Part shown: positions 1-64,000 of the stretch, one piece after another
Position numbering within the stretch: the stretch's first letter is position 1
How the letters are laid out: each line of letters opens with the position of its first letter
IMG/VR virus record: IMGVR_UViG_3300042383_000523
Location: 41,757-105,756 of that record
Reading direction: 5' to 3' (one strand)
Source: a virus
Length of the DNA: 64,000 nucleotides
Translations under genes and position numbers: made by a program
Notes under the pieces: generated by a model
Told to the model about the DNA's origin: nothing
Seen by the model: only the letters and a program-made list of their open reading frames with translations
Databases searched by the model: none

Positions 1-591
1 CTAGAAGCAGAATCAGCATCTCGTCAATTAGCAGTAGAATACGGAGAACCATTATGGTGTCGTGGAACGGGTATGCGTAATACGCATTTACTCGCGATAG
101 CTCCAACAGTATCTAATAGTGTCATAACAGGAGGAATTTCAGCAGGAATTGAGCCATTACCAGCTAACATTTATACTTTTAATGGAGCTAAAGGTACTTT
201 TATTAGAAAAAATAAAGTATTAGAAAACTTATTAGAAGAAAAAGGTCAAAATAAAGATCAATATTGGGACCAAATGTTAAGAGATAATGGTAGTGTTTTA
301 GGTTTACCTGATACTATATTATCACCTGATGAAAAAGAATTATTTTTAACATTCCCTGAAATAAATCAGTTAGAATTAGTTAGACAAGCGGCCATCAGAC
401 AAAGATATATTGATCAAACACAATCTTTAAATCTATCATTTGATCCTCAAGATTCACCAAAATGGATTAATCAGGTTCATATGGAAGCTCATAAATTAGG
501 AATAAAAACATTATATTATTTAAGAACCGATTCAGTTATTAAAGGTGATTTAGGATCAAGACAAGCTGAATGTGTAAGTTGCGAAGGTTAA
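1..591 (+). CDS. nrdA: Ribonucleotide reductase class I large subunit, C-terminal part (5' cut by window)
   Basis: The open frame runs in from the window edge, so only the last 196 residues are present. They match the C-terminal half of the NrdA barrel: the NTHLLAIAPT and GIEPLPANIY stretches, the RQRYIDQTQSLNL motif, and the GIKTLYYLRT segment typical of the end of the domain. The protein ends in CVSCEG, a Cys-x-x-Cys tail like the swinging redox cysteines that re-reduce class I active sites. It would reduce ribonucleotides to deoxyribonucleotides for phage replication. The thioredoxin encoded at 1361 is a plausible reductant. Only the upstream extent is uncertain. Confidence 0.95.
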   Translation, partial: LEAESASRQLAVEYGEPLWCRGTGMRNTHLLAIAPTVSNSVITGGISAGIEPLPANIYTFNGAKGTFIRKNKVLENLLEEKGQNKDQYWDQMLRDNGSVLGLPDTILSPDEKELFLTFPEINQLELVRQAAIRQRYIDQTQSLNLSFDPQDSPKWINQVHMEAHKLGIKTLYYLRTDSVIKGDLGSRQAECVSCEG

Positions 592-592
592 T

Positions 593-775
593 ATGGATAC
601 ATCAAATAAAATGCTAAAATATTTGGAGACTGTCGAAAAAGATGTTAGATTTATAGAAGAACAGATAAAAAACAATCCAAATAATATAACAGAATATGAA
701 GAACAACTAGATTCGCTTTTAGCGAATTTAGGTTCTGAATTGTTATCACTAAGTAAAGAAGAAGAAACAGAGTAA
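593..775 (+). CDS. Small acidic hypothetical protein
   Basis: A 60-residue acidic, helix-prone protein starting one base after the nrdA stop, so it is probably translated in the same transcript. The sequence is rich in Glu/Lys/Leu with heptad-like spacing, suggesting a short coiled coil. No family recognised. It sits between nucleotide-metabolism genes and queD. Confidence 0.6.
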   Translation: MDTSNKMLKYLETVEKDVRFIEEQIKNNPNNITEYEEQLDSLLANLGSELLSLSKEEETE

Positions 776-778
776 GTT

Positions 779-1243
779 ATGAAAAAATTTCAATCAACAA
801 AAGTATTTGATGGATACTCTACAGTATTTCGTCAATGGAGAGCAGAAGGAACTCACTGTAGTTTTCTTCATGGTTATGGTATTTCTTTCAAAATTGTATT
901 TGAAGGAGAATTAGACGAAAGAAACTGGGTATGGGACTTTGGAGGAATGAAAAGAGCTAAAAATACCATTGATGGTATGCCTCCTAAAGCATGGATGGAC
1001 TATATGTTCGATCACACTTACATTATAGCTGAAGATGATCCATTCTTACCATTAGCTATAGAAATGGATAAAAATGAAATAGCCCAAGTTAGAGTAATAC
1101 CCGCTACAGGAGCAGAACAATTCGCTAAATTTATCTATGATAAAGTATCTGAATTTATTAAAATAGAAACAGATAATAGAGTAAGAGTAGTAAGTGTAGA
1201 ATTTAAAGAACATACTAAAAACTCAGCGATATATGGTGAGTAA
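779..1243 (+). CDS. queD: QueD-like 6-carboxytetrahydropterin synthase
   Basis: A 154-residue member of the PTPS/QueD fold, which converts 7,8-dihydroneopterin triphosphate to 6-carboxytetrahydropterin in 7-deazaguanine synthesis. Visible landmarks are C27 with HGY at 31-33, the ERNWVWDF stretch near residue 48, the DHT/DDP segment near 79-88 and a late Glu. In canonical QueD the zinc is held by three His. Here only H31 is retained: W20 aligns with the first His and Y33 with the last. This could be a distinct metal-site subclass. Other pathway genes in the window are queC (3742), queE (13679) and folE (14645), plus the DpdA-like gene at 1609. Confidence 0.85.
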   Translation: MKKFQSTKVFDGYSTVFRQWRAEGTHCSFLHGYGISFKIVFEGELDERNWVWDFGGMKRAKNTIDGMPPKAWMDYMFDHTYIIAEDDPFLPLAIEMDKNEIAQVRVIPATGAEQFAKFIYDKVSEFIKIETDNRVRVVSVEFKEHTKNSAIYGE

Positions 1244-1364
1244 ACCTAACTTAACAATGGATGAGTTCCATCAGTACTTACAAAATGTAATAGACTCTAA
1301 ATTAGATCTAAGACAGAAAGTAGTAGCAGTAGAAAGATATATAAAACAAATAACAGGAAGATGA
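1233..1364 (+). CDS. Small hypothetical protein (43 aa)
   Basis: A 43-codon frame that overlaps the queD end by 11 nt and the thioredoxin start through ATGA. The tight overlap at both ends suggests a real, translationally coupled gene. The product looks like one or two helices (an MDEFHQYLQNVID-type stretch followed by a basic C-terminus). No family recognised. Confidence 0.55.
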   Translation: MVSKPNLTMDEFHQYLQNVIDSKLDLRQKVVAVERYIKQITGR

Positions 1365-1609
1365 AAAAAGTAATTAGATACACAGCAGCATGGTGTGGAC
1401 CATGTAAAATGTATGCACCAACATTTGAACAAGTAAGAACAAGTTCACCACTATCATTTGAAACTATAGATGTAGATTCAGGACACCCTTCAATTACAGA
1501 ATATGGTATTAGAAATGTACCTACAACTGTTGTAGTTGAAATAGATGGTACTGTAAGAAAACAAAGCGGAAATATGAGTGCAGACGCACTGAGAACATTT
1601 ATTGGATAA
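1361..1609 (+). CDS. Thioredoxin-like protein
   Basis: An 82-residue minimal thioredoxin fold with the active site WCGPC at residues 11-15 and the cis-proline loop NVPTT near residue 53. It is shorter than host thioredoxins (about 105 aa), as phage versions often are. The likely role is electron donor for the phage ribonucleotide reductase whose gene ends at 591. The start overlaps the preceding small gene (ATGA) and its stop overlaps the next start (TAATG). Confidence 0.9.
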   Translation: MKKVIRYTAAWCGPCKMYAPTFEQVRTSSPLSFETIDVDSGHPSITEYGIRNVPTTVVVEIDGTVRKQSGNMSADALRTFIG

Positions 1610-2397
1610 TGAAAATATCACACGAATTACCGTTATCATTATTTCCTTATAGTTTTGGATGGAATGATTATGAATATTGTTTACCTCATTTGTTAGATAA
1701 ACATGATGAATATAGACAATTCTTTTTAGATTCTCGAGAAAGAAACCGCTTTATTATAATGGATAATGGTTTATTTGAGGGTGTGACTCATACTACTCAA
1801 GACTTATTAGACAAAATCAATCTAATAGAACCAGATATCTTTATTGTACCTGACGAATGGAATGATAAAAATGCTACAGCTAAAAATGCAAAACATTGGA
1901 ATCAATATGATTTACCTGAACGTACTAATTTAATGGTAGTAATGCAAGGTACAACTATTGGTGAAATGCATCAACTATACCAACAGTGTGTTGATTTAGG
2001 TTATACTCATTTCGCATTTAATCATTCTTCTGTATTATATCAAGAATTATGTCCTACAGAAAATAAACTAGCTAATCAAACAGTTGGAAGGGTATTACTT
2101 TTAGAAAATATGAAAGATGAAAAATTAATCAAACCACATCACTACATCCATTTACTAGGATGTTCGGTACCTCAAGAATTTACTCACTACAGAGATAATT
2201 GGGAACCAGGAATGATTAATTCAGTAGATACTTCAAACCCAATTATATGTGGTGCCTTAGGTATTAGATATGATGAAGTAGGTTTATTAGAAAAACCATC
2301 AAATAAAATTGAAGAATTCATGGAATCTAATTTAGATGAACAATTAGAAGACATCAAATATAACATACAATGCTTTAAAAACTTCTGCAATAAATAG
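1609..2397 (+). CDS. dpdA: DpdA-like DNA 7-deazaguanine transglycosylase
   Basis: A 262-residue TIM-barrel protein of the tRNA-guanine transglycosylase superfamily, resembling short phage DpdA proteins that swap guanine in DNA for a 7-deazaguanine base. Supporting features are the MDNGLFEG motif at 51-58 (D52), the PDIFIVPDEW strand-loop near 75-84, the VVMQGTT strand near 110, HLLGCSVP near 181, and the SVDTSNP motif near 205-211 that matches the catalytic-Asp region. Bacterial tRNA TGT is about 370 aa with a zinc site; none is seen here, which favours DpdA. The surrounding queD/queC/queE/folE set supports a DNA modification role. The exact base cannot be read from sequence. Confidence 0.8.
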   Translation: MKISHELPLSLFPYSFGWNDYEYCLPHLLDKHDEYRQFFLDSRERNRFIIMDNGLFEGVTHTTQDLLDKINLIEPDIFIVPDEWNDKNATAKNAKHWNQYDLPERTNLMVVMQGTTIGEMHQLYQQCVDLGYTHFAFNHSSVLYQELCPTENKLANQTVGRVLLLENMKDEKLIKPHHYIHLLGCSVPQEFTHYRDNWEPGMINSVDTSNPIICGALGIRYDEVGLLEKPSNKIEEFMESNLDEQLEDIKYNIQCFKNFCNK

Positions 2398-2429
2398 TTG
2401 GAAAACTAATATAAATTTATTATATTTAC
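2398..2429 (+). promoter_or_regulatory. Bacteroidota-type promoter (TTG-N20-TATATTTAC)
   Basis: TTG at 2398-2400, 20-nt spacer, TATATTTAC at 2421-2429. It lies just after the dpdA stop and 20 nt before the 2449 start. Same spacing as eleven other copies in the window. Confidence 0.75.
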
Positions 2430-2448
2430 ACAAATAAAATTAAACGTT

Positions 2449-2592
2449 ATGAGTAAAACATCTGCAAAAAACAAGTACGAGCAATTAATGGCTTGGTTAC
2501 CAACTTTAGGACAATCTAAAAAGTCTAAAGTAGAAAAACAATCCACCAAATTCAGCAAAGCTGATTATTATAAAGAAAGAGGAGCAAAATAA
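2449..2592 (+). CDS. Small basic hypothetical protein (47 aa)
   Basis: First gene after the promoter at 2398. It encodes a Lys-rich 47-residue product starting MSKTSAKNKYEQL. Its stop overlaps the next start (TAATG at 2590-2594). No family recognised. Confidence 0.6.
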   Translation: MSKTSAKNKYEQLMAWLPTLGQSKKSKVEKQSTKFSKADYYKERGAK

Positions 2593-2765
2593 TGGTAGAA
2601 GCATTAAGACATGCTTTTGGTCTTTGTGGAGAACATTGGCACCCTAACGTACTAAATATATCAGCTGCTTCTTTAGGATTTGTAGGATTATCTTCATATA
2701 TTAAATACAAGTTTAACATTTTAAAAAGTTATGTAACATGGAACAAGAACAAAAACCGTACATGA
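2592..2765 (+). CDS. Small membrane-associated hypothetical protein (57 aa)
   Basis: A 57-residue product coupled to the previous gene by TAATG. The N-terminus is HAFGLCGEHWHPN and the middle (residues about 21-37) is hydrophobic, a likely single membrane segment, followed by a basic tail. It overlaps the next start by 28 nt. No function can be assigned. Confidence 0.5.
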   Translation: MVEALRHAFGLCGEHWHPNVLNISAASLGFVGLSSYIKYKFNILKSYVTWNKNKNRT

Positions 2766-2965
2766 TGTCACTTTATGATTATCTAGGTAAAGCAGCTGGC
2801 TCAGAATTAGGTAAAGAAGTAGCAGAAACTGCTGTAAAATTAAAAGAAACCATACAAAAAAAGTATGTAACTAACACTCGTTATAAAGGTGAAATTTTAA
2901 TGTATCGACGTGAATTTCTTGATCTTTATTTTGGGAACATGGTATATGAAGGAGAACAAAAATAG
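2738..2965 (+). CDS. Hypothetical protein (75 aa)
   Basis: A 75-residue soluble protein (MEQEQKPYMMSLYDYLGKA...) with mostly helical character. The YDYLGKAAGSELGKEV stretch is like small conserved proteins seen in Bacteroidota phages, but I cannot name a family. It is the last gene before the HNH insertion. Confidence 0.6.
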   Translation: MEQEQKPYMMSLYDYLGKAAGSELGKEVAETAVKLKETIQKKYVTNTRYKGEILMYRREFLDLYFGNMVYEGEQK

Positions 2966-3019
2966 TTGTGGTTTTTAATGGGGAGTGTAATATTTATTAC
3001 CGCCATAAAATATCACAAC
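2965..3019 (+). promoter_or_regulatory. Structured leader of the HNH gene
   Basis: GTTGTG at 2965-2970 pairs with CACAAC at 3014-3019, directly before the start at 3021. Inside, ATGG and CCAT arms flank the near-palindrome GTAATATTTATTAC. The result is a nested hairpin covering the translation initiation region, similar in principle to hairpins that restrain homing-endonuclease translation in T4. Confidence 0.4.
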
Positions 3020-3020
3020 T

Positions 3021-3686
3021 ATGCCTACTAAAGAATATTTCCAAGAATATAGAAGGAAGAATAATCCTAAATTAAAAGAAAAAGAAGAATTATCTCAACA
3101 ACAAAAAAAACGTTGTACTAAATGTTCTGAAATTAAAGAATTTAAAGATTTTGTTCCTCAAAAAGCTGGGTTTATGGGTTTTAAAGCTCAATGTAAGTCC
3201 TGTGATTCAAAATACGACAAAAGTTATCAATCTCAAACTAACCTTAGATCTAAAAGAGATAAAACCCCTAAATCTATTCAATATAGAAAAGATTATATTT
3301 CTAAAAACAAAGATTGGTGGAGGAAATATGAAAGGGGATATAGATACTCTAGAAGGCAAGAAGATATGTTCTTTAAAATAAAAGGAAATCTAAGTAGTAG
3401 ACTCTCAGACTTGATACAAAATCGTGGATTGGGTAAAAGGACAGTAGAATTATTAGGATGTGATAAAGATACATTTTTAAATCATCTTGAATCTCAATTT
3501 ACTGAAGGAATGACTTGGGAAAATTATGGTTTAAAAGGATGGCATGTAGATCATATAATACCTATTTCATCTTATGATTTGACTAACGAAGACGAAGTAA
3601 AAAAAGCCTGTCATTATTCCAACCTTCAACCACTTTGGTGGCAAGATAATTTGGAGAAAGGAAATAAAATTCGTACATTAAAATAA
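3021..3686 (+). CDS. HNH homing-type endonuclease
   Basis: A 221-residue protein with two parts. Residues about 31-60 form a zinc-ribbon-like motif (RCTKCSEIKEFKDF ... CKSC). The C-terminus carries an HNH core, GWHVDHIIPISSYDL, then the YSNLQPLWWQDN stretch that recurs in phage HNH enzymes. The middle is very basic, fitting DNA binding. It is probably a free-standing mobile endonuclease inserted between the 2738 gene and queC. It shares its domain order with the HNH gene at 51838. Confidence 0.85.
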   Translation: MPTKEYFQEYRRKNNPKLKEKEELSQQQKKRCTKCSEIKEFKDFVPQKAGFMGFKAQCKSCDSKYDKSYQSQTNLRSKRDKTPKSIQYRKDYISKNKDWWRKYERGYRYSRRQEDMFFKIKGNLSSRLSDLIQNRGLGKRTVELLGCDKDTFLNHLESQFTEGMTWENYGLKGWHVDHIIPISSYDLTNEDEVKKACHYSNLQPLWWQDNLEKGNKIRTLK

Positions 3687-3721
3687 AGGTTTGAAGCTCC
3701 ATAACCTGTAAATACCGGAGT
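3687..3721 (+). promoter_or_regulatory. H-type pseudoknot candidate upstream of queC
   Basis: AGGTT (3687-3691) pairs with AACCT (3703-3707). CTCC (3697-3700) inside that loop pairs with GGAG (3717-3720), extended by G96-T21. The two stems interleave as a compact H-type pseudoknot of about 35 nt with a 9-nt A-rich third loop, ending 21 nt before the queC start. Small pseudoknots of this topology include preQ1 riboswitches. The resemblance is topological only; the known consensus is not clearly met. Confidence 0.4.
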
Positions 3722-3741
3722 AAAGTTTTAAATTTAATAAA

Positions 3742-4635
3742 ATGCAAAAACAAAAAGACCACGTAGTAGTTTCATTAAGTGGGGGTTTAGATTCAAGCAC
3801 ATTACTATTACGTTGTTTATCAGAGTACAAAAGTGTTACGGCCATAAGCTTTGACTATGGTCAAAAGCACAGAGTAGAGCTAGAGAGAGCTCAATCATTA
3901 GTAGATTATATTAATTATTGGGAAAACAAAGGTGTAGAAGATGGACAAAAACCAAACTATCACCAAGTTAACTATCGTCAAATCCAATTAAACGGATTAG
4001 TTGATTTATTAGATTCAGCATTAGTAACAGGAGGTGAAGATGTACCAGAAGGCCACTATGCAGAAGATAATATGAAAGCAACAGTTGTTCCTAACAGAAA
4101 CAAAATATTTGCTTCTATTACTCAAGCAGTAGCTTTATCAGTTGCAAATCGTACAGGAGAGACTTGTGATATTGCAATGGGTATTCATGCTGGGGATTTT
4201 TCGATTTATCCGGATTGTAGAGCTGAATTTAGAGATGCTGATGATAATGCTTTCCGTTTAGGAAATTGGGGAGCTGAAAAAGTAGGATATTTTACTCCAT
4301 ATCTTGAAGGTAACAAATTTACAATCTTACAAGATGGAGAATTATTATGTGAAGAATTAGGTCTTGAATTTAATGAAGTTTATTCAAGAACTAACACCTC
4401 TTACAAACCAATCTGGATTCCGATACCTGAAGAAAACTACACAATTATGGGAACTACAACCTATGGAGGAAGATGGTACTCAGATTATAAATCAGCTTCA
4501 TCAGTTGAAAGAGTAGAAGCATTTATTAAATTAGGAAGACCTGATCCAGCTCCTTATGCAGACGAAACAGGACCAGTAACATGGGAACATGTAGTAACAG
4601 AAGTAACAAAAGTATTAGATAACCATAACAATTAA
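3742..4635 (+). CDS. queC: QueC-like 7-cyano-7-deazaguanine synthase (zinc-cysteine-less)
   Basis: A 297-residue ATP-dependent synthase of the PP-loop family. SGGLDSSTLL at 13-22 is the PP-loop, followed by AISFDYGQKH near 35-44 and the PNRNKIF and MGIHAGDFSIYPDCR motifs. QueC converts 7-carboxy-7-deazaguanine through an amide to preQ0. Normal QueC ends with four zinc-binding cysteines (SCY then CGxCxxC). Here the matching stretches are TSYKP at 219-223 and SDYKSASS at 247-254, with no cysteine. The protein is also about 70 residues longer than usual. It may stop at the amide, or fold without zinc. Confidence 0.88.
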   Translation: MQKQKDHVVVSLSGGLDSSTLLLRCLSEYKSVTAISFDYGQKHRVELERAQSLVDYINYWENKGVEDGQKPNYHQVNYRQIQLNGLVDLLDSALVTGGEDVPEGHYAEDNMKATVVPNRNKIFASITQAVALSVANRTGETCDIAMGIHAGDFSIYPDCRAEFRDADDNAFRLGNWGAEKVGYFTPYLEGNKFTILQDGELLCEELGLEFNEVYSRTNTSYKPIWIPIPEENYTIMGTTTYGGRWYSDYKSASSVERVEAFIKLGRPDPAPYADETGPVTWEHVVTEVTKVLDNHNN

Positions 4636-4639
4636 GATT

Positions 4640-5026
4640 ATGAACGAAACAAACAACTGGTTGACAAACAATCCTTGTAATATAACTACAACAGGAATAA
4701 CAACAGGAACATCAACAATAGCAGGAGGATACCCAGGAACGTCAATAACAACCAACGGAACAGTAGGAATGGGGTTTACAAATCCATCATCAATATTAAC
4801 AGTATCAAATTCAAATAACATGACACCAAGACAAGTAAAAGTAGCAGTATTTACAATCCACAGAGATCCGGATACAAATGAAATCAATTCAACTAAATTT
4901 GTAAAAGAATTATGGATTGAGAAAAAAAATGGAACATCACTTGATTTATTAGTTGCAAAGCACTTAGATAAGGACTTTGACCCAGAAACTACAATAGTTA
5001 GAGAAATCTATACAGTAAGTTTCTAA
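4640..5026 (+). CDS. Hypothetical protein with Thr/Gly/Ser-rich N-terminus
   Basis: 128 residues, 4 nt after queC. The first 60 are low-complexity Thr/Ser/Gly/Asn. The C-terminal half (QVKVAVFTIHRDPDTNEI ... FVKELWIEKKNG) looks like a small mixed alpha/beta domain. No family recognised. It is followed by a non-coding stretch holding a structured RNA and a tRNA-like element. Confidence 0.65.
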   Translation: MNETNNWLTNNPCNITTTGITTGTSTIAGGYPGTSITTNGTVGMGFTNPSSILTVSNSNNMTPRQVKVAVFTIHRDPDTNEINSTKFVKELWIEKKNGTSLDLLVAKHLDKDFDPETTIVREIYTVSF

Positions 5027-5034
5027 TAAAACAA

Positions 5035-5173
5035 TTTACCAACGCTCGCTGTTAGGGTATGAAATTTAAAAAGGGTTTGTAATACGCGTACCAAACCAGA
5101 AACCCTGATCTTATTAGAGAGAAGTATAGTGTTAGAATTCTACACGCTAATAGGAAAGACCAAGGTTGGTAAA
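5035..5173 (+). ncRNA. Candidate structured RNA closed by a 9-bp stem
   Basis: TTTACCAAC (5035-5043) is perfectly complementary to GTTGGTAAA (5165-5173), closing a 139-nt element in a gene-free stretch. Inside are AGGGTTT/AAACCCT (5072-5078 with 5100-5106), competing GGTTTG/CAAACC (5074-5079 with 5092-5097), TATTAG/CTAATA (5112-5117 with 5147-5152), and a hairpin on TAGAATTCTA near 5133-5142. The tRNA-like element follows 4 nt later. No known RNA family recognised. Confidence 0.55.
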
Positions 5174-5177
5174 AAAA

Positions 5178-5263
5178 GAATCGGTTGGTGTAATCAGTGT
5201 AATGCTGGCAGAGGGTAACACCGCTTCTATGCGGGATGAGGGTTCGAGTCCCTCACCGATTCC
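5178..5263 (+). tRNA. Atypical tRNA-like element (possible tRNA-Arg UCU)
   Basis: The acceptor stem GAATCGG/CCGATTC and T arm GAGGG-TTCGAGT-CCCTC are perfect. The best anticodon hairpin is CCGC-TTCTAT-GCGG, with a 6-nt loop and 4 bp. About 36 nt lie between the acceptor and anticodon arms, against the usual 19-21, so the D region is enlarged. A normal tRNA-Arg(UCU) exists at 50273. It may be a degenerate tRNA or a tRNA mimic. Confidence 0.5.
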
Positions 5264-5270
5264 AAATTAA

Positions 5271-5665
5271 ACTACTGTTCTTTGAAATAAAACTTATAAA
5301 TTATGGAACAAATTTTAGCATTTGTTTTAGGGGTTGGTATAGCTCTCCTTGGATGGGGAGTTGTGGTAGCGTTTAGAACAGCAAAACAAGTAGCAGCTTT
5401 AAAAGCTAATGAAGCAGAAATCACTAATTGGATTTCTAGAAACGATGAATTAATAAATCGTAGAATTGATCAAGAAATTGATCGAGTAAATAACCTACAT
5501 AAAGACAGTATTTCATTTACTGACTCCAGAGTAGATAGATTAGAACAAAAACTTTCATCAATTGATAATGATGGATGTAAGCCAGTTAAAAAAATTGACC
5601 AAGACGGATGTGAACCCGTTAAAAAGAAATTAATAAAAGGATAAATTAACCCAAAGAACAGTAGT
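5271..5665. repeat. Perfect 14-nt inverted repeat enclosing the 5303 gene
   Basis: ACTACTGTTCTTTG at 5271-5284 and its exact reverse complement at 5652-5665 flank the gene at 5303-5644. No intrinsic-terminator T run follows. A comparable gene-enclosing 14-nt repeat surrounds hsp20. Confidence 0.8.
5303..5644 (+). CDS. Membrane-anchored coiled-coil protein
   Basis: 113 residues. Residues about 4-25 form a strong membrane segment (ILAFVLGVGIALLGWGVVVA). It is followed by a long charged helix with heptad spacing (about 35-90). The C-terminus has a short imperfect duplication, DNDGCKPVKKI / DQDGCEPVKKK, each half with one Cys. The gene is enclosed by the 14-nt inverted repeat and lies upstream of a small HTH gene. 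Function unknown. Confidence 0.7.
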   Translation: MEQILAFVLGVGIALLGWGVVVAFRTAKQVAALKANEAEITNWISRNDELINRRIDQEIDRVNNLHKDSISFTDSRVDRLEQKLSSIDNDGCKPVKKIDQDGCEPVKKKLIKG

Positions 5666-5696
5666 AAAATATTATTAAATTTAAATCAGAGTTATT

Positions 5697-5924
5697 ATGA
5701 AAAGAAGAACAAAAACCAAACAATTAAACAGAACAGCTAAATTAGCGTTCTACATGGCCCGTCAACAAAAAGGTGACAACAACACTTTAGCAGAACAAAC
5801 AGGATTTACTCCTAGCTTTGTTAGTTATGTTAAAAGAGGAGAAAGAAAGGTAAATGAAACATTAGCAGCAGCTATGTACAATTTATCTAAAAAAAGAACA
5901 AAAAATAGTATTTTAAGCGCATAA
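5697..5924 (+). CDS. Small helix-turn-helix DNA-binding protein
   Basis: 75 residues, very basic at both ends. Residues about 26-60 (NNTLAEQTGFTPSFVSYVKRGERKVNE) fit a Cro/XRE-type HTH: helix 2 LAEQTG, turn, recognition helix PSFVSYVKRGER. It is likely a transcriptional regulator, or a nucleoid-associated protein given the high basic content. It sits 2 nt before the next gene. Confidence 0.7.
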   Translation: MKRRTKTKQLNRTAKLAFYMARQQKGDNNTLAEQTGFTPSFVSYVKRGERKVNETLAAAMYNLSKKRTKNSILSA

Positions 5925-5926
5925 TT

Positions 5927-6109
5927 ATGGGACACCACTTAATTGATGATGCTTTAGAAAATCAAGAACAATTAGAATTAGTTTCTTATAGTGAAGAATT
6001 AGGTATGATTGATTATGTTAAAGTATCATACCATACTATTTTAACTACTCCTAACGATGCTGAATTAGGAGAATTAGTGAGAAATACATTACACAAATTG
6101 AAAAAATAG
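5927..6109 (+). CDS. Small acidic hypothetical protein (60 aa)
   Basis: A 60-residue acidic protein directly following the HTH gene. No domain recognised. It is the last gene before the exported-protein cluster. Confidence 0.6.
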   Translation: MGHHLIDDALENQEQLELVSYSEELGMIDYVKVSYHTILTTPNDAELGELVRNTLHKLKK

Positions 6110-6131
6110 ATAAATTTTTATATTTATCGAT

Positions 6132-7220
6132 ATGAAACTTGGTCTGCAACATATCAGAAAATGGTTATACCCCCTTATTCTCACTATAGGGGGTATTTTT
6201 TTGTCCTATGGACAATCAACATTATGTCCATCAACTGCTACAAGTTTTGGATATGAATATGTAGCAGGAATCACTATAAACGGAAAGTACTACGCAGGTA
6301 ATACAGGATTCTCAGGACCAGGATATTATGATTACACAGGAAATCCTGTACCTAATATTAATGCTGGTGACGTAATAACAATATCATATACTGCTAGAAC
6401 TAATGGTGGATATTTGCAATATTTTAAATTTTGGTTTGATTTTAACGGTAATGGTGTATTAACCGATCCTGGAGAATTAGTATTAGATCAAAATGCTACT
6501 ATAAACAATACTACTCAAACATTTAATAGAACATTCACCGTACCTACAACAGTATTTAATGGTGTGGTATATATGAGGTTTATTATGGTATACTCATCAT
6601 CTCCTGTTATATGTGGTAATTATTCATATGGAAATACTTTTGATTTTAAAACAACAATTACAGGAGCTGTAGATCCTTTCAACTGCTCTGGGTATGTTTA
6701 CAACAGTGAGGAACAAGGAATTGCAAATATACCTATAAAATTACATTATAAGTTAACTAGTGCATCAACATATACTTTGCTTGGAACATACAATACAGAT
6801 GCTAATGGTAGGTACGTAATAATAACTAACCTAAACGCTAACTCATATAATTTTAGATTAGTATTAGACCCAATAACAGTAAATAATCCTACCTTTTCTA
6901 GTATAGTTTCATTTAACCAAAAAATACTAAATCAATCTTTTAACTCTAGAGATTTTTATAGATTAGATGTAAATGAAAATAATATGTTTACTGTAAGTGA
7001 TTTATATTTAATTAACAGAAAAATAATAGGATCATTATCAAATTGGAGTAACAGTCAACCTAACTACAGAATATTCCCAGCAACACAGTGGTCTGATATA
7101 AGAAATTCAACATTAAACCTAAAAATACAATATCCCGGAGCATTAAATGCAACCATTGATAATGTACAGAATGGACAACAAAATAATTTTTATATAATAA
7201 GAACTGGATATAGTAATTAA
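6132..7220 (+). CDS. Secreted GEVED/Ig-like/dockerin-like protein
   Basis: 362 residues. An N-terminal signal peptide (about 1-28, WLYPLILTIGGIFLSYGQ) is followed by a GEVED-type beta domain of Bacteroidota surface proteins (KFWFDFNGNGVLTDPGE near 97-113). Next comes a carboxypeptidase-regulatory/Ig-like domain (about 180-255). A dockerin-like segment near 275-300 (RLDVNENNMFTVSDLYLINRKI) has the Asp/Asn-rich calcium-loop look. The last two domains resemble those of the next gene. It is predicted to be exported across the host inner membrane and to join an envelope complex. An intrinsic-terminator sequence lies inside the signal-peptide codons. Confidence 0.8.
   Translation: MKLGLQHIRKWLYPLILTIGGIFLSYGQSTLCPSTATSFGYEYVAGITINGKYYAGNTGFSGPGYYDYTGNPVPNINAGDVITISYTARTNGGYLQYFKFWFDFNGNGVLTDPGELVLDQNATINNTTQTFNRTFTVPTTVFNGVVYMRFIMVYSSSPVICGNYSYGNTFDFKTTITGAVDPFNCSGYVYNSEEQGIANIPIKLHYKLTSASTYTLLGTYNTDANGRYVIITNLNANSYNFRLVLDPITVNNPTFSSIVSFNQKILNQSFNSRDFYRLDVNENNMFTVSDLYLINRKIIGSLSNWSNSQPNYRIFPATQWSDIRNSTLNLKIQYPGALNATIDNVQNGQQNNFYIIRTGYSN
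6167..6202 (+). terminator. Intrinsic terminator inside the 6132 reading frame
   Basis: ATACCCCCT (6167-6175) and AGGGGGTAT (6188-6196) form a 9-bp GC-rich stem with a 12-nt loop, followed by seven T. It lies in codons 12-24 of the exported protein, so ribosomes on the new mRNA could prevent its formation. Confidence 0.75.
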
Positions 7221-7297
7221 TTATTATATTTATCTATAGACATGAAAGTGTGAAAACACCTGGTTTTTGAATTAATAATTACTTAAACAAAAAAGAA

Positions 7298-8386
7298 ATG
7301 AAAAAATTACTTTTAGCTTTAAGTTTGGTTTTAGTATCATTAACAGGATTCGCACAAACAACAGCACCTGATGCTACTAAGCCTTACTTAATCTTTGACG
7401 CTAGTTACAATCTAGCACCTATAGGAGCAACACCTACAAACGTTGCAATTTATTATGATAATGCTGGTTCTACAGCTACCAAAGCAGTACAGTACAGATT
7501 TTGGTACGATAAAAACGTATTTGATGCACCTACAGTAACTTACACAGGAGCTGAAACAAACAACTATTTTCAGACATTAGTAAACGCTACTGAAGGAAAT
7601 GTAACAGTTACGTGGGTTTACACGGGAGCAGATGCATCTTTCAATATAGCTGACGGAGCAATGTTCAACGTAGCTTTACCATTTAAAGCCGGTTATACCA
7701 ATGGAGCTGTAACAGCAATGGCATTTACAGGAGCAACAGCTTATCCCGCTTATGGTACTTTAGCAGATGGAACTGATACAACATTAGGATTACAAAATTA
7801 TGGTGGAGTATTTACAGAACCAGTATTTGAATATGCTGCTACATTCTTAAATTCGCCCACTAACCCAGCTGAAAATGTCCCAGTAATATTACAAAAATCA
7901 CCAAATGGTACTACATGGACTGATATTACAACTGTAAATACAAATGCAAGTGGTGTTGCTTCATTTACAACTAACTTAGATCAAAACTACTGGCAAATTA
8001 GAGTAAAAGTAGCACCAGGTCTTACAGCACCAGATGCTTTATCTGCAGCAGATGCTGATATGATGGCTCAAATTGCTACAGGATTACAAACACCAACTGG
8101 AACTCAATTCTATACTGCTAACCCTAACCAAGCAAATGGAATAACAATTTCAGATTCATATACAGTATTCTCAAGATTAGCTCAAGGTTTATCAACTTAC
8201 CCAAATACACCTGATTTATTATTCTTTACAGAAGCTCAATACACAACAATTGCAGCAGCTACAACAGATCAATCAGCTACAATCCCAGGGGTATCAACAT
8301 TTACCTCAGCTAATATTAACAATACAACAGCTGCTAATTACTATTTATTAGTATTAGGAGACGCAAACGGAACAGGACGTAATTAA
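7298..8386 (+). CDS. Secreted cohesin-like/Ig-like/dockerin-like protein
   Basis: 362 residues. A clear signal peptide (MKKLLLALSLVLVSLTGFAQ) precedes a beta-rich region (about 25-170) with cohesin-like spacing (YRFWYDKNVFDAPTVTY ... VTWVYTGAD). Then come an Ig-like domain (about 185-245) and a segment ITISDSYTVFSRLAQG near 283 that aligns with the dockerin-like end of the 6132 protein. Ala/Thr-rich, almost no Lys. It likely pairs with a partner through a cohesin-dockerin type contact. The domain calls are motif-level; an alternative is a generic adhesin. Confidence 0.75.
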   Translation: MKKLLLALSLVLVSLTGFAQTTAPDATKPYLIFDASYNLAPIGATPTNVAIYYDNAGSTATKAVQYRFWYDKNVFDAPTVTYTGAETNNYFQTLVNATEGNVTVTWVYTGADASFNIADGAMFNVALPFKAGYTNGAVTAMAFTGATAYPAYGTLADGTDTTLGLQNYGGVFTEPVFEYAATFLNSPTNPAENVPVILQKSPNGTTWTDITTVNTNASGVASFTTNLDQNYWQIRVKVAPGLTAPDALSAADADMMAQIATGLQTPTGTQFYTANPNQANGITISDSYTVFSRLAQGLSTYPNTPDLLFFTEAQYTTIAAATTDQSATIPGVSTFTSANINNTTAANYYLLVLGDANGTGRN

Positions 8387-8387
8387 T

Positions 8388-9119
8388 ATGTTACGCTATA
8401 TAATCATAGTATTATTATCAATAAATTCACTATATTCTCAGGTACAGTTTCAAGTACCTGGGATTACAGTGTCTCCATCTAATACTATTGATTTACCTGT
8501 AACAATTCAAACAAATGGAAATGGAGTAGGAAGTTTAGAATTTGCTTTAAATTATGATCAAAGTATTCTACAATTCTCAGAAATAATATTATCTGAAAAA
8601 GCACAAACCTGGCTAACCTATACAATGGATACAGGAAGTGGTAAAGTAAGATGGGGAGGATATGATAGAACACATGGACAATATACTGTAACAGCCCCAA
8701 CAGAATTATTCATATTAAAATTTACAGTACTAAATCCTAACTGGACTCAAACTCCTATAACAATAGGAAGAAAAACAGCAGGAGATGTACAAGGATGGGA
8801 CATAGCTGTAACTAATACAGATGGATATGTTAATATGAATAGAAATGCTGCTCCTTTAGATGAAGACGGTATTAATGGTAGAGCATATCCTGTGCCTACA
8901 AATGATATTGTAACAGTAGATTTATCTCTCCCAGTAAGTGGAGATTACAATATAATAATATATGATCTAAATGGTAATGTTTTACAAAATAAAAAACAAC
9001 GTTTTGTAAAAGGAGATAACTCAATTCAAGAAAATTTACACCCTTATCCAAGTGGTGTCTATTTATTGCAAATAACAAATGTTAAATTTGTAAAAACATT
9101 TAAAATTATAAAAAATTAA
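8388..9119 (+). CDS. Secreted cohesin-domain protein with T9SS type A sorting domain
   Basis: 243 residues. A signal peptide (about 1-17) leads into a cohesin-like domain of about 130 residues (TIDLPVTIQTNG, GSLEFALNYDQSILQF, PTELFILKFTV). The C-terminus from about residue 163 matches the Bacteroidota type IX secretion sorting domain: RAYPVPTNDIVTVDL, NIIIYDLNGNVLQ, YPSGVYLLQI and a short basic end. Such domains send proteins through the host T9SS, after which the tail is normally cleaved and the protein attached to the surface. Its presence in a phage is unusual. It starts 2 nt after the previous gene. Confidence 0.85.
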   Translation: MLRYIIIVLLSINSLYSQVQFQVPGITVSPSNTIDLPVTIQTNGNGVGSLEFALNYDQSILQFSEIILSEKAQTWLTYTMDTGSGKVRWGGYDRTHGQYTVTAPTELFILKFTVLNPNWTQTPITIGRKTAGDVQGWDIAVTNTDGYVNMNRNAAPLDEDGINGRAYPVPTNDIVTVDLSLPVSGDYNIIIYDLNGNVLQNKKQRFVKGDNSIQENLHPYPSGVYLLQITNVKFVKTFKIIKN

Positions 9120-9123
9120 AATT

Positions 9124-9447
9124 ATGTCAGAAGAAACAAACAATGACGGTACTTGGTCAGGATTGAAAAAAACAATTATTGGGACATTAACTACAGTAAT
9201 TGGTGGAGGAGGTATTTGGTTATCAACAACTTTATTTGGAGGTCACTCTGAAGATAAAGAAGAACCAAAAACTGAAGTAGCAGCACCTGCTGCGGCGCCT
9301 GTTGTTATTAACTTACAAAACAATAACACCAACCAACAAAAACAACAATCAAACAATTCAAATTCTAACAACGTTAAGCAACAACCAGCACCTGCTCAAG
9401 CGACGCCTGCTCCAGCTAAACCAAAAACAGAAGAAGAACCTTGGTAA
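9124..9447 (+). CDS. Membrane-tethered protein with disordered Pro/Ala/Asn/Gln tail
   Basis: 107 residues. One glycine-rich membrane segment at about 17-40 (IIGTLTTVIGGGGIWLSTTLF) is followed by an acidic patch and a low-complexity tail of Asn/Gln then Pro/Ala/Lys. This resembles a periplasmic spacer such as those of TonB or spanin-like proteins. It is coupled by overlap to the CsgG-like gene, suggesting a shared envelope role. Confidence 0.65.
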   Translation: MSEETNNDGTWSGLKKTIIGTLTTVIGGGGIWLSTTLFGGHSEDKEEPKTEVAAPAAAPVVINLQNNNTNQQKQQSNNSNSNNVKQQPAPAQATPAPAKPKTEEEPW

Positions 9448-10151
9448 GATTATTCACAATATTATTTCTAGCTTTCAGTATAGTAGGTTTTTCCCAAAAG
9501 GTGGGATCTACTAAAACTGAAGAGTATAAGGCTGATTTTGAGAAGAAACAGTCTTTAGAAGTTGTATCTGATTACACTGATACTATTCAAATACCAATTC
9601 AAATATTAAAGATTGGTATTAATGAAGAGTTATATGAAATGTATCCTGAACTAAAAGACAAAAGAGTTGGTTTAGGGGTTTCAAATATTGTATTAGAGTA
9701 TTTAGAATCAACAAATAGATTTGTATTTACAGAAGAAAGAAATGAGATAAAACAAAACATGATTGCTCAAGATAAAGCATCAGCAAAAGGAATCTCATCA
9801 AATAAAATAGTTGTCAAAGGAAATGTTGTTTTAGCTAGATATTTTGTATACATTGAAGTATATGATTTCTCAGTTGGAGAAGATGAAGAAATTGCAACTA
9901 ACGGAATAGAAATAAAACAAAAAACAATAATAGGGTTACAGATAAGATTTGTGGATGCACAAAGCGGTGAAATAATTACTGGATCAGGTTCCGGTGAAGC
10001 GGTTACAGTGAAGAAAGCAAATCTACTAGACGGACTCGACGATACAAAATTCAATCAATCAACAATCGGAGTATCTACCAAAAAGTCATTAGAAACTGCT
10101 TCTTCAAGAGTAGTAAGTAAAATGATTAAAAAGGGGATATTTCGTAGTTAA
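9441..10151 (+). CDS. CsgG-like curli-type secretion pore protein
   Basis: 236 residues with an N-terminal signal sequence (VRLFTILFLAFSIVGFSQ). The body fits the CsgG family: GVSNIVLEYLESTNRFVFTEER near 75-96, a KIVVKGNV strand near 120, a QIRFVDAQSGEIITG strand near 170 and a terminal amphipathic helix. CsgG forms an outer-membrane export channel for curli subunits. Unlike E. coli CsgG it has no lipobox cysteine after the signal peptide. The 7-nt overlap with the 9124 gene and its stop touching the 10151 start indicate one operon. Confidence 0.75.
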   Translation: MVRLFTILFLAFSIVGFSQKVGSTKTEEYKADFEKKQSLEVVSDYTDTIQIPIQILKIGINEELYEMYPELKDKRVGLGVSNIVLEYLESTNRFVFTEERNEIKQNMIAQDKASAKGISSNKIVVKGNVVLARYFVYIEVYDFSVGEDEEIATNGIEIKQKTIIGLQIRFVDAQSGEIITGSGSGEAVTVKKANLLDGLDDTKFNQSTIGVSTKKSLETASSRVVSKMIKKGIFRS

Positions 10152-11566
10152 TGAAAAAATGGACATTATTATTTTTACTATTATCAACCCTGACTTCTTG
10201 GAGTCAGTACACCTATACTTACAAAGACCCTTGCACCCTAGTATCAAAAAGTATTTACGTACCAGTTGGTGGAGGAGTAATGGTAAGTTACTTCGACAAT
10301 CATAGCACTTTTACATCTAATGATTTTTCTTCGGGAGTATTTGACAACTGGTTAAATACAATATCTCAACAAAATACAAACTCACCTTGCGAATCTGTAA
10401 CTACCGCTATTGTAAATGGTATAAATAATATTACAGTAACTAATACTTTAACTATTGTTACAAATGTAATATCTGTTACAAATGTTGCACAATCAATAGC
10501 ATCTGTAGGTGGATCTATAGGTGATTCTATGACAGCAACAGCAGGAGGAGTAACAAACTCTTCACAAAATGAAGAAGGCAGTACTAACCAAAACTCAAAA
10601 GATGACAAAAAATCAAATAACAATACATCTACAGGAACGAATTCAGGATCTACTGGAACAGGCTCAACAGGTAACCAAAATCAAGGAGGCCAAACCACTT
10701 CTAACCCTTCTGGAGGAACACCTTCACAACCTTCATCAGGAACACCTCAACAAGGAGGAGAAACTACAAATCCAAATCAACCAACTTCAACAGGAGGTTC
10801 AACGTCTGAGTCATCTGTAGAAGGATCAAGTGGAGGTGGAAGCAACTTAGCTAATTCTTTATCAAACGCAGTAGATGGTGGGTCAGCTGATGGTGGAAGT
10901 ACATCAAGTGGAGGTAAAAAATCTAATGCTGCTACAAAAAATGCAGGAAGTTTAATAGCTTCTGGAGATATAGTAGCTATTGCCAATACTGATCAAACTC
11001 AAAACTTTAGATTTGTAGGAAGTATAACTCATGCTAACACAAAAGGAACTAGGATTAAAGGAGTATTGTTTAATTACACTTCAGGTGTTGATAATTTAAA
11101 TGTTACTTTTTATAAATCTTGGATTAACAAATCTAGAAAATTAAATACAGTAGGTGCTCAATCCTTCATGATGGATTTCGATAAAAACTTCTTTAGTACA
11201 ACCACAGTACTAGAATCATATAAAGTAAACAAAAAATTAACAGGTATGTTTGGTGTAAACTTTACAGCAGGTAAAATGGGAGAAAGATCTTTATTAAATA
11301 TGTCTGCCATAGGAGGTGCTCATACTACTTTTAAAGTAAATGATAGAATTAGTACTAGTCTACTTGTATTAGGAGTATATTCCCCATTTACTCAGTTCTA
11401 TGAAGGTAAATGGTGGGACGCAGGTATATTAGCTGTACCCTTCAATTCCTGGGATATAAAAATAACAAAAACATTTAAATTTAACGTAAGCTTCACTGGG
11501 GTGTACCAAGTTGGTGAATCATTCCTTAACTATCAAATACTCACAGGAGGTAAATTAAACTTTTAA
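10151..11566 (+). CDS. Exported protein with low-complexity middle and barrel-like C-terminus
   Basis: 471 residues. A signal peptide (about 1-19) is followed by a Val/Thr/Ile-rich N-domain (about 20-125). Residues about 135-250 are a Ser/Gly/Asn/Gln/Thr repeat-rich linker. The C-terminal 200 residues alternate polar and hydrophobic residues and end in phenylalanine (GGKLNF), as outer-membrane beta strands do. It is probably an outer-membrane barrel with a long surface or periplasmic linker. The partner is likely the CsgG-like protein encoded immediately upstream. Confidence 0.7.
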   Translation: MKKWTLLFLLLSTLTSWSQYTYTYKDPCTLVSKSIYVPVGGGVMVSYFDNHSTFTSNDFSSGVFDNWLNTISQQNTNSPCESVTTAIVNGINNITVTNTLTIVTNVISVTNVAQSIASVGGSIGDSMTATAGGVTNSSQNEEGSTNQNSKDDKKSNNNTSTGTNSGSTGTGSTGNQNQGGQTTSNPSGGTPSQPSSGTPQQGGETTNPNQPTSTGGSTSESSVEGSSGGGSNLANSLSNAVDGGSADGGSTSSGGKKSNAATKNAGSLIASGDIVAIANTDQTQNFRFVGSITHANTKGTRIKGVLFNYTSGVDNLNVTFYKSWINKSRKLNTVGAQSFMMDFDKNFFSTTTVLESYKVNKKLTGMFGVNFTAGKMGERSLLNMSAIGGAHTTFKVNDRISTSLLVLGVYSPFTQFYEGKWWDAGILAVPFNSWDIKITKTFKFNVSFTGVYQVGESFLNYQILTGGKLNF

Positions 11567-11568
11567 TT

Positions 11569-12006
11569 ATGAAAAAAATAATCTTTATTTTATTATTTCC
11601 ACTTTTCATGTTTTCACAAGAGTGTTACACTGTTAAAGAAATAACTTCAAGTGCTCAAATTGAAGAAATGAGCCAAAAAAGAATTACATTTGGTATTAAA
11701 CAAATGGCTGAAGAATTAATATCTGACAAATACCCTATATGCCAAGATGGTAATCCTGTCATTATTGATGTTTATTCTATAGAAGCGCCTTCTAAAGGAA
11801 TGTCATTAGGACCATTTGCCAGAAGTAAAAAACAAACTATAGTAAAAATAAAAGTATTGTTAGGTGATAAAGAATTATTAGGTGAAGGATTAGCCGAAAC
11901 ATCAACACAATCTATGTTTTTAGATTTAAATGATGAAAATTTACCTTTTAATAAAACATCGTTCGCATCAGCTGTTAAAAAAGCACTAGAATCAGCTTTA
12001 AATTAA
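11569..12006 (+). CDS. Exported CsgG-cluster protein
   Basis: 145 residues starting with a signal peptide (MKKIIFILLFPLFMFSQ). The mature part is a small alpha/beta domain with IIDVYSIEAPSKG and a KIKVLLGDKELLGEGLAET strand pair resembling part of the CsgG-type fold. It starts 2 nt after the 10151 gene and ends the cluster. No exact family named. Confidence 0.65.
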   Translation: MKKIIFILLFPLFMFSQECYTVKEITSSAQIEEMSQKRITFGIKQMAEELISDKYPICQDGNPVIIDVYSIEAPSKGMSLGPFARSKKQTIVKIKVLLGDKELLGEGLAETSTQSMFLDLNDENLPFNKTSFASAVKKALESALN

Positions 12007-12079
12007 TATTTATTAACAAATGTTATATAATTTGTTTTGGAAGTAGGTTACACAATTTATTAACTTAACAAAAAATATT

Positions 12080-12331
12080 ATGGGATTTTTCAGTATTTTT
12101 AAAAAATCAAATGATTATAACGAAAAAGTTATAATTGGGTTTTTATCATTCACAGTAATGGTAGGAGCTATTGTAGTAGACCTAGTAACAGGTTACATGG
12201 GTAAAGCATTAGAATTAAACGAGTACATTTTTGACGCATTTATGTACATCACATTAGGATCATTCCTTCCAGATGTGTTAGAAAAATTTGCAGCAATGAA
12301 AAATGGAAATAAATCAAACAACGACGAATAA
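12080..12331 (+). CDS. Small holin-like membrane protein
   Basis: 83 residues with two hydrophobic segments (about 17-36 and 45-63) and a charged C-terminus, a class II holin-like layout. It lies 8 nt before the endolysin. It may act in lysis or as an antiholin. Confidence 0.6.
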   Translation: MGFFSIFKKSNDYNEKVIIGFLSFTVMVGAIVVDLVTGYMGKALELNEYIFDAFMYITLGSFLPDVLEKFAAMKNGNKSNNDE

Positions 12332-12338
12332 TTAAGGT

Positions 12339-12950
12339 ATGAGTTTACAAAGTTTACAAAAGAAAATAGGAGTAGCAGCAGACGGAGCATTCGGTCCTGG
12401 TACTATGAAAAAAGCAATGGAGTTTTATAAATTAACTCCTGTAAGAGCAGCACATTTCTTTGCTCAAACAGCTCATGAAACAGGAGGTTATAAATTGTTC
12501 TCTGAAAACCTAAACTATTCAGCACAAGGGCTTCAAGGTATCTTCGGAAAATATTTTCCAGGTAACTTAGAAGAGTCTTATGCTAGAAACCCTGAAAAAA
12601 TCGCTAACAGAGTTTACGCATCTAGAATGGGTAACGGAGACGAAAAATCAGGAGATGGTTGGAAATATAGAGGTAGAGGAGCTCTACAATTAACTGGAAA
12701 AGATAATTATGCAGCATTTGCTAAATATCTACAAAAACCAGAAATCATGACTAATCCTGACTTAGTAGCTACAGAATATTCATTTGAATCAGCAATGTTC
12801 TTCTTTGATAAAAATAAATTATGGGAGATATGCGACAAAGGAATCAACGATGCAGCTATTTTAGCTCTTACGAAAAGAATTAACGGTGGTACTCACGGAT
12901 TAGAGGATAGAAACCAAAAAACTAAAAAGTACTACGAATACGTTAAATAA
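12339..12950 (+). CDS. GH19-type endolysin
   Basis: 203 residues. The N-terminal 30 or so residues form a short peptidoglycan-binding-like repeat (QKKIGVAADGAFGPGTMKKA). The rest matches glycoside hydrolase family 19/lysozyme-like endolysins: AHFFAQTAHETGGYKLFSENLNY with the catalytic Glu in HETGG, then WKYRGRGALQLTGKDNY and the TKRINGG segment. It cuts the glycan strands of peptidoglycan at lysis. No signal peptide is seen, so release through a holin is expected. Confidence 0.92.
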   Translation: MSLQSLQKKIGVAADGAFGPGTMKKAMEFYKLTPVRAAHFFAQTAHETGGYKLFSENLNYSAQGLQGIFGKYFPGNLEESYARNPEKIANRVYASRMGNGDEKSGDGWKYRGRGALQLTGKDNYAAFAKYLQKPEIMTNPDLVATEYSFESAMFFFDKNKLWEICDKGINDAAILALTKRINGGTHGLEDRNQKTKKYYEYVK

Positions 12951-12961
12951 TTAAGTATAAG

Positions 12962-13378
12962 ATGAAAACTTCACTTTTAATTACATTATCATTGACAACA
13001 GCATGCGCATTTATAGGTTCATACTTTATGAATCTAACAGCAGATAACATCGAACAATACCTTTCAGTAGCATTTGTAATATTTGCTGACGGGTTCTTTG
13101 GGGTGTGGGCTGGAGTTAAAAGAGAAGGATTCAGAACATATAAAGCATTAAGTGTACTAAAAACATTTATATTTTGGACAGTAATGCTTTCAGCTATATT
13201 AACAATAGAAAAAGGATTCACTGGAACATCATGGTTAAGTGAAACGATTATGGCTCCATTTTTAGTATTCCAGTTAATCTCTATTCTAAAAAATGCATCA
13301 ATGGTAGGAGTAGTAAAAAACGAACTACTAACACAAATCCTAGATAAGTTAGATAAACATAAAGGAGAAAGAGAATAA
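12962..13378 (+). CDS. Phage holin (holin family 4-like)
   Basis: 138 residues with three or four membrane segments (about 4-22, 34-50, 66-83 and 92-110) and a charged tail. The FVIFADGFFGVWAGVKREGF segment, with ALSVLKTF after it, is typical of the toxin-secretion/phage-lysis holin family. Downstream of the endolysin it completes the lysis cassette. Confidence 0.8.
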   Translation: MKTSLLITLSLTTACAFIGSYFMNLTADNIEQYLSVAFVIFADGFFGVWAGVKREGFRTYKALSVLKTFIFWTVMLSAILTIEKGFTGTSWLSETIMAPFLVFQLISILKNASMVGVVKNELLTQILDKLDKHKGERE

Positions 13379-13401
13379 AGTCACAAAAATAGAATAATAT
13401 T

Positions 13402-13425
13402 AGGTTGGATAATTCCCAACCTTTT
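13402..13425 (+). terminator. Hairpin overlapping a promoter -33 box
   Basis: AGGTTGG (13402-13408) pairs with CCAACCT (13416-13422) and is followed by TTTTATT. It ends the lysis operon. The TTG of the promoter at 13405 sits in the left arm. Confidence 0.65.
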
Positions 13426-13436
13426 ATTATCTTTAC
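13405..13436 (+). promoter_or_regulatory. Bacteroidota-type promoter (TTG-N20-TATCTTTAC)
   Basis: TTG 13405-13407, 20-nt spacer, TATCTTTAC 13428-13436. It would transcribe the queE-folE-phosphoribosyltransferase-MazG operon starting at 13459. Confidence 0.7.
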
Positions 13437-13458
13437 AAAAATTTAAAGTTATGAAACA

Positions 13459-13698
13459 ATGAAACCAATCTTTGTAATCCAAATGCCATTAGGCACTCCT
13501 GCTGAGATTTTAGAAAAAGCATACGATCAAGTACATAGTAATGGTATAAGTGAAGATTATCACGTACTTCTTACTATAGGTAATGATTCAACAGCAACTT
13601 TTAAATGCTTTAATTCTTCATATACTAAAGAAGAGTATGCTAAATTAGAACAATTAATAAACGAAATAAATAAAGATTATGTCTCTAAAGAGAATTGA
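13459..13698 (+). CDS. Hypothetical protein (79 aa)
   Basis: 79 residues, first gene after the promoter at 13405. Mixed alpha/beta, no clear motif. It overlaps the queE start by 20 nt. Confidence 0.6.
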   Translation: MKPIFVIQMPLGTPAEILEKAYDQVHSNGISEDYHVLLTIGNDSTATFKCFNSSYTKEEYAKLEQLINEINKDYVSKEN

Positions 13699-14458
13699 AG
13701 ATTATAACAAAACACTTCCAATTGTAGAGCTTTATACAGCAGTACAGTCAGAAGGAAGTAGAGCAGGTTATCCAACAGTAGTAATCAGAACAACAGGTTG
13801 TACTCACAGATGTTGGTTCGGAGATGGTGGATGGTGCGATTCTTGGTATACAAGTATTCATCCTGAAAAAGGACATATTAGTTTCCAAGACATTATTAAC
13901 ATGTACGATAAAAATCCTCACATCACAGAGATGATGCTTACAGGAGGATCACCCACAATGCACCCTGCATTAGTAAATGAATTAACACATTTTGCACATG
14001 AAAGAAATATTTTCATTACAATTGAGACCGAAGGAAGTCATTTTCTTGAAACAGATTACCCGATTAATCTACTATCAATCTCCCCTAAGTTCAGCAATTC
14101 TGTCCCTAAAGTTGGCATTGCAACACCTCAAGGAGACATTACAGATGAAAGAATGATTAAACAACATAATAAGTTAAGACTTAATTATGATGCAATTTCT
14201 AAATCAATTGCTTACCATTCTGATTATCACTTAAAACCAGTATGGGATGGTGAAGATCAAGACGCATTAGAAGAAATAATGGGTTGCATTAAAATATTAG
14301 ATATACCGCAAGACAAAGTATGGTTCATGCCAGCTGGTGATTCAAGAGAGGCTTTATTTAAATCATACCCTAAAATGTTTGATTGGGTGAGAGATAACGG
14401 TTATAGATTGACCTGGAGACCCCATATTATTGCATTTGAAGATCAAAGAGAAGTATAA
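13679..14458 (+). CDS. queE: QueE 7-carboxy-7-deazaguanine synthase (radical SAM)
   Basis: 259 residues. A radical-SAM core with cysteines C41, C45 and C53 (GCTHRCWFGDGGWC) spaced CX3CX7C, longer than the usual CX3CX2C, as QueE variants allow. VELYTAVQSEGSRAGYPTV is the typical QueE N-terminus, with EMMLTGGSPT as the SAM-binding GGE-like motif and SISPKFSNS after it. It converts 6-carboxytetrahydropterin to 7-carboxy-7-deazaguanine. It is co-transcribed with folE and completes the pathway with queD and queC. Confidence 0.92.
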   Translation: MSLKRIEDYNKTLPIVELYTAVQSEGSRAGYPTVVIRTTGCTHRCWFGDGGWCDSWYTSIHPEKGHISFQDIINMYDKNPHITEMMLTGGSPTMHPALVNELTHFAHERNIFITIETEGSHFLETDYPINLLSISPKFSNSVPKVGIATPQGDITDERMIKQHNKLRLNYDAISKSIAYHSDYHLKPVWDGEDQDALEEIMGCIKILDIPQDKVWFMPAGDSREALFKSYPKMFDWVRDNGYRLTWRPHIIAFEDQREV

Positions 14459-14661
14459 TGACATTAAGAGAAGCCCATTTAAACGAAATAGATGTACTAA
14501 ACACCCTATGGTGGATGTTGAGTAATCAAAAAATTAATCTAGGTGATGTAAAATTTCATGCCCAAAGTTTGGATCTTGAAATAGAATTTATTACATTTGA
14601 AGGATATAGATTTACAAATAAAGATAAAACAATTATTTATTCTTATGGCAGACAACAATAG
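14458..14661 (+). CDS. Hypothetical protein (67 aa)
   Basis: 67 residues coupled to queE (TAATG) and overlapping folE by 17 nt. No motif recognised. Confidence 0.6.
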   Translation: MTLREAHLNEIDVLNTLWWMLSNQKINLGDVKFHAQSLDLEIEFITFEGYRFTNKDKTIIYSYGRQQ

Positions 14662-15343
14662 AAAGAAAATCCACAACGATTTAGAAGTGGTACAAGTAGG
14701 TTTTGCAAATGGTGTTGCACCTGGTTTTCCTTTAACTGATCTTCAAAAACAGCATATGATTGAAGAGGCAACTGAAGCATACGGCCAGTTTTTAACAGCA
14801 TTAGGTTGTGATTGGAAAAATGATCCAAACAGTTCTGATACACCAAGACGTGTAGCTAAAGCATACGTTAATGATTTATGGAAAGGTAGATACACAGAAA
14901 TGTCTGAAATTACTTCATTCCCATCAGACGGTTATGATGGTATTATAATTGAAAGAAACATTCCATTAACTTCAATGTGTTCACATCACCATCAAACAAT
15001 TGGAGGAGTAGTTCATATTGGTTATATAGCTGGAGAACATGGTCAAGTAATTGGTTTATCTAAACTAAACAGAATTGTTGAATTATTTGGTCGTAGAGGA
15101 GCTATTCAAGAACAATTAACATCAGCTATTCATAACGCTGTAAATAAGATTACTGAAGGTAATTTAGGTGTTATTGTTACTATAGTTGGAACTCATAACT
15201 GTGTATCTTGTAGAGGTGTTAAACACCAAGGGGCAGCAATGGTTACTACTAAAGCATCAGGTGCTTTTAGAGATGATACTAATAATGCTCGTAAAGAGTT
15301 CTTTGATTCATTAAAGATTAATAACGGTGGACATAATATCTAA
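14645..15343 (+). CDS. folE: GTP cyclohydrolase I (FolE)
   Basis: 232 residues from the internal ATG at 14645. A longer in-frame start at 14597 would lie deep in the previous gene, so I prefer 14645. The GTP cyclohydrolase I signature is present: TSMCSHHHQTIGG with C112 and H114/H115 for zinc, then GLSKLNRIVELFGRRGAIQEQLT and the late CVSCRGVKHQGA. It makes dihydroneopterin triphosphate from GTP, feeding QueD. Confidence 0.93.
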   Translation: MADNNRKKIHNDLEVVQVGFANGVAPGFPLTDLQKQHMIEEATEAYGQFLTALGCDWKNDPNSSDTPRRVAKAYVNDLWKGRYTEMSEITSFPSDGYDGIIIERNIPLTSMCSHHHQTIGGVVHIGYIAGEHGQVIGLSKLNRIVELFGRRGAIQEQLTSAIHNAVNKITEGNLGVIVTIVGTHNCVSCRGVKHQGAAMVTTKASGAFRDDTNNARKEFFDSLKINNGGHNI

Positions 15344-15346
15344 AAA

Positions 15347-15748
15347 ATGGCTTTAAAAATAGGAAATAAAATTTACTTAAGTTGGGATGATATATCCCAA
15401 CTAGTAGACACATTATGTGAAAAAATTATTACTGAACAACCTAACATTGATTCAGTATTTGGTTTAAAACGTGGTGGACTTATACCTGCGGTAATGGTAT
15501 CACATAAATTAGGTTTACCTTGGTCTGACGTAATGTTACCTAATACTTTAGTAATAGATGACATTTGTGACACAGGAATAACATTAAAAAATACAATTGG
15601 TGTTTACTCAGCAGTACTTCATCATAAACCACATACTTCCTGTTATACACCTAATATTTATGCACAAATACATGAAGGTAATGAATGGATTATTTATCCA
15701 TGGGAGCGTAAAGACTCAGAACAAATACAAGATTATTTAAAAAAATAA
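15347..15748 (+). CDS. Purine-type phosphoribosyltransferase
   Basis: 133 residues of the type I phosphoribosyltransferase fold. The PRPP-binding motif LVIDDICDTGITL lies near 67-79, with a GLKRGGLIPAVMVSHKLG strand-loop upstream like Gpt/xanthine-guanine enzymes. It would attach ribose phosphate to a free base. Next to folE/queE it may salvage guanine or act on a deazaguanine base; that is inference. Confidence 0.85.
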   Translation: MALKIGNKIYLSWDDISQLVDTLCEKIITEQPNIDSVFGLKRGGLIPAVMVSHKLGLPWSDVMLPNTLVIDDICDTGITLKNTIGVYSAVLHHKPHTSCYTPNIYAQIHEGNEWIIYPWERKDSEQIQDYLKK

Positions 15749-15752
15749 AGTT

Positions 15753-16259
15753 ATGATAACAGAACCAAAAGTACCTTTTATAGATGAGGTAGAAGAATTT
15801 AACGCCGTAATGGGTAAACCAAACAGTTATGAACCAAACATACCCCAAAGAAAAGAATGGGAATTTGTATACAATTTCATCCTTGAAGAACTTGAAGAAT
15901 ATAGAGACGCTTGCGAAAGAGGAGACATCGTTGAGGTTTTGGACGCTCTTTGCGATATTACTTATGTTGCCACTGGGAACGGTACTATGTTACATGGCCT
16001 TAAGGATAAGATATGGCCAGCCTATCAAGAGGTTCAAGCGTCAAATTTATCTAAAGCTTGTAAAACAGAAGAAGAAGCTCAAGCAACGGTCGCTAAAAGA
16101 AGCATCGAACAAGATGAAGCATGTCATTACGAAAAAGTTGGAGAGTATTTTATTGTTTATAGAACAAGAGACAAAAAAGTAATGAAAAATGTAAATTACT
16201 TCCGTCCTAATTTAAGACAATTCTTTACTGAAGAAGACATTTACCAAAACAAAATTTAA
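15753..16259 (+). CDS. MazG-like nucleotide pyrophosphohydrolase
   Basis: 168 residues. The EELEEYRDA segment and EVLDALCDITYVATG give the ExxE...DxxD metal-binding pattern of all-alpha NTP pyrophosphatases (MazG/HisE type). A C-terminal extension of about 70 residues follows, as in phage nucleotide-hydrolase-like proteins. It likely hydrolyses (d)NTPs or alarmone-like nucleotides. Confidence 0.8.
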   Translation: MITEPKVPFIDEVEEFNAVMGKPNSYEPNIPQRKEWEFVYNFILEELEEYRDACERGDIVEVLDALCDITYVATGNGTMLHGLKDKIWPAYQEVQASNLSKACKTEEEAQATVAKRSIEQDEACHYEKVGEYFIVYRTRDKKVMKNVNYFRPNLRQFFTEEDIYQNKI

Positions 16260-16289
16260 CCAAACTATTAACATTTAAAACAAATTATT

Positions 16290-16607
16290 ATGAGTGGATT
16301 TGATATTATCATCCTAATTATTGCTATTGTAATTATAGCAGCGGTTGTAGGAGCCTTTGTTACAAACGAACAAAAATCCTTAAGTGAAATGACTAAAAAG
16401 TATTATGTAAATGAAGAACTAGGAGAAAAACCAAAAGAAAAATTCCAACCTAGAAAAGTTACTGTACAAACTCCATCACGTCAAGTAAATGAAGTTGTTA
16501 AAGAAGCAGTAGGTATTACAGAACCTGAAGTTAAAAAAGAAACAAAATCAGAATTTCCTATTGACAAACCAAAGAAAAAAAGAAAATATTATCCAAAGAA
16601 AAAATAA
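16290..16607 (+). CDS. Membrane-anchored hypothetical protein
   Basis: 105 residues. A single N-terminal membrane segment (about 4-26, rich in Ile/Val/Ala) is followed by a basic, probably disordered cytoplasmic tail ending in a Lys-rich stretch. Function unknown. Confidence 0.65.
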   Translation: MSGFDIIILIIAIVIIAAVVGAFVTNEQKSLSEMTKKYYVNEELGEKPKEKFQPRKVTVQTPSRQVNEVVKEAVGITEPEVKKETKSEFPIDKPKKKRKYYPKKK

Positions 16608-16621
16608 TATAAATCCTAGTT

Positions 16622-17899
16622 ATGTCTAAAAAAAAGGTTTCCGACGAAACTATATTCGTACAAATTGCTTCTTATAGAGATCCGGAATTGCTTCCTACTT
16701 TAGAAAGTTGTATATCTAATGCAAAATACCCAGAAAATTTACATTTCTGTATTGCTTGGCAACATTCTGAAGAAGATGAATGGGATACTTTAGACCAATA
16801 TAAAAATGATCCTCGTTTTAATATATTGGATATAAACTACAAAGATGCAAAAGGCGTATGTTGGGCTAGAAATAAACTTCAACGACAGTATAACGGAGAA
16901 AAATACACATTACAATTGGATTCTCATCACCGATTCGATAAGAATTGGGATGAGACTCTGATTAATATGTTAAAAGGTCTTCAAGTTAAAGGTCATAAAA
17001 AACCCTTATTAACTGCATATTTACCTGGATATTTCCCTAAAAATGATCCTGAAGGTAGAAATGTAGAAGTATGGCACACAAATTATGACAGATTTATGCC
17101 TGAAGGTCCTATATTTATTACTCCTGACTATGTACCAGATTGGAGAGAAATTAAAGAACCAATTCCTGCTAGGTTATACTCCGGACATTTTGCATTTACT
17201 TTAGGTAGCTTTGTACATGATGTACCACATGATCCTGATTTATATTTTCATGGAGAAGAAACATCAATAGCTGCTCGTGCTTATACTCATGGCTACGATT
17301 TGTTCCATCCTCATATTCCTGTTATATGGCATGAATACACTAGAGAAGGAAAACAACGCCATTGGGATGATCATCAATTTTCACCATTAGATAAACGTTC
17401 ATTTAAAAAATACCGAGCATTATTTGGTATAGATGGTGAAAGTAGAGAAGACTTTGATTTTGTAGGTTACGATTTAGGTACTGAACGTACTTTAGCTGAA
17501 TTTGAACGCTATATAGGTGTTGATTTTAAAGGTAAACGAGTTCACATTCATACATCTCAACATAAATTACTACCAGTACCTTATACAACTGAAGAAGATT
17601 GGGAAGCTAATATGACTCGACGTTTTAAATATTGTATTGATGTTTATAAAGGTTCACTTCTTGACGAAGACTATGACTGTTGGGTAATAGCATTTAAAGA
17701 TAAAGATGGAGTAGAAATTTATAGACAAGATGCAGACGCCGAAGAAATAAACCAAATTAAACTTGGAAACTCAGGACAATTTTACAATATTTGGAGAGAA
17801 TTTGACTGTATTGAATATCCAAAAACATGGTTACTGTGGCCTCACAGTCCATCTAAAGAGTGGAATCACGAAGTTATACAAAACGAAATACCTTATTAA
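16622..17899 (+). CDS. GT60-like (GlcNAc-type) glycosyltransferase
   Basis: 425 residues. It begins with IFVQIASYRDPELLPTLESC, the signature of the GlcNAc glycosyltransferase family (GT60-like). QLDSHHRFD near 98-106 supplies the DxH metal/nucleotide-sugar motif, and a second acidic site, HGEETSIAARAYTHGYDLFHP, lies near 214-234. It probably transfers a sugar from UDP-GlcNAc or a similar donor. The next gene is a diverged copy, so the pair arose by tandem duplication. Confidence 0.85.
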   Translation: MSKKKVSDETIFVQIASYRDPELLPTLESCISNAKYPENLHFCIAWQHSEEDEWDTLDQYKNDPRFNILDINYKDAKGVCWARNKLQRQYNGEKYTLQLDSHHRFDKNWDETLINMLKGLQVKGHKKPLLTAYLPGYFPKNDPEGRNVEVWHTNYDRFMPEGPIFITPDYVPDWREIKEPIPARLYSGHFAFTLGSFVHDVPHDPDLYFHGEETSIAARAYTHGYDLFHPHIPVIWHEYTREGKQRHWDDHQFSPLDKRSFKKYRALFGIDGESREDFDFVGYDLGTERTLAEFERYIGVDFKGKRVHIHTSQHKLLPVPYTTEEDWEANMTRRFKYCIDVYKGSLLDEDYDCWVIAFKDKDGVEIYRQDADAEEINQIKLGNSGQFYNIWREFDCIEYPKTWLLWPHSPSKEWNHEVIQNEIPY

Positions 17900-19185
17900 T
17901 GAAAAAAGCAGAAAAAAGAAAAATATTTCTCCACTTACCAGCGTATAGAGAACCAGAACTTATTCCAACAATACAATCTGCATTAAATAATGCAAAACAT
18001 CCTGAAAGATTAGTATTTGGTATATGTCGTCAATTTAATCCTGAAGATGGGTTTGATAATATTGATGAATATAGAAAAGATAAGCGTTTTAAAATTATTG
18101 ATATACCATACGAAGAAGCTAAAGGATTACCATATGCTCGTTATCAAATTAACACCTTGTTAACTAATGAAGAATACATATGTCAATTAGATTCTCACCA
18201 TAGGTTTGCACATCATTGGGATGTAACTTTAATTGAGATGCATGATCAATTAAAAGCTAAAGGACATAAAAAACCTATACTAGCTGCTTATTTACCCTAT
18301 TATAATCCGTTTAATGACCCTGCTGAGCGTACTATGGAACCATGGCAACAAACGTTTGCCTCGTTCTACCCACACGGAACAATATTCATTAGACCAGGAT
18401 TATTACACGGGTGGCAAGACATGGAAGAACCAGCACCCTCAAGATTCTTATCAGGACATTTTTGCTTTGCTGATAGTCATTGGGCTAAAACTGTTCTCCA
18501 TGATGCTGATATATATTTTAGTGGTGAAGAATTAAATTTAACTGTACGTTCATATACTCACGGTTATGATATGTTTCATCCACATAAATTAGTTGTATGG
18601 CATGCTACTATGAGAGAAGAACGTAGTGGTAAATTAGTGTGGGATGATCAGTCTAAACGTGGAGAAGATTGGTGGACTCAACAAAATGTAGCAAGAGCTA
18701 AAATTAGACAATTACTTCAAACAGAAGATAACGGATTTGATTTAACTGGTTATGATCTAGGTACTGAACGTACATTAAGAGAATATGAAAAATACGCTGG
18801 TATTCATTTTAAAAAACGTGCAGTACAAAAATATACATTAGAAAATCACTATCCTCCGAACCCGGTTATTGAAGATGACCAAGAATGGGAAAATTCATTT
18901 ATGTTTTCATTCTATCATCTATTACAATTTAATAAATCTACTTTCAAACATAATGATTATGACTTTTGGGTTGTAGCCTTTGATGATGAAAATGGAAACC
19001 AAATTTGGAGAGAAGATTATAATGAATATCAAATAAAACAAATCATAGAAACTCAAGGTGATTGGTATAATGAAGAAAAATTCTTCTTAACAGATAAAGT
19101 ACCATCAAAATGGGTTATATGGGCTCATAGTAAATCTCAAGAATGGGCAGAACGAATAGAAGGACCAATTAATTACGGAAATTAA
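17899..19185 (+). CDS. GT60-like glycosyltransferase, tandem paralogue
   Basis: 428 residues from the ATG at 17899, which overlaps the preceding TAA. It has the same family marks as its neighbour: FLHLPAYREPELIPTIQSAL, QLDSHHRFAHHWD, SGEELNLTVRSYTHGYDMFHPH. The C-terminal 90 residues also align with the 16622 protein (DYDFWVVAFDDENG). The two may add consecutive sugars. Confidence 0.85.
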   Translation: MKKAEKRKIFLHLPAYREPELIPTIQSALNNAKHPERLVFGICRQFNPEDGFDNIDEYRKDKRFKIIDIPYEEAKGLPYARYQINTLLTNEEYICQLDSHHRFAHHWDVTLIEMHDQLKAKGHKKPILAAYLPYYNPFNDPAERTMEPWQQTFASFYPHGTIFIRPGLLHGWQDMEEPAPSRFLSGHFCFADSHWAKTVLHDADIYFSGEELNLTVRSYTHGYDMFHPHKLVVWHATMREERSGKLVWDDQSKRGEDWWTQQNVARAKIRQLLQTEDNGFDLTGYDLGTERTLREYEKYAGIHFKKRAVQKYTLENHYPPNPVIEDDQEWENSFMFSFYHLLQFNKSTFKHNDYDFWVVAFDDENGNQIWREDYNEYQIKQIIETQGDWYNEEKFFLTDKVPSKWVIWAHSKSQEWAERIEGPINYGN

Positions 19186-19186
19186 T

Positions 19187-20116
19187 ATGTTACAAGTTTA
19201 TTTTTTAGAAACCCAATATGCTTATATGGGTTGGAGTGATGTTTTTTTAGAATTAGTAAATACTTTAAGAGAAGAATTTAATGCTGAAATTATACATAAA
19301 AAAGGAGGATATCTTTACATAGAAAAGTTTGATTATAACTTACCTGATTGTGAATTAGTAATATATGATGAAAAAAATGATATATTAAAAGCTATTACAT
19401 GGTCTGAAAGTCCAACAGATTTATTTAAAATATTTGAAAAACGTGGTAATAAAAATGATATATTATTACTTACTCAACAAGTTCATTGGTTACCTCCAAA
19501 CTATGATTTTTCAGTCCATACTTTTACAGTAAAACCAACAACGTTTTATACATTTACACCTCAAACTAACCATAACCATTTCTATAATTTAAGAAGATTT
19601 AAAGATTTTAACAGTTTAAAAGATCAATTATTTTGGTTATCTACAACTAGAAGAGAAGACCCATATAAACTATACGAATTAGGTCTATGCCCAGCACCTT
19701 TAGGAATGGGTAATCAACTTATGCCAATTGAAGATTATTTAAAACAAGCTATAGAATATAAAGTAGGACTTTCTATATCTAGTAATGCTGAACTATGCTA
19801 CAGAGATATAGAATACATGGCTGTAGGATTACCTATGTTACGATTAGAATATTTTACTCCATTGGACCCACCTTTAATTCCTGACTACCACTATATATCA
19901 GTACCTAGAAATAATTTTATATGCAATGCTAGACAAGATAGAATAGGAGGGGATGAATATATAGAAGCATATAAAAAACGATTCTTTGAAGTAAAAGATG
20001 ATAAAGAATTTTTAAATTTTATTACTAAAAATGCTAAAGAATATCATGATGCTTATTGTAGTCCTCAAAATAGAATTGTACATTTAATGGGTAGATTAGA
20101 ATTAAAAAATGAGTAG
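19187..20116 (+). CDS. Probable glycosyltransferase (GT-B-like)
   Basis: 309 residues directly after the GT60 pair. The segment VGLSISSNAELCYRDIEYMAVGLPMLRLEYF near 190-220 resembles the donor-site helix of GT-B enzymes, where an acidic residue binds the sugar nucleotide. The N-terminal half has no clear motif. Context supports glycan work. Confidence 0.6.
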   Translation: MLQVYFLETQYAYMGWSDVFLELVNTLREEFNAEIIHKKGGYLYIEKFDYNLPDCELVIYDEKNDILKAITWSESPTDLFKIFEKRGNKNDILLLTQQVHWLPPNYDFSVHTFTVKPTTFYTFTPQTNHNHFYNLRRFKDFNSLKDQLFWLSTTRREDPYKLYELGLCPAPLGMGNQLMPIEDYLKQAIEYKVGLSISSNAELCYRDIEYMAVGLPMLRLEYFTPLDPPLIPDYHYISVPRNNFICNARQDRIGGDEYIEAYKKRFFEVKDDKEFLNFITKNAKEYHDAYCSPQNRIVHLMGRLELKNE

Positions 20117-20918
20117 TATAATTTCTGAACCTTTGGTTATAGGATATACATGTTGTGGTCCTACTTTTAGAAAAAGTGTATATGATAAATTAAAAAATTA
20201 TTATTTTGATGATGATAATTTATTTTACTGTATTGTAACTGATGATAAGTCTTATTTTGAGAGTTTAGATAGAAAAAATTTAATAGTAAATGAATTAAAA
20301 GATTTTTATGATGAATTTCCTTCATTAGAAAAAAATGAATATTTTTTAGAAAGTATTGATGAACAAGAATATGCACAAAAGTTTATTCAAAACAATTATT
20401 TATTTTCATTTTCTACATATAGATTTAATGTATTACAAGCTATTAGATTAGATATAAAAAATGTAGCTATGCTTTGTGCTGATACTATTATTACATTTAA
20501 TGGTGTTAATGAAAATTTATTTCAAAACACTAACAGTATGTATAATGCCATATCATGGTGGTACAGTAATGCAGATGCTCCTTTAAGTGTTGGTTACATG
20601 GATATGAAACCTATAATTAGATTTTTAGAAAATAAGTACAATAAACCTATAGAAAGAAATTTATTAGTTTTAGATGAAGCAGCACGTTTATATATTCCTA
20701 ATACTTTAGATGATTTAAAAAAATTATTTAATGTATGGAATGAAGTAATTGAATTTCTATACGAAAATAAAAAAATAAACCAATATAAAGGTTCTTATGT
20801 TATTCATGATGAATATATTTTAGCTCCTATATATAATTTATTAGATATTAATTTAAAAAATATATCAAATTTATTTGATGTAAAGCATAATAAAGAAGTT
20901 GAACGATTTTGGATGTAA
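20109..20918 (+). CDS. Hypothetical protein in glycosylation island
   Basis: 269 residues, overlapping the previous gene by 8 nt. Very rich in Asn, Lys, Tyr and Ile. The NVAMLCADTIITFNG stretch could be the nucleotide-binding acidic strand of a GT-A fold. I do not recognise the family; context suggests a glycosyltransferase-like role. Confidence 0.55.
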   Translation: MSSIISEPLVIGYTCCGPTFRKSVYDKLKNYYFDDDNLFYCIVTDDKSYFESLDRKNLIVNELKDFYDEFPSLEKNEYFLESIDEQEYAQKFIQNNYLFSFSTYRFNVLQAIRLDIKNVAMLCADTIITFNGVNENLFQNTNSMYNAISWWYSNADAPLSVGYMDMKPIIRFLENKYNKPIERNLLVLDEAARLYIPNTLDDLKKLFNVWNEVIEFLYENKKINQYKGSYVIHDEYILAPIYNLLDINLKNISNLFDVKHNKEVERFWM

Positions 20919-20931
20919 ATAAAAACTAAAT

Positions 20932-22617
20932 ATGGCAAATATAAGCATACATGGCTCACATAATGGAGCTATAGTAATTGAAGATAAAGGAGAAATTTTA
21001 TGTGTTGTAGAATTTGAAAGATTTTTAAATTACAAAAATGTAGGATTAGCTCAATATAAAACTCCTAGATATATAATGATATGTCTAGAAGAAATTATGA
21101 AATGGGTTGAAAAAGAATACGGAATAACTGAATTTGAAAACTGCTATTTTTCATCTACAGACTTTGTAGGTGAAAACTTTATAGGAGAACACAGAATATA
21201 TCAAACAATACACAAAATTAAAGCCAAAAATTACATTCATGGGTTGCACCATGAATCACATGCTTGTGGTGTATTTTATCAGTCGCCATACGACGAAGCT
21301 TTAATATTTTCATTTGATGGTGGTGGTGATGATGGAGAATTTAATGTATATCATGCTACACGAGGAGAAGAAATCAAATTATTAGAACAAGTTAAAAATC
21401 CTGTAATGGGTGATCCTAATCTATACTATAATTTAGGATTTGCTTATATGGTCTTTGGTCAATACTTAAAAGACATCCAAATGGAAGGATTAGGAGATGG
21501 AAATTTAGTATGGCCGGGTAAAATAATGGGACTAGTTTCATATGGAAATTACAAACCAGAATGGTTAGAAGCATTTATAGAATTCTTTAAAAGCGACCCA
21601 GATGGAGGAAATGATGATTATGTTGAAAAAATAAATAAATTAGGAGAAAAAATTGAAGTAACATTCGATATTAATAATAGATTAGAAGGACAATTAGCAT
21701 ATGATGTTGCTGCAACTGCTCAACGTGCTTTTGAAGATTGCTTTTTAGAAGTAGCAAAACCATACTTTGAACAATACCCTGAACTACCAGTTTGTATAAC
21801 AGGAGGATGTGCTTTAAATATTATTCTAAATACACGTGTTAGAGAAGAATTTAATAAAGAAGTATTTGTAGGACCTAATCCTAATGATTGTGGTATTGCA
21901 ACTGGTTTAATGCTAAAACATTTAAAACCAGAAACGGCTTGTGATTTAACATATAAAGGATTACCTATTCTAGACCAAAATTTAATAGCTCAATTACTAC
22001 CAGAATACCCGAATGTTAAAAAATTAATGGAACAAGATGAAGAATTTCATCCTTACGAACAACATGATCCTTCTATATTAGTAGAAGATTTGATCAATGG
22101 AAAAATTATAGGGGTAGTAAAAAATCAATCAGAACATGGTCCTAGAGCATTGGGTAATAGAAGTATAATATGTAACCCTTCTATTGCTGAAATGAAAGAT
22201 ATATTGAACGATAAAGTAAAACATAGAGAATGGTATCGTCCATTTGCTCCTGTAGTACGTCAAGAAGATGTTTCAAAATATTTTGAATTTGAAGGCGAAT
22301 CAAGATGGATGTCCTTTTGTCCTAAAGTAAGACTAGAATGGAGAGATAGATTAGCAGCAATCACACATGTTGATGGTACTGCTAGAGTTCAAACCGTAAC
22401 TAGAGAACAAAATGAATTTCTATATGACTTGTTAACGGAATTTGAAAAGAAAACAGGAATAGGAGTGTTATTAAATACATCGTTTAATGTAAATGGTAAA
22501 CCTATTTTATCAACATACAAAGATGCATTTATTATATATAACAATACAGAATTAGATTGTCTCTTATTAGAAGATTACTACATCAGAAAAGAAATATTTC
22601 CTTCAAAACAAAAATAA
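20932..22617 (+). CDS. NodU/CmcH-type carbamoyltransferase
   Basis: 561 residues. The N-terminal ASKHA-type domain has HHESHACG near 105 (metal-binding His pair), FSFDGGGDDGEF near 125 and CITGGCALNIILN near 288. The C-terminal domain has NQSEHGPRALGNRSI and GVLLNTSFNVNGKPI. The family transfers carbamoyl from carbamoyl phosphate to sugar hydroxyls in Nod factors and antibiotics. Phage members have been proposed to decorate modified bases or glycans. Lying among glycosyltransferases, it probably carbamoylates a sugar. Confidence 0.92.
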   Translation: MANISIHGSHNGAIVIEDKGEILCVVEFERFLNYKNVGLAQYKTPRYIMICLEEIMKWVEKEYGITEFENCYFSSTDFVGENFIGEHRIYQTIHKIKAKNYIHGLHHESHACGVFYQSPYDEALIFSFDGGGDDGEFNVYHATRGEEIKLLEQVKNPVMGDPNLYYNLGFAYMVFGQYLKDIQMEGLGDGNLVWPGKIMGLVSYGNYKPEWLEAFIEFFKSDPDGGNDDYVEKINKLGEKIEVTFDINNRLEGQLAYDVAATAQRAFEDCFLEVAKPYFEQYPELPVCITGGCALNIILNTRVREEFNKEVFVGPNPNDCGIATGLMLKHLKPETACDLTYKGLPILDQNLIAQLLPEYPNVKKLMEQDEEFHPYEQHDPSILVEDLINGKIIGVVKNQSEHGPRALGNRSIICNPSIAEMKDILNDKVKHREWYRPFAPVVRQEDVSKYFEFEGESRWMSFCPKVRLEWRDRLAAITHVDGTARVQTVTREQNEFLYDLLTEFEKKTGIGVLLNTSFNVNGKPILSTYKDAFIIYNNTELDCLLLEDYYIRKEIFPSKQK

Positions 22618-22619
22618 TT

Positions 22620-24968
22620 ATGAATTTATTACAAGAAATTAGAGGTTTTAATAATACTAAGGTAGATCCTACTATTATTAATGATGAACAATTAGATCAA
22701 ATAGTAATACATGCCTTAGATGTTATAGAAAGAGGTATAGAAGGAGATATAGTAGAATTTGGATGTTATGTAGGTGAATCAAGTAAATACTTAAGAAAAA
22801 CTTTAGATGAAACTAATTCAAATAAAGATCTTTATGTATATGATTCTTTTGAAGGATTACCTCCGTTATCTAAACATGAAGAAGGAATGGGTTGGAGACC
22901 TGGTACCTTAAATACTACAGAAGATGTTCTAATTAAAAACTTTAGAGACAATGGATTAAAACCTCCATACACGTGTAAAGGATGGTTTAAAGATGTCCCA
23001 GATTATAGAATCCCAGATAAAATATGTTTTGCCTTTTTAGATGGTGATTTTTATGATTCTATTTATGATAGTTTAACAAAAATTTACGATAAAGTTCAAG
23101 AAGGAGGATATATTTTATTCCATGATTATGAAAGAAATGATCTTCCTGGTGTAAGAGCAGCCATAGAAGATTTCTTAAGAGAAAGAGGAGAAGAATATAA
23201 CGTTTACACAGCTTGTGAGCAAGTAGGAGTTTTAAAAAAGAATAAAGCACAAAAAATACATATTCCACAAGTAGATGATACTAATAAAGAATTAACAGTA
23301 GTTACAGGATTATGGGATATTAATCGTGCAGGTAGAAGTTTCGATCATTATATTGAAAACTTTAATAAATTTTTAGAAATGCCTGTAAATATGTTTATTT
23401 ACGTTCCTAAAGATTTAGAACATTTAGTTTGGGAAAAACGTAGTAAATCAAACACCCATGTTAGAGTGTTTGAATTAGAAGATATTAAAAATAATTTTTA
23501 CCAACCATTTTGGGACAAAACTCAAGAAATCAGAACAAGCCCAGAGTGGCTTAACCAAGCAGGATGGTTAGCAGGTTCACCACAAGCATCAAATGAATGG
23601 TATAATCCAATTGTACAATCAAAAATGTTTATGCTCCACGATGCTAAAATATTAAATGTATTTGATACAGACTATTTCATATGGTTAGATGCTGGTATAA
23701 CAAATACAGTATATGAAAAATACTTTACAGATAATAAATGTTTAGATAAGTTAATACCACATTTAAATACATTCTTATTTTTAAGCTATCCATATCAAGC
23801 AAACAGTGAAATCCATGGATTTGATTTTAAAGCTATAAACAAATACGCTCGTGAAGAAGTAAAATATGTTTGTAGAGGTGGATTATTTGGTGGACATAAA
23901 GATTTCTTATCTCAAGCTAATGGAACTTATTATCATTTACTTCAAGATACATTAACATCTGGGTATATGGGAACTGAAGAATCATTATTTAGTGTAATGG
24001 CTCATTTAGAACCACACATCTATAGAAGATATGCTTTAGATGAAAATGGTCTTATAGTTAAATTTATTCAAGATTTAATGGAAGATAATGTAAGATTAGA
24101 AAATAATGGTGGTCGAGCTCATGTATTACCAAAAGGAGTATACAATCCAAATACCTCTAAAACATCATTATACATGTTAACATTCAACTTCCCAGAACAA
24201 ATAGAACACACTGTTGCTACTTGGGAAGCTAATTCACCTGATTGGATGTCTAAACCTAGAAAAATATTATTAGATAATTCAACTGATGAAAGTGCTAGAA
24301 TAAAAAATCAAGAATTAGCTGTAAAATATAATTTTGAATACATTCCTATGGAAGGAAATGTAGGTATAAATGGTGGTAGATTATTTGCTGCTAAACATTT
24401 CCAAGAATCAGATAGTGATTATTATTTCTTCTTTGAAGATGATATGGGATTACATTCAAACTCAGAACAAGGATTCTGTAGAAATGGATTTAAAAGTTAC
24501 ATTCCTGATCTATATAGAAAAGTACATGATATAATGGCTAAAGAGGATTTTGATTTCTTAAAATTATCATTTACTGAAGTTTATATGGATAACAACATTC
24601 AAGTATCATGGTATAATGTGCCTCAATCTGTTAGAACATACATGTGGCCTGATTATGATCAATTACCAATCTCAGGATTAGACCCATATGCACCTAGAAC
24701 TAAATTTGATAAAATAGATGTCCATAATGAATTATCTTACATCTCAGGAGAAATATATTATGCTAACTGGCCTATGATTGTAAGTAAAAAAGGTAATCAA
24801 AAAATGTTCTTAGATACTCAATGGGAACATCCATTTGAACAAACTTGGATGTCATACATGTTCCAAGAAACAGTTAAAGGAAATATAAAACCAGCAGTAT
24901 TATTAGCGTCACCTGTACTTCATAATAGAATAGTATATTATAAACCTGAAGAAAGACGTGAGAATTAA
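22620..24968 (+). CDS. Three-domain TylF-type methyltransferase / HtrL-like / GT2 fusion
   Basis: 782 residues from the ATG at 22620; an earlier in-frame ATG at 22557 lies inside the carbamoyltransferase gene. Residues about 1-220 match TylF/macrocin O-methyltransferases (GDIVEFGCYVGESS, VYDSFEGLPP, FAFLDGDFYDS, LFHDYE). About 223-500 match HtrL/WlaTC glycan proteins (ELTVVTGLWDINRAGRS, YFIWLDAGITN). About 516-782 are a family 2 glycosyltransferase (DSDYYFFFEDDMG with an acidic metal site). One chain could therefore methylate and extend the same glycan. Confidence 0.82.
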   Translation: MNLLQEIRGFNNTKVDPTIINDEQLDQIVIHALDVIERGIEGDIVEFGCYVGESSKYLRKTLDETNSNKDLYVYDSFEGLPPLSKHEEGMGWRPGTLNTTEDVLIKNFRDNGLKPPYTCKGWFKDVPDYRIPDKICFAFLDGDFYDSIYDSLTKIYDKVQEGGYILFHDYERNDLPGVRAAIEDFLRERGEEYNVYTACEQVGVLKKNKAQKIHIPQVDDTNKELTVVTGLWDINRAGRSFDHYIENFNKFLEMPVNMFIYVPKDLEHLVWEKRSKSNTHVRVFELEDIKNNFYQPFWDKTQEIRTSPEWLNQAGWLAGSPQASNEWYNPIVQSKMFMLHDAKILNVFDTDYFIWLDAGITNTVYEKYFTDNKCLDKLIPHLNTFLFLSYPYQANSEIHGFDFKAINKYAREEVKYVCRGGLFGGHKDFLSQANGTYYHLLQDTLTSGYMGTEESLFSVMAHLEPHIYRRYALDENGLIVKFIQDLMEDNVRLENNGGRAHVLPKGVYNPNTSKTSLYMLTFNFPEQIEHTVATWEANSPDWMSKPRKILLDNSTDESARIKNQELAVKYNFEYIPMEGNVGINGGRLFAAKHFQESDSDYYFFFEDDMGLHSNSEQGFCRNGFKSYIPDLYRKVHDIMAKEDFDFLKLSFTEVYMDNNIQVSWYNVPQSVRTYMWPDYDQLPISGLDPYAPRTKFDKIDVHNELSYISGEIYYANWPMIVSKKGNQKMFLDTQWEHPFEQTWMSYMFQETVKGNIKPAVLLASPVLHNRIVYYKPEERREN

Positions 24969-25003
24969 ATAAAGGGTTATTATATTTACAAAAAATTAAA
25001 GTT

Positions 25004-27589
25004 ATGTACCAAAGTATCTATTATAATAGAACTACTAAACAATATCATGTGCGCGACGATAAAAAGGGATGGGTTACCTTCCCTTATCGTGCTACATGTT
25101 ATGTACCCGATGATGGAGGTGAATATAAAACATTAGACGGACAACGTGTATCTCCTACACTACAGTATGGATATAAAGATCCAAATGTATTTGAAAGTGA
25201 TGTTGACAAATATACTAGAGTATTAGTTGATGCTTATTACACTTCTGATGATGTTCCTTCTTATCAAAATATAGTTTATTTAGATATTGAGTGTGAAATA
25301 GCAGGAGCACTTACTCAAGATAGTGTTCGTGATCCTCAAGGTAAAATAACTTCTATTGCTGTATATGATAATACTACTAAAGAGTACTACTGTTATGTAT
25401 TAGATGAAGCTAAAAAATTACCATCATCAAAAACAGATAACAAACATATTATATCTTGTACATCTGAAAAAGACTTATTATCCCAATTTCTTGATAAATG
25501 GGAAGAATTAGACCCAACAATTATATCTGGTTGGAACAGCGAATTCTTCGATATACCGTACTTATATCATAGAATTGCCAAGGTATTGGGAAAAACAGAG
25601 GCCGTGCGTTTATCGCCGTTAAAACAAGTAGATAGCAACGAATTTTTAGGGGTTAAAACAACAACTATAGCTGGTTTAAATCATCTAGATTATATGTTAC
25701 TATTTAAAAAATATGTAACAACCCAAGAACCATCTTATGCTTTAGGAAATATAGGTACTAAATATGTTAACTTAGGAAAAATAGAATACTTAGGTTCACT
25801 TGATAAATTATTTCAAGAAGATGTTCAAAAATTCATTGATTATAACATTCGGGATGTTGAAATTATAATTGAATTAGAGAAAAAACTTAAATTCATTGAT
25901 TTAACAGTTACAGTATGTCATTTATGTCATACCCCTTATAATCAGGTGTATATGTCAACTATGCTGAATGAAGGCGCTATTTTAACTTATTTAAAACGTA
26001 AAGGGATAGTTTCACCAAATAAACCTACAACTTATAATCCTTCATTAAGAGATATTAAAGAAGAATATGCTGGTGGTTATTTAAAAGATCCTGTACCTGG
26101 TTTGTATGAATGGGTTATTGACTTAGATTTCACATCATTATATCCTTCTATTATTAGATCCCTAAACATGGGTATTGAAACCTTAGTAGGTCGTATTGTA
26201 AATAGAGACAAATATGACAACCAGTGGTCACTAAAAGAATTAAAACTATTAAACCCAGAAATGGATCTTACTATTGAAAAAGTAAACGAAAATAAAAGCA
26301 TTACTCGATCAACTGTAAAAGTAAGTAAAATAATAAAGTTTATCGAACAAGGAAACTACATAATATCTGCACCTGGTGTCATTTTTAGAAAAGATAAAGA
26401 AAGTGTAGTATGTGAAATATTAACTGACTGGTTTAATAAGAGAAGTGAGTATAAAGCATTAATGAAAGATGCATTCAAAGTTAAAAAAGATCCAATATTA
26501 GGGGATTTCTATAATAGACGCCAACATGCCTATAAAATTAAATTAAATGATGTTTATGGATGTTATGCTATTAATGGTTGGAGATACACGGATGGTCATA
26601 AATTTATATCAAAAGCTATTACACTTACAGGACAACGCTTAATTCAAGAATCTATTAAACATGTTAATAAATGGATGAACAACCAAATTAATACAGAAGG
26701 TATAGATTACATTGTAACATCCGATACAGATTCACTTTTTATTCAAGTTAAAGATTTACTTAGACAAAGATATCCTGATCTAGATTTAAACAATAGAGAA
26801 GAAACAGTTAAGTATGTTTTAGAAATTGCTACTGAAGTACAACAAATTGCAAATGATAATTTACATGGTTTAGTAGTTGAATTATTTAATCTACATGATA
26901 GAGAACATTATTTTGATCTAAAACAAGAAGTTGTACTTGAACGAGGATACTTTGCAGGTAAAAGACGTTATGCCCAATTCATTGTAAATAAAGAAGGTGT
27001 TCCTGTAGAAGAACTAGATATTAAGGGATTAGATTTAATGAAGTCAAACTTCCCACCGTATTTTAGAAACTTTAGTAAGCAACTTCTTCAAGATATAATG
27101 TTTGGAAAACCTAAACCAGACATAGATAAACAGATATTAGCATTTAGAGAAAGTATAGACACTGTAGATTGGAGATTATTATTAAAACCTACAGGTTTAA
27201 AAAACATAGGAGGGTATATTGCCTCTCCTCCCAAAGCAGGTGAAATATTCTCTAAATTAGGATTAAAATGCCCAATTAATACCAAATCAGCTATATATTA
27301 TAATGATATATTACGTTTTAAAAAACTAGATAAACAATACAATACATTCCAGATAGGGGATAAAATGTTTATAGCTTATTTAAAAGATAATCCTTATAAT
27401 ATAGAAGTTATAGGGTTTAATGGGTATGATGATCCTCCATTTATTACAGAATTTATAGAAAAATACCTAGACAAAACACAGTTATTCGATTCTGTGTTAA
27501 GGAATAAATTAGAAAGTTTATATGATGATTTAAAATGGGGTAAACCTATCTTTAATAGCAATATAAATAAATTCTTTAAATTTGGATAA
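25004..27589 (+). CDS. Family B DNA polymerase (T4 gp43-like)
   Basis: 861 residues. Exonuclease motifs: YLDIECEI (Exo I) and DYNIRDVEIIIELE (Exo III). Polymerase motifs: DLDFTSLYPSIIRSLNMG (motif A), KIKLNDVYGCYAING (motif B) and TSDTDSLFI (motif C). It is the replicative polymerase and heads a block with clamp and clamp loader, the T4 arrangement. Confidence 0.97.
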   Translation: MYQSIYYNRTTKQYHVRDDKKGWVTFPYRATCYVPDDGGEYKTLDGQRVSPTLQYGYKDPNVFESDVDKYTRVLVDAYYTSDDVPSYQNIVYLDIECEIAGALTQDSVRDPQGKITSIAVYDNTTKEYYCYVLDEAKKLPSSKTDNKHIISCTSEKDLLSQFLDKWEELDPTIISGWNSEFFDIPYLYHRIAKVLGKTEAVRLSPLKQVDSNEFLGVKTTTIAGLNHLDYMLLFKKYVTTQEPSYALGNIGTKYVNLGKIEYLGSLDKLFQEDVQKFIDYNIRDVEIIIELEKKLKFIDLTVTVCHLCHTPYNQVYMSTMLNEGAILTYLKRKGIVSPNKPTTYNPSLRDIKEEYAGGYLKDPVPGLYEWVIDLDFTSLYPSIIRSLNMGIETLVGRIVNRDKYDNQWSLKELKLLNPEMDLTIEKVNENKSITRSTVKVSKIIKFIEQGNYIISAPGVIFRKDKESVVCEILTDWFNKRSEYKALMKDAFKVKKDPILGDFYNRRQHAYKIKLNDVYGCYAINGWRYTDGHKFISKAITLTGQRLIQESIKHVNKWMNNQINTEGIDYIVTSDTDSLFIQVKDLLRQRYPDLDLNNREETVKYVLEIATEVQQIANDNLHGLVVELFNLHDREHYFDLKQEVVLERGYFAGKRRYAQFIVNKEGVPVEELDIKGLDLMKSNFPPYFRNFSKQLLQDIMFGKPKPDIDKQILAFRESIDTVDWRLLLKPTGLKNIGGYIASPPKAGEIFSKLGLKCPINTKSAIYYNDILRFKKLDKQYNTFQIGDKMFIAYLKDNPYNIEVIGFNGYDDPPFITEFIEKYLDKTQLFDSVLRNKLESLYDDLKWGKPIFNSNINKFFKFG

Positions 27590-27613
27590 CCAAAAAATAA
27601 TTATTATATTTAA
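27582..27613 (+). promoter_or_regulatory. Bacteroidota-type promoter (TTG-N20-TATATTTAA)
   Basis: TTG 27582-27584 lies in the last codons of the polymerase gene, with a 20-nt spacer and TATATTTAA at 27605-27613. The clamp ATG is at 27617, so the leader would be very short. Confidence 0.65.
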
Positions 27614-27616
27614 AAT

Positions 27617-28354
27617 ATGATTCAAAAATTAGACTTAGTAGCAAGTATTGAAAAATATTACCTTGGAGGTATTATTGAAAGCGTTAAATGGAATGTATCT
27701 GAAGGTAAATTGCATACAAATTTTGTATCTCCTTATCAAGATTTAGTAGGACACATAGAATGTAATCTTAATATAGAAGACGGAACTATAGGTATATTTA
27801 ATACTAGTGCTTTACTAAAAATGTTAAGTATATTAGAACATGATATACTAGTTAATGTTGAAACAACTCACAAAGTTCCAACTAGATTACTTATTGAAGA
27901 TTCTAACTTTTCACTTCAATATACTTTAGCTGATCCTTATATTATTCCACCATCTCCATCAATCGATGAACCTGAATATGACACTGAATTTGATATTGAT
28001 GCTGAGTTTATTCTTAGATTTACTAAAGCTAAAAATGCTTTAGGTTCTAATACTAAAGACATAGTACGAATAACTAATTTTATTCATGAAGATGGAGTTA
28101 AACAAGCTAAATTTATATTAGGGGATCCTACATCTCATTCTAACAAAGTAGAATTTACATGTGATGCTACTTATAAAGTATTTCATAAAGAATTACTTAC
28201 ATTCAATTCATCTCATATAAAAGAGATACTATCAGTAAATAAAGAAAATATTCAAAGTGCTAAAGGATACATCAGTATGCAAGGATTACTTAAATTAGAA
28301 TTTATTACAGAAACAGGAAAAGCAGTATATTATTTACCTGAATTAAAATTTTAA
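27617..28354 (+). CDS. Sliding clamp (T4 gp45-like)
   Basis: 245 residues. The NLNIEDGTIGIFNTSALLKMLSIL stretch and the EFDIDAEFILRFTKAKNAL inter-domain stretch match gp45-type processivity clamps, with the expected length (T4 gp45 is 228 aa). It tethers the polymerase and, in T4, also helps late transcription. It is followed by chaperone genes rather than directly by the loader. Confidence 0.85.
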   Translation: MIQKLDLVASIEKYYLGGIIESVKWNVSEGKLHTNFVSPYQDLVGHIECNLNIEDGTIGIFNTSALLKMLSILEHDILVNVETTHKVPTRLLIEDSNFSLQYTLADPYIIPPSPSIDEPEYDTEFDIDAEFILRFTKAKNALGSNTKDIVRITNFIHEDGVKQAKFILGDPTSHSNKVEFTCDATYKVFHKELLTFNSSHIKEILSVNKENIQSAKGYISMQGLLKLEFITETGKAVYYLPELKF

Positions 28355-28375
28355 TATATTTATAATAAACAAAAG

Positions 28376-28859
28376 ACTTTAGGGCAATACAGTTTTTAAA
28401 TTATTAACGCGATCTTAGGACGCACAAAACGTAAATCAAAATGAGTACACAATTCAACGAATGGGACATCCTATTTCACAATTTCTTCTTTCCGTCAAGC
28501 GGATTCGGATCAGCATCCACAACCAAACAACCACACCCATTAAACATCTATTATGACGAAACAGGCCTTCACTTTGAAGTAGCATGTACTGGTCTAACTA
28601 AAGATGATGTTAAAGTAGATATCGAAGATGATATCTTAAAAATCAGTTATGATAAACCTGAAGAAGATCTACATCCTGGAACTATCCATAGAAGTTTATC
28701 TAAAAAATCCTTTAATTTAGGTTATAAAATTTCAAGCAAATACGATTTAAGTAAATCTGATGGTAAACTAGAAAATGGTTTACTAACGATCTTTATTCCT
28801 ATTACTGAAAAAGCTAAACCTAAAACTATTAAAATCAAGTAAAAATATTGCCCTAAAGT
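28376..28859. repeat. Perfect 14-nt inverted repeat enclosing hsp20
   Basis: ACTTTAGGGCAATA at 28376-28389 and its exact reverse complement at 28846-28859 flank the hsp20 gene (28441-28842). The arms are GC-rich for this genome. No T run follows the right arm, so it is not an ordinary terminator. Confidence 0.8.
28441..28842 (+). CDS. Small heat-shock protein Hsp20
   Basis: 133 residues with an alpha-crystallin domain: NIYYDETGLHFEVACTGLTKDDVKVDIEDDILKIS, followed by the usual late GLLTIFIPI strand and a Lys-rich tail. It is an ATP-independent holdase that would keep virion or replication proteins soluble. It is encoded just before groES/groEL and enclosed by the 14-nt inverted repeat. Confidence 0.9.
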   Translation: MSTQFNEWDILFHNFFFPSSGFGSASTTKQPHPLNIYYDETGLHFEVACTGLTKDDVKVDIEDDILKISYDKPEEDLHPGTIHRSLSKKSFNLGYKISSKYDLSKSDGKLENGLLTIFIPITEKAKPKTIKIK

Positions 28860-28894
28860 TAGGTTTTTCCAAGAATATTTTATATATTACAGTT

Positions 28895-29074
28895 ATGAAT
28901 CAGATAATTAAAATAAATGACGAATTATTTTTAGTAAAGCGCATTACCGGCGAACATTACGGGCGATTTGCCCATTTATGGAACGAATTGTCTCCCACTA
29001 ACAAAGTATTTAAAAAAGATAACCAAATGTACTTTTGTGAAGTGATAGAAGAGGCAAACATTGTAGAAAATTAA
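28895..29074 (+). CDS. Small hypothetical protein (59 aa)
   Basis: 59 residues between hsp20 and groES, starting at ATG 28895 in the typical ...AGTTATG context. It reads MNQIIKINDELFLVKRITGE... and probably folds as a small beta barrel. No family recognised. Confidence 0.55.
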   Translation: MNQIIKINDELFLVKRITGEHYGRFAHLWNELSPTNKVFKKDNQMYFCEVIEEANIVEN

Positions 29075-29099
29075 TATTAATATTTAAACCAAGAAGTTT

Positions 29100-29390
29100 A
29101 TGATCAAAGCCGTTTGGGACGCCATTATTGTAAAGGTGGACGAAAAAGCAGAAAAAATGCATGGTAAGTTTATTATCCCTGACTTATCTCAAGAAAAAGC
29201 AATTATAGGGAATGTTATTGATGTTGGGCCTGGAAGATGGAACAACGCTGGAGATGCTCTTATACCTATGTCTTTTAAAGTAGGAGATAGAGTAGTATTG
29301 CCTCAAGTAGGACCTACTAAATTAGAATGGGATGGTGTAGAATACATCGCCGTTTCTGAAGCACAAGTATTAGCATTAATTGTAGAATAA
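29100..29390 (+). CDS. groES: GroES co-chaperonin
   Basis: 96 residues. The N-terminal strand AVWDAIIVKVDEKAEK contains the mobile-loop region, and IGNVIDVGPGRW and FKVGDRVVLPQVG match GroES. It caps the GroEL-like protein encoded 9 nt downstream. Length equals bacterial GroES, longer than most phage-adapted caps would need. Confidence 0.9.
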   Translation: MIKAVWDAIIVKVDEKAEKMHGKFIIPDLSQEKAIIGNVIDVGPGRWNNAGDALIPMSFKVGDRVVLPQVGPTKLEWDGVEYIAVSEAQVLALIVE

Positions 29391-29398
29391 AATTAAAT

Positions 29399-31030
29399 AT
29401 GAAAACAGCTTTTAATCAAGACGTAAAAGAAAAATTAGCTAAAGGAATTAAAACAGTAGCAGATGCTGTTGGTTCTACTTTAGGTCCATATGGACGAAAT
29501 GTATTGTTTATCGATGAATTTGGAGGTGTACGTAGCACAAAAGATGGTGTCACTGTAGCAAAAGAGCTAAAAGAGCTTGAAGATCCTCTTGAAAACATGG
29601 GAGCACAAACAGTAAAACAAGCATCTATTAAAACAGCAGAAAAAGCTGGGGATGGTACTACAACTTCAACTGTAATAGCAAATGAATTAATACAAAAAGC
29701 ATTTAGTAGTATTACACCAAATACAAATGTTGTATTAGTTAAAAAAGGAATTGAAGCAGCTATGACAGAAATCGTTTCTGGTTTAAAACAAATCAAACGT
29801 GAGATTAGCTCTGAAGAACAAATCAGACAAGTAGCAACTATATCAGCTAATAATGATGAAGAATTAGGAACATTAGTAGCAGAAGCTATGAATTTAGTAG
29901 GACAAGACGGTGTTGTAACTGTTGAGGAATCTAAAACGGGTGAAACTTCATTAGAAACAGTAGAAGGTATCCAATTTGATAGAGGATACAAATCGATGTA
30001 TTTCGTTACAGACAATAACTCAATGTCTTCAACCCTACAAGACCCAGTAATTTTAATATATGATGGTCGATTAGTAGCAGTTAAAGAATTACTTCCGATT
30101 CTTGAAGGTGCTTCTCAAGCAGATAGTTCATTATTAATTATTGCTGAAGATATTGATGGTGAAGCTTTATCTACATTAATTGTAAATAAAATGAGAGGTT
30201 TATTAAAAGTAGTAGCTGTAAAAGCTCCTGACTTTGGAGATAGACGTACTGCCGTTTTAGAAGATATTGCTACTGTAACTGGAGGTACTGTTGTATCACC
30301 TGAAAAAGGAATGAAACTAGATAGATTCAATTCAGATTGGTTTGGTAAAGCACGTGTTGCAACTGTAACTAAAGATACTACTACAATTGTAGATGGTACT
30401 GGAGCTACAGGTGATATTGAAAACAGAGTAGCTGAATTAAAAGAACAAATTGGAAAAGCAACATCATCATTTGAAAAAGAACACTTACAAGAGCGTTTAG
30501 GTAAATTAGTAGGTGGTGTAGCTGTAATCAATATTGGTGGTGCTACTGAAACTGAAATTAAAGAGAAAAAAGACCGTATTGATGATGCTTTACAAGCAAC
30601 AAAAGCAGCTCTAGAAGAAGGATTATTACCTGGAGGAGGAATTGCTTTACTTGAAGCTAGAGAAGGTATTACTCAAACTAAAACAGATAATGCCGATTTT
30701 AATTTAGGAAAAAGAATAGCATATGCTGCTTGTGGTGCTCCATTCTTAAAAATTCTTACAAATGCTGGTATTGAAACTACAGGAGAAATTATCTTTGCTC
30801 TTCGCAAAGCCAGAGAGGATAACCCAGAAAAAGGTCGTACATTTGGATATGATATAAAAACAGAAACTGTAACAGATATGTTTGATGCCGGGATTATTGA
30901 TCCTATGAAAGTAGTTAGAACTGCTTTATCAAACGCCGTATCAGTAGCAGGAACTATTTTACTAACTGAGTGTGCAATTTATAACGAACCTAAAAAAGAC
31001 AAAGATGATCAACAACAGTTTATGGGTTGA
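29399..31030 (+). CDS. groEL: GroEL chaperonin
   Basis: 543 residues, full length. LGPYGRNVLFIDEFGG, TKDGVTVAKEL, the nucleotide motif GDGTTTSTVIANEL, VEESKTGETSLETVEGIQFDRGY and LLPGGGIALLEARE are all present. The C-terminus is charged (KKDKDDQQQFMG) instead of the GGM repeat. A full groES-groEL pair in a phage is uncommon and may be needed to fold a large or modified virion protein. Confidence 0.95.
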   Translation: MKTAFNQDVKEKLAKGIKTVADAVGSTLGPYGRNVLFIDEFGGVRSTKDGVTVAKELKELEDPLENMGAQTVKQASIKTAEKAGDGTTTSTVIANELIQKAFSSITPNTNVVLVKKGIEAAMTEIVSGLKQIKREISSEEQIRQVATISANNDEELGTLVAEAMNLVGQDGVVTVEESKTGETSLETVEGIQFDRGYKSMYFVTDNNSMSSTLQDPVILIYDGRLVAVKELLPILEGASQADSSLLIIAEDIDGEALSTLIVNKMRGLLKVVAVKAPDFGDRRTAVLEDIATVTGGTVVSPEKGMKLDRFNSDWFGKARVATVTKDTTTIVDGTGATGDIENRVAELKEQIGKATSSFEKEHLQERLGKLVGGVAVINIGGATETEIKEKKDRIDDALQATKAALEEGLLPGGGIALLEAREGITQTKTDNADFNLGKRIAYAACGAPFLKILTNAGIETTGEIIFALRKAREDNPEKGRTFGYDIKTETVTDMFDAGIIDPMKVVRTALSNAVSVAGTILLTECAIYNEPKKDKDDQQQFMG

Positions 31031-31916
31031 GAAATATCGTAGTCAAACATTAGATACATACGTGGGGAATGAAGGCATTAAAGCCTTCATCTCCAAATGT
31101 ATCACAAAAAACGATATACCTCATTTATTACTTTATGGTAAAGCCGGAACCGGTAAAACTACTTTAGCTAAATTAATTACTAAAAACATCAAATGTGATG
31201 TAATGTATATTAACGCGTCTGATGAAAGAGGTATTGATACTATTAGAGATAAAATTGTAGATTTTGCCTCTGTAAATAGTTTTAATCCAATTAAGGTTAT
31301 TATACTAGATGAAGCAGATTATATAACGTCTCAAGCTCAAGCAGCTTTAAGAAATGTTATGGAAACATACTCAGCTAAAACTAGATTTATATTAACAGCA
31401 AACTATGCTGAACGTATAATTGAGCCATTAAAAAGTAGATGTCAAGCATTTCATATTGAACCACCTGCAAAGGGGGAAGTTGCAAAACATCTAGCCGGGA
31501 TTTTAGATCAAGAAAATGTAACATATGAATTATCAACATTAGCTAGTTTAGTAAAAGCATATTATCCTGACATTAGAAAAATAATAAATGCATCTCAACA
31601 ATCTGTAGATGAAAATAATAATTTAAATCCTAATGCTTTAATTGCTGATGTAGAAAATACATTAAATAATGTTATTCAACATTTAAAATCATCAAATAAA
31701 CAAAGTTGGGCTGATATACGTCAAACTGTAGTAAACGACGATATAAACGATTTTATTCCTTTATTCACGGGACTATATGAAAGAGCATCTGAATTCAGTA
31801 ACTCACCAGCAGATGTATCAATTCACGCTGCTCAGTACATGTGGCAAAATAATTCAATTGCTGATCGTGAATTGAATTTTATGGCTTTTATTTCACAACT
31901 TTTAAAAATTAAATAA
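31005..31916 (+). CDS. Clamp loader large subunit (T4 gp44-like, AAA+)
   Basis: 303 residues from ATG 31005, overlapping the groEL end by 26 nt; a longer frame from 30972 would overlap further. LWVEKYRSQTLDTYVGN opens the clamp-loader family, then Walker A GKAGTGKTT, Walker B VIILDEADY and the sensor LKSRCQAF with the arginine-finger SRC. It loads the gp45-like clamp. Confidence 0.93.
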   Translation: MINNSLWVEKYRSQTLDTYVGNEGIKAFISKCITKNDIPHLLLYGKAGTGKTTLAKLITKNIKCDVMYINASDERGIDTIRDKIVDFASVNSFNPIKVIILDEADYITSQAQAALRNVMETYSAKTRFILTANYAERIIEPLKSRCQAFHIEPPAKGEVAKHLAGILDQENVTYELSTLASLVKAYYPDIRKIINASQQSVDENNNLNPNALIADVENTLNNVIQHLKSSNKQSWADIRQTVVNDDINDFIPLFTGLYERASEFSNSPADVSIHAAQYMWQNNSIADRELNFMAFISQLLKIK

Positions 31917-32138
31917 ATGAACCAAAAAGAATTAAACATGAATGTATCTTTACAAGATACTACACCTATTACTTGTGATGAATGTGGTCATGAAGTGTTT
32001 ATAGAAGGCGTTATACTGCGTCAAGTATCAAAATTCCTAACAGGTACTGCACAAAATGCTTTAATGCCTATACCTGTATTTACTTGCGCTAAATGTGGAC
32101 ATGTAAATGAACATTTTATGCCTAAAGATAAAGAATAA
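31917..32138 (+). CDS. Zinc-ribbon hypothetical protein
   Basis: 73 residues with two Cys pairs, CDEC near 20 and CAKC near 58, framing a beta-rich core (GVILRQVSKFLTG). Probably a zinc ribbon. It lies between the two clamp-loader genes and is coupled to gp62 by TAATG, so it may work with the replisome. Confidence 0.7.
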   Translation: MNQKELNMNVSLQDTTPITCDECGHEVFIEGVILRQVSKFLTGTAQNALMPIPVFTCAKCGHVNEHFMPKDKE

Positions 32139-32590
32139 TGACAGTTTGGGATTGGTTAAAACAAGTTACGTATGTAAGGGAACCTTGGGATAATTTTAGT
32201 GAAGAAGATAAAGAAAGTTTCAATGTCTATATGCTTCATAAGGTTATTTCAATGCATGAACCTTACATTGAATTAGCAAATTATTTACAAAAGTTCTGGT
32301 TATTAACTCCAAAACAAGTATATGAAGTATACTGTAGTTATTTACCTAAAACAGCTGTATATGCTAAATATATTAAATCAAATCAATCAAAACCGAATCA
32401 AGACTTAGTTAATATATTAGCTAATTATTATCAATTATCTACAAGAGAGGTAAAATCCTATCTACATTTATTAGATGAAAATCAAATTAAAGATATTCTT
32501 AATAGTAGAGGAATAAATGAGGAAGAAATTCAAAAATTACTAGGTTATGAAAAAAGCACCAAAAAATCTAAAACCTCTACTAGAGCATAA
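32138..32590 (+). CDS. Clamp loader small subunit (T4 gp62-like)
   Basis: 150 residues, all-helical. FNVYMLHKVISMHEPYIELANYLQKF and the LPKTAVYAKYIK segment resemble the phage gp62 family, which is poorly conserved. Identity leans on position next to gp44 and on length (T4 gp62 is 187 aa). Confidence 0.65.
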   Translation: MTVWDWLKQVTYVREPWDNFSEEDKESFNVYMLHKVISMHEPYIELANYLQKFWLLTPKQVYEVYCSYLPKTAVYAKYIKSNQSKPNQDLVNILANYYQLSTREVKSYLHLLDENQIKDILNSRGINEEEIQKLLGYEKSTKKSKTSTRA

Positions 32591-33488
32591 AGCTGAAGAA
32601 ATTAATTGGGAAACAGATAAAATTGTATCTTATTCTCAATTTTCAACTTGGAAGCAATGCCCTCACAAATGGAAACTACAGAGTGTAGATAAATTAAAGC
32701 AATCTCCAAATATGCATTTAGTGTTTGGAAATGCTATACATACTACAATTCAACATTATTTAAAAACAATGTTTGAACAAAGTGCTACAGCCGCTGATAG
32801 AGAAGACATGATTCAATTATTCGAAGCATCTCTTCGCTCAGAATATAAAAAAAGTGTAGAGCAAAATAACAATATTCATTTCTCCAATGCTGAAGAACTA
32901 AATGAGTTTTATGAAGATGGAGAAGCTATATTAGATTATTTTAAAAAGAAAAGAGGTAAATATTTCTCTAAACGAAATACATATCTTGTAGGTGTTGAAT
33001 TTCCCTTATCTTTATCTCCTCATGAAGACTATCCTAATGTAAAGTTTAAAGGATTTATAGATTTAATATTCTATAATGAAAATACAGAAACATTACAGAT
33101 TTATGATATCAAAACATCTACTAGAGGATGGAAAGATAAAGAAAAAAAAGATGATACTAAAGTTTCTCAAATATTACTTTATAAAGAGTACTTTAGTCGT
33201 TTATTTAACTGGGATGTAGATAAAATAGAAGTTGAATTCTTTATTGTAAAAAGAAAAATTTGGGAAGAAAGTGAATACATTATTCCTCGAATCCAAGAAT
33301 TCATACCAGCATCAGGTAAAATAAAACGATCAAAAAGTATAAATGAATTTCGTTTATTTATAGAAGATTGTTTTAATAAAGAAGGAAAACCATTAGTTAA
33401 AGAATTTACAAAAATACCAAGTCCTTTATGTAATTGGTGTCAATTCAATGATGAACCTTCTTTATGTAATAAGATTAATCTTTCATAG
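32547..33488 (+). CDS. PD-(D/E)XK nuclease (RecB/Cas4-like)
   Basis: 313 residues. SYSQFSTWKQCPHKWKLQ is the opening helix motif of the RecB-like nuclease family. FKGFIDLIF then LQIYDIKTS carry the D...DxK catalytic core. The C-terminus, PLCNWCQFNDEPSLCNK, has cysteines that could bind Fe-S with the early Cys, as in Cas4/AddB. The gene overlaps the gp62 end by 44 nt with no later good start. It likely processes DNA ends during phage recombination or replication. Confidence 0.85.
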   Translation: MKKAPKNLKPLLEHKAEEINWETDKIVSYSQFSTWKQCPHKWKLQSVDKLKQSPNMHLVFGNAIHTTIQHYLKTMFEQSATAADREDMIQLFEASLRSEYKKSVEQNNNIHFSNAEELNEFYEDGEAILDYFKKKRGKYFSKRNTYLVGVEFPLSLSPHEDYPNVKFKGFIDLIFYNENTETLQIYDIKTSTRGWKDKEKKDDTKVSQILLYKEYFSRLFNWDVDKIEVEFFIVKRKIWEESEYIIPRIQEFIPASGKIKRSKSINEFRLFIEDCFNKEGKPLVKEFTKIPSPLCNWCQFNDEPSLCNKINLS

Positions 33489-33522
33489 GTTTACATATAT
33501 TTATATCCAAATATATAATATT

Positions 33523-33726
33523 ATGGCAAGTAAAAACGAAAAACTAACTTTAACAAGTGTAAAAGTACACGAAGATCTATTTGATGAATTCAAAGTAGCT
33601 AGTATCAAAAACAAATTTAATTTACAAAAATTAACAAACCGAGCAATGCATCTTTATTTAAATAATGATGAATTTCGCAAACAACTACATAATCACACTG
33701 AATTAGTGTTAAGCGGTAGTCTTTAA
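33523..33726 (+). CDS. Ribbon-helix-helix-like small protein
   Basis: 67 residues from ATG 33523 (an upstream in-frame ATG at 33448 overlaps the nuclease and adds a non-conserved hydrophobic leader). KLTLTSVKVHEDLFDEFKVASIKNK fits a beta strand plus two helices as in ribbon-helix-helix regulators. It may bind DNA. An AT-rich box near 33493-33500 (CATATATTTA-type) could promote it. Confidence 0.6.
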   Translation: MASKNEKLTLTSVKVHEDLFDEFKVASIKNKFNLQKLTNRAMHLYLNNDEFRKQLHNHTELVLSGSL

Positions 33727-33743
33727 AAGTTTTAACAAACGTT

Positions 33744-35186
33744 ATGAAAAAACATTACATCCCTCAGGAGCAACGAAAAAAAATCCTTATTCTATCTGAT
33801 GACATCAGAACAACATCCGGGATTGCTACTATGACAAGAGAAATGGTTTTAGGAACATGTCACCATTTTAATTGGGTAAATTTAGGAGCAACAATTAAAA
33901 ACCCAGATGAAGGTAAAAAAATCGACTTAAGTGGAGATTCAAACAAATTTAACGGTATAACGGATGCTAGTGTTTTCCTTTACCCATCATCAGGATATGG
34001 TACTATTGAAAGAGTAAGAGAATTACTTAAAGTAGAAAAACCAGATGCAATAATGCTATTTACCGATCCTCGTTATTGGGAATGGTTATGGATACATGAA
34101 AGAGAAATTCGTTCTCAAGTTCCAATCTTATATCTTAATATTTGGGATTCATTACCTTATCCAATATATAATAGAGGATATTATGATTCATGTGACTTAT
34201 TGATGGCAATTTCTAAACAAACTGAAAATATAAACAGAGTTGTATTAGGAGAAAAAGCTAAAAATAAAGTAATTACTTATGTTCCTCATGGTATAAATGA
34301 AGATGTTTTCTTCCCTATCGATGAAAAACATGAAAAATGGGATGAACTACAACAATTTAAAAAACAATTATTTAATGGTAAAGAATATGAATTTACATTA
34401 ATGTTTAACTCAAGAAACATTAGACGTAAATCATTCCCAGATACATTATTAGCTTGGAAAATGTTTGTAGATGGATTACCTGAAGATAAAAAAGATAAAG
34501 TAGCATTTATTGCTCATACTCAACCTGTAGATGAAAATGGTACTGATTTAAATGCTGTTATTGAAATGATTTGGGGTAAAACACCACCAAACGTATTCAT
34601 TACTGGTTTAAATAGATTCGTACCGGAACAAATGAACTTATTATACAACTGCTCAGACGCAGGTATATTAATATCTTCAAATGAAGGATGGGGATTATCT
34701 TTAACAGAAGCAATGATGTGTGGTAAACCTATTATTGCTAATGTAACGGGAGGTATGCAAGACCAAATGAGATTCGAAGACGAAAATGGCGAGTGGATTC
34801 AGTTTACAGAAGAATTTGGTTCTAATCATTTTGGAAAATATAAAAAACATGGTGAATGGGCATTTCCTGTATTCCCTAGCAACATGAGTTTAATTGGTTC
34901 CGTACCAACACCTTATATATTTGATGATAGAGCAGATTTTAGAGATGCTGCTGATCAAATTAAAGTACTCTATAATTTAGGGAAAGAAGAAAGAACAAAT
35001 AAAGGAAAAGCGGCTAGAAAATGGGTAATGTCTGATGAAGCTATGATGACTTCTAAAAATATGTCTATCAATGTTATAAACTCTATTAATAAAACTTTAG
35101 AAACATTTACACCAAGACAGTCTTACGACTTTATCCAAATCGATGAATTACCAGCAAAACAAAACAAACATATAATTTCGTTATGA
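33744..35186 (+). CDS. GT4-family glycosyltransferase
   Basis: 480 residues. A GT-B enzyme with LILSDDIRTTSGIATMTREM at the N-terminus and the donor-site motif NEGWGLSLTEAMMCGKPIIAN near 308-328, showing the E-x7-E spacing of GT4. First gene of the second glycan island; its stop overlaps the next start. Confidence 0.9.
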   Translation: MKKHYIPQEQRKKILILSDDIRTTSGIATMTREMVLGTCHHFNWVNLGATIKNPDEGKKIDLSGDSNKFNGITDASVFLYPSSGYGTIERVRELLKVEKPDAIMLFTDPRYWEWLWIHEREIRSQVPILYLNIWDSLPYPIYNRGYYDSCDLLMAISKQTENINRVVLGEKAKNKVITYVPHGINEDVFFPIDEKHEKWDELQQFKKQLFNGKEYEFTLMFNSRNIRRKSFPDTLLAWKMFVDGLPEDKKDKVAFIAHTQPVDENGTDLNAVIEMIWGKTPPNVFITGLNRFVPEQMNLLYNCSDAGILISSNEGWGLSLTEAMMCGKPIIANVTGGMQDQMRFEDENGEWIQFTEEFGSNHFGKYKKHGEWAFPVFPSNMSLIGSVPTPYIFDDRADFRDAADQIKVLYNLGKEERTNKGKAARKWVMSDEAMMTSKNMSINVINSINKTLETFTPRQSYDFIQIDELPAKQNKHIISL

Positions 35187-36484
35187 GTAAACCACTTTGC
35201 ATAATTAGCAGTCCAGTAGACACTTTTAGTGGATATGGAGCTAGATCACGTGATTTTATAAAATCTCTTATTAAAGCTAAAGGAGAAGAATGGGATATTA
35301 AATTACTATCTCAAAGATGGGGACAAACTCCATTTGGTGCTTTAAACCCAGACATCGAAGATGAAGCAGATTTAAAAAATCGCATCATAGGACAAATAAC
35401 CATGCAACTTCCAGCAAGACCAGACGTATGGATTCAAATATCAGTACCAAATGAATTTCAACCTGTTGGAAGTAAATTTAATCTTGGAATAACAGCTGGT
35501 ATTGAAACTACCATTTGTGATCCTTCATGGATAGAGGGTTTAAATAAAATGGATTTAAATTTAGTTTCATCTGAACATTCAAAACAAGTATTTCAATCTA
35601 GTAAATTTGAACAAAAAAATCAAGTAGGACAAGTTGTTAATATTATTGAATTAAAAAAACCTATAGAAATTCTATTTGAAGGAGCAGATTTAAATAAATA
35701 CTTTAAAACAACTGAAAAAAATAATTTTAATGTTTGTAAAGATTTAGATTCTGTTAAAGAAAATTTTGCATTTTTATTTGTAGGCCATTGGTTACAAGGT
35801 GACTTTGGTGAAGATAGAAAAAATGTAGGTTATTTAATCAAAGCATTTTTAGAAACTTTCAAAAATAAAAAAGTTCAACCTGCTTTAATTTTAAAAGTAT
35901 CTCAAGGAGCTACCTCTATATTAGATAGAGATAGAATTCTTAATAAAATAGATGATATTAGAAAAACTGTACATGGGGGTAAAAAAGCCAATATTTACGT
36001 AATACACGGCGATTTAACCGATGAAGAAATAAACGCCATATATAATCATCAAAAAGTAAAGGTAATGGTTAATTTAACAAAAGGAGAAGGATTTGGACGA
36101 CCTTTACTAGAATTTAGTATAGTAGGAAAACCTATCATTGCTTCTGGTTGGAGTGGTCATTTAGATTTCTTACCTTCAGAATTCGCAGGTTTAGTAGGAG
36201 GAACATTAAATAATGTTCACCAAAGTGCTCATGTTCAAAATACTATATTAATGGAAAGCCAATGGTTTAAACCAGATGATAATCAAGTAGGACATGCATT
36301 TACTGAAGTATTTGAAAAATATAAAGATTATCAAGAAAAAGCAAAACGTCTTGCTTTTAGAAATAAACAAAATTTCTCATTTGATAAGATGACTGAAAAA
36401 TTAGGAGATTTATTAACACAATATGTTCCTGAATTTCCTAAGCACGTTGAAATTAAATTACCAAAATTAAAAAAGATAGAATAA
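35183..36484 (+). CDS. GT4-family glycosyltransferase
   Basis: 433 residues. KGEGFGRPLLEFSIVGKPII near 303 gives the E-x7-E donor-binding motif. The N-terminal ISSPVDTFSGYGARSRDFI matches the GT4 acceptor loop start. It overlaps the preceding gene by 4 nt, and the two probably act on the same glycan. Confidence 0.9.
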   Translation: MSKPLCIISSPVDTFSGYGARSRDFIKSLIKAKGEEWDIKLLSQRWGQTPFGALNPDIEDEADLKNRIIGQITMQLPARPDVWIQISVPNEFQPVGSKFNLGITAGIETTICDPSWIEGLNKMDLNLVSSEHSKQVFQSSKFEQKNQVGQVVNIIELKKPIEILFEGADLNKYFKTTEKNNFNVCKDLDSVKENFAFLFVGHWLQGDFGEDRKNVGYLIKAFLETFKNKKVQPALILKVSQGATSILDRDRILNKIDDIRKTVHGGKKANIYVIHGDLTDEEINAIYNHQKVKVMVNLTKGEGFGRPLLEFSIVGKPIIASGWSGHLDFLPSEFAGLVGGTLNNVHQSAHVQNTILMESQWFKPDDNQVGHAFTEVFEKYKDYQEKAKRLAFRNKQNFSFDKMTEKLGDLLTQYVPEFPKHVEIKLPKLKKIE

Positions 36485-36485
36485 C

Positions 36486-36917
36486 ATGACTGATAATTTA
36501 GTAAAATGTCCTCATTGTGAAGCTGAAATGTGTTATGAGTACCACAACCCACATTACATCCAATGGATGTGTTTTAATTGTGGGTATGGTAGCACATCAC
36601 ATATGGTTAAAGATAGTGACTTTGTAAAATCATCTAAAGAAGTATTACCTGAATTAATTAAAGATTTGGAGTTTACTGATGAAAACGACTTTGTATGGTA
36701 CCCAAGTACTATTAATGTACCTGAAAAGGGTATATTGTTCCCTAATGGGAATAACAAAGATAATTGGATGTGGGCTGTAGCTCCATTAACTCTAATTAAA
36801 AAAGAAGAAAAAGCCCGTTTTCCTAAAAAACAAACTCATAAAGTAGATTTAAATAACATGCAATATTTTCCTAAAGAAGAATTTGCTAGAGCAGTTACTA
36901 CCTTAAACGAGTTGTAA
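36486..36917 (+). CDS. Zinc-finger hypothetical protein
   Basis: 143 residues. CPHCEAEMCYEY near the start and CFNCGYG near 32 make a CxxC...CxxC zinc site. The rest is unassigned. It lies between glycosyltransferase genes with 1-2 nt gaps on both sides. Confidence 0.7.
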   Translation: MTDNLVKCPHCEAEMCYEYHNPHYIQWMCFNCGYGSTSHMVKDSDFVKSSKEVLPELIKDLEFTDENDFVWYPSTINVPEKGILFPNGNNKDNWMWAVAPLTLIKKEEKARFPKKQTHKVDLNNMQYFPKEEFARAVTTLNEL

Positions 36918-36919
36918 AA

Positions 36920-37537
36920 ATGAAAATTAGTTATGCTATAACAGTTTGTAATGAATTGGAGGAAATTAAACGTTTAGTTTCTTTCCTCCTTTCAAACAAA
37001 CGAAAAGAAGATGAGATAGTAATCTTATTTGATGAAAAAAATGGAACCGATGAAGTGTTCGATTACATAGAATCTCAAGTTTACGGTTGTGAAGTCTTTT
37101 GTGAAAAATTCGAAGGACACTTCGCAGACTGGAAAAATCTACTTACATCACATTGTGAAGGAGATTATATCTTCCAAATCGATGCTGATGAAATCCCAAA
37201 TTTAACCTTAACCGAACATCTCCCAGAAATACTTGAAATGAATCAAGGAGTAGATGTTTTATTAGTCCCTAGAGTAAATACTGTAGAAGGACTAACTCAA
37301 GAACATATACAAAAATGGGGATGGGTAGTAGATAATCAAGGATGGGTTAATTACCCTGATTTTCAATGGAGAATCTATAAAAACACGCCAGACATTAAAT
37401 GGATAAACAAAGTACATGAAAGGTTAATAGGATATAAAACTATATCAAATTTACCTCAAATGGAAGCTTGTTCTTTATATCATCCAAAGACAATTGAAAG
37501 ACAAGAAAAACAAAACGATTATTATGAAACGTTATGA
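36920..37537 (+). CDS. GT2-family glycosyltransferase
   Basis: 205 residues. ISYAITVCNELEEIKRLVSFLL begins a GT-A family 2 fold. DYIFQIDADEIP near 80-91 holds the DxD metal motif, and a C-terminal W...HERLIG helix follows. Compact for the family. Confidence 0.85.
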   Translation: MKISYAITVCNELEEIKRLVSFLLSNKRKEDEIVILFDEKNGTDEVFDYIESQVYGCEVFCEKFEGHFADWKNLLTSHCEGDYIFQIDADEIPNLTLTEHLPEILEMNQGVDVLLVPRVNTVEGLTQEHIQKWGWVVDNQGWVNYPDFQWRIYKNTPDIKWINKVHERLIGYKTISNLPQMEACSLYHPKTIERQEKQNDYYETL

Positions 37538-38136
37538 AAATAGTACAAATAGGTTCTAATGATGGAGATGATAGTGTTAGACAATTTATTATTGAAAATC
37601 AAAGTAATATTGATTTAGTTGTATTGGTTGAACCAATTCCATTTATTTTAGATAAACTTAAAGAAAACTATAAAGATTTTAATAACGTTTTTATTGAAAA
37701 TATAGCTATATCTGATAGTGAATCTAAAAAATTTACATTATATTATGAAGAAGAAAGTAATTATGAGCTTAGTTCTTTTAAAAAACAACATTTAATAGAT
37801 TGTAAATGCATCCCCGAAAAAATTAAATCTATAGATGTAGATTGTTTAACTATAAATCAACTTTTTGAAAAATACAGTATAGATACATTAGATTATCTTT
37901 ATATAGACACAGAAGGTTTAGATGTTTATATTATAAATTCTATCGATTTTAATAAATTTAAAATTAAAAACCTAATATTTGAAATAACTCACACCGATGG
38001 AATTAATACCGATGGTACTCCAAAAATAGGTACTAACTACACAAAAATAACAGAATATTTAACTAAATTAAAATACAACCTATCCCAGATAGATGGGATA
38101 AGTATAAAAGCAACATTACATGAAAATAATTTATAG
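37534..38136 (+). CDS. FkbM-type methyltransferase
   Basis: 200 residues. IVQIGSNDGDDSVRQF is the SAM-binding motif I. SIDVDCLTINQLFEKYSID with LDYLYIDTEGLDVYII matches the FkbM family, which O-methylates sugars. It overlaps its neighbours on both sides by a few bases. Confidence 0.85.
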   Translation: MKIVQIGSNDGDDSVRQFIIENQSNIDLVVLVEPIPFILDKLKENYKDFNNVFIENIAISDSESKKFTLYYEEESNYELSSFKKQHLIDCKCIPEKIKSIDVDCLTINQLFEKYSIDTLDYLYIDTEGLDVYIINSIDFNKFKIKNLIFEITHTDGINTDGTPKIGTNYTKITEYLTKLKYNLSQIDGISIKATLHENNL

Positions 38137-38815
38137 AACATCGGATGCTGGGTATGTAAAAGTAAAACCTTCATATGTTAATAATGAAGCTTGTTTAAAA
38201 AATGCTGTTGATAAGTTTCCTTTATCTGAATGTGACTGGATTGTCATAGCTGATAATGTATCTAAAGAAACAGATTTAATAATTCAAAAATATGTGCCTA
38301 AAGATAATATAAAATATGTTTCTGTGGGTCATGGTGCCGGTACTTTTAATTTAGCTTTAGATATAGCGTTAACTTATGATGATGATGAATGTGTTTATTT
38401 CCTAGAAAATGATTATCTTCATAGAGAAAATTCATACAAAGCATTAAAAGAAGGTTTGAATTTGGGATCAGCTTTTGTATCTTTATACGATCATCCTGAC
38501 AAATATATGGAACCTGATAAAGGATATAACCCATATTGTGAAGGAGGTGCTGAAGATACAAGAGTGTATTTAACACATTCATGTCATTGGAAGATAACAA
38601 ATTCAACTACTATGACGTTTGCTTCAAAAGTAAACACATTAAGAAGAACAGAACAAATATTAAGAAAACATACATCAGAAATACACCCGTATGATTTTGC
38701 TATGTTTATAGAATTAAGAGAACAAAATGAACTATTAATAACACCAATACCAGGTTATTCAACACATGGAGAAACACTTTGGTTATGTCCATTAATAGAT
38801 TGGAGTAAAGTATAA
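38120..38815 (+). CDS. Probable glycosyltransferase (GT-A-like)
   Basis: 231 residues. DDDECVYFLENDYLHRENS near 90-108 resembles the acidic metal/donor motif of GT-A folds, and HSCHWKITNSTTMTFASK could be the acceptor side. It overlaps the FkbM gene by 17 nt. Family not recognised with certainty. Confidence 0.6.
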   Translation: MKIIYRTSDAGYVKVKPSYVNNEACLKNAVDKFPLSECDWIVIADNVSKETDLIIQKYVPKDNIKYVSVGHGAGTFNLALDIALTYDDDECVYFLENDYLHRENSYKALKEGLNLGSAFVSLYDHPDKYMEPDKGYNPYCEGGAEDTRVYLTHSCHWKITNSTTMTFASKVNTLRRTEQILRKHTSEIHPYDFAMFIELREQNELLITPIPGYSTHGETLWLCPLIDWSKV

Positions 38816-38825
38816 AATAAAATAT

Positions 38826-40112
38826 ATGATAAAATTAGAAGACATTCAACAATTAGTAGGTAATCATTTACCACCTTATTTACTTAATAGCAAACCATTT
38901 ACACCTGGAGAAAGTACAGTATGGTACTCAGGTCCATATTGGGATAATAGAGAAATTGAAGCAGCTTTAGACACATTTTTAAATGGAGCTTGGGTAACAA
39001 CAGGAGCTAAAGTAAATAGATTTGAAGCTAAATTTGGCAAGAAATTCAAAGTTAAGCATTCTCATATGGTTAACTCAGGAAGTTCAGCTAATTTAGTAAT
39101 GATTGCTGCTTTAAAAGCAAGATACAAATGGACTGATCAAAGTGAAATTATAGTGTCCCCAGTAGGATTTGCTACAACAGTATCAGTAATTGCTCAAAAC
39201 AAACTTGTCCCTTCATTTGTAGATATAGAATGGGATACTTTAAATTTTGACTTAGATAAATTAGAAGAAAAAATCAATAAAAACACTAAAGCAATATTTG
39301 TATCTCCAGTATTAGGAAATCCACCTGATTTTGATAAATTAGTAGCAATAGCTGAAAAACATAATTTATTATTAATTGGTGATAATTGTGATAGTTTAGG
39401 TTCTAAATGGGGTGAAAAATATTTGAATGAATATTATGTAGCATTTTCAAACTCATTTTACCCATCACATCATATATCAACAGGTGAAGGAGGAATGGTG
39501 TGTACTAATGACCCTGAATTAAAAAAATTAATCATGAGTTTTTCATGGTGGGGTAGAGCTTGTTACTGTGTAGGTGCTGCTAATTTATTACAACAAGGTA
39601 GTTGTGGATGTAGATTTGGAAGACACTTAGAAGGATATGATAATGATATAGATCATAAGTATATATTTGATAATATGGGTTATAACCTTAAACCTTTGGA
39701 TTTACAAGGAGCTATTGGTATGGTTCAATTAGACAAAATAGATGAAATTGACGCTAATAGAAAACGTTCCAAAGAACGTCTAGATAAAATATTCACAGAA
39801 AATATTCCAGGTTTACGTTCAATTCAAACTTTAGACAAAGCAGAAACAAATTGGTTTGGTACACCTTTTATTTGTGAAGAACCAGGTTTAAAACATAGAT
39901 TAGTACAATATCTAGAAGAAAACAAAATACAAACCAGAAATTACTTTGCAGGAAATATATTATTACACCCTGGATATAAACACTTAGGAAATTATCATAA
40001 TTATCCTGAAGCTAATAAAGTATTAGATAAAGTATTCTTTATTGGAGCTGCTCCACATTATACTGAGGATATATTCGAATATGTTGAAGATGTAATAAAA
40101 AAATTCAAATAA
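38826..40112 (+). CDS. RfbH/ColD-like sugar 3-dehydratase (aminotransferase fold)
   Basis: 428 residues of the DegT/DnrJ/EryC1/StrS fold. The PLP-lysine position is histidine (FYPSHHISTGEGG), as in RfbH, which dehydrates CDP-4-keto-6-deoxyglucose. The C-x-C (CYC) and CGC cysteines near 240-260 fit its 2Fe-2S cluster. It would start a 3,6-dideoxyhexose. The usual CDP-glucose steps are not in the window, so the substrate may come from the host. Confidence 0.87.
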   Translation: MIKLEDIQQLVGNHLPPYLLNSKPFTPGESTVWYSGPYWDNREIEAALDTFLNGAWVTTGAKVNRFEAKFGKKFKVKHSHMVNSGSSANLVMIAALKARYKWTDQSEIIVSPVGFATTVSVIAQNKLVPSFVDIEWDTLNFDLDKLEEKINKNTKAIFVSPVLGNPPDFDKLVAIAEKHNLLLIGDNCDSLGSKWGEKYLNEYYVAFSNSFYPSHHISTGEGGMVCTNDPELKKLIMSFSWWGRACYCVGAANLLQQGSCGCRFGRHLEGYDNDIDHKYIFDNMGYNLKPLDLQGAIGMVQLDKIDEIDANRKRSKERLDKIFTENIPGLRSIQTLDKAETNWFGTPFICEEPGLKHRLVQYLEENKIQTRNYFAGNILLHPGYKHLGNYHNYPEANKVLDKVFFIGAAPHYTEDIFEYVEDVIKKFK

Positions 40113-40113
40113 A

Positions 40114-40845
40114 ATGAGAATAGTTGTATTAGGAGATGGATTATTAGGTTCTGAAATAGTAAAACAAACAGGATGGGATTATATATCTCGAAAGAAAGAT
40201 AATTTTGATATAAATAGTTCTAAAGATTATTCTTCATTTTTTATGCAAGATTATGATGGTGTTGCATTTTGGAAAAAATATGATATCATAATCAATTGTA
40301 TAGCTAATACTGATACTTATTCTCCTAACAAAGAAGAAATATACAATACAAATTACAAATCAGTAGCATTACTTTCAGACTTTTGCAAAAAAGAACAAAT
40401 TAAACTAGTACACATATCAACTGACTATGTCTATGCTGGTTCTGTATCTAATGCTACTGAGGAGGATTTGCCTGTTCCTTCAAATAATTGGTATAGTTAC
40501 TACAAACTACTTGCTGATGAATATATATCTTTAACTAATCCTAACCATTTAATATGTCGATGTTTATTTAAAGAAAAACCATTTCAATTTGAATATGCTT
40601 GGACCGATCAAATAGGTAATTTTGATTACGTAGATGTAATAGCAGATTTAATAATTAAGTTGGTAAACGCAAAAGCTGTTGGTATATTTAACGTAGGAAC
40701 AGAGTTAAAAACAATATTCCAATTAGCAGAACAAACTAAAGGAGTTAAAGAATCACTTAAACCAGAACATGTACCTGGTGATGTTTCAACAAATACTTCT
40801 AAACTTTATAAATTTTTAAATGAAAACACTAGTAACAATTCTTAA
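40114..40845 (+). CDS. RmlD-like nucleotide-sugar reductase (SDR)
   Basis: 243 residues. A GxGxxG-like N-terminus (VVLGDGLLGSEIV), INCIANTD, HISTDYVYAG and YSYYKLLADEY with the YxxxK catalytic pair place it in the extended SDR/dTDP-4-dehydrorhamnose reductase family. It lies 1 nt after the RfbH-like gene and may reduce its product. Confidence 0.82.
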   Translation: MRIVVLGDGLLGSEIVKQTGWDYISRKKDNFDINSSKDYSSFFMQDYDGVAFWKKYDIIINCIANTDTYSPNKEEIYNTNYKSVALLSDFCKKEQIKLVHISTDYVYAGSVSNATEEDLPVPSNNWYSYYKLLADEYISLTNPNHLICRCLFKEKPFQFEYAWTDQIGNFDYVDVIADLIIKLVNAKAVGIFNVGTELKTIFQLAEQTKGVKESLKPEHVPGDVSTNTSKLYKFLNENTSNNS

Positions 40846-41554
40846 TCACAATCTTCCTGAATATACTAATTTCTTATATGATGAATTAAAGAAATACCAG
40901 ACAGATACTCATGATATTTTAATATTCGATAATGCTAGTTCACCTGAAGGTAAACCTAAAGTTACACATCTAGAAACAGAAGAAAACTGTTACTTTGGAG
41001 GAGCTATGAATTTAGCTTTCCAATATGTTTTAGAAAATCCTGAATATGATTCTTTATTATTTTTAAGTAATGATCTTATTATACATGGTGATAATTTTGT
41101 AGATATACTACGAAAAGAAATGATAGAACAAGACTACACAGTATTGTCTCCTTCTGTATTTCAGGTTAGATTAGAAACAGATTTATGGCGTCAAATGCGT
41201 AACTATGGAACTAAAAATGTAAGACAAGTACCATGGGTTGATTTTATGTCTCCATTAATCCATAGAAGATTAATTGAAGAAATTCAACAATTTAGTATGG
41301 ATTTAGTATATGGGTGGGGATTAGATATATACTCAGGTATAGTTTGTGAAAAAAAGGATTGGAAAATAGGAATTGTAGATTATATTGCTGTACCTCATTT
41401 AGTAGCTAAAACAACTAAAGAGAAAAAAGCAGATATTACAATAGAACAATATTGTGAATATGCTTCTAATGGTATGAATCAATTTTTTATGAACAATAAT
41501 TTAGTACAAGAACAACAAAAAATGATGCATTTAGCTCAAAGTTATGAAGTATAA
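40820..41554 (+). CDS. GT2-family glycosyltransferase
   Basis: 244 residues. TLVTILNHNLPEYTNFLYDELK opens a GT-A fold, followed by ILIFDNASSPEGKP and SLLFLSNDLIIHGDN, where the ND pair stands in for DxD. It overlaps the previous gene by 26 nt. Confidence 0.8.
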   Translation: MKTLVTILNHNLPEYTNFLYDELKKYQTDTHDILIFDNASSPEGKPKVTHLETEENCYFGGAMNLAFQYVLENPEYDSLLFLSNDLIIHGDNFVDILRKEMIEQDYTVLSPSVFQVRLETDLWRQMRNYGTKNVRQVPWVDFMSPLIHRRLIEEIQQFSMDLVYGWGLDIYSGIVCEKKDWKIGIVDYIAVPHLVAKTTKEKKADITIEQYCEYASNGMNQFFMNNNLVQEQQKMMHLAQSYEV

Positions 41555-42419
41555 TACATTAGCAACGTTACATATAATGTGGTATGAAAGTCAAATGATT
41601 AATGAAACTCTTGACTCTATACAACAAGCAATATCGAATGCTCAACATCCTGTACAACTGATTCTATGTTTGAATTCACAAACATATATCGAGAAACCAG
41701 ATGAAGGTTTTATCCCAGAACAAATGTTTGATGTGTTTTTAAATCATCCTGTATTAAAAGATGCAATTATACTTAGAAAAACAGATAATGACCCTTTTTA
41801 CAATATTGGAGATTGGACCAGAGAAATTTATGGACCCGGATATGAAGCTAAGTATACTGTTTGGTTAGAAAGTGATTGTTTAGTACCTGAAGATTATTTC
41901 TTTCTTTTAGAAAATATTAATCTAGATCATCCTCATCTTATATCGTTAGCTAATAGAAAAATGTGGGATTCTACTTGGGATGAAGTAGAACACCCTTACA
42001 TACAACAAATTCCAAGAACAGGACCTCCTGAAGAACCTCAAAGAAACACTCCTGAACCTTTTGGAGTAGGACATTATATAAATCAAAAAGATTTAAATAA
42101 ATTTAACAAACAGTATGAACCTGTTTTAATTAAATTATCTCAACCTAAAGTAGATGGCGCTATGGCTGCTGTATCTAATAATTTTCCTTATCCGTTTATA
42201 ACAGAAGGTGTTCATTTGGGTGGTCATGATTATTACATGGAATTGTTTATGAAAAAGAATAATATTCCTCAATACCATATGCCTACTAGATTAAAAGGAC
42301 ACAATTGTTCACATCCTAAAAAACGATTAGGAACAAGTACACCAAGAGGAGGAGAAGTATATAAAAAATACGAAAAACAATGTAAAGAACTTATTCATAA
42401 ATTAATATTTAATACTTAA
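41544..42419 (+). CDS. GT-A-like glycosyltransferase
   Basis: 291 residues. QHPVQLILCLNSQTY and YTVWLESDCLVPEDYF (acidic ESD motif) indicate a GT-A nucleotide-sugar site. Late GGHDYYMELFMKKN gives the C-terminal catalytic helix. It overlaps the preceding gene by 11 nt. Confidence 0.75.
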   Translation: MKYNTLATLHIMWYESQMINETLDSIQQAISNAQHPVQLILCLNSQTYIEKPDEGFIPEQMFDVFLNHPVLKDAIILRKTDNDPFYNIGDWTREIYGPGYEAKYTVWLESDCLVPEDYFFLLENINLDHPHLISLANRKMWDSTWDEVEHPYIQQIPRTGPPEEPQRNTPEPFGVGHYINQKDLNKFNKQYEPVLIKLSQPKVDGAMAAVSNNFPYPFITEGVHLGGHDYYMELFMKKNNIPQYHMPTRLKGHNCSHPKKRLGTSTPRGGEVYKKYEKQCKELIHKLIFNT

Positions 42420-42421
42420 AA

Positions 42422-43348
42422 ATGGACAAAAATTCAAAAATACTAATAACCGGATCTACAGGAATGGTAGGATCCGCTGTTGTTAGAATGTTAAAAGAAT
42501 TAGGATATAATAACTTACTAACACCTCCTAGAAAAGAAGTAGATCTAGTAAATCCTCAAGATGTACAAGCATACTTCGCATACCATAAACCAGAATATGT
42601 TTTCTTAATAGCTGCTAAAGTAGGAGGAATACATGCTAATATGACTTACAGAGCTGATTTTATTTTTGATAATTTAATGATGCAAAGTAATACTATAAAT
42701 GCTTGTAAAGAAAATAATGTTAAAAAAGTATTATTTGTTAGTAGTGGTTGTGTTTATCCAAAATATGCTGAAAATCCTATTAGTGAAGATGCAATGTTAA
42801 CAGGATTATTAGAACCTTCTAATGAACATTACTCAATAGCTAAAATAGCAGGTATAAAAATGTGTGAAGCTTATAATATGCAATATGGTTTAGATTATGC
42901 TGTTGTAATACCAAATAACATTTATGGTCCTGGAGACAATTATCACCCTGAAAATTCTCATGTTATGGCTTCTTTAATTAGAAAATTTCATGAAGCTAAG
43001 CAAAACGGAACTGATGTTGAGATATGGGGAAGTGGAAAACAAATGAGAGAGTTTGTCTATGTAGAAGATGTTGCAAAAGCATGTGTCTCTTTAATAGATA
43101 GTTCGTACATTGGGGCTTACAATTGCAGTAGCGAACATGAAATTACTATAAAAGATTTAGCTGAATTAGTAGCTGAAATTTTAGAATTTAAAGGTAATAT
43201 TGTGTATAATACTGATAAGCCTGAAGGACACCCAAGAAAAGGATTCTCATGTGCTAAATTAAAACAAACAGGATGGGATGCCTCAACATCATTGAGAGAG
43301 GGTATTCAATTAGCATATGAATGGTATAAACAAAATTTAAATAAATAA
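42422..43348 (+). CDS. fcl: GDP-L-fucose synthase
   Basis: 308 residues. ILITGSTGMVGSAVVRML is the Rossmann motif. AAKVGGIHANMTYRADFI and the catalytic Ser-Tyr-Lys set (SSGCVYP, HYSIAKIAG) match GDP-4-keto-6-deoxymannose epimerase/reductase. With Gmd at 44227 it turns GDP-mannose into GDP-L-fucose. Confidence 0.93.
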   Translation: MDKNSKILITGSTGMVGSAVVRMLKELGYNNLLTPPRKEVDLVNPQDVQAYFAYHKPEYVFLIAAKVGGIHANMTYRADFIFDNLMMQSNTINACKENNVKKVLFVSSGCVYPKYAENPISEDAMLTGLLEPSNEHYSIAKIAGIKMCEAYNMQYGLDYAVVIPNNIYGPGDNYHPENSHVMASLIRKFHEAKQNGTDVEIWGSGKQMREFVYVEDVAKACVSLIDSSYIGAYNCSSEHEITIKDLAELVAEILEFKGNIVYNTDKPEGHPRKGFSCAKLKQTGWDASTSLREGIQLAYEWYKQNLNK

Positions 43349-43349
43349 T

Positions 43350-44225
43350 ATGATAACTTACGCATTATCAACATTTAACACATTAAACTATTTAAAACTA
43401 GCAGTACACTCGGCAAGAGAAAATGGATACTATAAAGATGCTCCATTTGTAATACATGCTGAAAATTGTACTGACGGTACTGATGAATGGTTAGAAGAAA
43501 ATAAAGAACGATATAATTTAAAAATTTACATTGAAAAAAATGAAACACCTCGAGGAATAGGTGGTGGAATGAATTTCTGTGCTAATAAAGTTAAAACTAA
43601 ATATATTGGATTTTTATCTTCAGATTTTTACATGGCTAAAAATTGGGATAAAGAATTAGTAGATATATGTGAAAATAACCCACAAGACAAAATATGGTCA
43701 TTTAGCTACAGAGTAGAACCAGATATATTTAATGATCCTAACAGTAGACCAGGAGTAATAAAAGTTCCAGTTGATGCATTTGGTGAATTTCATCATAACT
43801 TTAATGGTGATTTCTTTACAGAATGGAGTAATGAATTCGCTGCTTCAAATGATATAATATTTGATGTTCCTCAAGGAGTAAGTGGTGTCATTAAAAAAGA
43901 AGATTGGGATTATATTGGTGGAAACGACGATAGATTTGCACCAATGTATTGGGAAGATGCCGATATCTTTATTAGAATGTTGAATGAAGGATTTAAATTT
44001 AAATTAACTAGCAAATCAGTATTATATCATTTTGCTTCTAGAACAAGTAGATTTCCTGATGACAATTTAAATCAAAGACCTGCTCATTTAGCAGCATATG
44101 AACAAAGAAGTTTACAACGTTTTATAGAAAAATACGGAAAATTACCATCACATGGACCTTTAGGACAATACTTTCCTATGCCTATCGCAGATGGTTCACC
44201 AAACAGAATAAATCAAAATAACTAA
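43350..44225 (+). CDS. GT2-family glycosyltransferase
   Basis: 291 residues. ITYALSTFNTLNYLKLAVHSA and YIGFLSSDFYMAKNWD with the acidic SSD motif, then a GGNDDRFAPMYWEDADIFIR catalytic segment. It lies between fcl and gmd, so it is a good candidate fucosyltransferase. Confidence 0.85.
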   Translation: MITYALSTFNTLNYLKLAVHSARENGYYKDAPFVIHAENCTDGTDEWLEENKERYNLKIYIEKNETPRGIGGGMNFCANKVKTKYIGFLSSDFYMAKNWDKELVDICENNPQDKIWSFSYRVEPDIFNDPNSRPGVIKVPVDAFGEFHHNFNGDFFTEWSNEFAASNDIIFDVPQGVSGVIKKEDWDYIGGNDDRFAPMYWEDADIFIRMLNEGFKFKLTSKSVLYHFASRTSRFPDDNLNQRPAHLAAYEQRSLQRFIEKYGKLPSHGPLGQYFPMPIADGSPNRINQNN

Positions 44226-44226
44226 T

Positions 44227-45192
44227 ATGAGTAAAGTTGCATTAATTACAGGCATAAATGGAATGGATGGAAGTCATTTAGCCGACTTTCTATTAAAAAA
44301 AGGATACACAGTATATGGTTTAGAAAGACGTAGCTCTGGAGAAAACAGAAATAATGTTGCCCATATTGAAAATGAAATTAACTTTATTAAAGGTGATTTA
44401 ACAGATCAAAATTCACTATTAAGAGCATTAAAAGAATCTCAACCTGATGAAGTATATAATCTAGCCGCTCAATCATTTGTTGGTGAAAGTTGGAATACAC
44501 CTGAACAAACAAGCGATGTAACCGGATTAGGAGTATTAAGAATGTTAGAAGCAATTCGCGAATATGGTTCGGACAAAATTAAATTCTACCAAGCATCATC
44601 TTCAGAAATGTTTGGACGTATGGTAGAAAATCCTGCTAGAGAAACTACTCCATTTTACCCACGTTCACCTTATGGTGTTGCTAAATTATATGGACATTGG
44701 ATAACTAAAAATTACAGAGAGTCTTACGACATGTTTGCTTGTTCTGGAATATTATTCAATCATGAATCCGAAAGACGTGGTTTAGAATTTGTAACTAGAA
44801 AAATAACTAATGGTGTTGCTAAAATTCATTTAGGATTAGCAGATCATATATCATTAGGTAACCTAGATGCAAAACGTGATTGGGGTTATGCTCCTGATTA
44901 TGTTGAGGCAATGTGGCTAATGTTACAACAAGATAATCCTGAAGATTATGTTATAGCAACTGGTGACACATGGTCTATTAGAGATTTTTTAGATGAAGCA
45001 TTCTTAGTAGTAGGAATAGCAGATTGGGAACCATACATTAAAATTGATCCTAAATTTATGAGACCTGCTGAAGTAGATATATTAATTGGAGATTGTACTA
45101 AAGCAAAAACAGAATTAAATTGGAATCCAAAAACCAGTTTTAAAGATATGGTACACATAATGGTTAACAACGATATAAAATTACTTAAATGA
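44227..45192 (+). CDS. gmd: GDP-mannose 4,6-dehydratase
   Basis: 321 residues. ALITGINGMDGSHLADFLLKKGY, YNLAAQSFVGESWNTP, YGVAKLYGHW with the YxxxK pair, and FNHESERRGLEFVTRKIT are Gmd hallmarks. It makes GDP-4-keto-6-deoxymannose for Fcl. Confidence 0.95.
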   Translation: MSKVALITGINGMDGSHLADFLLKKGYTVYGLERRSSGENRNNVAHIENEINFIKGDLTDQNSLLRALKESQPDEVYNLAAQSFVGESWNTPEQTSDVTGLGVLRMLEAIREYGSDKIKFYQASSSEMFGRMVENPARETTPFYPRSPYGVAKLYGHWITKNYRESYDMFACSGILFNHESERRGLEFVTRKITNGVAKIHLGLADHISLGNLDAKRDWGYAPDYVEAMWLMLQQDNPEDYVIATGDTWSIRDFLDEAFLVVGIADWEPYIKIDPKFMRPAEVDILIGDCTKAKTELNWNPKTSFKDMVHIMVNNDIKLLK

Positions 45193-46229
45193 TATCATTA
45201 ATTATACCAGCAACAACATCTAATCAACATTACACTGATAATTTAGTTCGTAATATTAGAGATCTTTATCCTAATGAAGATGAAGTTGAAATTATAGTTG
45301 AAGTAAACGACAATGTTACTCTAGGAGTAAATCATAATAATGCTGTTGAAAAAGCTAATGGTGAAAAAATCATTATCCTTCATAATGACATGGTGTTATC
45401 TAAAGGTTTCATTGAAACTATGGATAAACACATCGTTAAAGGCAGAATAACGACGTATACTCGCATAGAACCCCCTATATACACAGATATATACCCTGGA
45501 AAAGTCATCGCAGATTTTGGCTCAGATTTAGAAACATTTAATAAAGAAAAATTTAATACCTTTAGTTTAGAAGAAAGCTTAGTTGATGGTGGTTCACAAC
45601 TATTCTTTGGTTGTATGAAAGAAGATTACATTGGTATTGATGGATATACTTTTAAAATGTTCTGTGAGGATGATGATTTTCATTTACGTTGTAAATTAGC
45701 AGGATTTGAACAAAAAGTATCATCAGCTTATGCTTATCATTTTGTAAGTAAGACATCCAGAACTACAAAAGATTATCAACAAATTGAAAAGAATTCAAAT
45801 CGTAACTTTATTAGAAAATGGGGTTCTAGAAACCCAGTTGCAAAATATAATATTGCTTATGTCGTTCATAACTGTCAATTAACAGCATTAGAAACATTAG
45901 AATTATTCTGTGATAGAATATATGTAACTGAAAATTTCAATGTTGGTAGAATGTGGGATTATGTTGAATTAGAACAAGAAAATACAACATTTGATTTATC
46001 AAAACGAGTATTAACTATAAAAAATAATGACCCAATATTAGAAAATGATATTGTAGTTGAATTCGATTTATTAAAGTTCTCTCCTGAATCATTTAATATT
46101 CTTCAACAATTACCTCAAATACTTAAAGAAAGTGGTGAACCGGGTACATTTGAATTAGATATATTTAAGATTACTATTGCTTCAATGCCTGAATACCAAA
46201 ATGATTTAATATTTATATCAAAACAATAA
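45189..46229 (+). CDS. GT2-family glycosyltransferase with C-terminal extension
   Basis: 346 residues. SLIIPATTSNQHYTDNLVRNI then KIIILHNDMVLSKGF give the GT-A motifs, with a MFCEDDDFHLRCKLAGFEQK catalytic segment. The final 110 residues are an unassigned extension. It overlaps the gmd end by 4 nt and closes the second glycan island. Confidence 0.85.
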   Translation: MISLIIPATTSNQHYTDNLVRNIRDLYPNEDEVEIIVEVNDNVTLGVNHNNAVEKANGEKIIILHNDMVLSKGFIETMDKHIVKGRITTYTRIEPPIYTDIYPGKVIADFGSDLETFNKEKFNTFSLEESLVDGGSQLFFGCMKEDYIGIDGYTFKMFCEDDDFHLRCKLAGFEQKVSSAYAYHFVSKTSRTTKDYQQIEKNSNRNFIRKWGSRNPVAKYNIAYVVHNCQLTALETLELFCDRIYVTENFNVGRMWDYVELEQENTTFDLSKRVLTIKNNDPILENDIVVEFDLLKFSPESFNILQQLPQILKESGEPGTFELDIFKITIASMPEYQNDLIFISKQ

Positions 46230-46231
46230 TA

Positions 46232-46645
46232 ATGGAAAGTATTAGTATATTAGACGAATTAAAATTATTCTTAGAAGCAGAAGGAGAAGATGCAATTACA
46301 CCTGAAGAGGCAGCTATTGAATCAGATATGGAAAATCCTAAAACACCTAAATTAAAATTAGATGTTAATCCAAATCCAACTAAAAAAGGAATAAAAGTAC
46401 AATTTATATTACCTAAAGGATATAGTGTATCTCAAAAAGAAGAATTAACTCAAAAACTAAAAACAAAACTTAACAATGGTCTAGAACCTCATATGTTAAG
46501 TGTAGATGTTGATTTAGATGTTCCCTATGAAAACGTAATAGGATTCTTAATTAGATTAAGTAACATTAAAATGTTAATCAAATCAGCATTGGAAGGAGGA
46601 ACTCAAGCACCCAGCACAAACGACACATTACCAGAAGAAGTATAA
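46232..46645 (+). CDS. Hypothetical acidic protein
   Basis: 137 residues. An acidic N-terminal helix is followed by an alpha/beta stretch (KLKLDVNPNPTKKGIKVQFILPKGY). Last codons are acidic. Two nt after the glycosyltransferase. No family recognised. Confidence 0.65.
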   Translation: MESISILDELKLFLEAEGEDAITPEEAAIESDMENPKTPKLKLDVNPNPTKKGIKVQFILPKGYSVSQKEELTQKLKTKLNNGLEPHMLSVDVDLDVPYENVIGFLIRLSNIKMLIKSALEGGTQAPSTNDTLPEEV

Positions 46646-46647
46646 AC

Positions 46648-46998
46648 ATGGCTAGAAAAAAAATTCCTAATTTAAACGTACGCTTAGGATTTGGAGCTAA
46701 TTTAAACACGCTCCATAAAAATCCTCAAATACAAGAGTTAATTTATACTAACTTAGTTTTAGGAATTAAAGATGCCAATAATTCTAATAAGAACGAAGCT
46801 ACTATTGTTGAATTACATTCAAGTGGTAATTACGTTCAAATTCATAGAAGTAAATGGAAAGAATCTTTAGAAAAAGCTCAAAAATATTATTCTGATTTAG
46901 AAAGATATGAAATTTGTAGTGATATACAAAAATTAATAGAATCAATTGACAGTTATGGAACCGAACGACTACATAGAACATCTTCAAGAGCAAATTAA
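46648..46998 (+). CDS. Hypothetical basic protein
   Basis: 116 residues, basic, with a Ser/Arg-rich C-terminus (ERLHRTSSRAN). Likely helical. No family recognised. It overlaps the next frame. Confidence 0.6.
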   Translation: MARKKIPNLNVRLGFGANLNTLHKNPQIQELIYTNLVLGIKDANNSNKNEATIVELHSSGNYVQIHRSKWKESLEKAQKYYSDLERYEICSDIQKLIESIDSYGTERLHRTSSRAN

Positions 46999-47380
46999 CC
47001 AAATAATAGGGGTTAAAAGTACTTTAAAACGTCGTAGAAAAAATCGAGAAGATATTCAACGAACTATATTTCTTAATGTTATTCCGTTATTAGAGCATGC
47101 TATTAATAGAGGAACAATATTGGAAAGTGATTTTAATATTGATGTTACTAAATATGAAGAATTATTCTATCAAATTATAGATAGTTTAATTTATTTACAT
47201 TTTGATCCCAAAGCAGCAGAGGTTATACTGTTCTACTTATATGAACGATTCAACCCAGATGGAACGGCAAACCCAGTATTGGACGCTAATGGAAATGAAG
47301 TTATGTTAGAGACTACAGAAGATTTATGGAATTTAGTACAATTTATTGAAACTAATCCTAAAAAGAAAAATAATGCCTAA
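46955..47380 (+). CDS. Hypothetical helical protein
   Basis: 141 residues from ATG 46955 (an upstream ATG at 46946 adds three residues). Mostly helical, with basic KRRRKNREDIQ near 25. No family. It overlaps its neighbours on both sides. Confidence 0.6.
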   Translation: MEPNDYIEHLQEQINQIIGVKSTLKRRRKNREDIQRTIFLNVIPLLEHAINRGTILESDFNIDVTKYEELFYQIIDSLIYLHFDPKAAEVILFYLYERFNPDGTANPVLDANGNEVMLETTEDLWNLVQFIETNPKKKNNA

Positions 47381-48023
47381 AGCAAAGCCGTTAAGTAAGG
47401 AAGATATTGTCCGTGCGATGAAATATACTAAATCTAATCGTGCTGCCGCAAAATATTTAGGTGTTTCATATCAGCATTATAAACCTTGGGCTAAACGTTA
47501 TAAAATAAATGATGGTGATATAGAAGCATTAAATCTATTTGACCTTCATAAAAACCAATCAGGAAAAGGAATACCTAAGTATCTTCCTAATAAACGAAAA
47601 GATCCTAATGTTAGGAACATAGTAGAAACTGGAACAGGTTGGGAATCATTTACTCCTGAAAAGATTAAATCTAGATTAATAGCTGAAGCGTTTCTACAAG
47701 ATGAATGTTGTAGTTGTGGTTTTCATGAACGTAGAATAACAGATTATAAGACACCTTTATTATTAAATTTTAAAGATGGAAACAAATGTAATTATCTTTT
47801 AGATAATCTAGAATTAATATGTTATAATTGTTATTTTCTCTATGTGGCTGATCCTCTAACACTAAATCAAGTAAGACATATTGAAGATAATACAGAAGTT
47901 AAAGAAGTAGCACACAGTTGGGATTTAAACCCAGAACAAATAGAAAATATGAAATCATTGGGGCTATGGACACAAGAAGAACCTAAAGAACCTGGTTCTG
48001 AGTTTATAGCTTATAAAAATTAA
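47373..48023 (+). CDS. HTH plus degenerate HNH-like zinc protein
   Basis: 216 residues from ATG 47373; the frame extends upstream to 47346 inside the previous gene. The N-terminus (SNRAAAKYLGVSYQHYKPWAKRY) is a helix-turn-helix. The middle has CCSCG then CNYLLDNLELICYNCYFL, spaced like an HNH zinc fold but without the catalytic His. It may be a DNA-binding regulator evolved from an HNH nuclease. Confidence 0.65.
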   Translation: MPKAKPLSKEDIVRAMKYTKSNRAAAKYLGVSYQHYKPWAKRYKINDGDIEALNLFDLHKNQSGKGIPKYLPNKRKDPNVRNIVETGTGWESFTPEKIKSRLIAEAFLQDECCSCGFHERRITDYKTPLLLNFKDGNKCNYLLDNLELICYNCYFLYVADPLTLNQVRHIEDNTEVKEVAHSWDLNPEQIENMKSLGLWTQEEPKEPGSEFIAYKN

Positions 48024-48052
48024 ATATTTATTAACACAAACAAATTAAGATT

Positions 48053-48265
48053 ATGAACGAAAACAAGTATTACATCGTTAAAGTTGAATTTCAGTCAATT
48101 GACGATAAAGGAAAAACAAAAAGACAAAAATTAGATTATTTAGTAGATGCTGTATCTGTAACAGAAGCAGAAGCTAAAATAACAGGATGGTTAGTTGAAA
48201 GAAACGAAAGAAATTTTGAAATTAAAGCCGCGATAACATCTCCTATCGTATATGTAATAGAATAA
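48053..48265 (+). CDS. DUF4494-like small protein
   Basis: 70 residues. YYIVKVEFQSIDD ... YLVDAVSVTEAEAKITGWL resembles the N-terminal half of DUF4494 proteins common in Bacteroidota and their phages. Function unknown. Confidence 0.65.
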   Translation: MNENKYYIVKVEFQSIDDKGKTKRQKLDYLVDAVSVTEAEAKITGWLVERNERNFEIKAAITSPIVYVIE

Positions 48266-48266
48266 A

Positions 48267-48416
48267 ATGGAAGAAAATTTATGTGATAACTGTAAAGCCC
48301 ATCTTTCATGTGGGTGTCAACGACGAACAGCTTCTAATGGGCAATCGTGTTGTGATGGGTGTATAGCTGATTATGAAGCAAGATTAATAGCTACTCAACC
48401 TATTTCTCCAAGATAA
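48267..48416 (+). CDS. Cys-rich zinc-finger mini-protein (49 aa)
   Basis: 49 residues with seven Cys in 27 residues (CDNCKAHLSCGCQ ... SCCDGC), probably binding one or two zinc ions. It starts 1 nt after the previous stop. Known only as a type I have seen in Bacteroidota phages. Confidence 0.65.
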   Translation: MEENLCDNCKAHLSCGCQRRTASNGQSCCDGCIADYEARLIATQPISPR

Positions 48417-48417
48417 T

Positions 48418-48449
48418 TTGGATACCTAAAAGAAAATTCATATATTTAC
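48418..48449 (+). promoter_or_regulatory. Bacteroidota-type promoter (TTG-N20-TATATTTAC)
   Basis: TTG 48418-48420, 20-nt spacer, TATATTTAC 48441-48449. It begins a short transcription unit that ends at the terminator at 48678. Confidence 0.75.
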
Positions 48450-48504
48450 AAAAGAAGTTAAGGTTTTTAATTTCTGTATATATTTATAGACATAAAATAA
48501 TAAA

Positions 48505-48648
48505 ATGACAACAATTCAAAACATGCATCAATTTAATAGCGCAACGCTGAGACCAATACAAACGTGGTCGGATTCGTTATGTGGTGATGTCATTTTAGGC
48601 TTTAGTGCGTATAATAACGAACCGAAACAAGGTAAGACCGGGGTATGA
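48505..48648 (+). CDS. 47-residue ORF in a short transcription unit
   Basis: Between a strong promoter and an intrinsic terminator lies a single 47-codon frame (MTTIQNMHQF..., ending GKTGV). The length and lack of a family leave open that the unit is a small RNA of about 230-270 nt rather than an mRNA. Confidence 0.4.
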   Translation: MTTIQNMHQFNSATLRPIQTWSDSLCGDVILGFSAYNNEPKQGKTGV

Positions 48649-48677
48649 TATAGTTAAACACATATATAACATAAATC

Positions 48678-48716
48678 AAGACTCGGATCAAAATAAAAGA
48701 TTCGAGTCTTTTTTTT
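48678..48716 (+). terminator. Intrinsic terminator
   Basis: AAGACTCG (48678-48685) pairs with CGAGTCTT (48703-48710), then six more T. It ends the unit from 48418 and insulates the tRNA promoter at 48726. Confidence 0.85.
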
Positions 48717-48725
48717 AAAATAAAT

Positions 48726-48757
48726 TTGATTACCTAAGACAGTAATCGTAATTTTAC
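48726..48757 (+). promoter_or_regulatory. Promoter of the tRNA array (TTG-N20-TAATTTTAC)
   Basis: TTG 48726-48728, 20-nt spacer, TAATTTTAC 48749-48757, 36 nt before the first tRNA at 48794. Confidence 0.75.
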
Positions 48758-48793
48758 AAAAGAGTTCATTGACATATTGGATAAAGTTAAAAG

Positions 48794-48877
48794 GGAAGAC
48801 ATCCGGCTGGATCAGGAGCGACTCTTGAAAAGTCGTAGCAGGTAACACTGTTGTGGGTTCGAGTCCCACGTCTTCCT
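48794..48877 (+). tRNA. tRNA-Ser(UGA)
   Basis: Acceptor GGAAGAC/GTCTTCC, anticodon loop CTTGAAA, long variable arm, T loop TTCGAGT. No encoded CCA. Confidence 0.92.
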
Positions 48878-48883
48878 CAATAT

Positions 48884-48955
48884 TGGCTTATAGTGTAACG
48901 GTTAGCACAAAACACTTTGACTGTTTTAGTCTAGGTTCGAATCCTAGTAAGCCAA
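48884..48955 (+). tRNA. tRNA-Gln(UUG)
   Basis: Acceptor TGGCTTA/TAAGCCA, anticodon loop CTTTGAC, T arm CTAGG-TTCGAAT-CCTAG. Confidence 0.93.
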
Positions 48956-48964
48956 CAATAATTT

Positions 48965-49040
48965 CTGGTAGTAGAGGAGTCCGGTCTATCTCGCTCGCCT
49001 TGGACGCGAGAGCACGCAAGTTCGAATCTTGCCTACCAGA
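48965..49040 (+). tRNA. tRNA-Pro(UGG)
   Basis: Acceptor CTGGTAG/CTACCAG, anticodon stem-loop CTCGC-CTTGGAC-GCGAG, T arm GCAAG/CTTGC. Confidence 0.93.
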
Positions 49041-49046
49041 CAAATT

Positions 49047-49119
49047 GCCTTCGAAGCTCATGTGGACGGGCACCGGGCTTTTAACTCGGGGGTAGTTGGT
49101 TCGAGGCCAACCGGGGGTA
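49047..49119 (+). tRNA. tRNA-Lys(UUU)
   Basis: Anticodon loop CTTTTAA, T arm GTTGG-TTCGAGG-CCAAC. The acceptor GCCTTCG/CGGGGGT relies on three G-U type pairs. Confidence 0.85.
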
Positions 49120-49167
49120 CAATCAAGTGGTTAATACTAAACAATGGATTACAAAGGAAGTATATTT

Positions 49168-49238
49168 GCCTCGTTGGCGTAATGGGAGCGTATTTCTTTT
49201 ACATGGAAATGGCAGTAGTTCGATTCTACTACGAGGTA
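49168..49238 (+). tRNA. tRNA-Val(UAC)
   Basis: Acceptor GCCTCGT/ACGAGGT, anticodon stem-loop TTTCT-TTTACAT-GGAAA, T arm AGTAG/CTACT. Confidence 0.9.
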
Positions 49239-49246
49239 CAAAAATT

Positions 49247-49327
49247 GGGGACTAAAAGTCGTTCGGATACGACAGCGGGACTGTAAATCTCGTCCAATTG
49301 GGAGTGGTTCGAGTCCACTAGGCCCCA
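49247..49327 (+). tRNA. tRNA-Tyr(GUA)
   Basis: Anticodon stem-loop CGGGA-CTGTAAA-TCTCG, extended variable arm, T arm AGTGG/CCACT. One A-G mismatch in the acceptor. Confidence 0.9.
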
Positions 49328-49332
49328 CAATT

Positions 49333-49405
49333 GGACCTTTGGTATAGCTGGTGCGTACGCTAGTCTGAAGAACTAGAGGAGTAGGTTCGATTCCTACAGG
49401 GTCCA
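49333..49405 (+). tRNA. tRNA-Phe(GAA)
   Basis: Acceptor GGACCTT/AGGGTCC, anticodon stem-loop CTAGT-CTGAAGA-ACTAG. Confidence 0.93.
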
Positions 49406-49410
49406 CAACC

Positions 49411-49482
49411 GGGTTTGTCGTATAAAGGTTATTACGGATGACTGTTAATCATCTTATGGAGGTTCGATTCCTCCCAGGCCCG
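49411..49482 (+). tRNA. tRNA-Asn(GUU)
   Basis: Acceptor GGGTTTG/CAGGCCC with G-U pairs, anticodon stem-loop GATGA-CTGTTAA-TCATC, discriminator G. Confidence 0.92.
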
Positions 49483-49490
49483 CAAAAATT

Positions 49491-49562
49491 GCTCCTATAG
49501 TAGAATGGTTAGCACACATCTCTGATAAGGATGAAATGGAAGTTCAATTCTTCCTAGGAGTA
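49491..49562 (+). tRNA. tRNA-Ile(GAU)
   Basis: Acceptor GCTCCTA/TAGGAGT, anticodon stem-loop CATCT-CTGATAA-GGATG, T arm GGAAG-TTCAATT-CTTCC. Confidence 0.92.
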
Positions 49563-49570
49563 CAAAAAAT

Positions 49571-49690
49571 GGTTCCTAAGATGAGGGTTTGTATTAGCGC
49601 TAAATGATACAACTCTGAACTTTAGCATAATGGTTTGCGATTCTGTTTAGCGATGGAATGGAAGAGTGGGTTCGACTCCTACAGGAATTA
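49571..49690 (+). tRNA. Oversized tRNA-like element (120 nt)
   Basis: GGTTCCT (49571-49577) pairs with AGGAATT (49683-49689), and a T arm GTGGG-TTCGACT-CCTAC sits in the right place. The body is about 45 nt too long and contains GCTAAA/TTTAGC self-pairing. A D-arm-like TAGCATAATGG lies near 49623-49633. Possibly a tRNA with an insertion between acceptor and D arm. No anticodon can be assigned. Confidence 0.45.
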
Positions 49691-49696
49691 CAAAAT

Positions 49697-49781
49697 GGAA
49701 AGTAAACTAACGAGGTGTTAGGATGCCCTGCTAAGGCAATCGCTCGATAAAACGGGTTCGTTTCGAATACGATGCTTTCCT
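49697..49781 (+). tRNA. tRNA-Ser(GCU)
   Basis: Acceptor GGAAAGT/GCTTTCC, anticodon loop CTGCTAA, long variable arm, T loop TTCGAAT. Confidence 0.88.
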
Positions 49782-49786
49782 CAAAC

Positions 49787-49856
49787 GCCGACTTGATCAG
49801 GTGATCGAAAATATCTCATAAGTATTTTCAGAGTGGATCGTTACCACTAGTCGGTA
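49787..49856 (+). tRNA. tRNA-Met(CAU), unusual T loop
   Basis: Acceptor GCCGACT/AGTCGGT, anticodon stem-loop AATAT-CTCATAA-GTATT. The T loop reads ATCGTTA instead of TTCRANN. First of three CAU tRNAs; one could be an isoleucine tRNA after modification, or the initiator. Confidence 0.78.
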
Positions 49857-49860
49857 CAAA

Positions 49861-49937
49861 GCTAAAGTGGTGAAATTGGTAAACACTCCCATCGAGAGAT
49901 GGTGCGGATTTTGTAGGTTCGAGTCCTACCTTTAGTG
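49861..49937 (+). tRNA. tRNA-Leu-like, anticodon uncertain (possible GAG)
   Basis: Acceptor GCTAAAG/CTTTAGT, Leu-style D arm GTGGTGAAATTGGTAAACAC, T arm GTAGG/CCTAC. The anticodon hairpin is CCAT-CGAGAG-ATGG, a 6-nt loop, or CCATC-GAGA-GATGG. Confidence 0.6.
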
Positions 49938-49942
49938 TATAT

Positions 49943-50014
49943 GGTGTTTCTAGCTTATTGGTAAAGCGCTTGACTGTGAATCAGGAGAACAGGGTTCGAT
50001 ACCCGGTAACACCC
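49943..50014 (+). tRNA. tRNA-His(GUG)
   Basis: Anticodon stem-loop CTTGA-CTGTGAA-TCAGG, 5' GG and a discriminator C that allow the G-1:C73 pair of tRNA-His, T loop TTCGATA. Confidence 0.88.
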
Positions 50015-50019
50015 AACAC

Positions 50020-50092
50020 ATCCCTGTGGTGAAATGGTAAACACAACGGGCTTAAACCTCGTAAGCTGCTGGTTCGACTCCAGTCAGGGGTA
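50020..50092 (+). tRNA. tRNA-Leu(UAA) with short variable loop
   Basis: Acceptor ATCCCTG/CAGGGGT, Leu-style D arm, anticodon stem-loop ACGGG-CTTAAAC-CTCGT. The variable region is only five bases (AAGCT), although bacterial tRNA-Leu is class II. Confidence 0.82.
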
Positions 50093-50096
50093 CAAA

Positions 50097-50189
50097 ATTA
50101 AAGTGGCGGAATTGGTAGACGCAAGTGATAAGCGGTAACTCGGATGAAGTCAACTCAGTTACGTACAGGTTCGAGTCCTGTCTTTAATT
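50097..50189 (+). tRNA. Leu-like tRNA element, anticodon unresolved
   Basis: Acceptor ATTAAAG/CTTTAAT and T arm ACAGG-TTCGAGT-CCTGT are good, with a Leu-style D arm GTGGCGGAATTGGTAGACGC. The 42 nt between D and T arms hold GTAACT/AGTTAC pairing but no clean 7-nt anticodon loop. Confidence 0.5.
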
Positions 50190-50195
50190 TTAATT

Positions 50196-50267
50196 GGTCT
50201 TATAGTTTAATTGGAAAAACTTATCGCTACGAACGATAGAACGTAGGTTCGACTCCTACTAAGACCT
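50196..50267 (+). tRNA. tRNA-Arg(ACG)
   Basis: Acceptor GGTCTTA/TAAGACC, anticodon stem-loop TATCG-CTACGAA-CGATA. Confidence 0.93.
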
Positions 50268-50272
50268 CAACT

Positions 50273-50344
50273 GCCCGTATAGTTTAATCGGAAGAACTAA
50301 ACGCTTCTAACGTTTCAGTCCTGGTTCGAGTCCAGGTATGGGTT
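50273..50344 (+). tRNA. tRNA-Arg(UCU)
   Basis: Acceptor GCCCGTA/TATGGGT, anticodon stem-loop AAACG-CTTCTAA-CGTTT, T arm CCTGG/CCAGG. Confidence 0.93.
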
Positions 50345-50350
50345 CAAAAT

Positions 50351-50419
50351 GCGTCACAGGCTAAGGTAGCCAAATGGATTCCAACCCCATAGGACAGAGT
50401 TCGATTCTTTGGTGGCGCG
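50351..50419 (+). tRNA. tRNA-Trp(CCA)
   Basis: Acceptor GCGTCAC/GTGGCGC, anticodon loop TTCCAAC, discriminator G. Confidence 0.88.
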
Positions 50420-50512
50420 CAGAAGACGGAGAACAGAGTAAGGATTAAATTCCGTTAGGCTATCCCTTACCAGTTTCTCCTGAAGAAATTATTAATTTAA
50501 AAGCAAGTTATC
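50420..50512 (+). other. Structured spacer before HNH gene
   Basis: GTAAGGAT and ATCCCTTAC arms (about 50439-50482), inside GGAGAAC ... GTTTCTCC, suggest a further hairpin-rich RNA between tRNA-Trp and the HNH gene. No tRNA fold and no reading frame. Confidence 0.4.
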
Positions 50513-51019
50513 ATGAGTAAGTATCAAAAAGCACTAGTAGTAGATGCCAGCTTTATCGCAAGATCAGTTATAAGTACAGAAAGAGCTTTCGTGATTTCTT
50601 ACAAAGGTAATGCTGAAGTGATAGCTGAACATCCAGAAACATTTAATCTGTACAATCCAGAACTAACAATTTATAAACCTTCTATTATTAGAGTGTTTAC
50701 ATATGTAAAACATAATATTCAAAAGGTACCTCTAACAAGAGAGAATATTTACCGAAGAGATAATTTTGAATGTGTGTACTGTGGATGTTCAAATCAAAAA
50801 ATATTAACATTAGACCATGTTATACCTCAATCAAAAGGAGGAAAAGACGCTTGGGATAATTTAGTAACAGCATGTCGTCCATGTAATCATGAGAAAGCAG
50901 ATTTAACATTAGAGGAATATGGCAAGGAAATCCCAGAACCAAAAAGACCTCACTACTTAATGTTAATGAGAACTATGACACACATACCAAGAGAATGGGA
51001 ATCATTTCTATTCTTTTAG
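50513..51019 (+). CDS. HNH endonuclease
   Basis: 168 residues. The C-terminal half is a complete HNH core: RRDNFECVYCG, LTLDHVIPQSKGG, WDNLVTACRPCNHEKAD. This is the TIGR-type HNH common in phages and close to Cas9/McrA-style zinc HNH folds. The N-terminal 85 residues are a beta-rich region that may bind nucleic acid. It lies inside the tRNA array and probably spreads as a free-standing nuclease. Confidence 0.9.
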   Translation: MSKYQKALVVDASFIARSVISTERAFVISYKGNAEVIAEHPETFNLYNPELTIYKPSIIRVFTYVKHNIQKVPLTRENIYRRDNFECVYCGCSNQKILTLDHVIPQSKGGKDAWDNLVTACRPCNHEKADLTLEEYGKEIPEPKRPHYLMLMRTMTHIPREWESFLFF

Positions 51020-51029
51020 TAAAGTAAGT

Positions 51030-51061
51030 TTGGAAAACTAAAAATAAGTTCATATATTTAG
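51030..51061 (+). promoter_or_regulatory. Promoter of the second half of the tRNA array
   Basis: TTG 51030-51032, 20-nt spacer, TATATTTAG 51053-51061. The first tRNA downstream is at 51154. The 132-nt stretch from 51022 holds nothing else that I recognise. Confidence 0.72.
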
Positions 51062-51153
51062 GTATAAGAAAGAAATATCACCTACTACAAAACGGCGCGC
51101 GAAACAATAGAATCCCGACTTGTACTATCTGGCAGGTCAGATTAGGTGAATAG

Positions 51154-51225
51154 GGGCAATTGGTCGATTGGTTTAGGCACAGGATTGCAAACTCTGTTAG
51201 GTTGGTTCGATTCCAACATTGCCCT
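51154..51225 (+). tRNA. tRNA-Cys(GCA)
   Basis: Acceptor GGGCAAT/ATTGCCC, anticodon loop TTGCAAA, T arm GTTGG/CCAAC. Confidence 0.9.
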
Positions 51226-51320
51226 CATTGAAGGTTCGACCCTCTACCAAATGTGTTACACCCACAGATGGATACTAAGAGGGAGCTACCGATTGATAAG
51301 TGGTCGCACACGCGACAAAT
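51226..51320 (+). ncRNA. Structured non-tRNA element between tRNAs
   Basis: CCCTCT (51240-51245) pairs with AGAGGG (51278-51283), and GTCGC-ACAC-GCGAC (51303-51316) is a perfect hairpin. A stray GGTTCGACC motif occurs at 51233. No cloverleaf fits. Confidence 0.4.
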
Positions 51321-51394
51321 GCCCGAGTGGTGGAATTGGCAGACACGCTAGACTTAGGATCTAGATATTGAGAGTTCGAGTCTCTCCTTGGGTA
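51321..51394 (+). tRNA. tRNA-Leu(UAG) with short variable loop
   Basis: Acceptor GCCCGAG/CTTGGGT, Leu-style D arm, anticodon stem-loop CTAGA-CTTAGGA-TCTAG, T arm GAGAG/CTCTC. The variable region is only ATATT. Confidence 0.88.
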
Positions 51395-51398
51395 CAAA

Positions 51399-51465
51399 TT
51401 AGAGTTAGCTTATAGTAAAGCAGCAGGGGCTAACCTGCAGAACGGATACGAAAACCGGCTCTAAT
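51399..51465 (+). tRNA. Aberrant tRNA-like element
   Basis: Acceptor TTAGAGT/GCTCTAA, D-stem GCTT/AAGC without the GG of a D loop, anticodon-position hairpin GCAGG-GGCTAA-CCTGC with a 6-nt loop, and no TTCRA T loop (ATACGAAAA instead). 67 nt long. Probably a tRNA mimic or decayed tRNA. Confidence 0.45.
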
Positions 51466-51471
51466 TAATTT

Positions 51472-51545
51472 GCTTCTGACGCACAAATGGTGGTGCACTG
51501 GATTTGTAACCCAGAATAGAGTCGGTTCGATCCCGTCCAGAAGCT
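51472..51545 (+). tRNA. tRNA-Thr(UGU)
   Basis: Acceptor GCTTCTG/CAGAAGC, anticodon loop TTTGTAA in stem CTGGA/CCCAG, T loop TTCGATC. Confidence 0.87.
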
Positions 51546-51706
51546 CAGCAGTCATTTGAATTAGCACTAGGACAATGACTATCAACGGAGGAAGCTAATC
51601 TCACGGTTGGTCCTGTAGGTTGTGGTTACCCGTAAATCCACATAAAGAGACTCCTGCCAGGTAAAGTAGGTGGATGGTCCGGTTTTGGACTAAGCTTTAC
51701 CAAACT
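51546..51706 (+). ncRNA. Structured RNA between tRNA-Thr and tRNA-Gly (about 160 nt)
   Basis: AGTCATT/AATGACT (51550-51556 with 51574-51580) interleaves with TTAGC/GCTAA (51561-51565 with 51594-51598), a pseudoknot arrangement. TGTGG/CCACA (51621-51625 with 51638-51642) and GGTAAAG/CTTTACC (51660-51666 with 51695-51701) follow, the latter enclosing GTCC/GGAC. No reading frame and no cloverleaf. Confidence 0.5.
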
Positions 51707-51780
51707 GCAACATTCGCCTAGTAGGTATGGCACCACACTTCCAATGTGGAATAAGGCCGGTTCGAGACCGGCATGTTGCT
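51707..51780 (+). tRNA. tRNA-Gly(UCC)
   Basis: Acceptor GCAACAT/ATGTTGC, anticodon stem-loop CCACA-CTTCCAA-TGTGG, T arm GCCGG/CCGGC. Confidence 0.93.
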
Positions 51781-51837
51781 CAATCCAACTTTTGCATTAG
51801 GGTGGAAGGCTATAATATTTATAATAAAATATTAAGT

Positions 51838-52254
51838 ATGGAAACTTTAAAAAAATGTATAAGTTGTAAAGAAGATAAACATTTAAATGAATTTGCCTAT
51901 AGTAAAGGTAAACCTAGAGAAAAATGTAAAGCATGTCTTAAAGAATATATGAATTCTCATTATAAAAGTAATAAAGATTCATATAAGGATTATGTTAAAA
52001 AAAGAAAAAAAGAATTAAAAAATTGGTATAATGAATATAAATCCAATTTAAAATGTGAAAAATGTGGAGAAAACCATCCCGCAGTTTTAGATTTTCATCA
52101 TATTAATTCTAATGAAAAAGATTTTAGTATAGGTACAGCTATGGGGGTAGGAAATTCTATTGAAACTATCTTAAAAGAAATTTCAAAATGTATGATTTTA
52201 TGTTCAAATTGTCATAGAAAGTTACATTATGAAGAAAAAAATAAGTTGCTATAG
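51838..52254 (+). CDS. HNH endonuclease overlapping tRNA-Glu
   Basis: 138 residues from ATG 51838; the frame runs upstream into tRNA-Gly but that part is not coding-like. The N-terminal zinc motif KCISCKEDKHLNEF ... CKAC parallels the HNH gene at 3021. The C-terminal HNH reads CEKCGENHPAVLDFHHIN ... CSNCHRKLHYEEK. Its last ten bases overlap the 5' acceptor strand of tRNA-Glu, a placement typical of homing enzymes at tRNA genes. Confidence 0.85.
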   Translation: METLKKCISCKEDKHLNEFAYSKGKPREKCKACLKEYMNSHYKSNKDSYKDYVKKRKKELKNWYNEYKSNLKCEKCGENHPAVLDFHHINSNEKDFSIGTAMGVGNSIETILKEISKCMILCSNCHRKLHYEEKNKLL

Positions 52255-52316
52255 TGAAGGGGTTAACACGTATCACTTTCTATGATAAGGCGAGGGTTCG
52301 AATCCCTCTAGCAATA
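52245..52316 (+). tRNA. tRNA-Glu(UUC)
   Basis: Acceptor GTTGCTA/TAGCAAT, anticodon stem-loop TATCA-CTTTCTA-TGATA with U at position 37 instead of a purine, T arm GAGGG/CCCTC. The 5' ten bases are shared with the HNH gene. Confidence 0.85.
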
Positions 52317-52391
52317 CAGAGCTCTTTATTCGTATTAGGAGGAATAGCTTAATCAGCTTCTAGATTTGACGACTCGGAAAGACGAGTAACT
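52317..52391 (+). other. Hairpin-containing spacer
   Basis: ACTCG-GAAAGA-CGAGT near 52372-52387 and TAGGAG/CTTCTA near 52336-52362 form hairpins. No tRNA and no frame. Confidence 0.3.
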
Positions 52392-52463
52392 GGGGCTATA
52401 GTATAACGGCTATTACAATGGTTTTGCAAATCATAAATTGGAGTTCGATTCTCCATAGCTCCA
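52392..52463 (+). tRNA. tRNA-Ala(UGC)
   Basis: Acceptor GGGGCTA/TAGCTCC, anticodon stem-loop ATGGT-TTTGCAA-ATCAT. CCA follows directly, the only one in the array with an encoded CCA. Confidence 0.92.
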
Positions 52464-52482
52464 CCAATTGTAAATCACTGGT

Positions 52483-52544
52483 AATCAGCGGTGATGGATA
52501 TAAAACTATCGAGGACTTAAATGTATGTAGGATAGCTGCTGATT
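52483..52544 (+). ncRNA. Small structured RNA (62 nt)
   Basis: AATCAGC (52483-52489) pairs with GCTGATT (52538-52544), and CTATC (52506-52510) with GATAG (52531-52535). It has tRNA-like size but no T or anticodon loop. Confidence 0.45.
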
Positions 52545-52549
52545 AAACT

Positions 52550-52621
52550 GGTCTATTGGTCCAGGGGAATGGATGCCTGCCTGTCACGTAGGAGACCCGG
52601 GTTCGAATCCCGGATAGACCG
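52550..52621 (+). tRNA. tRNA-Asp(GUC)
   Basis: Acceptor GGTCTAT/ATAGACC, anticodon stem-loop CCTGC-CTGTCAC-GTAGG, T arm CCGGG/CCCGG, discriminator G. Confidence 0.94.
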
Positions 52622-52630
52622 CTTATAAAC

Positions 52631-52700
52631 TGCGTTAAAGTGTAAAGGTTGCATTCCGGTCTCATAAGCCGGAGGGGTGGTTCGAGTCCACGCTACGCTA
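52631..52700 (+). tRNA. tRNA-Met(CAU), mismatched acceptor end
   Basis: Anticodon stem-loop CCGGT-CTCATAA-GCCGG, T loop TTCGAGT. The acceptor TGCGTTA/CTACGCT has a 1-72 mismatch and two more mismatches. A 1-72 mismatch is an initiator trait, but the three G-C pairs of the initiator anticodon stem are absent. Confidence 0.7.
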
Positions 52701-52705
52701 CAAAG

Positions 52706-52804
52706 GACTAAATGGCGGTGTCAGGCACCCACTGCAGAGGGTACAAAGAAGAACCTGCTTTATATGCCTGTGAGATAGCATCTCGCCGGATAACACATTT
52801 AGTC
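52706..52804 (+). ncRNA. Structured RNA with perfect 8-bp closing stem (99 nt)
   Basis: GACTAAAT (52706-52713) pairs with ATTTAGTC (52797-52804). Inside are GGCG/CGCC (52714-52717 with 52784-52787), AGGCA/TGCCT (52723-52727 with 52765-52769), ACCC/GGGT and GAGAT-AGC-ATCTC. The nested multi-stem fold is too regular for chance. Confidence 0.6.
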
Positions 52805-52805
52805 A

Positions 52806-52993
52806 TCTTAAAGCCGGTTTGACACTCCGCTTACGGGAGGTCAGTTTCTGGAGTAGAAACTGGGTTGTAGCAGTAAGATCTTTAAAAGTTTGTGATGTAC
52901 AAAGTATGGGTTTTGCCTGCAAAGCGTGTTTACTGCTTATAAACACAACTTGAAAGTATAGAAAGGGGTGTAGGTCCGCTTTAACCGAACCCC
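52806..52993 (+). ncRNA. Multi-hairpin RNA region
   Basis: CTCC/GGAG (52825-52828 with 52836-52839), CAGTTTC/GAAACTG (52842-52848 with 52856-52862), TTAAAG/CTTTAA (52808-52813 with 52880-52885), GTGTTTA/TAAACAC (52926-52932 with 52940-52946) and GGGGT/ACCCC (52965-52969 with 52989-52993). No frame; one or two RNA domains. Confidence 0.5.
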
Positions 52994-52999
52994 TAGTAC

Positions 53000-53074
53000 G
53001 TCCTTGTAGCTAAATTGGTGAAGGCGCTCGCCTCATAAGCGAGAGATATGTGGGTTCGATCCCCACCGAGGACA
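53000..53074 (+). tRNA. tRNA-Met(CAU)
   Basis: Acceptor GTCCTTG/CGAGGAC, anticodon stem-loop CTCGC-CTCATAA-GCGAG, T arm GTGGG-TTCGATC-CCCAC. The most canonical of the three CAU tRNAs. Confidence 0.92.
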
Positions 53075-53103
53075 CAATTAAAATTTTATCCAATATTTTA
53101 ACA

Positions 53104-53127
53104 AAAGGCTTGCTTATGCAGGCCTTT
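53104..53127 (+). terminator. Hairpin overlapping a promoter
   Basis: AAAGGC (53104-53109) pairs with GCCTTT (53122-53127). It ends the tRNA array transcript; the promoter TTG at 53110 is in the loop. Confidence 0.6.
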
Positions 53128-53141
53128 ATTCGTATATTTAC
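53110..53141 (+). promoter_or_regulatory. Bacteroidota-type promoter for the RNA-repair operon
   Basis: TTG 53110-53112, 20-nt spacer, TATATTTAC 53133-53141. The ATG is at 53145, giving an almost leaderless mRNA. Confidence 0.75.
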
Positions 53142-53144
53142 ATT

Positions 53145-53795
53145 ATGAAAATAGTATTAGAAAAAGGACAACAATTGTTCTTCACATCAGACACACATTA
53201 CTCACACTCGAACATTTGTAGTGCTACTACAAACTGGTCAGTGAATGATGGGTATGCTCGTAAATTTGATTCATTACAAGATATGAACCAAAGACTAGTT
53301 GATAACATTAACAACATGGTCGGAGAAGATGATATCTTAATCCACTTAGGAGACTGGTCATTTGGAGGATTTGATAAGATTGAAGAATTCAGAAGTCAAA
53401 TCAACTGTAAAAACATTCACTTGACATTTGGAAACCACGATCACCACATTGAAAGAAACAAAGAAGGAGTACAGAGATTATTTTCCTCAGTACAGCAATA
53501 CTTGAGATTAGAAGTAAGAAGACCGATCAACAAAGCAACAACTGAAAAGTTTACTTTTGTTTGTATGCACTATCCAATTGCGTCATGGCATGATATGAAC
53601 CAAGGAGTAATTCACTTGCATGGACACGTTCATTTACCGTCAGATATAAGAGTAGCAGATGGTAAAGCAATGGATGTTGGAGTAGATGGAAATGGTTTAG
53701 AGCCAATTTCATTAGACGAGGTATTATCGTTGATGGAAAAACAGCCAATAAGAAAGTTAGAGTTGCCAAAGGATCATCATGAAAAGAGAATATAA
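53145..53795 (+). CDS. Metallophosphoesterase
   Basis: 216 residues of the calcineurin-like fold: FTSDTHYSH (DxH), ILIHLGDWSFGG (GD), TFGNHDHHIE (GNHD), CMHYPIASW and LHGHVHL (GHxH) are all present. It hydrolyses phosphomonoesters or diesters. One nt before the kinase gene and just upstream of an RNA ligase, it may supply end-healing (2',3'-cyclic phosphate or 3'-phosphate removal). Confidence 0.92.
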   Translation: MKIVLEKGQQLFFTSDTHYSHSNICSATTNWSVNDGYARKFDSLQDMNQRLVDNINNMVGEDDILIHLGDWSFGGFDKIEEFRSQINCKNIHLTFGNHDHHIERNKEGVQRLFSSVQQYLRLEVRRPINKATTEKFTFVCMHYPIASWHDMNQGVIHLHGHVHLPSDIRVADGKAMDVGVDGNGLEPISLDEVLSLMEKQPIRKLELPKDHHEKRI

Positions 53796-54182
53796 ATGAA
53801 AGAGTTATTTTTATTAAGAGGATTACCTGGATCAGGTAAATCAACATTAGCAAAGTCCTTAGGAGGTTCACATATGGAAGCTGATAAGTATTTCGAATAC
53901 GAAGGTAAGTACGAATTTGATGCATCCAAATTAAAAGAAGCTCATGCTTGGTGTCAATTCATTGTAGAGGAAGAAATGAATTATTTAAAAGAAGAAAGAA
54001 TCGTAGTATCAAACACATTCACTCAGGAATGGGAAATGCAACCATACTACGATCTAGCAGAAAAGTACGGATACAGAGTTTACTCTTTGATTGTAGAAAA
54101 TAGACATGGAGGAGTAAATGAGCATGGAGTACCAGAAGAAAAGTTAGTACAAATGAAAAATAGATTTGAAGTAAAGTTATGA
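53796..54182 (+). CDS. P-loop polynucleotide kinase-like protein
   Basis: 128 residues. ELFLLRGLPGSGKSTLAKSL (Walker A) and the EADKYFE acidic site match the kinase domain of T4 Pnk/NEDD4-binding-protein-2-like enzymes. It probably phosphorylates RNA 5'-OH ends. It stands between the phosphoesterase and the RNA ligase. Confidence 0.82.
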   Translation: MKELFLLRGLPGSGKSTLAKSLGGSHMEADKYFEYEGKYEFDASKLKEAHAWCQFIVEEEMNYLKEERIVVSNTFTQEWEMQPYYDLAEKYGYRVYSLIVENRHGGVNEHGVPEEKLVQMKNRFEVKL

Positions 54183-54307
54183 AAAAAGAATGCAAACATG
54201 ACTTCAGAGAATTTTGGAAAATAAACTATCGAGGGACAAGGTTAGTATTAAAAGAAGTTAAATGTATTATGTGTAACAAAATTAAAGAAAATGGAAAATC
54301 AAAATAG
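54179..54307 (+). CDS. Small zinc-finger-like protein (42 aa)
   Basis: A 42-residue frame coupled by ATGA to the kinase and overlapping the ligase by 17 nt. ECKHD near the start and CIMCNK near 32 could hold one zinc. No family recognised. Confidence 0.5.
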   Translation: MKKECKHDFREFWKINYRGTRLVLKEVKCIMCNKIKENGKSK

Positions 54308-55415
54308 TGTTTGCTTTGTAGCAACAATCAAAGAAGTAAAAGCAATTCCAAATGCTGACAACATCGAACAAGTAGTTGTTGGAGGATGGAATGCTATCAC
54401 TAAAAAAGGTGAATTTAAAGAAGGTGACTTAACAGTTATTGCAACTACGGATGCAGTAATTCCAGAAGCATTTTCTGAAAAAATGGGAGTTACTTCTTAT
54501 CTAAGAAAAGGAGGCAGAGTAAGAACTGTAAAATTAAGAGGAGTTTATTCTGAATGTTTAATCATTCCAATGACTTATATACAGGGAGTTAAACGTGTAG
54601 AAGGTGCAGACTGTATGGAGATGTTAGGTATTACTAAATACGAACCACCAGTTAAACAAATTCAACTTGCTTCAGGTAGAAAGATTAAATGGAGAGACAA
54701 TCAGAACTTCCATATCTATTACAAATTCCCAAACCTTAAAAACGTAGCAGGAATGTTTACGGAAGAGGATATGGTTCAAATCACTAGAAAGATTCATGGT
54801 ACAAATGCTAGATATGGTATTGTAAAAAAATCTAAATTATCATTCTGGGATAAAGTAAAAAAATTCTTTAGACTAGCTGATGAGTGGATTGACTATGAAT
54901 ACATTTACGGTTCACATAACTGTGAAAAAGGATCTGACTCTCAAGGATTCTATTCAACTGATGTTTGGAGAACAATTGCTGAAAAATATAGTATTAAAGA
55001 AAAACTTTGGGACCTATGTGATATTCTTGGAACTTATCATGTAGGTGATGGAATTATTCTTTACGGAGAAATTTATGGAGCCGGTATTCAAAAGAACTAT
55101 GAATATGGTTTGAAAGATATTGAGTTCGTAGGATTTGATTTAAAAATGGATAACGAATATCTCTCAACAGATTCAGCTCAATATGAAATAATCAATATGT
55201 TACACTTACCTCACGTAGAAGTACTTTACGAAGGAAAATGGGATCAAGAAATTCAAGATGAGTACACATTTGGACACTTCATCCCAGGAACTAGAGTACC
55301 ACATGAAGGACTTGTAATCAAACATATCACAGGTGATAGAAAGAAAGTAGCTAAAGTAATCAACCCAGATTATTTAATCTACGGAGAAAAACATGATGTA
55401 GGAGATTCTCATTAA
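54291..55415 (+). CDS. RNA ligase with N-terminal OB-like domain (Rnl5/DraRnl-type)
   Basis: 374 residues. The N-terminal 115 or so residues look like the OB domain of Deinococcus-type RNA ligases (VCFVATIKEVKAIPNADNIE). The nucleotidyltransferase core has motif I RKIHGTNARYG with the catalytic Lys, motif IIIa-like LYGEIYGAG, motif IV HEGLVIK and motif V KVAKVINPDYL. It seals 3'-OH/5'-phosphate RNA ends. With the kinase, phosphoesterase and cREC domain it can repair cleaved tRNAs. Confidence 0.9.
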   Translation: MENQNSVCFVATIKEVKAIPNADNIEQVVVGGWNAITKKGEFKEGDLTVIATTDAVIPEAFSEKMGVTSYLRKGGRVRTVKLRGVYSECLIIPMTYIQGVKRVEGADCMEMLGITKYEPPVKQIQLASGRKIKWRDNQNFHIYYKFPNLKNVAGMFTEEDMVQITRKIHGTNARYGIVKKSKLSFWDKVKKFFRLADEWIDYEYIYGSHNCEKGSDSQGFYSTDVWRTIAEKYSIKEKLWDLCDILGTYHVGDGIILYGEIYGAGIQKNYEYGLKDIEFVGFDLKMDNEYLSTDSAQYEIINMLHLPHVEVLYEGKWDQEIQDEYTFGHFIPGTRVPHEGLVIKHITGDRKKVAKVINPDYLIYGEKHDVGDSH

Positions 55416-55426
55416 AATAATTTACT

Positions 55427-55450
55427 AAAGGCTTGGTTTTCCGAGCCTTT
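55427..55450 (+). terminator. 10-bp hairpin terminator overlapping a promoter
   Basis: AAAGGCTTGG (55427-55436) pairs with CCGAGCCTTT (55441-55450) around a TTTT loop. The promoter TTG at 55433 is inside the left arm. Confidence 0.75.
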
Positions 55451-55464
55451 CTTTGTAATTTTAC
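55433..55464 (+). promoter_or_regulatory. Bacteroidota-type promoter (TTG-N20-TAATTTTAC)
   Basis: TTG 55433-55435, 20-nt spacer, TAATTTTAC 55456-55464, serving the 55486 gene. Confidence 0.72.
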
Positions 55465-55485
55465 AAAAGATTTAAAAAACAATCA

Positions 55486-55851
55486 ATGATACCAGGAGCA
55501 CAACCAAAAGTATTAGTAAAACTAAATGATAGTAACGAACTTGTATTAGATGAACAGTTTCTTACATTATTTGAAAAAGAAGTAATGTCACATAACTATA
55601 AATTAGTAAGAGAAAGAGATCAACTAACTAAAACATCAGTAGGAATAAAATGGTTAGAGTTTGATGAAGAAGGAAGATACAAAGCAGACTTTAAAGACAT
55701 TGCTGTTGGAAGAAGTTTATTAATGTCTCCATTCGGACCTTCATTCACTTGGCAAACAACACCAGTAACAGAGATTGTAGAACAAAGAGAAGATTATATT
55801 AAATTTAATACAGAAAATTCTGTATATGAATTGTTTGTTTTATCAAAATAA
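55486..55851 (+). CDS. Hypothetical protein (121 aa)
   Basis: 121 residues. Beta-rich in the C-terminal half (IKWLEFDEEGRYKADFKDI ... SLLMSPFGPSFTWQTTPVTEI). The FTWQTTPVTEI segment recurs in phage proteins of Bacteroidota as I recall, but no function is known. Confidence 0.65.
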   Translation: MIPGAQPKVLVKLNDSNELVLDEQFLTLFEKEVMSHNYKLVRERDQLTKTSVGIKWLEFDEEGRYKADFKDIAVGRSLLMSPFGPSFTWQTTPVTEIVEQREDYIKFNTENSVYELFVLSK

Positions 55852-55866
55852 ATTTCGTATATTTAG
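55835..55866 (+). promoter_or_regulatory. Bacteroidota-type promoter (TTG-N20-TATATTTAG)
   Basis: TTG 55835-55837 within the last codons of the previous gene, 20-nt spacer, TATATTTAG 55858-55866. Confidence 0.7.
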
Positions 55867-55888
55867 ATATTAATTTAAAGTAAAGGTT

Positions 55889-56818
55889 ATGAAAAACATA
55901 CACGTATTACCAACGGAAAATTCAAGTAGATTATCTTACAACAAAGATGGTGTATTAGAATTACACAGACTTCAATGGAGAAAGAATACTCAAAATATCT
56001 ATATCACTTCTGATGAAGAAATTAAAGAAAGAGAATGGTGTACTGATGGAATTTACCTTATACAAGCAACTCCAAAATTAGTAGATGCTCAAGGATTGTT
56101 TGATAGAAGAGATTGGAGAAAAATCATTCTAACAACAGACCAAGAGTTAATCAAAGATGGTGTACAAGCTATTGATGATAAATTCCTAGAATGGTTTGTT
56201 AAGAATCAGAGTTGTGAGTTTGTTGAGATTAAACAAGAATTAGGTGTTTGTCTTAATTGTGAATGGAATTATGATAGTTGTCCAAATGCTAAAGAATGTT
56301 TAAAGGGTAAATACAAAATCATCATTCCTAAAGAAGAACCTAAACTGCAATGTAAAGACTGTAATGACAATTTAACAGATTGTACTTGTATTGAAAATAC
56401 TGTTGATATGAATAAAATAAAAATATACCTAGACGACGTAAGAACACCAGTTGATCCAACTTGGAAAGTAGTTAGAAACTATGAACAATTTGTAGATCAA
56501 ATTACTTATTACGGGTTAGAAAACATTGATATAATTTCATTAGATCATGATTTAGGACCTTCAGCAATGGCTGAATGGCACTCAAACGTGTATCACAACT
56601 ACGAATTAAATTATGATAACATTGAAGAGAAAACTGGAATGGATTGCACTAAATGGTTGGTCAATCAGTGGCTTGATGGATCTCCTGTTGTTGATGTTGT
56701 AATACATTCTGCAAATGCAGTTGGTAGTGCCAATATGATGGGGTACATAAACAACTACAGACACATTCACAGATTACCTCAGAATTGTGTAAGAGTACAA
56801 ATTGAACATACAGTATAA
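55889..56818 (+). CDS. Fusion of a phage unknown domain and a cyclic-phosphate-processing receiver (cREC)
   Basis: 309 residues. The N-terminal half (1-140) is a domain frequent in Bacteroidota phages (DRRDWRKIILTTDQELI, AIDDKFLEWFVKNQSCEFVEI). A Cys-rich linker (about 124-170, CLNCEWNYDSCPNAKEC, CKDCNDNLTDCTC) follows. From about 176 it matches the cREC family: IKIYLDDVRTPVDPTW, ISLDHDLGPS, TGMDCTKWLVNQW, VIHSANAVGSANMMG. cREC is predicted to act on cyclic phosphates in RNA repair, matching the ligase and kinase genes upstream. Confidence 0.82.
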   Translation: MKNIHVLPTENSSRLSYNKDGVLELHRLQWRKNTQNIYITSDEEIKEREWCTDGIYLIQATPKLVDAQGLFDRRDWRKIILTTDQELIKDGVQAIDDKFLEWFVKNQSCEFVEIKQELGVCLNCEWNYDSCPNAKECLKGKYKIIIPKEEPKLQCKDCNDNLTDCTCIENTVDMNKIKIYLDDVRTPVDPTWKVVRNYEQFVDQITYYGLENIDIISLDHDLGPSAMAEWHSNVYHNYELNYDNIEEKTGMDCTKWLVNQWLDGSPVVDVVIHSANAVGSANMMGYINNYRHIHRLPQNCVRVQIEHTV

Positions 56819-57213
56819 TGGAAAAAGAATTTATACCATATGAACAAGCATTAGCTTTAAAAGAATTAGGATTTGATAAATCTTGTTTAGCACAATATAA
56901 AAAATATGATGTTGGAGAAGCAACTTTGGATATAGGATTTTCTAAAAATGAAATTATATCTAAATTTGACAACTTAGTTTTATTCTGCTCAACACCACTT
57001 TACCAACAAGTATTTAGATGGTTTAGAGAGAAGTATAATATTCATTGTGAAACATTTCATAACCCAGGGGTTTTAGACAACCCTTGGAGTTTTTCATTTT
57101 ACTTTATGAAAATGAGAGGTAGAAATACAAATGTTTTTCATGGATATGAAACATACGAAGAAGCAGAACTTGAATGTCTTAAAAAATTAATAGAAATTGT
57201 AAAACAAAAGTAA
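56818..57213 (+). CDS. Conserved phage hypothetical protein
   Basis: 131 residues. FIPYEQALALKELGFD and LYQQVFRWFREKY recur in Bacteroidota phage proteins of unknown function. Coupled by TAATG to the cREC fusion. Confidence 0.75.
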   Translation: MEKEFIPYEQALALKELGFDKSCLAQYKKYDVGEATLDIGFSKNEIISKFDNLVLFCSTPLYQQVFRWFREKYNIHCETFHNPGVLDNPWSFSFYFMKMRGRNTNVFHGYETYEEAELECLKKLIEIVKQK

Positions 57214-57214
57214 C

Positions 57215-57826
57215 ATGGAAGACTTTTTTGAAGATTTAAAAAACCAACCAAGACCAAACTTCTTTAAAAGAATATGGCTATGGTGGCATCATGATGGTAA
57301 ATACTTACATAAAGAAATTAAATGGGGTATTCAAAATCTTATCTACTGGTTTCCAATTATATGGAAAGATAGAAATTGGGATGGGCATTACATTTATGAA
57401 ATAATGAAACATAAATTAAAAGCTCAAGCCAACTATATCGGTATTAACGACAGACATACAAGAGCACAGCTTGATGCTAAGAGAATGGGACTATGTGTTT
57501 CTTTAATTGAAAAAGTACAAGATGGTTTCTACCAGATGGAGTATATGGACTATCATAAAGACAGAGTATGGTTTACACCTTGTGAAGACAGACCAGACCT
57601 ACACCAATACAACTCAGAAGAAGTATGGGAAAAATATGATGAGTACTTCAAAAAATATCCTTTAGTCTATAAAAGAGTTTTAAAAGGAGAAGGATCTATT
57701 GATAGAAAGGGTCGTGAAGAAGACAAACATATTATTGCTATGAATATCGCGTATCTTAATCACGACAGAGCAAGAAAGTTGTTATTTAAAATAATGGAAG
57801 AAAATATTGAGGGTTGGTGGGATTAA
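57215..57826 (+). CDS. Conserved phage hypothetical protein (Trp/Tyr-rich)
   Basis: 203 residues, rich in Trp, Tyr and His (RIWLWWHHDGKYLHKEIKWG). Probably soluble with amphipathic helices. Seen in large phages as an unknown. It starts 1 nt after the previous stop. Confidence 0.7.
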   Translation: MEDFFEDLKNQPRPNFFKRIWLWWHHDGKYLHKEIKWGIQNLIYWFPIIWKDRNWDGHYIYEIMKHKLKAQANYIGINDRHTRAQLDAKRMGLCVSLIEKVQDGFYQMEYMDYHKDRVWFTPCEDRPDLHQYNSEEVWEKYDEYFKKYPLVYKRVLKGEGSIDRKGREEDKHIIAMNIAYLNHDRARKLLFKIMEENIEGWWD

Positions 57827-58299
57827 TTAAATACATACTTTTACTATTTACTGTACTTAGTTTCAGTCAGGAACATATCTTAATAGGTGATTCACAAACA
57901 TACCTATTAGCCCAACATTCAACTAAGATTAAGCGAGTACCTCAACTATCTCAATCAGGTATAGGCGTGTTGCGACTAACAAGTAAAGTGCGTTTATATC
58001 CAGTTTCTCCGAATGTTAACAGCGTATCTGTGTGTATAGGAGTAAACGATGCTTACAAAGATAGAGGAGTACAACAATTATTTATTAGACTTAAAAACAC
58101 TTTCCCAAATGCTCACTTTTATATTATACAAGGTTCATGGGGTTGGGGTAAGGTAAGAAGAATGAATCAAAGTAATTTAGACAAGTATTACAAGCATTTT
58201 CCAGGAACAATCATACATCCGGCAATTGGGAAAGGAGACCCACATAGAGATAAAAAAGTTTATAGAACTATAATGAAAAATTTGGAAAGTCAAATATAA
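57814..58299 (+). CDS. Secreted SGNH/GDSL hydrolase
   Basis: 161 residues with an N-terminal signal sequence (GLIKYILLLFTVLSFSQ). ILIGDSQTYLL gives block I (GDS with the catalytic Ser), VSVCIGVNDAY block III (GxND), and the GDPHRD segment near 145 the block V Asp-His. Such enzymes de-esterify polysaccharides or peptidoglycan. An exported one in a phage may modify the host surface or glycan. It overlaps the previous gene by 13 nt. Confidence 0.78.
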   Translation: MVGLIKYILLLFTVLSFSQEHILIGDSQTYLLAQHSTKIKRVPQLSQSGIGVLRLTSKVRLYPVSPNVNSVSVCIGVNDAYKDRGVQQLFIRLKNTFPNAHFYIIQGSWGWGKVRRMNQSNLDKYYKHFPGTIIHPAIGKGDPHRDKKVYRTIMKNLESQI

Positions 58300-58313
58300 T
58301 TTCGTATATTTAA
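58282..58313 (+). promoter_or_regulatory. Bacteroidota-type promoter (TTG-N20-TATATTTAA)
   Basis: TTG 58282-58284, 20-nt spacer, TATATTTAA 58305-58313, before the 58336 gene. Confidence 0.72.
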
Positions 58314-58335
58314 ACATAATTTAAAAATAAAAGTC

Positions 58336-58764
58336 ATGAATGTATCTCAAGCATTAAAAAAGAAAAACAAATTAGCTATTGAATTAAAAAAGCAATACGC
58401 TATTGCTCAAAAGTTTAATTCACAAGAAGCAGGTAACCCAAGACGTTATTCAGTACAAGCAGCTTTAGATAAAGCAGCTGGGATCACTGATGAATTAATT
58501 GAATTAAAAACTAAAATTCACTTAGCAAACGCACCCGTATATTCTAAAATATTCCGTATGGCGGAATTAAAAGGTAGAATTAAGGAATTGAAAAAAATAT
58601 CTACAGATGAAGGTAAACACGAAGGTAGATATGGTTCACCAGCGTCAGAAAAAGAAGTTGAAATCAATATCGCTCAAGTGGATGTATTTGTAGAAATGCT
58701 TGAAGCTCAAATTGAAGAAATCCAATCAGAATTAGACGTACATAACGCTACGAATACAATATAA
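58336..58764 (+). CDS. Helical coiled-coil hypothetical protein
   Basis: 142 residues, almost entirely charged helix with Lys/Glu/Ala/Ile heptads; a short HEGRYGSPASEKE loop near 97-109 breaks it. No family recognised. Confidence 0.65.
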   Translation: MNVSQALKKKNKLAIELKKQYAIAQKFNSQEAGNPRRYSVQAALDKAAGITDELIELKTKIHLANAPVYSKIFRMAELKGRIKELKKISTDEGKHEGRYGSPASEKEVEINIAQVDVFVEMLEAQIEEIQSELDVHNATNTI

Positions 58765-58987
58765 TTTGGGGATACGGGAGTAATGATAAGATGATACTCG
58801 ATGATTCTTTACAACGTGACTAAGGCCAATTAGGGTGATAAGTGATAATGAATAAGATATCTCAACCATCAACATCTCAACACATCAACAATCGCGCACT
58901 TTCAATAAATTCAACATTCTTTGAAACCGGGATCTAGAATATTGTTTTGGATTTACTTCCCCTCATTTTAACTTAAAAACAAAGGTT
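58765..58987 (+). other. Non-coding stretch (223 nt)
   Basis: No frame. The first half has GATAAGATGATACTCGATGA-type AT-rich tracts and the middle a run of CAACATC/CAACACATC repeats. I see no promoter of the TTG-N20 type and no strong hairpin. Confidence 0.5.
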
Positions 58988-59194
58988 ATGAAACATTTAA
59001 TAATATTACTAGTAATTCTAACACTAACATCATGTTCAGTGGAACAAAGAATTAAAGAACATTCCTATACTTCGGAATGGTATACTCAACGAGGAGTAAG
59101 ATATCAGGTCTATAAAACAAGAACTGGAAGACACTATATCATTATTATAAATAAAAATCAAACAAAGCTAAAAAGAAAATACATTACATTATGA
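58988..59194 (+). CDS. Small lipoprotein
   Basis: 68 residues. The N-terminal signal ends in the lipobox LTSC near 14-17, and the mature part is basic. Likely envelope-attached. Coupled by ATGA to the next gene. Confidence 0.65.
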   Translation: MKHLIILLVILTLTSCSVEQRIKEHSYTSEWYTQRGVRYQVYKTRTGRHYIIIINKNQTKLKRKYITL

Positions 59195-59433
59195 CAGAAT
59201 TACAGAAATGGCAAGCAGTCAATCAATGTGAAACTCAGGCACAACTAGCAGATCTAATTGCTAAATTTGCGGATGAAGATGGAATGATTCAAGGTAGAGA
59301 AAGAAAATTTGATGCAAGTAAAATGATTATAGGGTTAAGTTACTTTATGGTTGATGAAATGCCTGCAAACGTTCTTACAAGAGAATACAGCATCAGACAG
59401 CAAGCAATTTATTTAAAAATCTTTAACAAATAG
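59191..59433 (+). CDS. Hypothetical protein (80 aa)
   Basis: 80 residues, helical (LQKWQAVNQCETQAQLADLI...). No motif recognised. Confidence 0.6.
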   Translation: MTELQKWQAVNQCETQAQLADLIAKFADEDGMIQGRERKFDASKMIIGLSYFMVDEMPANVLTREYSIRQQAIYLKIFNK

Positions 59434-59435
59434 TT

Positions 59436-59666
59436 ATGATTTGGATTTTATTATTATACGTTTTACCATTTTTCCTAAGCAGTGTAATAGGCTATTACGT
59501 TGCTAAAAAAGATGGAAGCTCTACCAAAGGAGAGTACGTAGTGGGTGTATTACTAATGTTAATACCAATACTTAATATAGTAGTAATAGGAATGTTTATC
59601 CATGAATTAGCACCAAAGTTGAAAATATTTCAAGATATTAAAGAATATTTAAAACAACCATTATGA
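59436..59666 (+). CDS. Membrane protein, tandem paralogue A
   Basis: 76 residues with two membrane segments. The first 11 residues (MIWILLLYVLP) are identical to the next gene's, and both share the YY..K..G and the LIP(I/V)xN(x)... second segment. A tandem duplicate; function unknown. Confidence 0.65.
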   Translation: MIWILLLYVLPFFLSSVIGYYVAKKDGSSTKGEYVVGVLLMLIPILNIVVIGMFIHELAPKLKIFQDIKEYLKQPL

Positions 59667-59881
59667 TTTGGATTTTATTATTGTACGTTTTACCATTTAT
59701 AATATGTTGTGTATTAGGTTATTACATGAGTAAAACTAATGGAGAAACAATGAAAGATTATTTAAACGGTGTTTTATTTTGTTTAATACCTGTTTTTAAT
59801 TTTCTCTTTATAGTAATGATAGTAGGTGAGAATATTAGATCAAATAAATCAATACAAGATTTTTTAAATAAAAAATTATGA
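59663..59881 (+). CDS. Membrane protein, tandem paralogue B
   Basis: 72 residues, the diverged copy of the preceding gene, overlapping it by 4 nt and the next one by 4 nt. Two membrane segments. Function unknown. Confidence 0.65.
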   Translation: MIWILLLYVLPFIICCVLGYYMSKTNGETMKDYLNGVLFCLIPVFNFLFIVMIVGENIRSNKSIQDFLNKKL

Positions 59882-60579
59882 GAATAACATTCATATCAGA
59901 TACACATACACGACAAGGACAAATACCATATTCAGATTTACCTGGTGGTGATTTATTAATCCATGCTGGCGATATTATGAATTCAGGATACAATAAAAAT
60001 GATATTATTGATTTCCTGTACTGGTATGATTCAACCCCAGGTTATGACAAGAAAGTATTCATAGCGGGTAATCATGATAGAATGTTTGAGAATCATCCGG
60101 AAGATGTAAAGGAATGGCTATCTAAATTTCCAAATATAATATATCTACAAGACGAGGCATATGAAATATATGACTTAGAAACAGATAAAAGTATTAAACT
60201 TTACGGATCACCTTGGCAACCATGGTTTTATGATTGGGCGTTTAATGTTGAGAGAAATAGTTTAAAATTATCAGGTAAGTGGGAAGGTATTCCTGACGAC
60301 ACAGACATATTAATCACACACGGTCCAGCTTGGGGTTCTGTTGATACAGTAGAAGGACGTCCTTGGGACAATTTAGGATGTGAGTTATTGGCAGAAAGAA
60401 TCATGAGATTCAGACCAAAGATCCATGTATGTGGGCATATTCATTCAGGATATGGAATTGAAACCATAGACAACATTCATTACATAAACGCATCAGTATT
60501 AGACGAAAGATACGAATACACTCAGAAACCATGGAATATAGAATGGGATCCTGAAACAAATGAAATGATTATAAAATAA
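59878..60579 (+). CDS. Metallophosphoesterase
   Basis: 233 residues. FISDTHTRQG, LIHAGDIMN, IAGNHDRMF, ITHGPAWGS and VCGHIHSGYG complete the calcineurin-like signature. It resembles the MPPED-type cytosolic phosphodiesterases. A second phosphoesterase in the window, separate from the RNA-repair set. Confidence 0.9.
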   Translation: MRITFISDTHTRQGQIPYSDLPGGDLLIHAGDIMNSGYNKNDIIDFLYWYDSTPGYDKKVFIAGNHDRMFENHPEDVKEWLSKFPNIIYLQDEAYEIYDLETDKSIKLYGSPWQPWFYDWAFNVERNSLKLSGKWEGIPDDTDILITHGPAWGSVDTVEGRPWDNLGCELLAERIMRFRPKIHVCGHIHSGYGIETIDNIHYINASVLDERYEYTQKPWNIEWDPETNEMIIK

Positions 60580-60586
60580 TTGATAA

Positions 60587-60608
60587 AAGGCTTGTTTATA
60601 CGAGCCTT
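60587..60608 (+). terminator. 8-bp hairpin overlapping a promoter
   Basis: AAGGCTTG (60587-60594) pairs with CGAGCCTT (60601-60608) around a 6-nt loop. The promoter TTG at 60592 closes the left arm. Confidence 0.68.
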
Positions 60609-60623
60609 CATTCGTAATTTTAT
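60592..60623 (+). promoter_or_regulatory. Bacteroidota-type promoter (TTG-N20-TAATTTTAT)
   Basis: TTG 60592-60594, 20-nt spacer, TAATTTTAT 60615-60623, for the operon from 60648 to thyA and beyond. Confidence 0.7.
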
Positions 60624-60647
60624 AGCATAATTTAAAACACAAAGGTT

Positions 60648-61022
60648 ATGTTTAGAAGAACCAGAATTAAAATAGCTAAAAAATTTAGACACAAATTAAC
60701 TCAGGATGACTTAAGAGGTTATAGAAACATTCTAAAGTTACTATACCACCCTAAAGCAGAAACACCATTAAAAGACCCTGATGTAGCTAAATTCTATATT
60801 CAAGTACCATGCTTACATCTTGATCTGATCATTGATACAGAAAAAGCAGAAATTGTAAACACAAAACAAATCTATCCTCTAAACCTTAATACTAAAGTAA
60901 CAGAGAGAGCTGTTAAAAAAATTAGAGAAGAAGTATCAAAACAAAGAGGAGATCTTGAAGATAAGATCAGAGGAAAAAAAGATACAATTTTAGATAAACT
61001 TTATAATCAAATTAAATGGTAA
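60648..61022 (+). CDS. Basic hypothetical protein
   Basis: 124 residues, Lys/Arg-rich at both ends, with a hydrophobic beta core (AKFYIQVPCLHLDLIIDT). No family recognised. Confidence 0.65.
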   Translation: MFRRTRIKIAKKFRHKLTQDDLRGYRNILKLLYHPKAETPLKDPDVAKFYIQVPCLHLDLIIDTEKAEIVNTKQIYPLNLNTKVTERAVKKIREEVSKQRGDLEDKIRGKKDTILDKLYNQIKW

Positions 61023-61234
61023 AAAGATTAGTAACCGTAACGGTGAATGGAAATGAAATTGCACTTGTAAAAGATAGAGAAAATTATTACATTTATTGGG
61101 GAGAACAAGGAAAACCTAAAGCATCAAAGAAAATAACAACACCAACAGGTAAAATACCGTCACAAAATTCAGCACATAAACAATTCCTAGAAGCAGTAGA
61201 AGCAACTAAAACCTTAAAATTCAGTAGATTATAA
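61016..61234 (+). CDS. Hypothetical protein (72 aa)
   Basis: 72 residues, basic, beta-rich N-terminus (MVKRLVTVTVNGNEIALVKDRE). Overlaps its neighbour by 7 nt. Confidence 0.6.
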   Translation: MVKRLVTVTVNGNEIALVKDRENYYIYWGEQGKPKASKKITTPTGKIPSQNSAHKQFLEAVEATKTLKFSRL

Positions 61235-61458
61235 TGGCAGCAGAAAGTAACACACCAGTAGATATTGAAATCTGGATTGAGAAAGTAATCAATTCATGTG
61301 AGACATTAACACATCGTATTAAGGCTAGAAACTTAGTTAAATTGTATATTAAGAGATTAAGAGAAGAAGGAATGCCTTCCTATCAAATTAAGCATATTAA
61401 TGATAACTTTGAATTTAAGTTATGGCATTTAAAAGAGGAGATAAAAAATAAAAAGTAA
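61234..61458 (+). CDS. Hypothetical protein (74 aa)
   Basis: 74 residues, helical, charged. The TAATG coupling on both sides indicates a polycistronic mRNA. No motif. Confidence 0.6.
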   Translation: MAAESNTPVDIEIWIEKVINSCETLTHRIKARNLVKLYIKRLREEGMPSYQIKHINDNFEFKLWHLKEEIKNKK

Positions 61459-61652
61459 TGGCAGGACTATTTGATATGCTTGATCACGGCATTGCCGCAG
61501 AATTAGGAGTTGATGTAGAAACATACATCAAAATAATTGATCATAAATGTACTGAAGAAGAAGCTAATTTTATTATTCTGACTATAATGGAAGAGGATCA
61601 AGGTAATTTAGAGAAAGCAAAAGAAACGTTTAATAAGTATTTGAATGAATAG
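61458..61652 (+). CDS. Small acidic hypothetical protein (64 aa)
   Basis: 64 residues, acidic and helical. Overlaps thyA by 8 nt. No motif. Confidence 0.6.
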   Translation: MAGLFDMLDHGIAAELGVDVETYIKIIDHKCTEEEANFIILTIMEEDQGNLEKAKETFNKYLNE

Positions 61653-62697
61653 TTTAGATAAACAATACATCGATCTTTTAAAAACAATACTAGAACATGG
61701 TGTTGATAAGAAAGATAGAACAGGTACAGGAACAAAATCAATCTTCGGTTATACTATCAGACATAACATGAAGGATGGTTTTCCTTTACTTACAACTAAG
61801 AAAATGCCATTCAAAACAATTGTAACTGAACTGTTATGGTTTTTACAAGGCAATACTAACATAAAGTACTTAGTTGATAATAGTTGTCACATCTGGGATG
61901 GTGATGCTTTTAAGAACTATGTAAACACATACAAAGGAAACTTTCCAATGGGTATGGAAGAGTTTATTGAAACTATTAAAACAAATGATGAGTTTGCTGA
62001 AAGGTGGGGTAAGTTAGGTCCAATCTATGGTAAGCAATGGAGAGATTGGGGAAGTAAAAAAGAATATGGCCAAGGTGAAAGTATAATGTATGGAGGTCAA
62101 GATCAAATCCAAAATCTAATCAACGACCTCAAAACAAATCCAGACTCAAGACGAATGATGGTTAATGCTTGGAATGTTGGAGAATTAGACCAAATGGTTC
62201 TTCCACCTTGTCATTATGGATTTCAAGTTTATACAAGAGAGTTGAGTCACGAAGAAAGGTATAATGAATATAATATTAAATTTAAAGATAGATGTACCGC
62301 AGATTGTTACACTAAAGAAGATTTTGACAGTAAAGGAATACCAACGAGAGCAATCTCTTTAATGTGGAACCAACGTTCAGTAGATACATTCTTAGGGTTA
62401 CCATTTAATATTGCCTCTTATGGATTATTATTGATGATGTTAGCAGATGAAGTAAATATGGTTCCTGACCAATTGATTGGTAATTTAGGAGATGTTCATT
62501 TGTATTCAAATCATATTGAACAAGCAAAACAACAAATAGAAAGAGAGCCAATGAAACTTCCAACATTCGATTGTCCTGCTATGAATGAAATTCCTCATAC
62601 AACATTTGATGAACTGGTATTTAGATTACAACCATGTGATTTTTACATGGATGACTACGAATCACATCCAACAATTAAAGCACCTTTAAGCAACTAA
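61645..62697 (+). CDS. thyA: Thymidylate synthase
   Basis: 350 residues. KDRTGTGTKSIFGYTIRHNM, LLTTKKMPFKTIVTELLWFLQGN, GPIYGKQWRDWG, the catalytic region VLPPCHYGFQVY and the FLGLPFNIASYGLLLMM motif are all present. The Asn of PFNIASY is kept, so dUMP rather than dCMP is the expected substrate. Insertions near 88-110 and 150-165 make it longer than E. coli ThyA (264 aa). Confidence 0.95.
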   Translation: MNSLDKQYIDLLKTILEHGVDKKDRTGTGTKSIFGYTIRHNMKDGFPLLTTKKMPFKTIVTELLWFLQGNTNIKYLVDNSCHIWDGDAFKNYVNTYKGNFPMGMEEFIETIKTNDEFAERWGKLGPIYGKQWRDWGSKKEYGQGESIMYGGQDQIQNLINDLKTNPDSRRMMVNAWNVGELDQMVLPPCHYGFQVYTRELSHEERYNEYNIKFKDRCTADCYTKEDFDSKGIPTRAISLMWNQRSVDTFLGLPFNIASYGLLLMMLADEVNMVPDQLIGNLGDVHLYSNHIEQAKQQIEREPMKLPTFDCPAMNEIPHTTFDELVFRLQPCDFYMDDYESHPTIKAPLSN

Positions 62698-62699
62698 AT

Positions 62700-63038
62700 A
62701 TGAAATTTTTAATAGGTTTTAGTTTTGGGGTATTAGCCCAAATACTTACATTCGTCCAATTACAAGGACAATTCAGATGGGAATGGTTTAAACAACATCC
62801 ATGGACGGTTTCATTAATGGGTGTTCCATTATCATTCCTGTATATTATGTCTGTTAAATACTTAGTTGATTATTTTGGAGGTGAATTATGGCCATCAAGA
62901 TTGATGGGATTTTCTATAGGAGCTATGGTGTTTAGTTTTATGGCTTATTCTTGGTTTAATGAACCATTTACACTTAAAACAGGTGTAAGTTTATTCTTAG
63001 CGTTTTGTATAATGATGATTCAATTATTTTGGAAATAG
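62700..63038 (+). CDS. Multi-spanning membrane protein
   Basis: 112 residues with three or four membrane segments and aromatic-rich loops (FRWEWFKQHPWTVS). Two nt after thyA. Function unknown. Confidence 0.65.
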   Translation: MKFLIGFSFGVLAQILTFVQLQGQFRWEWFKQHPWTVSLMGVPLSFLYIMSVKYLVDYFGGELWPSRLMGFSIGAMVFSFMAYSWFNEPFTLKTGVSLFLAFCIMMIQLFWK

Positions 63039-63039
63039 T

Positions 63040-63342
63040 ATGGAAAGTAAATTAGAAACATGCCATCACTGCGGTGAACAGAAAGAAAATTGCTATCATG
63101 GATTTATAGCAATGACAATGCCACATCCTGACTGGGAAGCAAAACTTGAAAAATGGGGTAGAAAAGATTGGTGGAAAAATTTAGAACGAACAGATCTAAC
63201 ACCAGAACAAATGGAAGAACTAGATCATATCTGCTCTTATGATCAAGCACTAAACACAGTTGGACGAGGTGTTCAATGTGATGACTGTGGAAGGAAAGAA
63301 GCTGAATTATATGAGAAATATTATCCAAGAGTTGAAGAATAG
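63040..63342 (+). CDS. Zinc-binding hypothetical protein
   Basis: 100 residues. CHHCGEQKENC at the start and CDDCGRKE near 84 could form a zinc site, with a charged helical middle. No family. Confidence 0.65.
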   Translation: MESKLETCHHCGEQKENCYHGFIAMTMPHPDWEAKLEKWGRKDWWKNLERTDLTPEQMEELDHICSYDQALNTVGRGVQCDDCGRKEAELYEKYYPRVEE

Positions 63343-63363
63343 ATTTATTCATTGTAATTTTAC
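63332..63363 (+). promoter_or_regulatory. Bacteroidota-type promoter (TTG-N20-TAATTTTAC)
   Basis: TTG 63332-63334 in the last codons of the previous gene, 20-nt spacer, TAATTTTAC 63355-63363. Confidence 0.7.
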
Positions 63364-63384
63364 AAAAGATTTAAAGCATATAGT

Positions 63385-63477
63385 ATGAAACGAGATTATA
63401 CAAAAGCAATTGTTTGGATAGGATTAGCTTTAATCACAATTGCTATATGGACAACAATTTACAATTTAATATTTTAG
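63385..63477 (+). CDS. Single-membrane-segment peptide (30 aa)
   Basis: A 30-residue peptide that is one membrane helix (AIVWIGLALITIAIWTT) after MKRDYTK. First gene after the promoter at 63332. Confidence 0.5.
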   Translation: MKRDYTKAIVWIGLALITIAIWTTIYNLIF

Positions 63478-63481
63478 GATT

Positions 63482-63628
63482 ATGTCGAAGGAAAAAACAA
63501 CTACAAAGAAACAAAGCAAACCATTTTGGGAATTAGGATTAAACCCAATCACAATGTGGGAACCAATTAAAGATAATTACCTTGAAATCCAGAAAAAAAC
63601 TAAAAAATACGTTAAATCAGAAGAATAA
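63482..63628 (+). CDS. Small basic hypothetical protein (48 aa)
   Basis: 48 residues, Lys/Thr-rich N-terminus, then KPFWELGLNPITMWEPI. Its TAA overlaps the next ATG. No family. Confidence 0.55.
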   Translation: MSKEKTTTKKQSKPFWELGLNPITMWEPIKDNYLEIQKKTKKYVKSEE

Positions 63629-63828
63629 TGAATGATACAGTAAAAGACTTATTTGATTTAAAAAATAGACAAATAAGTGAGCTTCAAGAAAAATTATCAA
63701 TAGCTCAAAACAGAATAACACAGTTAGAGACTTATATATTCGAGTTATGTGATAAGGATTGTCCTAAAGAATATAAACACGTAGTTAAACAAGAAGTATT
63801 TCAACATTTAAAACAATACAATGGATAG
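63628..63828 (+). CDS. Coiled-coil hypothetical protein (66 aa)
   Basis: 66 residues. A heptad-rich helix (LFDLKNRQISELQEKLSIAQNRITQLE) and a C-terminal part with two Cys. No family. Confidence 0.55.
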   Translation: MNDTVKDLFDLKNRQISELQEKLSIAQNRITQLETYIFELCDKDCPKEYKHVVKQEVFQHLKQYNG

Positions 63829-64000
63829 TATAGTAAGAAGCGTTATTGATAAATTTATTCAAAGAGCTGAATTTGGAAAACAAAAGTATGGAACTGATTT
63901 AGATCGTACTGATTTAGATTTAGAAGATTATTTACAACATGCATTGGAAGAACATATGGATGCTATCTTGTATTTGACTAAAGCATTAAAATTAGAAAGA
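63821..64000 (+). CDS. MazG-like/all-alpha phage protein (3' cut by window)
   Basis: The frame is open to the window edge with 60 codons visible. FGKQKYGTDLDRTDLDLEDYLQHALEEHMDAILYL matches a family common in phages, with an EExxD-like acidic helix as in all-alpha NTP pyrophosphohydrolases. Function unproven. Confidence 0.65.
   Translation, partial: MDSIVRSVIDKFIQRAEFGKQKYGTDLDRTDLDLEDYLQHALEEHMDAILYLTKALKLER

Follow-up and report, generated by a model that had tools for sequence, protein, structure and literature searches.

A cluster of seven genes carried by a widespread family of large Bacteroidota viruses is, judging from its distribution, a phage-borne and co-inherited module, and we consider the chances about even that its products build an envelope display complex on the infected cell, which presents a swappable lectin. 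The window that was analyzed is a stretch of 64,000 nucleotides (bases 41757-105756 of a viral contig of 105,756 bp), in which the cluster occupies 6132-12006 on the + strand. The seven consecutive ORFs, p1-p7, are all present at the place that the first-pass annotation of this DNA had given:

6132..7220, + strand: p1, adhesin-like exported protein with a signal peptide, a GEVED domain and a dockerin-like tail
6867..7217, + strand: the dockerin-like tail of p1 (residues 246-362), based on hhalign to the p2 tail, a tail HMM and a calcium-loop pattern in relatives
7298..8386, + strand: p2, exported scaffold half with a beta-rich N-terminal domain, a TTR/CNA-B-like domain and a dockerin-like tail
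8388..9119, + strand: p3, exported protein with a cohesin domain (residues 19-129) and a T9SS type A sorting domain (residues 167-243)
9124..9447, + strand: p4, short protein with a single N-in membrane helix, an N/Q/P-rich stretch and an acidic C-terminus
9441..10151, + strand: p5, exported protein with a predicted CsgG-like fold
10151..11566, + strand: p6, N-terminal domain, low-complexity linker and a predicted 12-stranded outer-membrane barrel
11569..12006, + strand: p7, small exported protein related to p5, with an invariant Cys19

The intergenic gaps from p1 to p7 are 77, 1, 4, -7, -1 and 2 nt, and signal-peptide-like N-termini are seen in p1, p2, p3, p5, p6 and p7, with p4 possessing an N-in membrane helix instead; both the gaps of mostly less than 10 nt and the six signal peptides among seven proteins had been noted before and are recovered here. 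The Flavobacterium phages vB_FspM_immuto from the Baltic Sea (160 kb; immuto below) are the nearest cultured relatives of this virus, and in immuto 18 of the 206 ORFs look exported by a crude rule for signal peptides; eight of these 18 are consecutive, and comprise the cluster and an exported nuclease. The start codon of p5 at 9441 is a TTG within the stop-codon region of p4, and the equivalent overlap in immuto yields an ATG. A PADLOC search of the cluster returned nothing credible, and the signal for a Bacteroidota promoter pattern was not above chance.

Viral contigs with a relative of p5 number at least 557, and contigs bearing the module reach up to 308 kb. Across 84,980 bacterial and archaeal species, represented by one genome each, p5 gave just two matches in cellular genomes, both on MAG contigs, and none of the 149 other Flavobacteriaceae genomes contained it, which speaks against a bacterial origin of this gene. 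Among 50,697 phage records, those of immuto were the sole ones to match p5, p6, p3 or the relatives of p1, p2 and p5. In a set of 38 loci picked for their divergence, p5 and p7 are present in all 38, genes of the p1/p2 type and p6 in 37 each and p4 in 34; the cluster genes are always adjacent or nearly so, and the genes flanking them differ. The core p2(-p3)-p4-p5-p6-p7, along with p1, is thus kept in 34-38 of the 38 divergent phage loci, and the search for the same gene order in other phages, which had been proposed as a check, has a positive outcome. A wider set of loci yielded p6 in 82/82 and p4 in 81/82, and the best-conserved member of the cluster is p5, with 65-98% identity. This recurrence of the gene set across divergent loci is far beyond chance, and together with the abundance of p5 in viral contigs and its two cellular matches it points to a phage-borne module whose genes are inherited together. 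Occurrence in hundreds of phage contigs, near-absence from bacterial genomes and preservation of the intact set in very divergent large phages imply that the module must matter to infection; its annotated members are mostly labeled 'hypothetical protein'.

Some additional genes recur beside the cluster. An exported DNA/RNA non-specific endonuclease (PF01223, 1e-24 to 1e-25; e.g. L030:5191-5769 and L001:9935-10513) adjoins it in 8 of the 38 lineages, including immuto (gp012), and is possibly a periplasmic or released nuclease. A small exported protein with a HExxH motif (L012:10163-10606), which has no Pfam match, neighbors p1/p7 or p2 in 22 of the 38 lineages. Beside p5, 18 of the 38 lineages encode a conserved two-TM protein with the motif GAFVGNLNKVVDYWFNSEDRDK (L012:6849-7199), which is holin-like by eye, with library matches that are unconvincing.

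The p3 protein recovered a match to the Cohesin family (1.8e-9; 38.4 bits against a cut-off of 24.1) and, at its C-terminus, matches to the Por_Secre_tail (4.7e-11; PF18962, 43.2 bits against a cut-off of 27) and to TIGR04183, the model for type A sorting domains of the T9SS, with 42.9 bits for a cut-off of 23. Hence, it combines a signal peptide with a C-terminal sorting domain scoring above curated cut-offs, as is typical of type A T9SS cargo, and the cohesin and T9SS tail that had been assigned to it are both secure by these thresholds. In most relatives outside the clade of the window, p2 and p3 are one protein of ~640 aa ending in the cohesin domain and the T9SS tail. By this gene-fusion evidence the two are normally a single protein, which had been overlooked; in the window's clade they are split, with p3 having a signal peptide of its own and retaining both the cohesin and the sorting domain. 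In the p2 family (n=37), Por_Secre_tail is detected in 28 members (the fused ones), Cohesin in 25 and Dockerin_1 in 12, and the cohesin and dockerin families are both recognized within a single relative protein. The best Dockerin_1 E-value among p2 relatives is 7.8e-5, one of 34 p1 relatives also has a match to it, and the matches displayed individually fall below Pfam's cut-off. The window's own p1 and p2 give no Dockerin match, and their tails are termed dockerin-like via their relatives. Thus, of the previous description of p2 as cohesin-like and dockerin-like, the dockerin-like tail is backed by the 12 Dockerin_1-bearing relatives, and the cohesin-like look of the N-terminus by eye finds no support in the profile comparison (hhalign probability 3%). 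Where p2 and p3 are split, as in the clade of the window, p2 may be held to the cohesin of p3 by its dockerin-like end, in place of the lost covalent link.

The earlier description of p1 as an exported GEVED/dockerin-like protein is corroborated by a Pfam GEVED match (1.8e-11) and by the homology of its tail with that of p2 (hhalign 2.5e-28, probability 99.8). An HMM built from the p1 tails picks up p2 and retrieves 149 different ORFs, of which a locus mostly has two, and the tails of p1 relatives display a DxNxDxxxTxSD calcium-loop pattern. N-terminal to this conserved tail are variable modules, which among 34 p1 relatives were Lectin_C (C-type lectin; 25), Laminin_G_3 (LamG; 9), Ig_7 (3), GEVED (2) and PA14 (2). 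Comparison of the window with a closely related locus (L013) showed p1 to be 36.5% identical overall, with 90% identity in the signal peptide and 28% in the middle; identity is 83-95% for the six remaining cluster genes and 95-98.5% for the endolysin, holin and queE genes close by. Likewise, between L013 and another locus (L008) p1 is 37% identical and the remaining cluster genes are 94-100% identical. By these comparisons p1 is a lectin cassette that is replaced wholesale between near-identical clusters, which had gone unnoticed in the first-pass annotation, and its swapping follows the pattern expected of a binding module selected to change its target. A motif search close to p1 found no diversity-generating retroelement.

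Cassette swapping and lectin modules are also typical of phage receptor-binding proteins, and p1 could conceivably be such a protein, with the products of the cluster decorating the virus particle or its tail. We regard this as very improbable: signal peptides for Sec and a tail for the T9SS are ill-suited to assembly in the cytoplasm, none of the seven proteins has a PHROG tail or head match, and in immuto the cluster (10.5-16.4 kb) follows replication and nucleotide-metabolism genes and is well separated from the genes for head and tail (~82-160 kb), which argues against a role in the virion.

In the second half of the cluster, p5 likely adopts a CsgG-like fold. Its AlphaFold2 model, of low confidence (pLDDT 61.5), has the CsgG topology, and in Foldseek searches CsgG accounted for each of the 24 best PDB matches (best E 4.3e-8), with PelC, LptE and others of the same fold type ranking next; among viral proteins, a phage CsgG matched best. 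However, by sequence p5 belongs outside the CsgG family, with no match to the family model PF03783 at E<=1, none in NCBIfam, and no relatives among PDB sequences in single-sequence and profile searches. An hhalign probability of 81% between p5 and CsgG was inflated by the signal peptide, and comparison of the mature p5 with E. coli and Flavobacteriaceae CsgG lowers it to a weak 13%, leaving the predicted structure as the ground for the CsgG assignment. The hairpin segments of p5 measure 33 residues against 28 in CsgG for the first and 25 against 36 for the second, and in the model (pLDDT 61.5) the strand at 178-193 passes into a helix at 206-230. Hence, the former label of a CsgG-like pore retains its first part, the fold, and the pore is not supported, given the missing family match and the short second hairpin segment. 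Profile-profile comparison further indicates that p7, in which Cys19 is invariant, shares a domain with p5 (hhalign E 4.2e-8; 8.5e-6 without signal peptides), a relationship that had been missed; the other profile pairs within the cluster were negative, apart from the p1 and p2 tails. A profile match of p7 to ribosomal protein S1 (2e-4) was judged spurious, as it involves 48 residues of an unrelated repeat and p7 is tied to p5 by hhalign. Neither p5 nor p7 has a consistent lipobox: a lipobox-like motif occurs in 22 of 57 p5 relatives and is absent from the p5 of the window.

In the p6 protein, an N-terminal domain that contains two conserved cysteines is followed by a long, disordered low-complexity linker (~120-260) and a barrel (267-469), which AlphaFold2 predicts, with low confidence (pLDDT 58.5), to be a 12-stranded outer-membrane barrel. 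Foldseek matched this model to NanC (2.1e-5) and FapF (3.1e-4), and also to autotransporters, so that the matches are, for a predicted model, generic for outer-membrane barrels; its profile matches in the PDB are low-complexity artefacts. The two methods are nevertheless in agreement with the barrel-like protein with a long low-complexity linker that had been proposed. In an alignment of 55 sequences, p4 has an N/Q/P-rich stretch and a conserved acidic C-terminus with a terminal W, and its 'Zot-like' and 'hol-like' PHROG matches are low-complexity artefacts.

These folds raise the alternative that p5 and p6 are the outer-membrane pore through which a fibre or adhesin encoded by the cluster is exported, i.e. 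a curli- or Fap-like secretion system of the functional-amyloid type. The CsgG matches at the top of the p5 Foldseek results, the appearance of FapF alongside other 12-stranded barrels for p6, and the complete curli modules of pelagiphages (PMC9599517) would fit such a system. Indeed FapF, the exporter of the Pseudomonas functional amyloid, which has an N-terminal trimeric coiled coil and is encoded in a fap operon, is like the predicted p6 composed of an N-terminal periplasmic part, a linker and a 12-stranded barrel, but its match is generic, NanC scores better and the other fap genes are absent from the cluster. Moreover, the seven proteins yielded no match to CsgG, CsgF, CsgE or curlin in Pfam, PHROG and NCBIfam, the 13% profile link and the second hairpin segment of 25 instead of 36 residues speak against an authentic CsgG, and the T9SS tail of the cargo already supplies an exit. 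We accordingly hold this alternative to be rather doubtful.

The envelope display complex draws on the signal peptides of six of the seven proteins, the T9SS domain in p3 and in 28 of the 37 p2-family members, the homologous p1 and p2 tails, the sugar-binding modules of p1 and their swapping, and the location of the cluster outside the structural module of immuto. The docking, surface location, glycan target and benefit of display that we infer would be as follows. All the proteins except p4 would leave the cytoplasm via the host Sec system; p3, fused to p2 in most relatives, would then cross the outer membrane via the host T9SS and remain on the surface, and p1 would dock on this cohesin scaffold through its dockerin-like tail. 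Because p1 itself lacks a T9SS tail, it would have to be carried along or else stay in the periplasm. With p4 as a putative inner-membrane tether, p5 and p7 as probable periplasmic CsgG-type proteins and p6 as the predicted outer-membrane barrel, p4-p7 together might constitute an accompanying envelope anchor or exporter, which conserved gene order ties to p1-p3; the p6 barrel and the CsgG-type p5 point to the outer membrane as the site. The displayed lectin might bind surface glycans of the infected cell itself and so hide its receptors from superinfecting phages or progeny, or alternatively glycans of neighboring cells or particles; receptor masking with superinfection exclusion, capture of neighbors and help in release may all be reconciled with the evidence for display. 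The previous proposal of an envelope complex using host Sec and T9SS is in this respect sustained by genes that are co-inherited, exported and away from the head and tail genes, and by their cohesin, dockerin-like, T9SS, CsgG-type and barrel parts, with the p5 pore as the element that is not supported.

A function in lysis or release needs to be weighed in light of the genes into which the cluster of the window directly runs:

12080-12331, + strand: two-TM holin-like ORF adjoining the cluster
12339-12950, + strand: GH19-type endolysin (PHROG endolysin, 9.9e-63)
12962-13378, + strand: holin (PHROG holin, 1.1e-4; Phage_holin_4_1, 3.8e-6)

An endolysin is encoded within 10 kb of the cluster in 24 of 38 lineages, a count not corrected for shared descent, at several relative positions and on either side. 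Such frequent lysis-gene neighbors suggest late expression or joint regulation with lysis, and they are equally compatible with a role in lysis itself. It is also conceivable that p4-p7 disrupt or bridge the outer membrane instead of spanins, and that the exported lectin, in relatives together with the nuclease or the HExxH protein, frees the progeny from envelope and debris. The single-TM topology of p4 resembles that of an i-spanin (a TM segment and a periplasmic tail), its gene has a 7-nt overlap with p5, and a pinholin-like role has been proposed for the CsgG of the methylophage Melnitz (PMC9004378). Nevertheless, we judge this alternative unlikely: in immuto the endolysin and holin genes (22.1 and 43.7-44.8 kb) are apart from the cluster, no o-spanin lipoprotein is evident, with the lipobox-like motif of p5 being sporadic, and a cohesin, a T9SS tail and swapped lectins would be superfluous for lysis.

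The display complex can be compared with several known systems. Pelagiphages possess modules for curli secretion, whose proposed functions are aggregation, 'sibling capture' or defence against superinfection (PMC7029224, PMC9599517), and Melnitz encodes a CsgG with a proposed role in lysis (PMC9004378). Like the cluster, the genes of the pelagiphages (HTVC008M, HTVC023P-type) and Melnitz are phage-borne and co-inherited, combine an outer-membrane CsgG-type protein with exported surface proteins, and are missing from the host (PMC7029224, PMC9599517, PMC9004378). However, in contrast to p5, the CsgG of pelagiphages genuinely belongs to the family, possesses both of the hairpins and is accompanied by curlin, and the cluster has no CsgF or curlin, its surface part being formed by cohesin, dockerin and lectin elements with a T9SS tail. 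The Bacteroidota phage Cryophage (76 kb) encodes variable T9SS type A cargo, including a PA14 protein, for which superinfection exclusion was suggested (PMC7468147). Compared by description, its cargo consists of single enzymes or PA14 proteins, whereas a cohesin/dockerin scaffold or a CsgG/barrel complex is not reported for it (PMC7468147). In view of these phage curli modules and T9SS cargo, the assertion that no phage system of this make-up had been described is too strong for the kind, and the exact make-up of the cluster was not found in the open-licence full-text papers that were searched. The cellulosome is reminiscent of the cluster in placing cohesins on an exported scaffold and dockerin tails on interchangeable partners, but its partners are glycoside hydrolases rather than lectin, LamG, GEVED and PA14 modules, and the cluster is viral and outer-membrane based.

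In its most specific form, which we put forward tentatively and with less than even confidence, large Bacteroidota phages would make a cohesin-dockerin surface scaffold on the infected cell, exported by the host T9SS and anchored by a complex of phage-specific CsgG-type and barrel proteins, whose lectin tip is exchanged in the manner of a tail-fibre cassette to match the local glycan and masks receptors or captures neighbors. If true, this would represent a virus-made, non-cellulosomal cohesin-dockerin machine. After pelagiphage curli, the display of swappable lectins would offer a second explanation, of independent construction, for the remodeling of host surfaces by aquatic phages, and would imply that phages use the host type IX system within a multi-protein machine. 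The proposal is readily testable, as cultured immuto phages and a host strain exist.

Elsewhere in the window, QueC-, QueE- and FolE-like genes (3742-4635, 13679-14458 and 14597-15343) probably constitute a 7-deazaguanine DNA-modification pathway, and immuto encodes a DpdA-like transglycosylase as well. Two tandem glycosyltransferase-like ORFs, similar to each other, are located at 16622-19185, and an array of 24 tRNA genes at 48794-53075 is accompanied by a change in G+C from ~0.30 to ~0.39.

Follow-up and report, generated by a model that had tools for sequence, protein, structure and literature searches.

A linked metallophosphoesterase, kinase and Rnl5-like ligase as a probable RNA-repair unit next to the tRNA array of a large Bacteroidetes virus

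A metallophosphoesterase (MPE), a P-loop kinase and an Rnl5-like RNA ligase are encoded by three adjacent, linked genes in a large Bacteroidetes virus, whose phage group is uncultivated. Together the three enzymes probably make up an RNA-repair unit in which the logic of Pnkp plus ligase is split over separate proteins. In the window (the whole 64,000-nucleotide stretch analysed) the genes occupy positions 53,145–55,415, all on the + strand, and start 70 bases past the last tRNA of an array (48,794–53,075, + strand) in which ARAGORN finds 24 tRNAs, 20 of them at the Rfam gathering score. The original prediction had placed a phosphoesterase, a P-loop kinase, an OB-domain ligase and a cREC domain at 53,145–56,818 beside these tRNAs, and all four were found there, on the + strand. 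The interval between the last tRNA and the MPE gene holds a stable hairpin (53,104–53,127, + strand, −16.4 kcal/mol, z −5.1), possibly a terminator or a processing site, and a terminator-like hairpin lies immediately 3′ of the ligase gene (55,427–55,450, + strand), a feature shared by 30 of 86 ligase homologues where 0.9 would be expected. Every gene of the region has the same orientation, and sigma-70-type promoters within it were not above shuffle level.

The MPE gene (53,145–53,795, + strand) matches PF00149 (E = 7e-8) and phrog_547 (1e-44), and its metal ligands are complete (D16, H18, D70, N97, H142, H161 and H163). We know of no characterised member of this family, and the sole significant PDB match is to an uncharacterised Aquifex protein; we propose that the enzyme clears 3′ or 2′,3′-cyclic phosphate. 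Consistent with such a 3′-end role, MPE and HAD_PNKP phosphatase tend not to co-occur (both in 3 loci, MPE only in 40, HAD only in 6, neither in 12; Fisher p = 0.015). A 2H phosphoesterase gene, whose protein also matches the anti-CBASS protein Acb1, was present in 16 of 20 loci with a dead MPE and in 0 of 99 with a live one, a pattern that comes from few lineages and falls to 5 of 9 once made non-redundant. The kinase (53,796–54,182, + strand, 128 aa) matches AAA_33 (3e-11) and phrog_2071 (3e-41), its best PDB profile matches include T4 Pnkp, Pnkp1 and Clostridium Pnkp, and its structural model matches T4 Pnkp along all of its 128 residues (Z 14.9) and Clostridium Pnkp likewise (Z 13.9). The P-loop (G9-x4-G-K15-S/T) and D30 are conserved across about 90 homologues, and the protein is kinase domain throughout, with no fused HAD phosphatase in its 128 residues. 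We propose that it phosphorylates 5′-OH ends. The arginine that T4 Pnkp uses three residues beyond its catalytic Asp is absent (F33 here, F in 87 of 92 homologues), so the substrate could differ, and R103 or R123 might act as a stand-in.

The ligase (54,291–55,415, + strand) carries an OB domain (PF21189, 5e-18, residues 10–94) followed by a nucleotidyltransferase domain (PF09414, 3e-17, residues 162–357). Nucleotidyltransferase motifs I to V are intact (KIHG at 167, YGEIYG at 258, EGLVIK at 339 and K355), and the motif residues K167-x-H-G, G259-E260, E339-G340 and K355 are conserved in about 80 homologues. Its profile is far closer to the Rnl5-type Naegleria NgrRnl (E = 7e-53) than to T4 Rnl2 (2e-4), and no match to the Rnl1-type family PF09511 was found at E-values up to 1; the NCBIfam equivalog TIGR02306 is matched over nearly its full length at 103.6 bits, which is under the curated cut-off of 151.15, and we therefore term the enzyme Rnl5-like only. 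Rnl5 enzymes of Deinococcus and Naegleria seal nicks in duplex RNA, and by sequence the ligase here resembles these nick sealers and not the anticodon-loop type of T4 Rnl1. The search of bacterial genome contigs for ligase homologues returned a single match, on a contig of a Bacteroidetes MAG which has kinase and MPE in the same locus. All three genes of the viral unit are under purifying selection (dN/dS 0.13–0.22 for the MPE, 0.18–0.29 for the kinase and 0.21–0.36 for the ligase).

The unit recurs well beyond this virus. Among 38 non-redundant ligase loci with full flanks, which sit in phage records of mostly 126–271 kb, 32 have the kinase and 31 the MPE, always on the same strand, and the kinase and ligase are a median 440 bases apart in the 32 that have both; counted from the kinase, 29 of 40 loci have the MPE at most 3.5 kb away. 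The sealing enzyme is exchanged: 26 of 53 non-redundant kinase loci have an Rnl5-like ligase, 15 a T4 Rnl1-type ligase (PF09511), 3 have both and 9 neither, so that most kinase loci without the Rnl5-like ligase carry the Rnl1 type. The set of MPE, kinase and Rnl1 was also present in 8 of 10 sampled isolate phages, for example Escherichia phages EmilieFrey and rV5, Pseudomonas phage K5 and Vibrio phage Ceto. Gene order varies among relatives. In support of the link, kinase and ligase are lost jointly: both are missing genome-wide from immuto phage 2-6A (160 kb) and likewise from a 167-kb relative. No DNA-level relatives of the kinase–ligase stretch were found among sequenced phages. A chance neighbourhood is rejected by the linkage in divergent phages and by the ligase exchange. 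End-healing and end-sealing in one unit, as originally predicted, are well supported because of this linkage, the ligase exchange, the isolate sets, the conserved catalytic residues, and the fold and profile matches of kinase and ligase.

The place of cREC is different. Between it and the ligase lies a gene for a 121-aa protein of no assigned function (55,486–55,851, + strand, phrog_38150), which we regard as loosely associated. The cREC protein itself (55,889–56,818, + strand), probably a separate transcription unit, has a C-terminal domain matched by PF20274 at residues 177–289 (E = 5e-21; extent about 176–309) behind an N-terminal extension of 170 aa with no assigned function. The small protein, the hairpin after the ligase and this extension had not featured in the original prediction. 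Foldseek alone gave no significant structure match for cREC; with a second structure aligner, the model resembles receiver domains (Z about 8–10). D219 and D221 are nearly invariant, and positions 182 and 183 hold D or E. Iyer and colleagues predicted that cREC processes cyclic ADP-ribose and RNA ends (PMC7824862, PMC9503650), and its hydrolysis of cyclic phosphates is a prediction in the literature as it is here. Within the fetched stretches, neither type of ligase accompanies cREC in 31 of 50 non-redundant loci, and Flavobacterium (immuto) phage 3-5A, the sister strain of the 2-6A phage in which the whole genome was checked, keeps cREC at the equivalent site without kinase or ligase there. 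Because so many cREC loci are ligase-less and the terminator-like hairpin stands upstream, we do not count cREC among the firm members of the unit and regard it as only loosely linked.

We infer the following course of events. An RNase cut would leave 2′,3′-cyclic phosphate and 5′-OH ends, the MPE would clear the 3′ end, the kinase would add a phosphate to the 5′ end, and sealing with ATP would fall to the Rnl5-like ligase; the likeliest substrates would be tRNAs, from either the host or the phage, that a defence RNase of the host cuts in the course of infection. RNA repair in general we consider likely, and for tRNA cut by host defence we lean only slightly in favour. Against this reading, only 11 of 26 ligase loci have at least five tRNAs inside 8 kb, and one relative retains 19 tRNAs and the MPE but lacks kinase and ligase. 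A counter-defence against a PrrC-like nuclease, as originally proposed, would be plausible, although the ligase is not of the anticodon-loop type and cREC is linked only loosely. In possible relatives of the host, the PrrC-like proteins found were all remote, and one sits next to a type I specificity gene; AAA_13 proteins scored over the cut-off in 9 of 80 genomes from the family of the ligase-bearing Bacteroidetes MAG, and the two examined resemble PrrC far less than they do the PADLOC candidate family PDC-S06, which shows no more than that the PrrC idea is not far-fetched.

The kit might instead repair other RNA (rRNA, mRNA or tRNA cut in the stem) through a ligase that prefers duplex nicks and would not act on open anticodon loops, a reading that we think rather unlikely. 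It would suit the Rnl5-like rather than Rnl1 profile, the nick-sealing of the Deinococcus and Naegleria enzymes and the 11 of 26 ligase loci with zero tRNAs inside 8 kb. It sits less well with the frequent position of the unit next to tRNA arrays, with the ordinary, unaltered anticodon loop (CTTTTAA) of the phage's tRNA-Lys(TTT), and with the same kinase and MPE pair being accompanied elsewhere by Rnl1-type ligases, which means that the substrates probably overlap. It seems improbable that the targets of MPE and cREC are nucleotide immune signals such as cyclic nucleotides or ADP-ribose derivatives, with the kinase and ligase adjacent by coincidence: the immuto phages do retain MPE (3-5A also cREC) with no kinase or ligase at the site, the cREC prediction of Iyer and colleagues includes cyclic ADP-ribose (PMC7824862, PMC9503650), and the 2H gene of dead-MPE loci matches Acb1, but the closeness of MPE to the kinase and its recurrence next to kinase and ligase across widely differing phages argue against it. 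Ordinary nucleotide-metabolism genes that are close only because the members of one phage group descend from a common ancestor would fit the one-strand region and the relatedness of the compared loci; the differing gene order and the recurrence of the linkage in unrelated Proteobacteria phages with a different ligase family make this very improbable, and the ligase exchange largely refutes it.

Read as an RNA-repair unit, the locus has several known counterparts. The sets of EmilieFrey, rV5, K5 and Ceto share its kinase and phosphoesterase families, as adjacent genes, but have a ligase of the Rnl1 type (PF09511) in place of the Rnl5-like enzyme with its N-terminal OB domain, and no cREC was detected near the set in the sampled isolates. 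T4 Pnkp and Rnl1, which counter E. coli PrrC, have in common with it a 5′ kinase fold, an ATP-dependent RNA ligase and the proposed purpose; T4 Pnkp has its own HAD phosphatase, whereas here a kinase-only protein is joined by a separate metallophosphoesterase, and T4 Rnl1, the enzyme that mends anticodon loops, comes from another family of ligases. In Clostridium thermocellum, Pnkp (with Hen1) combines in a single polypeptide the three activities predicted here (kinase, metallophosphoesterase-type phosphatase and ligase), which are spread here over three genes with another ligase family. DraRnl (Deinococcus) and NgrRnl share the order of OB domain then nucleotidyltransferase; unlike them, the viral enzyme sits in a multi-gene repair unit. 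Iyer and colleagues described phage neighbourhoods of cREC, RNA ligase, kinase and sometimes a calcineurin-like phosphoesterase, with a V5-type example carrying a sirtuin and a T4-like ligase (PMC7824862, PMC9503650), whereas the present virus has an Rnl5-like ligase and a cREC joined to the N-terminal extension described above, and the neighbouring genes scanned gave no sirtuin match. In the literature, nothing closer than PMC7824862 turned up for tRNA repair by phages that involves a phosphoesterase. Phage RNA-repair kits and cREC–ligase neighbourhoods are thus already known, and the different type of RNA-joining enzyme is what is new here.

The finding extends a known idea of phage counter-defence to uncultivated Bacteroidetes phages, in which the healing enzymes are kept and the sealing enzyme exchanged, and it gives a likely function to phrog_547 and phrog_2071, often annotated merely as phosphoesterase or ATPase. 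Tentatively, and on balance we doubt it, phages may share the healing pair of MPE and kinase and swap the ligase by the type of break, Rnl1 for open anticodon loops and Rnl5-like for breaks held in duplex; if true, this phage group would face a defence that cuts structured RNA, and ligase type would predict the defence. The ligase exchange allows a clear test, since the breaks mended by each ligase type would point to the host RNases that each phage meets.

Downstream of an array of 24 tRNAs (48794-53075, plus strand) in the 105,756-base virus record, which among named phages is nearest to the Flavobacterium immuto phages, five plus-strand genes follow in succession: a metallophosphoesterase (MPE, 53145-53795), a directly abutting kinase (53796-54182), an RNA ligase (54291-55415), a small gene of unknown function (55486-55851) and a gene whose product ends in a cREC domain (55889-56818). 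Hairpins are predicted between the tRNAs and the MPE gene (-16.4 kcal/mol, z -5.1) and directly 3' of the ligase (-17.5 kcal/mol, z -4.7). In 30 of 86 ligase homologues, against 0.9 expected, such a hairpin followed by a T-rich tail occurs within 90 bases of the stop, whilst the same type is uncommon 3' of the kinase (4/93) and of the MPE (2/88); MPE, kinase and ligase therefore appear to form a single unit whose last gene is the ligase, leaving cREC out. The original prediction, a four-part RNA-repair cassette, is supported for MPE, kinase and ligase, but cREC, beyond the post-ligase hairpin, is not clearly a member.

The ligase carries an OB domain at its N-terminus followed by a nucleotidyltransferase domain, and its profile (21 homologues) matched NgrRnl of Naegleria with an E-value of 7e-53, versus only a weak match to T4 Rnl2. 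Its catalytic motifs are retained in nearly all homologues, and we call it Rnl5-like because it scores below the curated threshold of the Deinococcus-type model. Among the best PDB matches of the kinase profile were T4 Pnkp and bacterial Pnkp kinases; the predicted kinase structure (mean pLDDT 88.8) aligned along its full 128 residues with T4 Pnkp (Z 14.9) and reached Z 13.9 with Clostridium Pnkp, both above other P-loop kinases. It does not have the Asp+3 arginine of T4 Pnkp, which calls for caution over its exact substrate. The MPE retains all metal ligands. Pairwise dN/dS against six relatives was 0.13-0.36 for the three genes, which are therefore under purifying selection.

Among 38 non-redundant ligase loci with sufficient flanks, the kinase was present in 32 (31 within 3.5 kb, median gap 440 bases) and the MPE in 31, always on the same strand. 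Whole phage records (126-271 kb) contain a single ligase copy, and in five of six such records about 500 bases or less separate it from the kinase (about 8.5 kb in the sixth). Viewed from 53 non-redundant kinase loci, the Rnl5-like ligase occurs in 26, a T4 Rnl1-type ligase (PF09511) takes its place in 15, both occur in three and neither in nine, some of these nine being short fragments; in isolated phages, 8 of ten sampled kinase regions hold MPE, kinase and Rnl1-type ligase together. MPE and kinase, the healing pair, thus stay constant whilst the ligase that seals can be swapped, strong evidence that healing and sealing enzymes share their broken ends as substrate. The kinase-ligase pair can also be missing as a whole: the immuto phages carry an 89% identical MPE adjoining a few tRNAs, yet neither kinase nor ligase was found anywhere in the 160 kb of strain 2-6A, and a 167-kb relative with 19 tRNAs, MPE and cREC yielded no kinase and no PF09414 ligase. 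A hairpin resembling the post-ligase hairpin of other loci lies directly 3' of the immuto MPE, as if kinase and ligase had been lost or gained together at this point.

For the 3'-end step, MPE and HAD_PNKP phosphatase genes tend not to occur together in these loci (both 3, MPE only 40, HAD only 6, neither 12; Fisher p 0.015). One MPE lineage (L015, L017, L033, L034, L037, L022, L040, L070 and L132 among the fetched loci) is without its metal ligands (D16N, H18Q, D70N, N97E, H142Y), and a 2H phosphoesterase gene is present in 16 of 20 of these dead-MPE loci versus 0 of 99 with an intact MPE, although the former are related and the count falls to 5/9 after redundancy removal. The 2H protein has a further match in anti-CBASS Acb1. 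Both patterns favour the MPE as the 3'-end healer, but are no more than suggestive. The dead MPE is still retained beside tRNAs, kinase and ligase.

From the families of the enzymes in this observed unit we infer a repair chemistry in which a host RNase would cut RNA to leave 2',3'-cyclic phosphate and 5'-OH ends, the MPE would remove the 3' blockage, the kinase would add a 5' phosphate and the ligase would seal the break. tRNA is the favoured target because of the adjoining array, the T4 precedent and the ordinary anticodon loop retained by the phage tRNA-Lys(TTT), as coliphages with such a tRNA-Lys also bear repair ligases (van den Berg and colleagues, PMC10264068). At least five tRNAs lie within 8 kb in 11/26 ligase loci and 16/30 kinase loci. 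Against a tRNA target, known Rnl5-type ligases seal nicks in duplexes, which may point to another substrate, and tRNA arrays occur without the kit. A Bacteroidetes MAG contig carries a close ligase relative, and within the family to which this MAG belongs two examined AAA_13 proteins, one adjoining a type I specificity subunit, matched the candidate family PDC-S06 better than PrrC.

The cREC domain model (mean pLDDT 97.2) resembles receiver domains (Z up to 10.3), and its dN/dS is low against close relatives, reaching 0.42 in one distant pair. The 170 N-terminal residues fused to it (55889-56410) are rare, and cREC is unfused in immuto strain 3-5A and most relatives. At the site equivalent to 53145-56818, cREC is present in immuto 3-5A and 13-6C and not in 2-6A, strains of one species, so genes may be exchanged often at this site. 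A second phosphoesterase (59878-60579) has a match (E 5e-72) in PDC-S10, a candidate defence family of PADLOC, and is often close to cREC, within 3.5 kb in 18/37 loci.

Within the array, tRNA-Leu genes of 74-77 bases (49861-49937, 50020-50093, 51321-51395), also found in related loci, lack the long variable arm usually seen in bacterial tRNA-Leu; such short forms make up 138 of 245 tRNA-Leu in the redundant set of fetched loci. The 95-base tRNA called Ala(AGC) by ARAGORN at 50096-50190 may rather be Leu- or Ser-like, to judge from its long variable arm and its D-arm. T-arm motifs also mark two more tRNA-like stretches (about 49617-49692 and 52627-52705) that were unreported by ARAGORN in the window, and in the related locus L003 the end of the array has a tRNA-Met call in a similar position. 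Two small genes, for an HNH endonuclease (50513-51019) and a zinc-finger-like protein with no Pfam match (51727-52254), sit inside the array and are possibly homing elements. Elsewhere in the window, genes at 779-1243, 3742-4635, 13679-14458 and 14597-15343 resemble the 7-deazaguanine pathway, with a QueD-like match plus sequences similar to those annotated as QueC, QueE and FolE in immuto; this suggests modified phage DNA.

Iyer and colleagues named cREC and described phage RNA-repair sets of ATP-grasp ligases, kinases, calcineurin-like or HAD phosphatases and cREC (PMC7824862, PMC9503650), and the MPE-kinase-Rnl1 version in isolated phages is partly annotated. The window kit differs in carrying an Rnl5-like ligase in the place of Rnl1, and what is added here is this replacement, how common it is across a large uncultivated phage group, and the evidence for ligase exchange.
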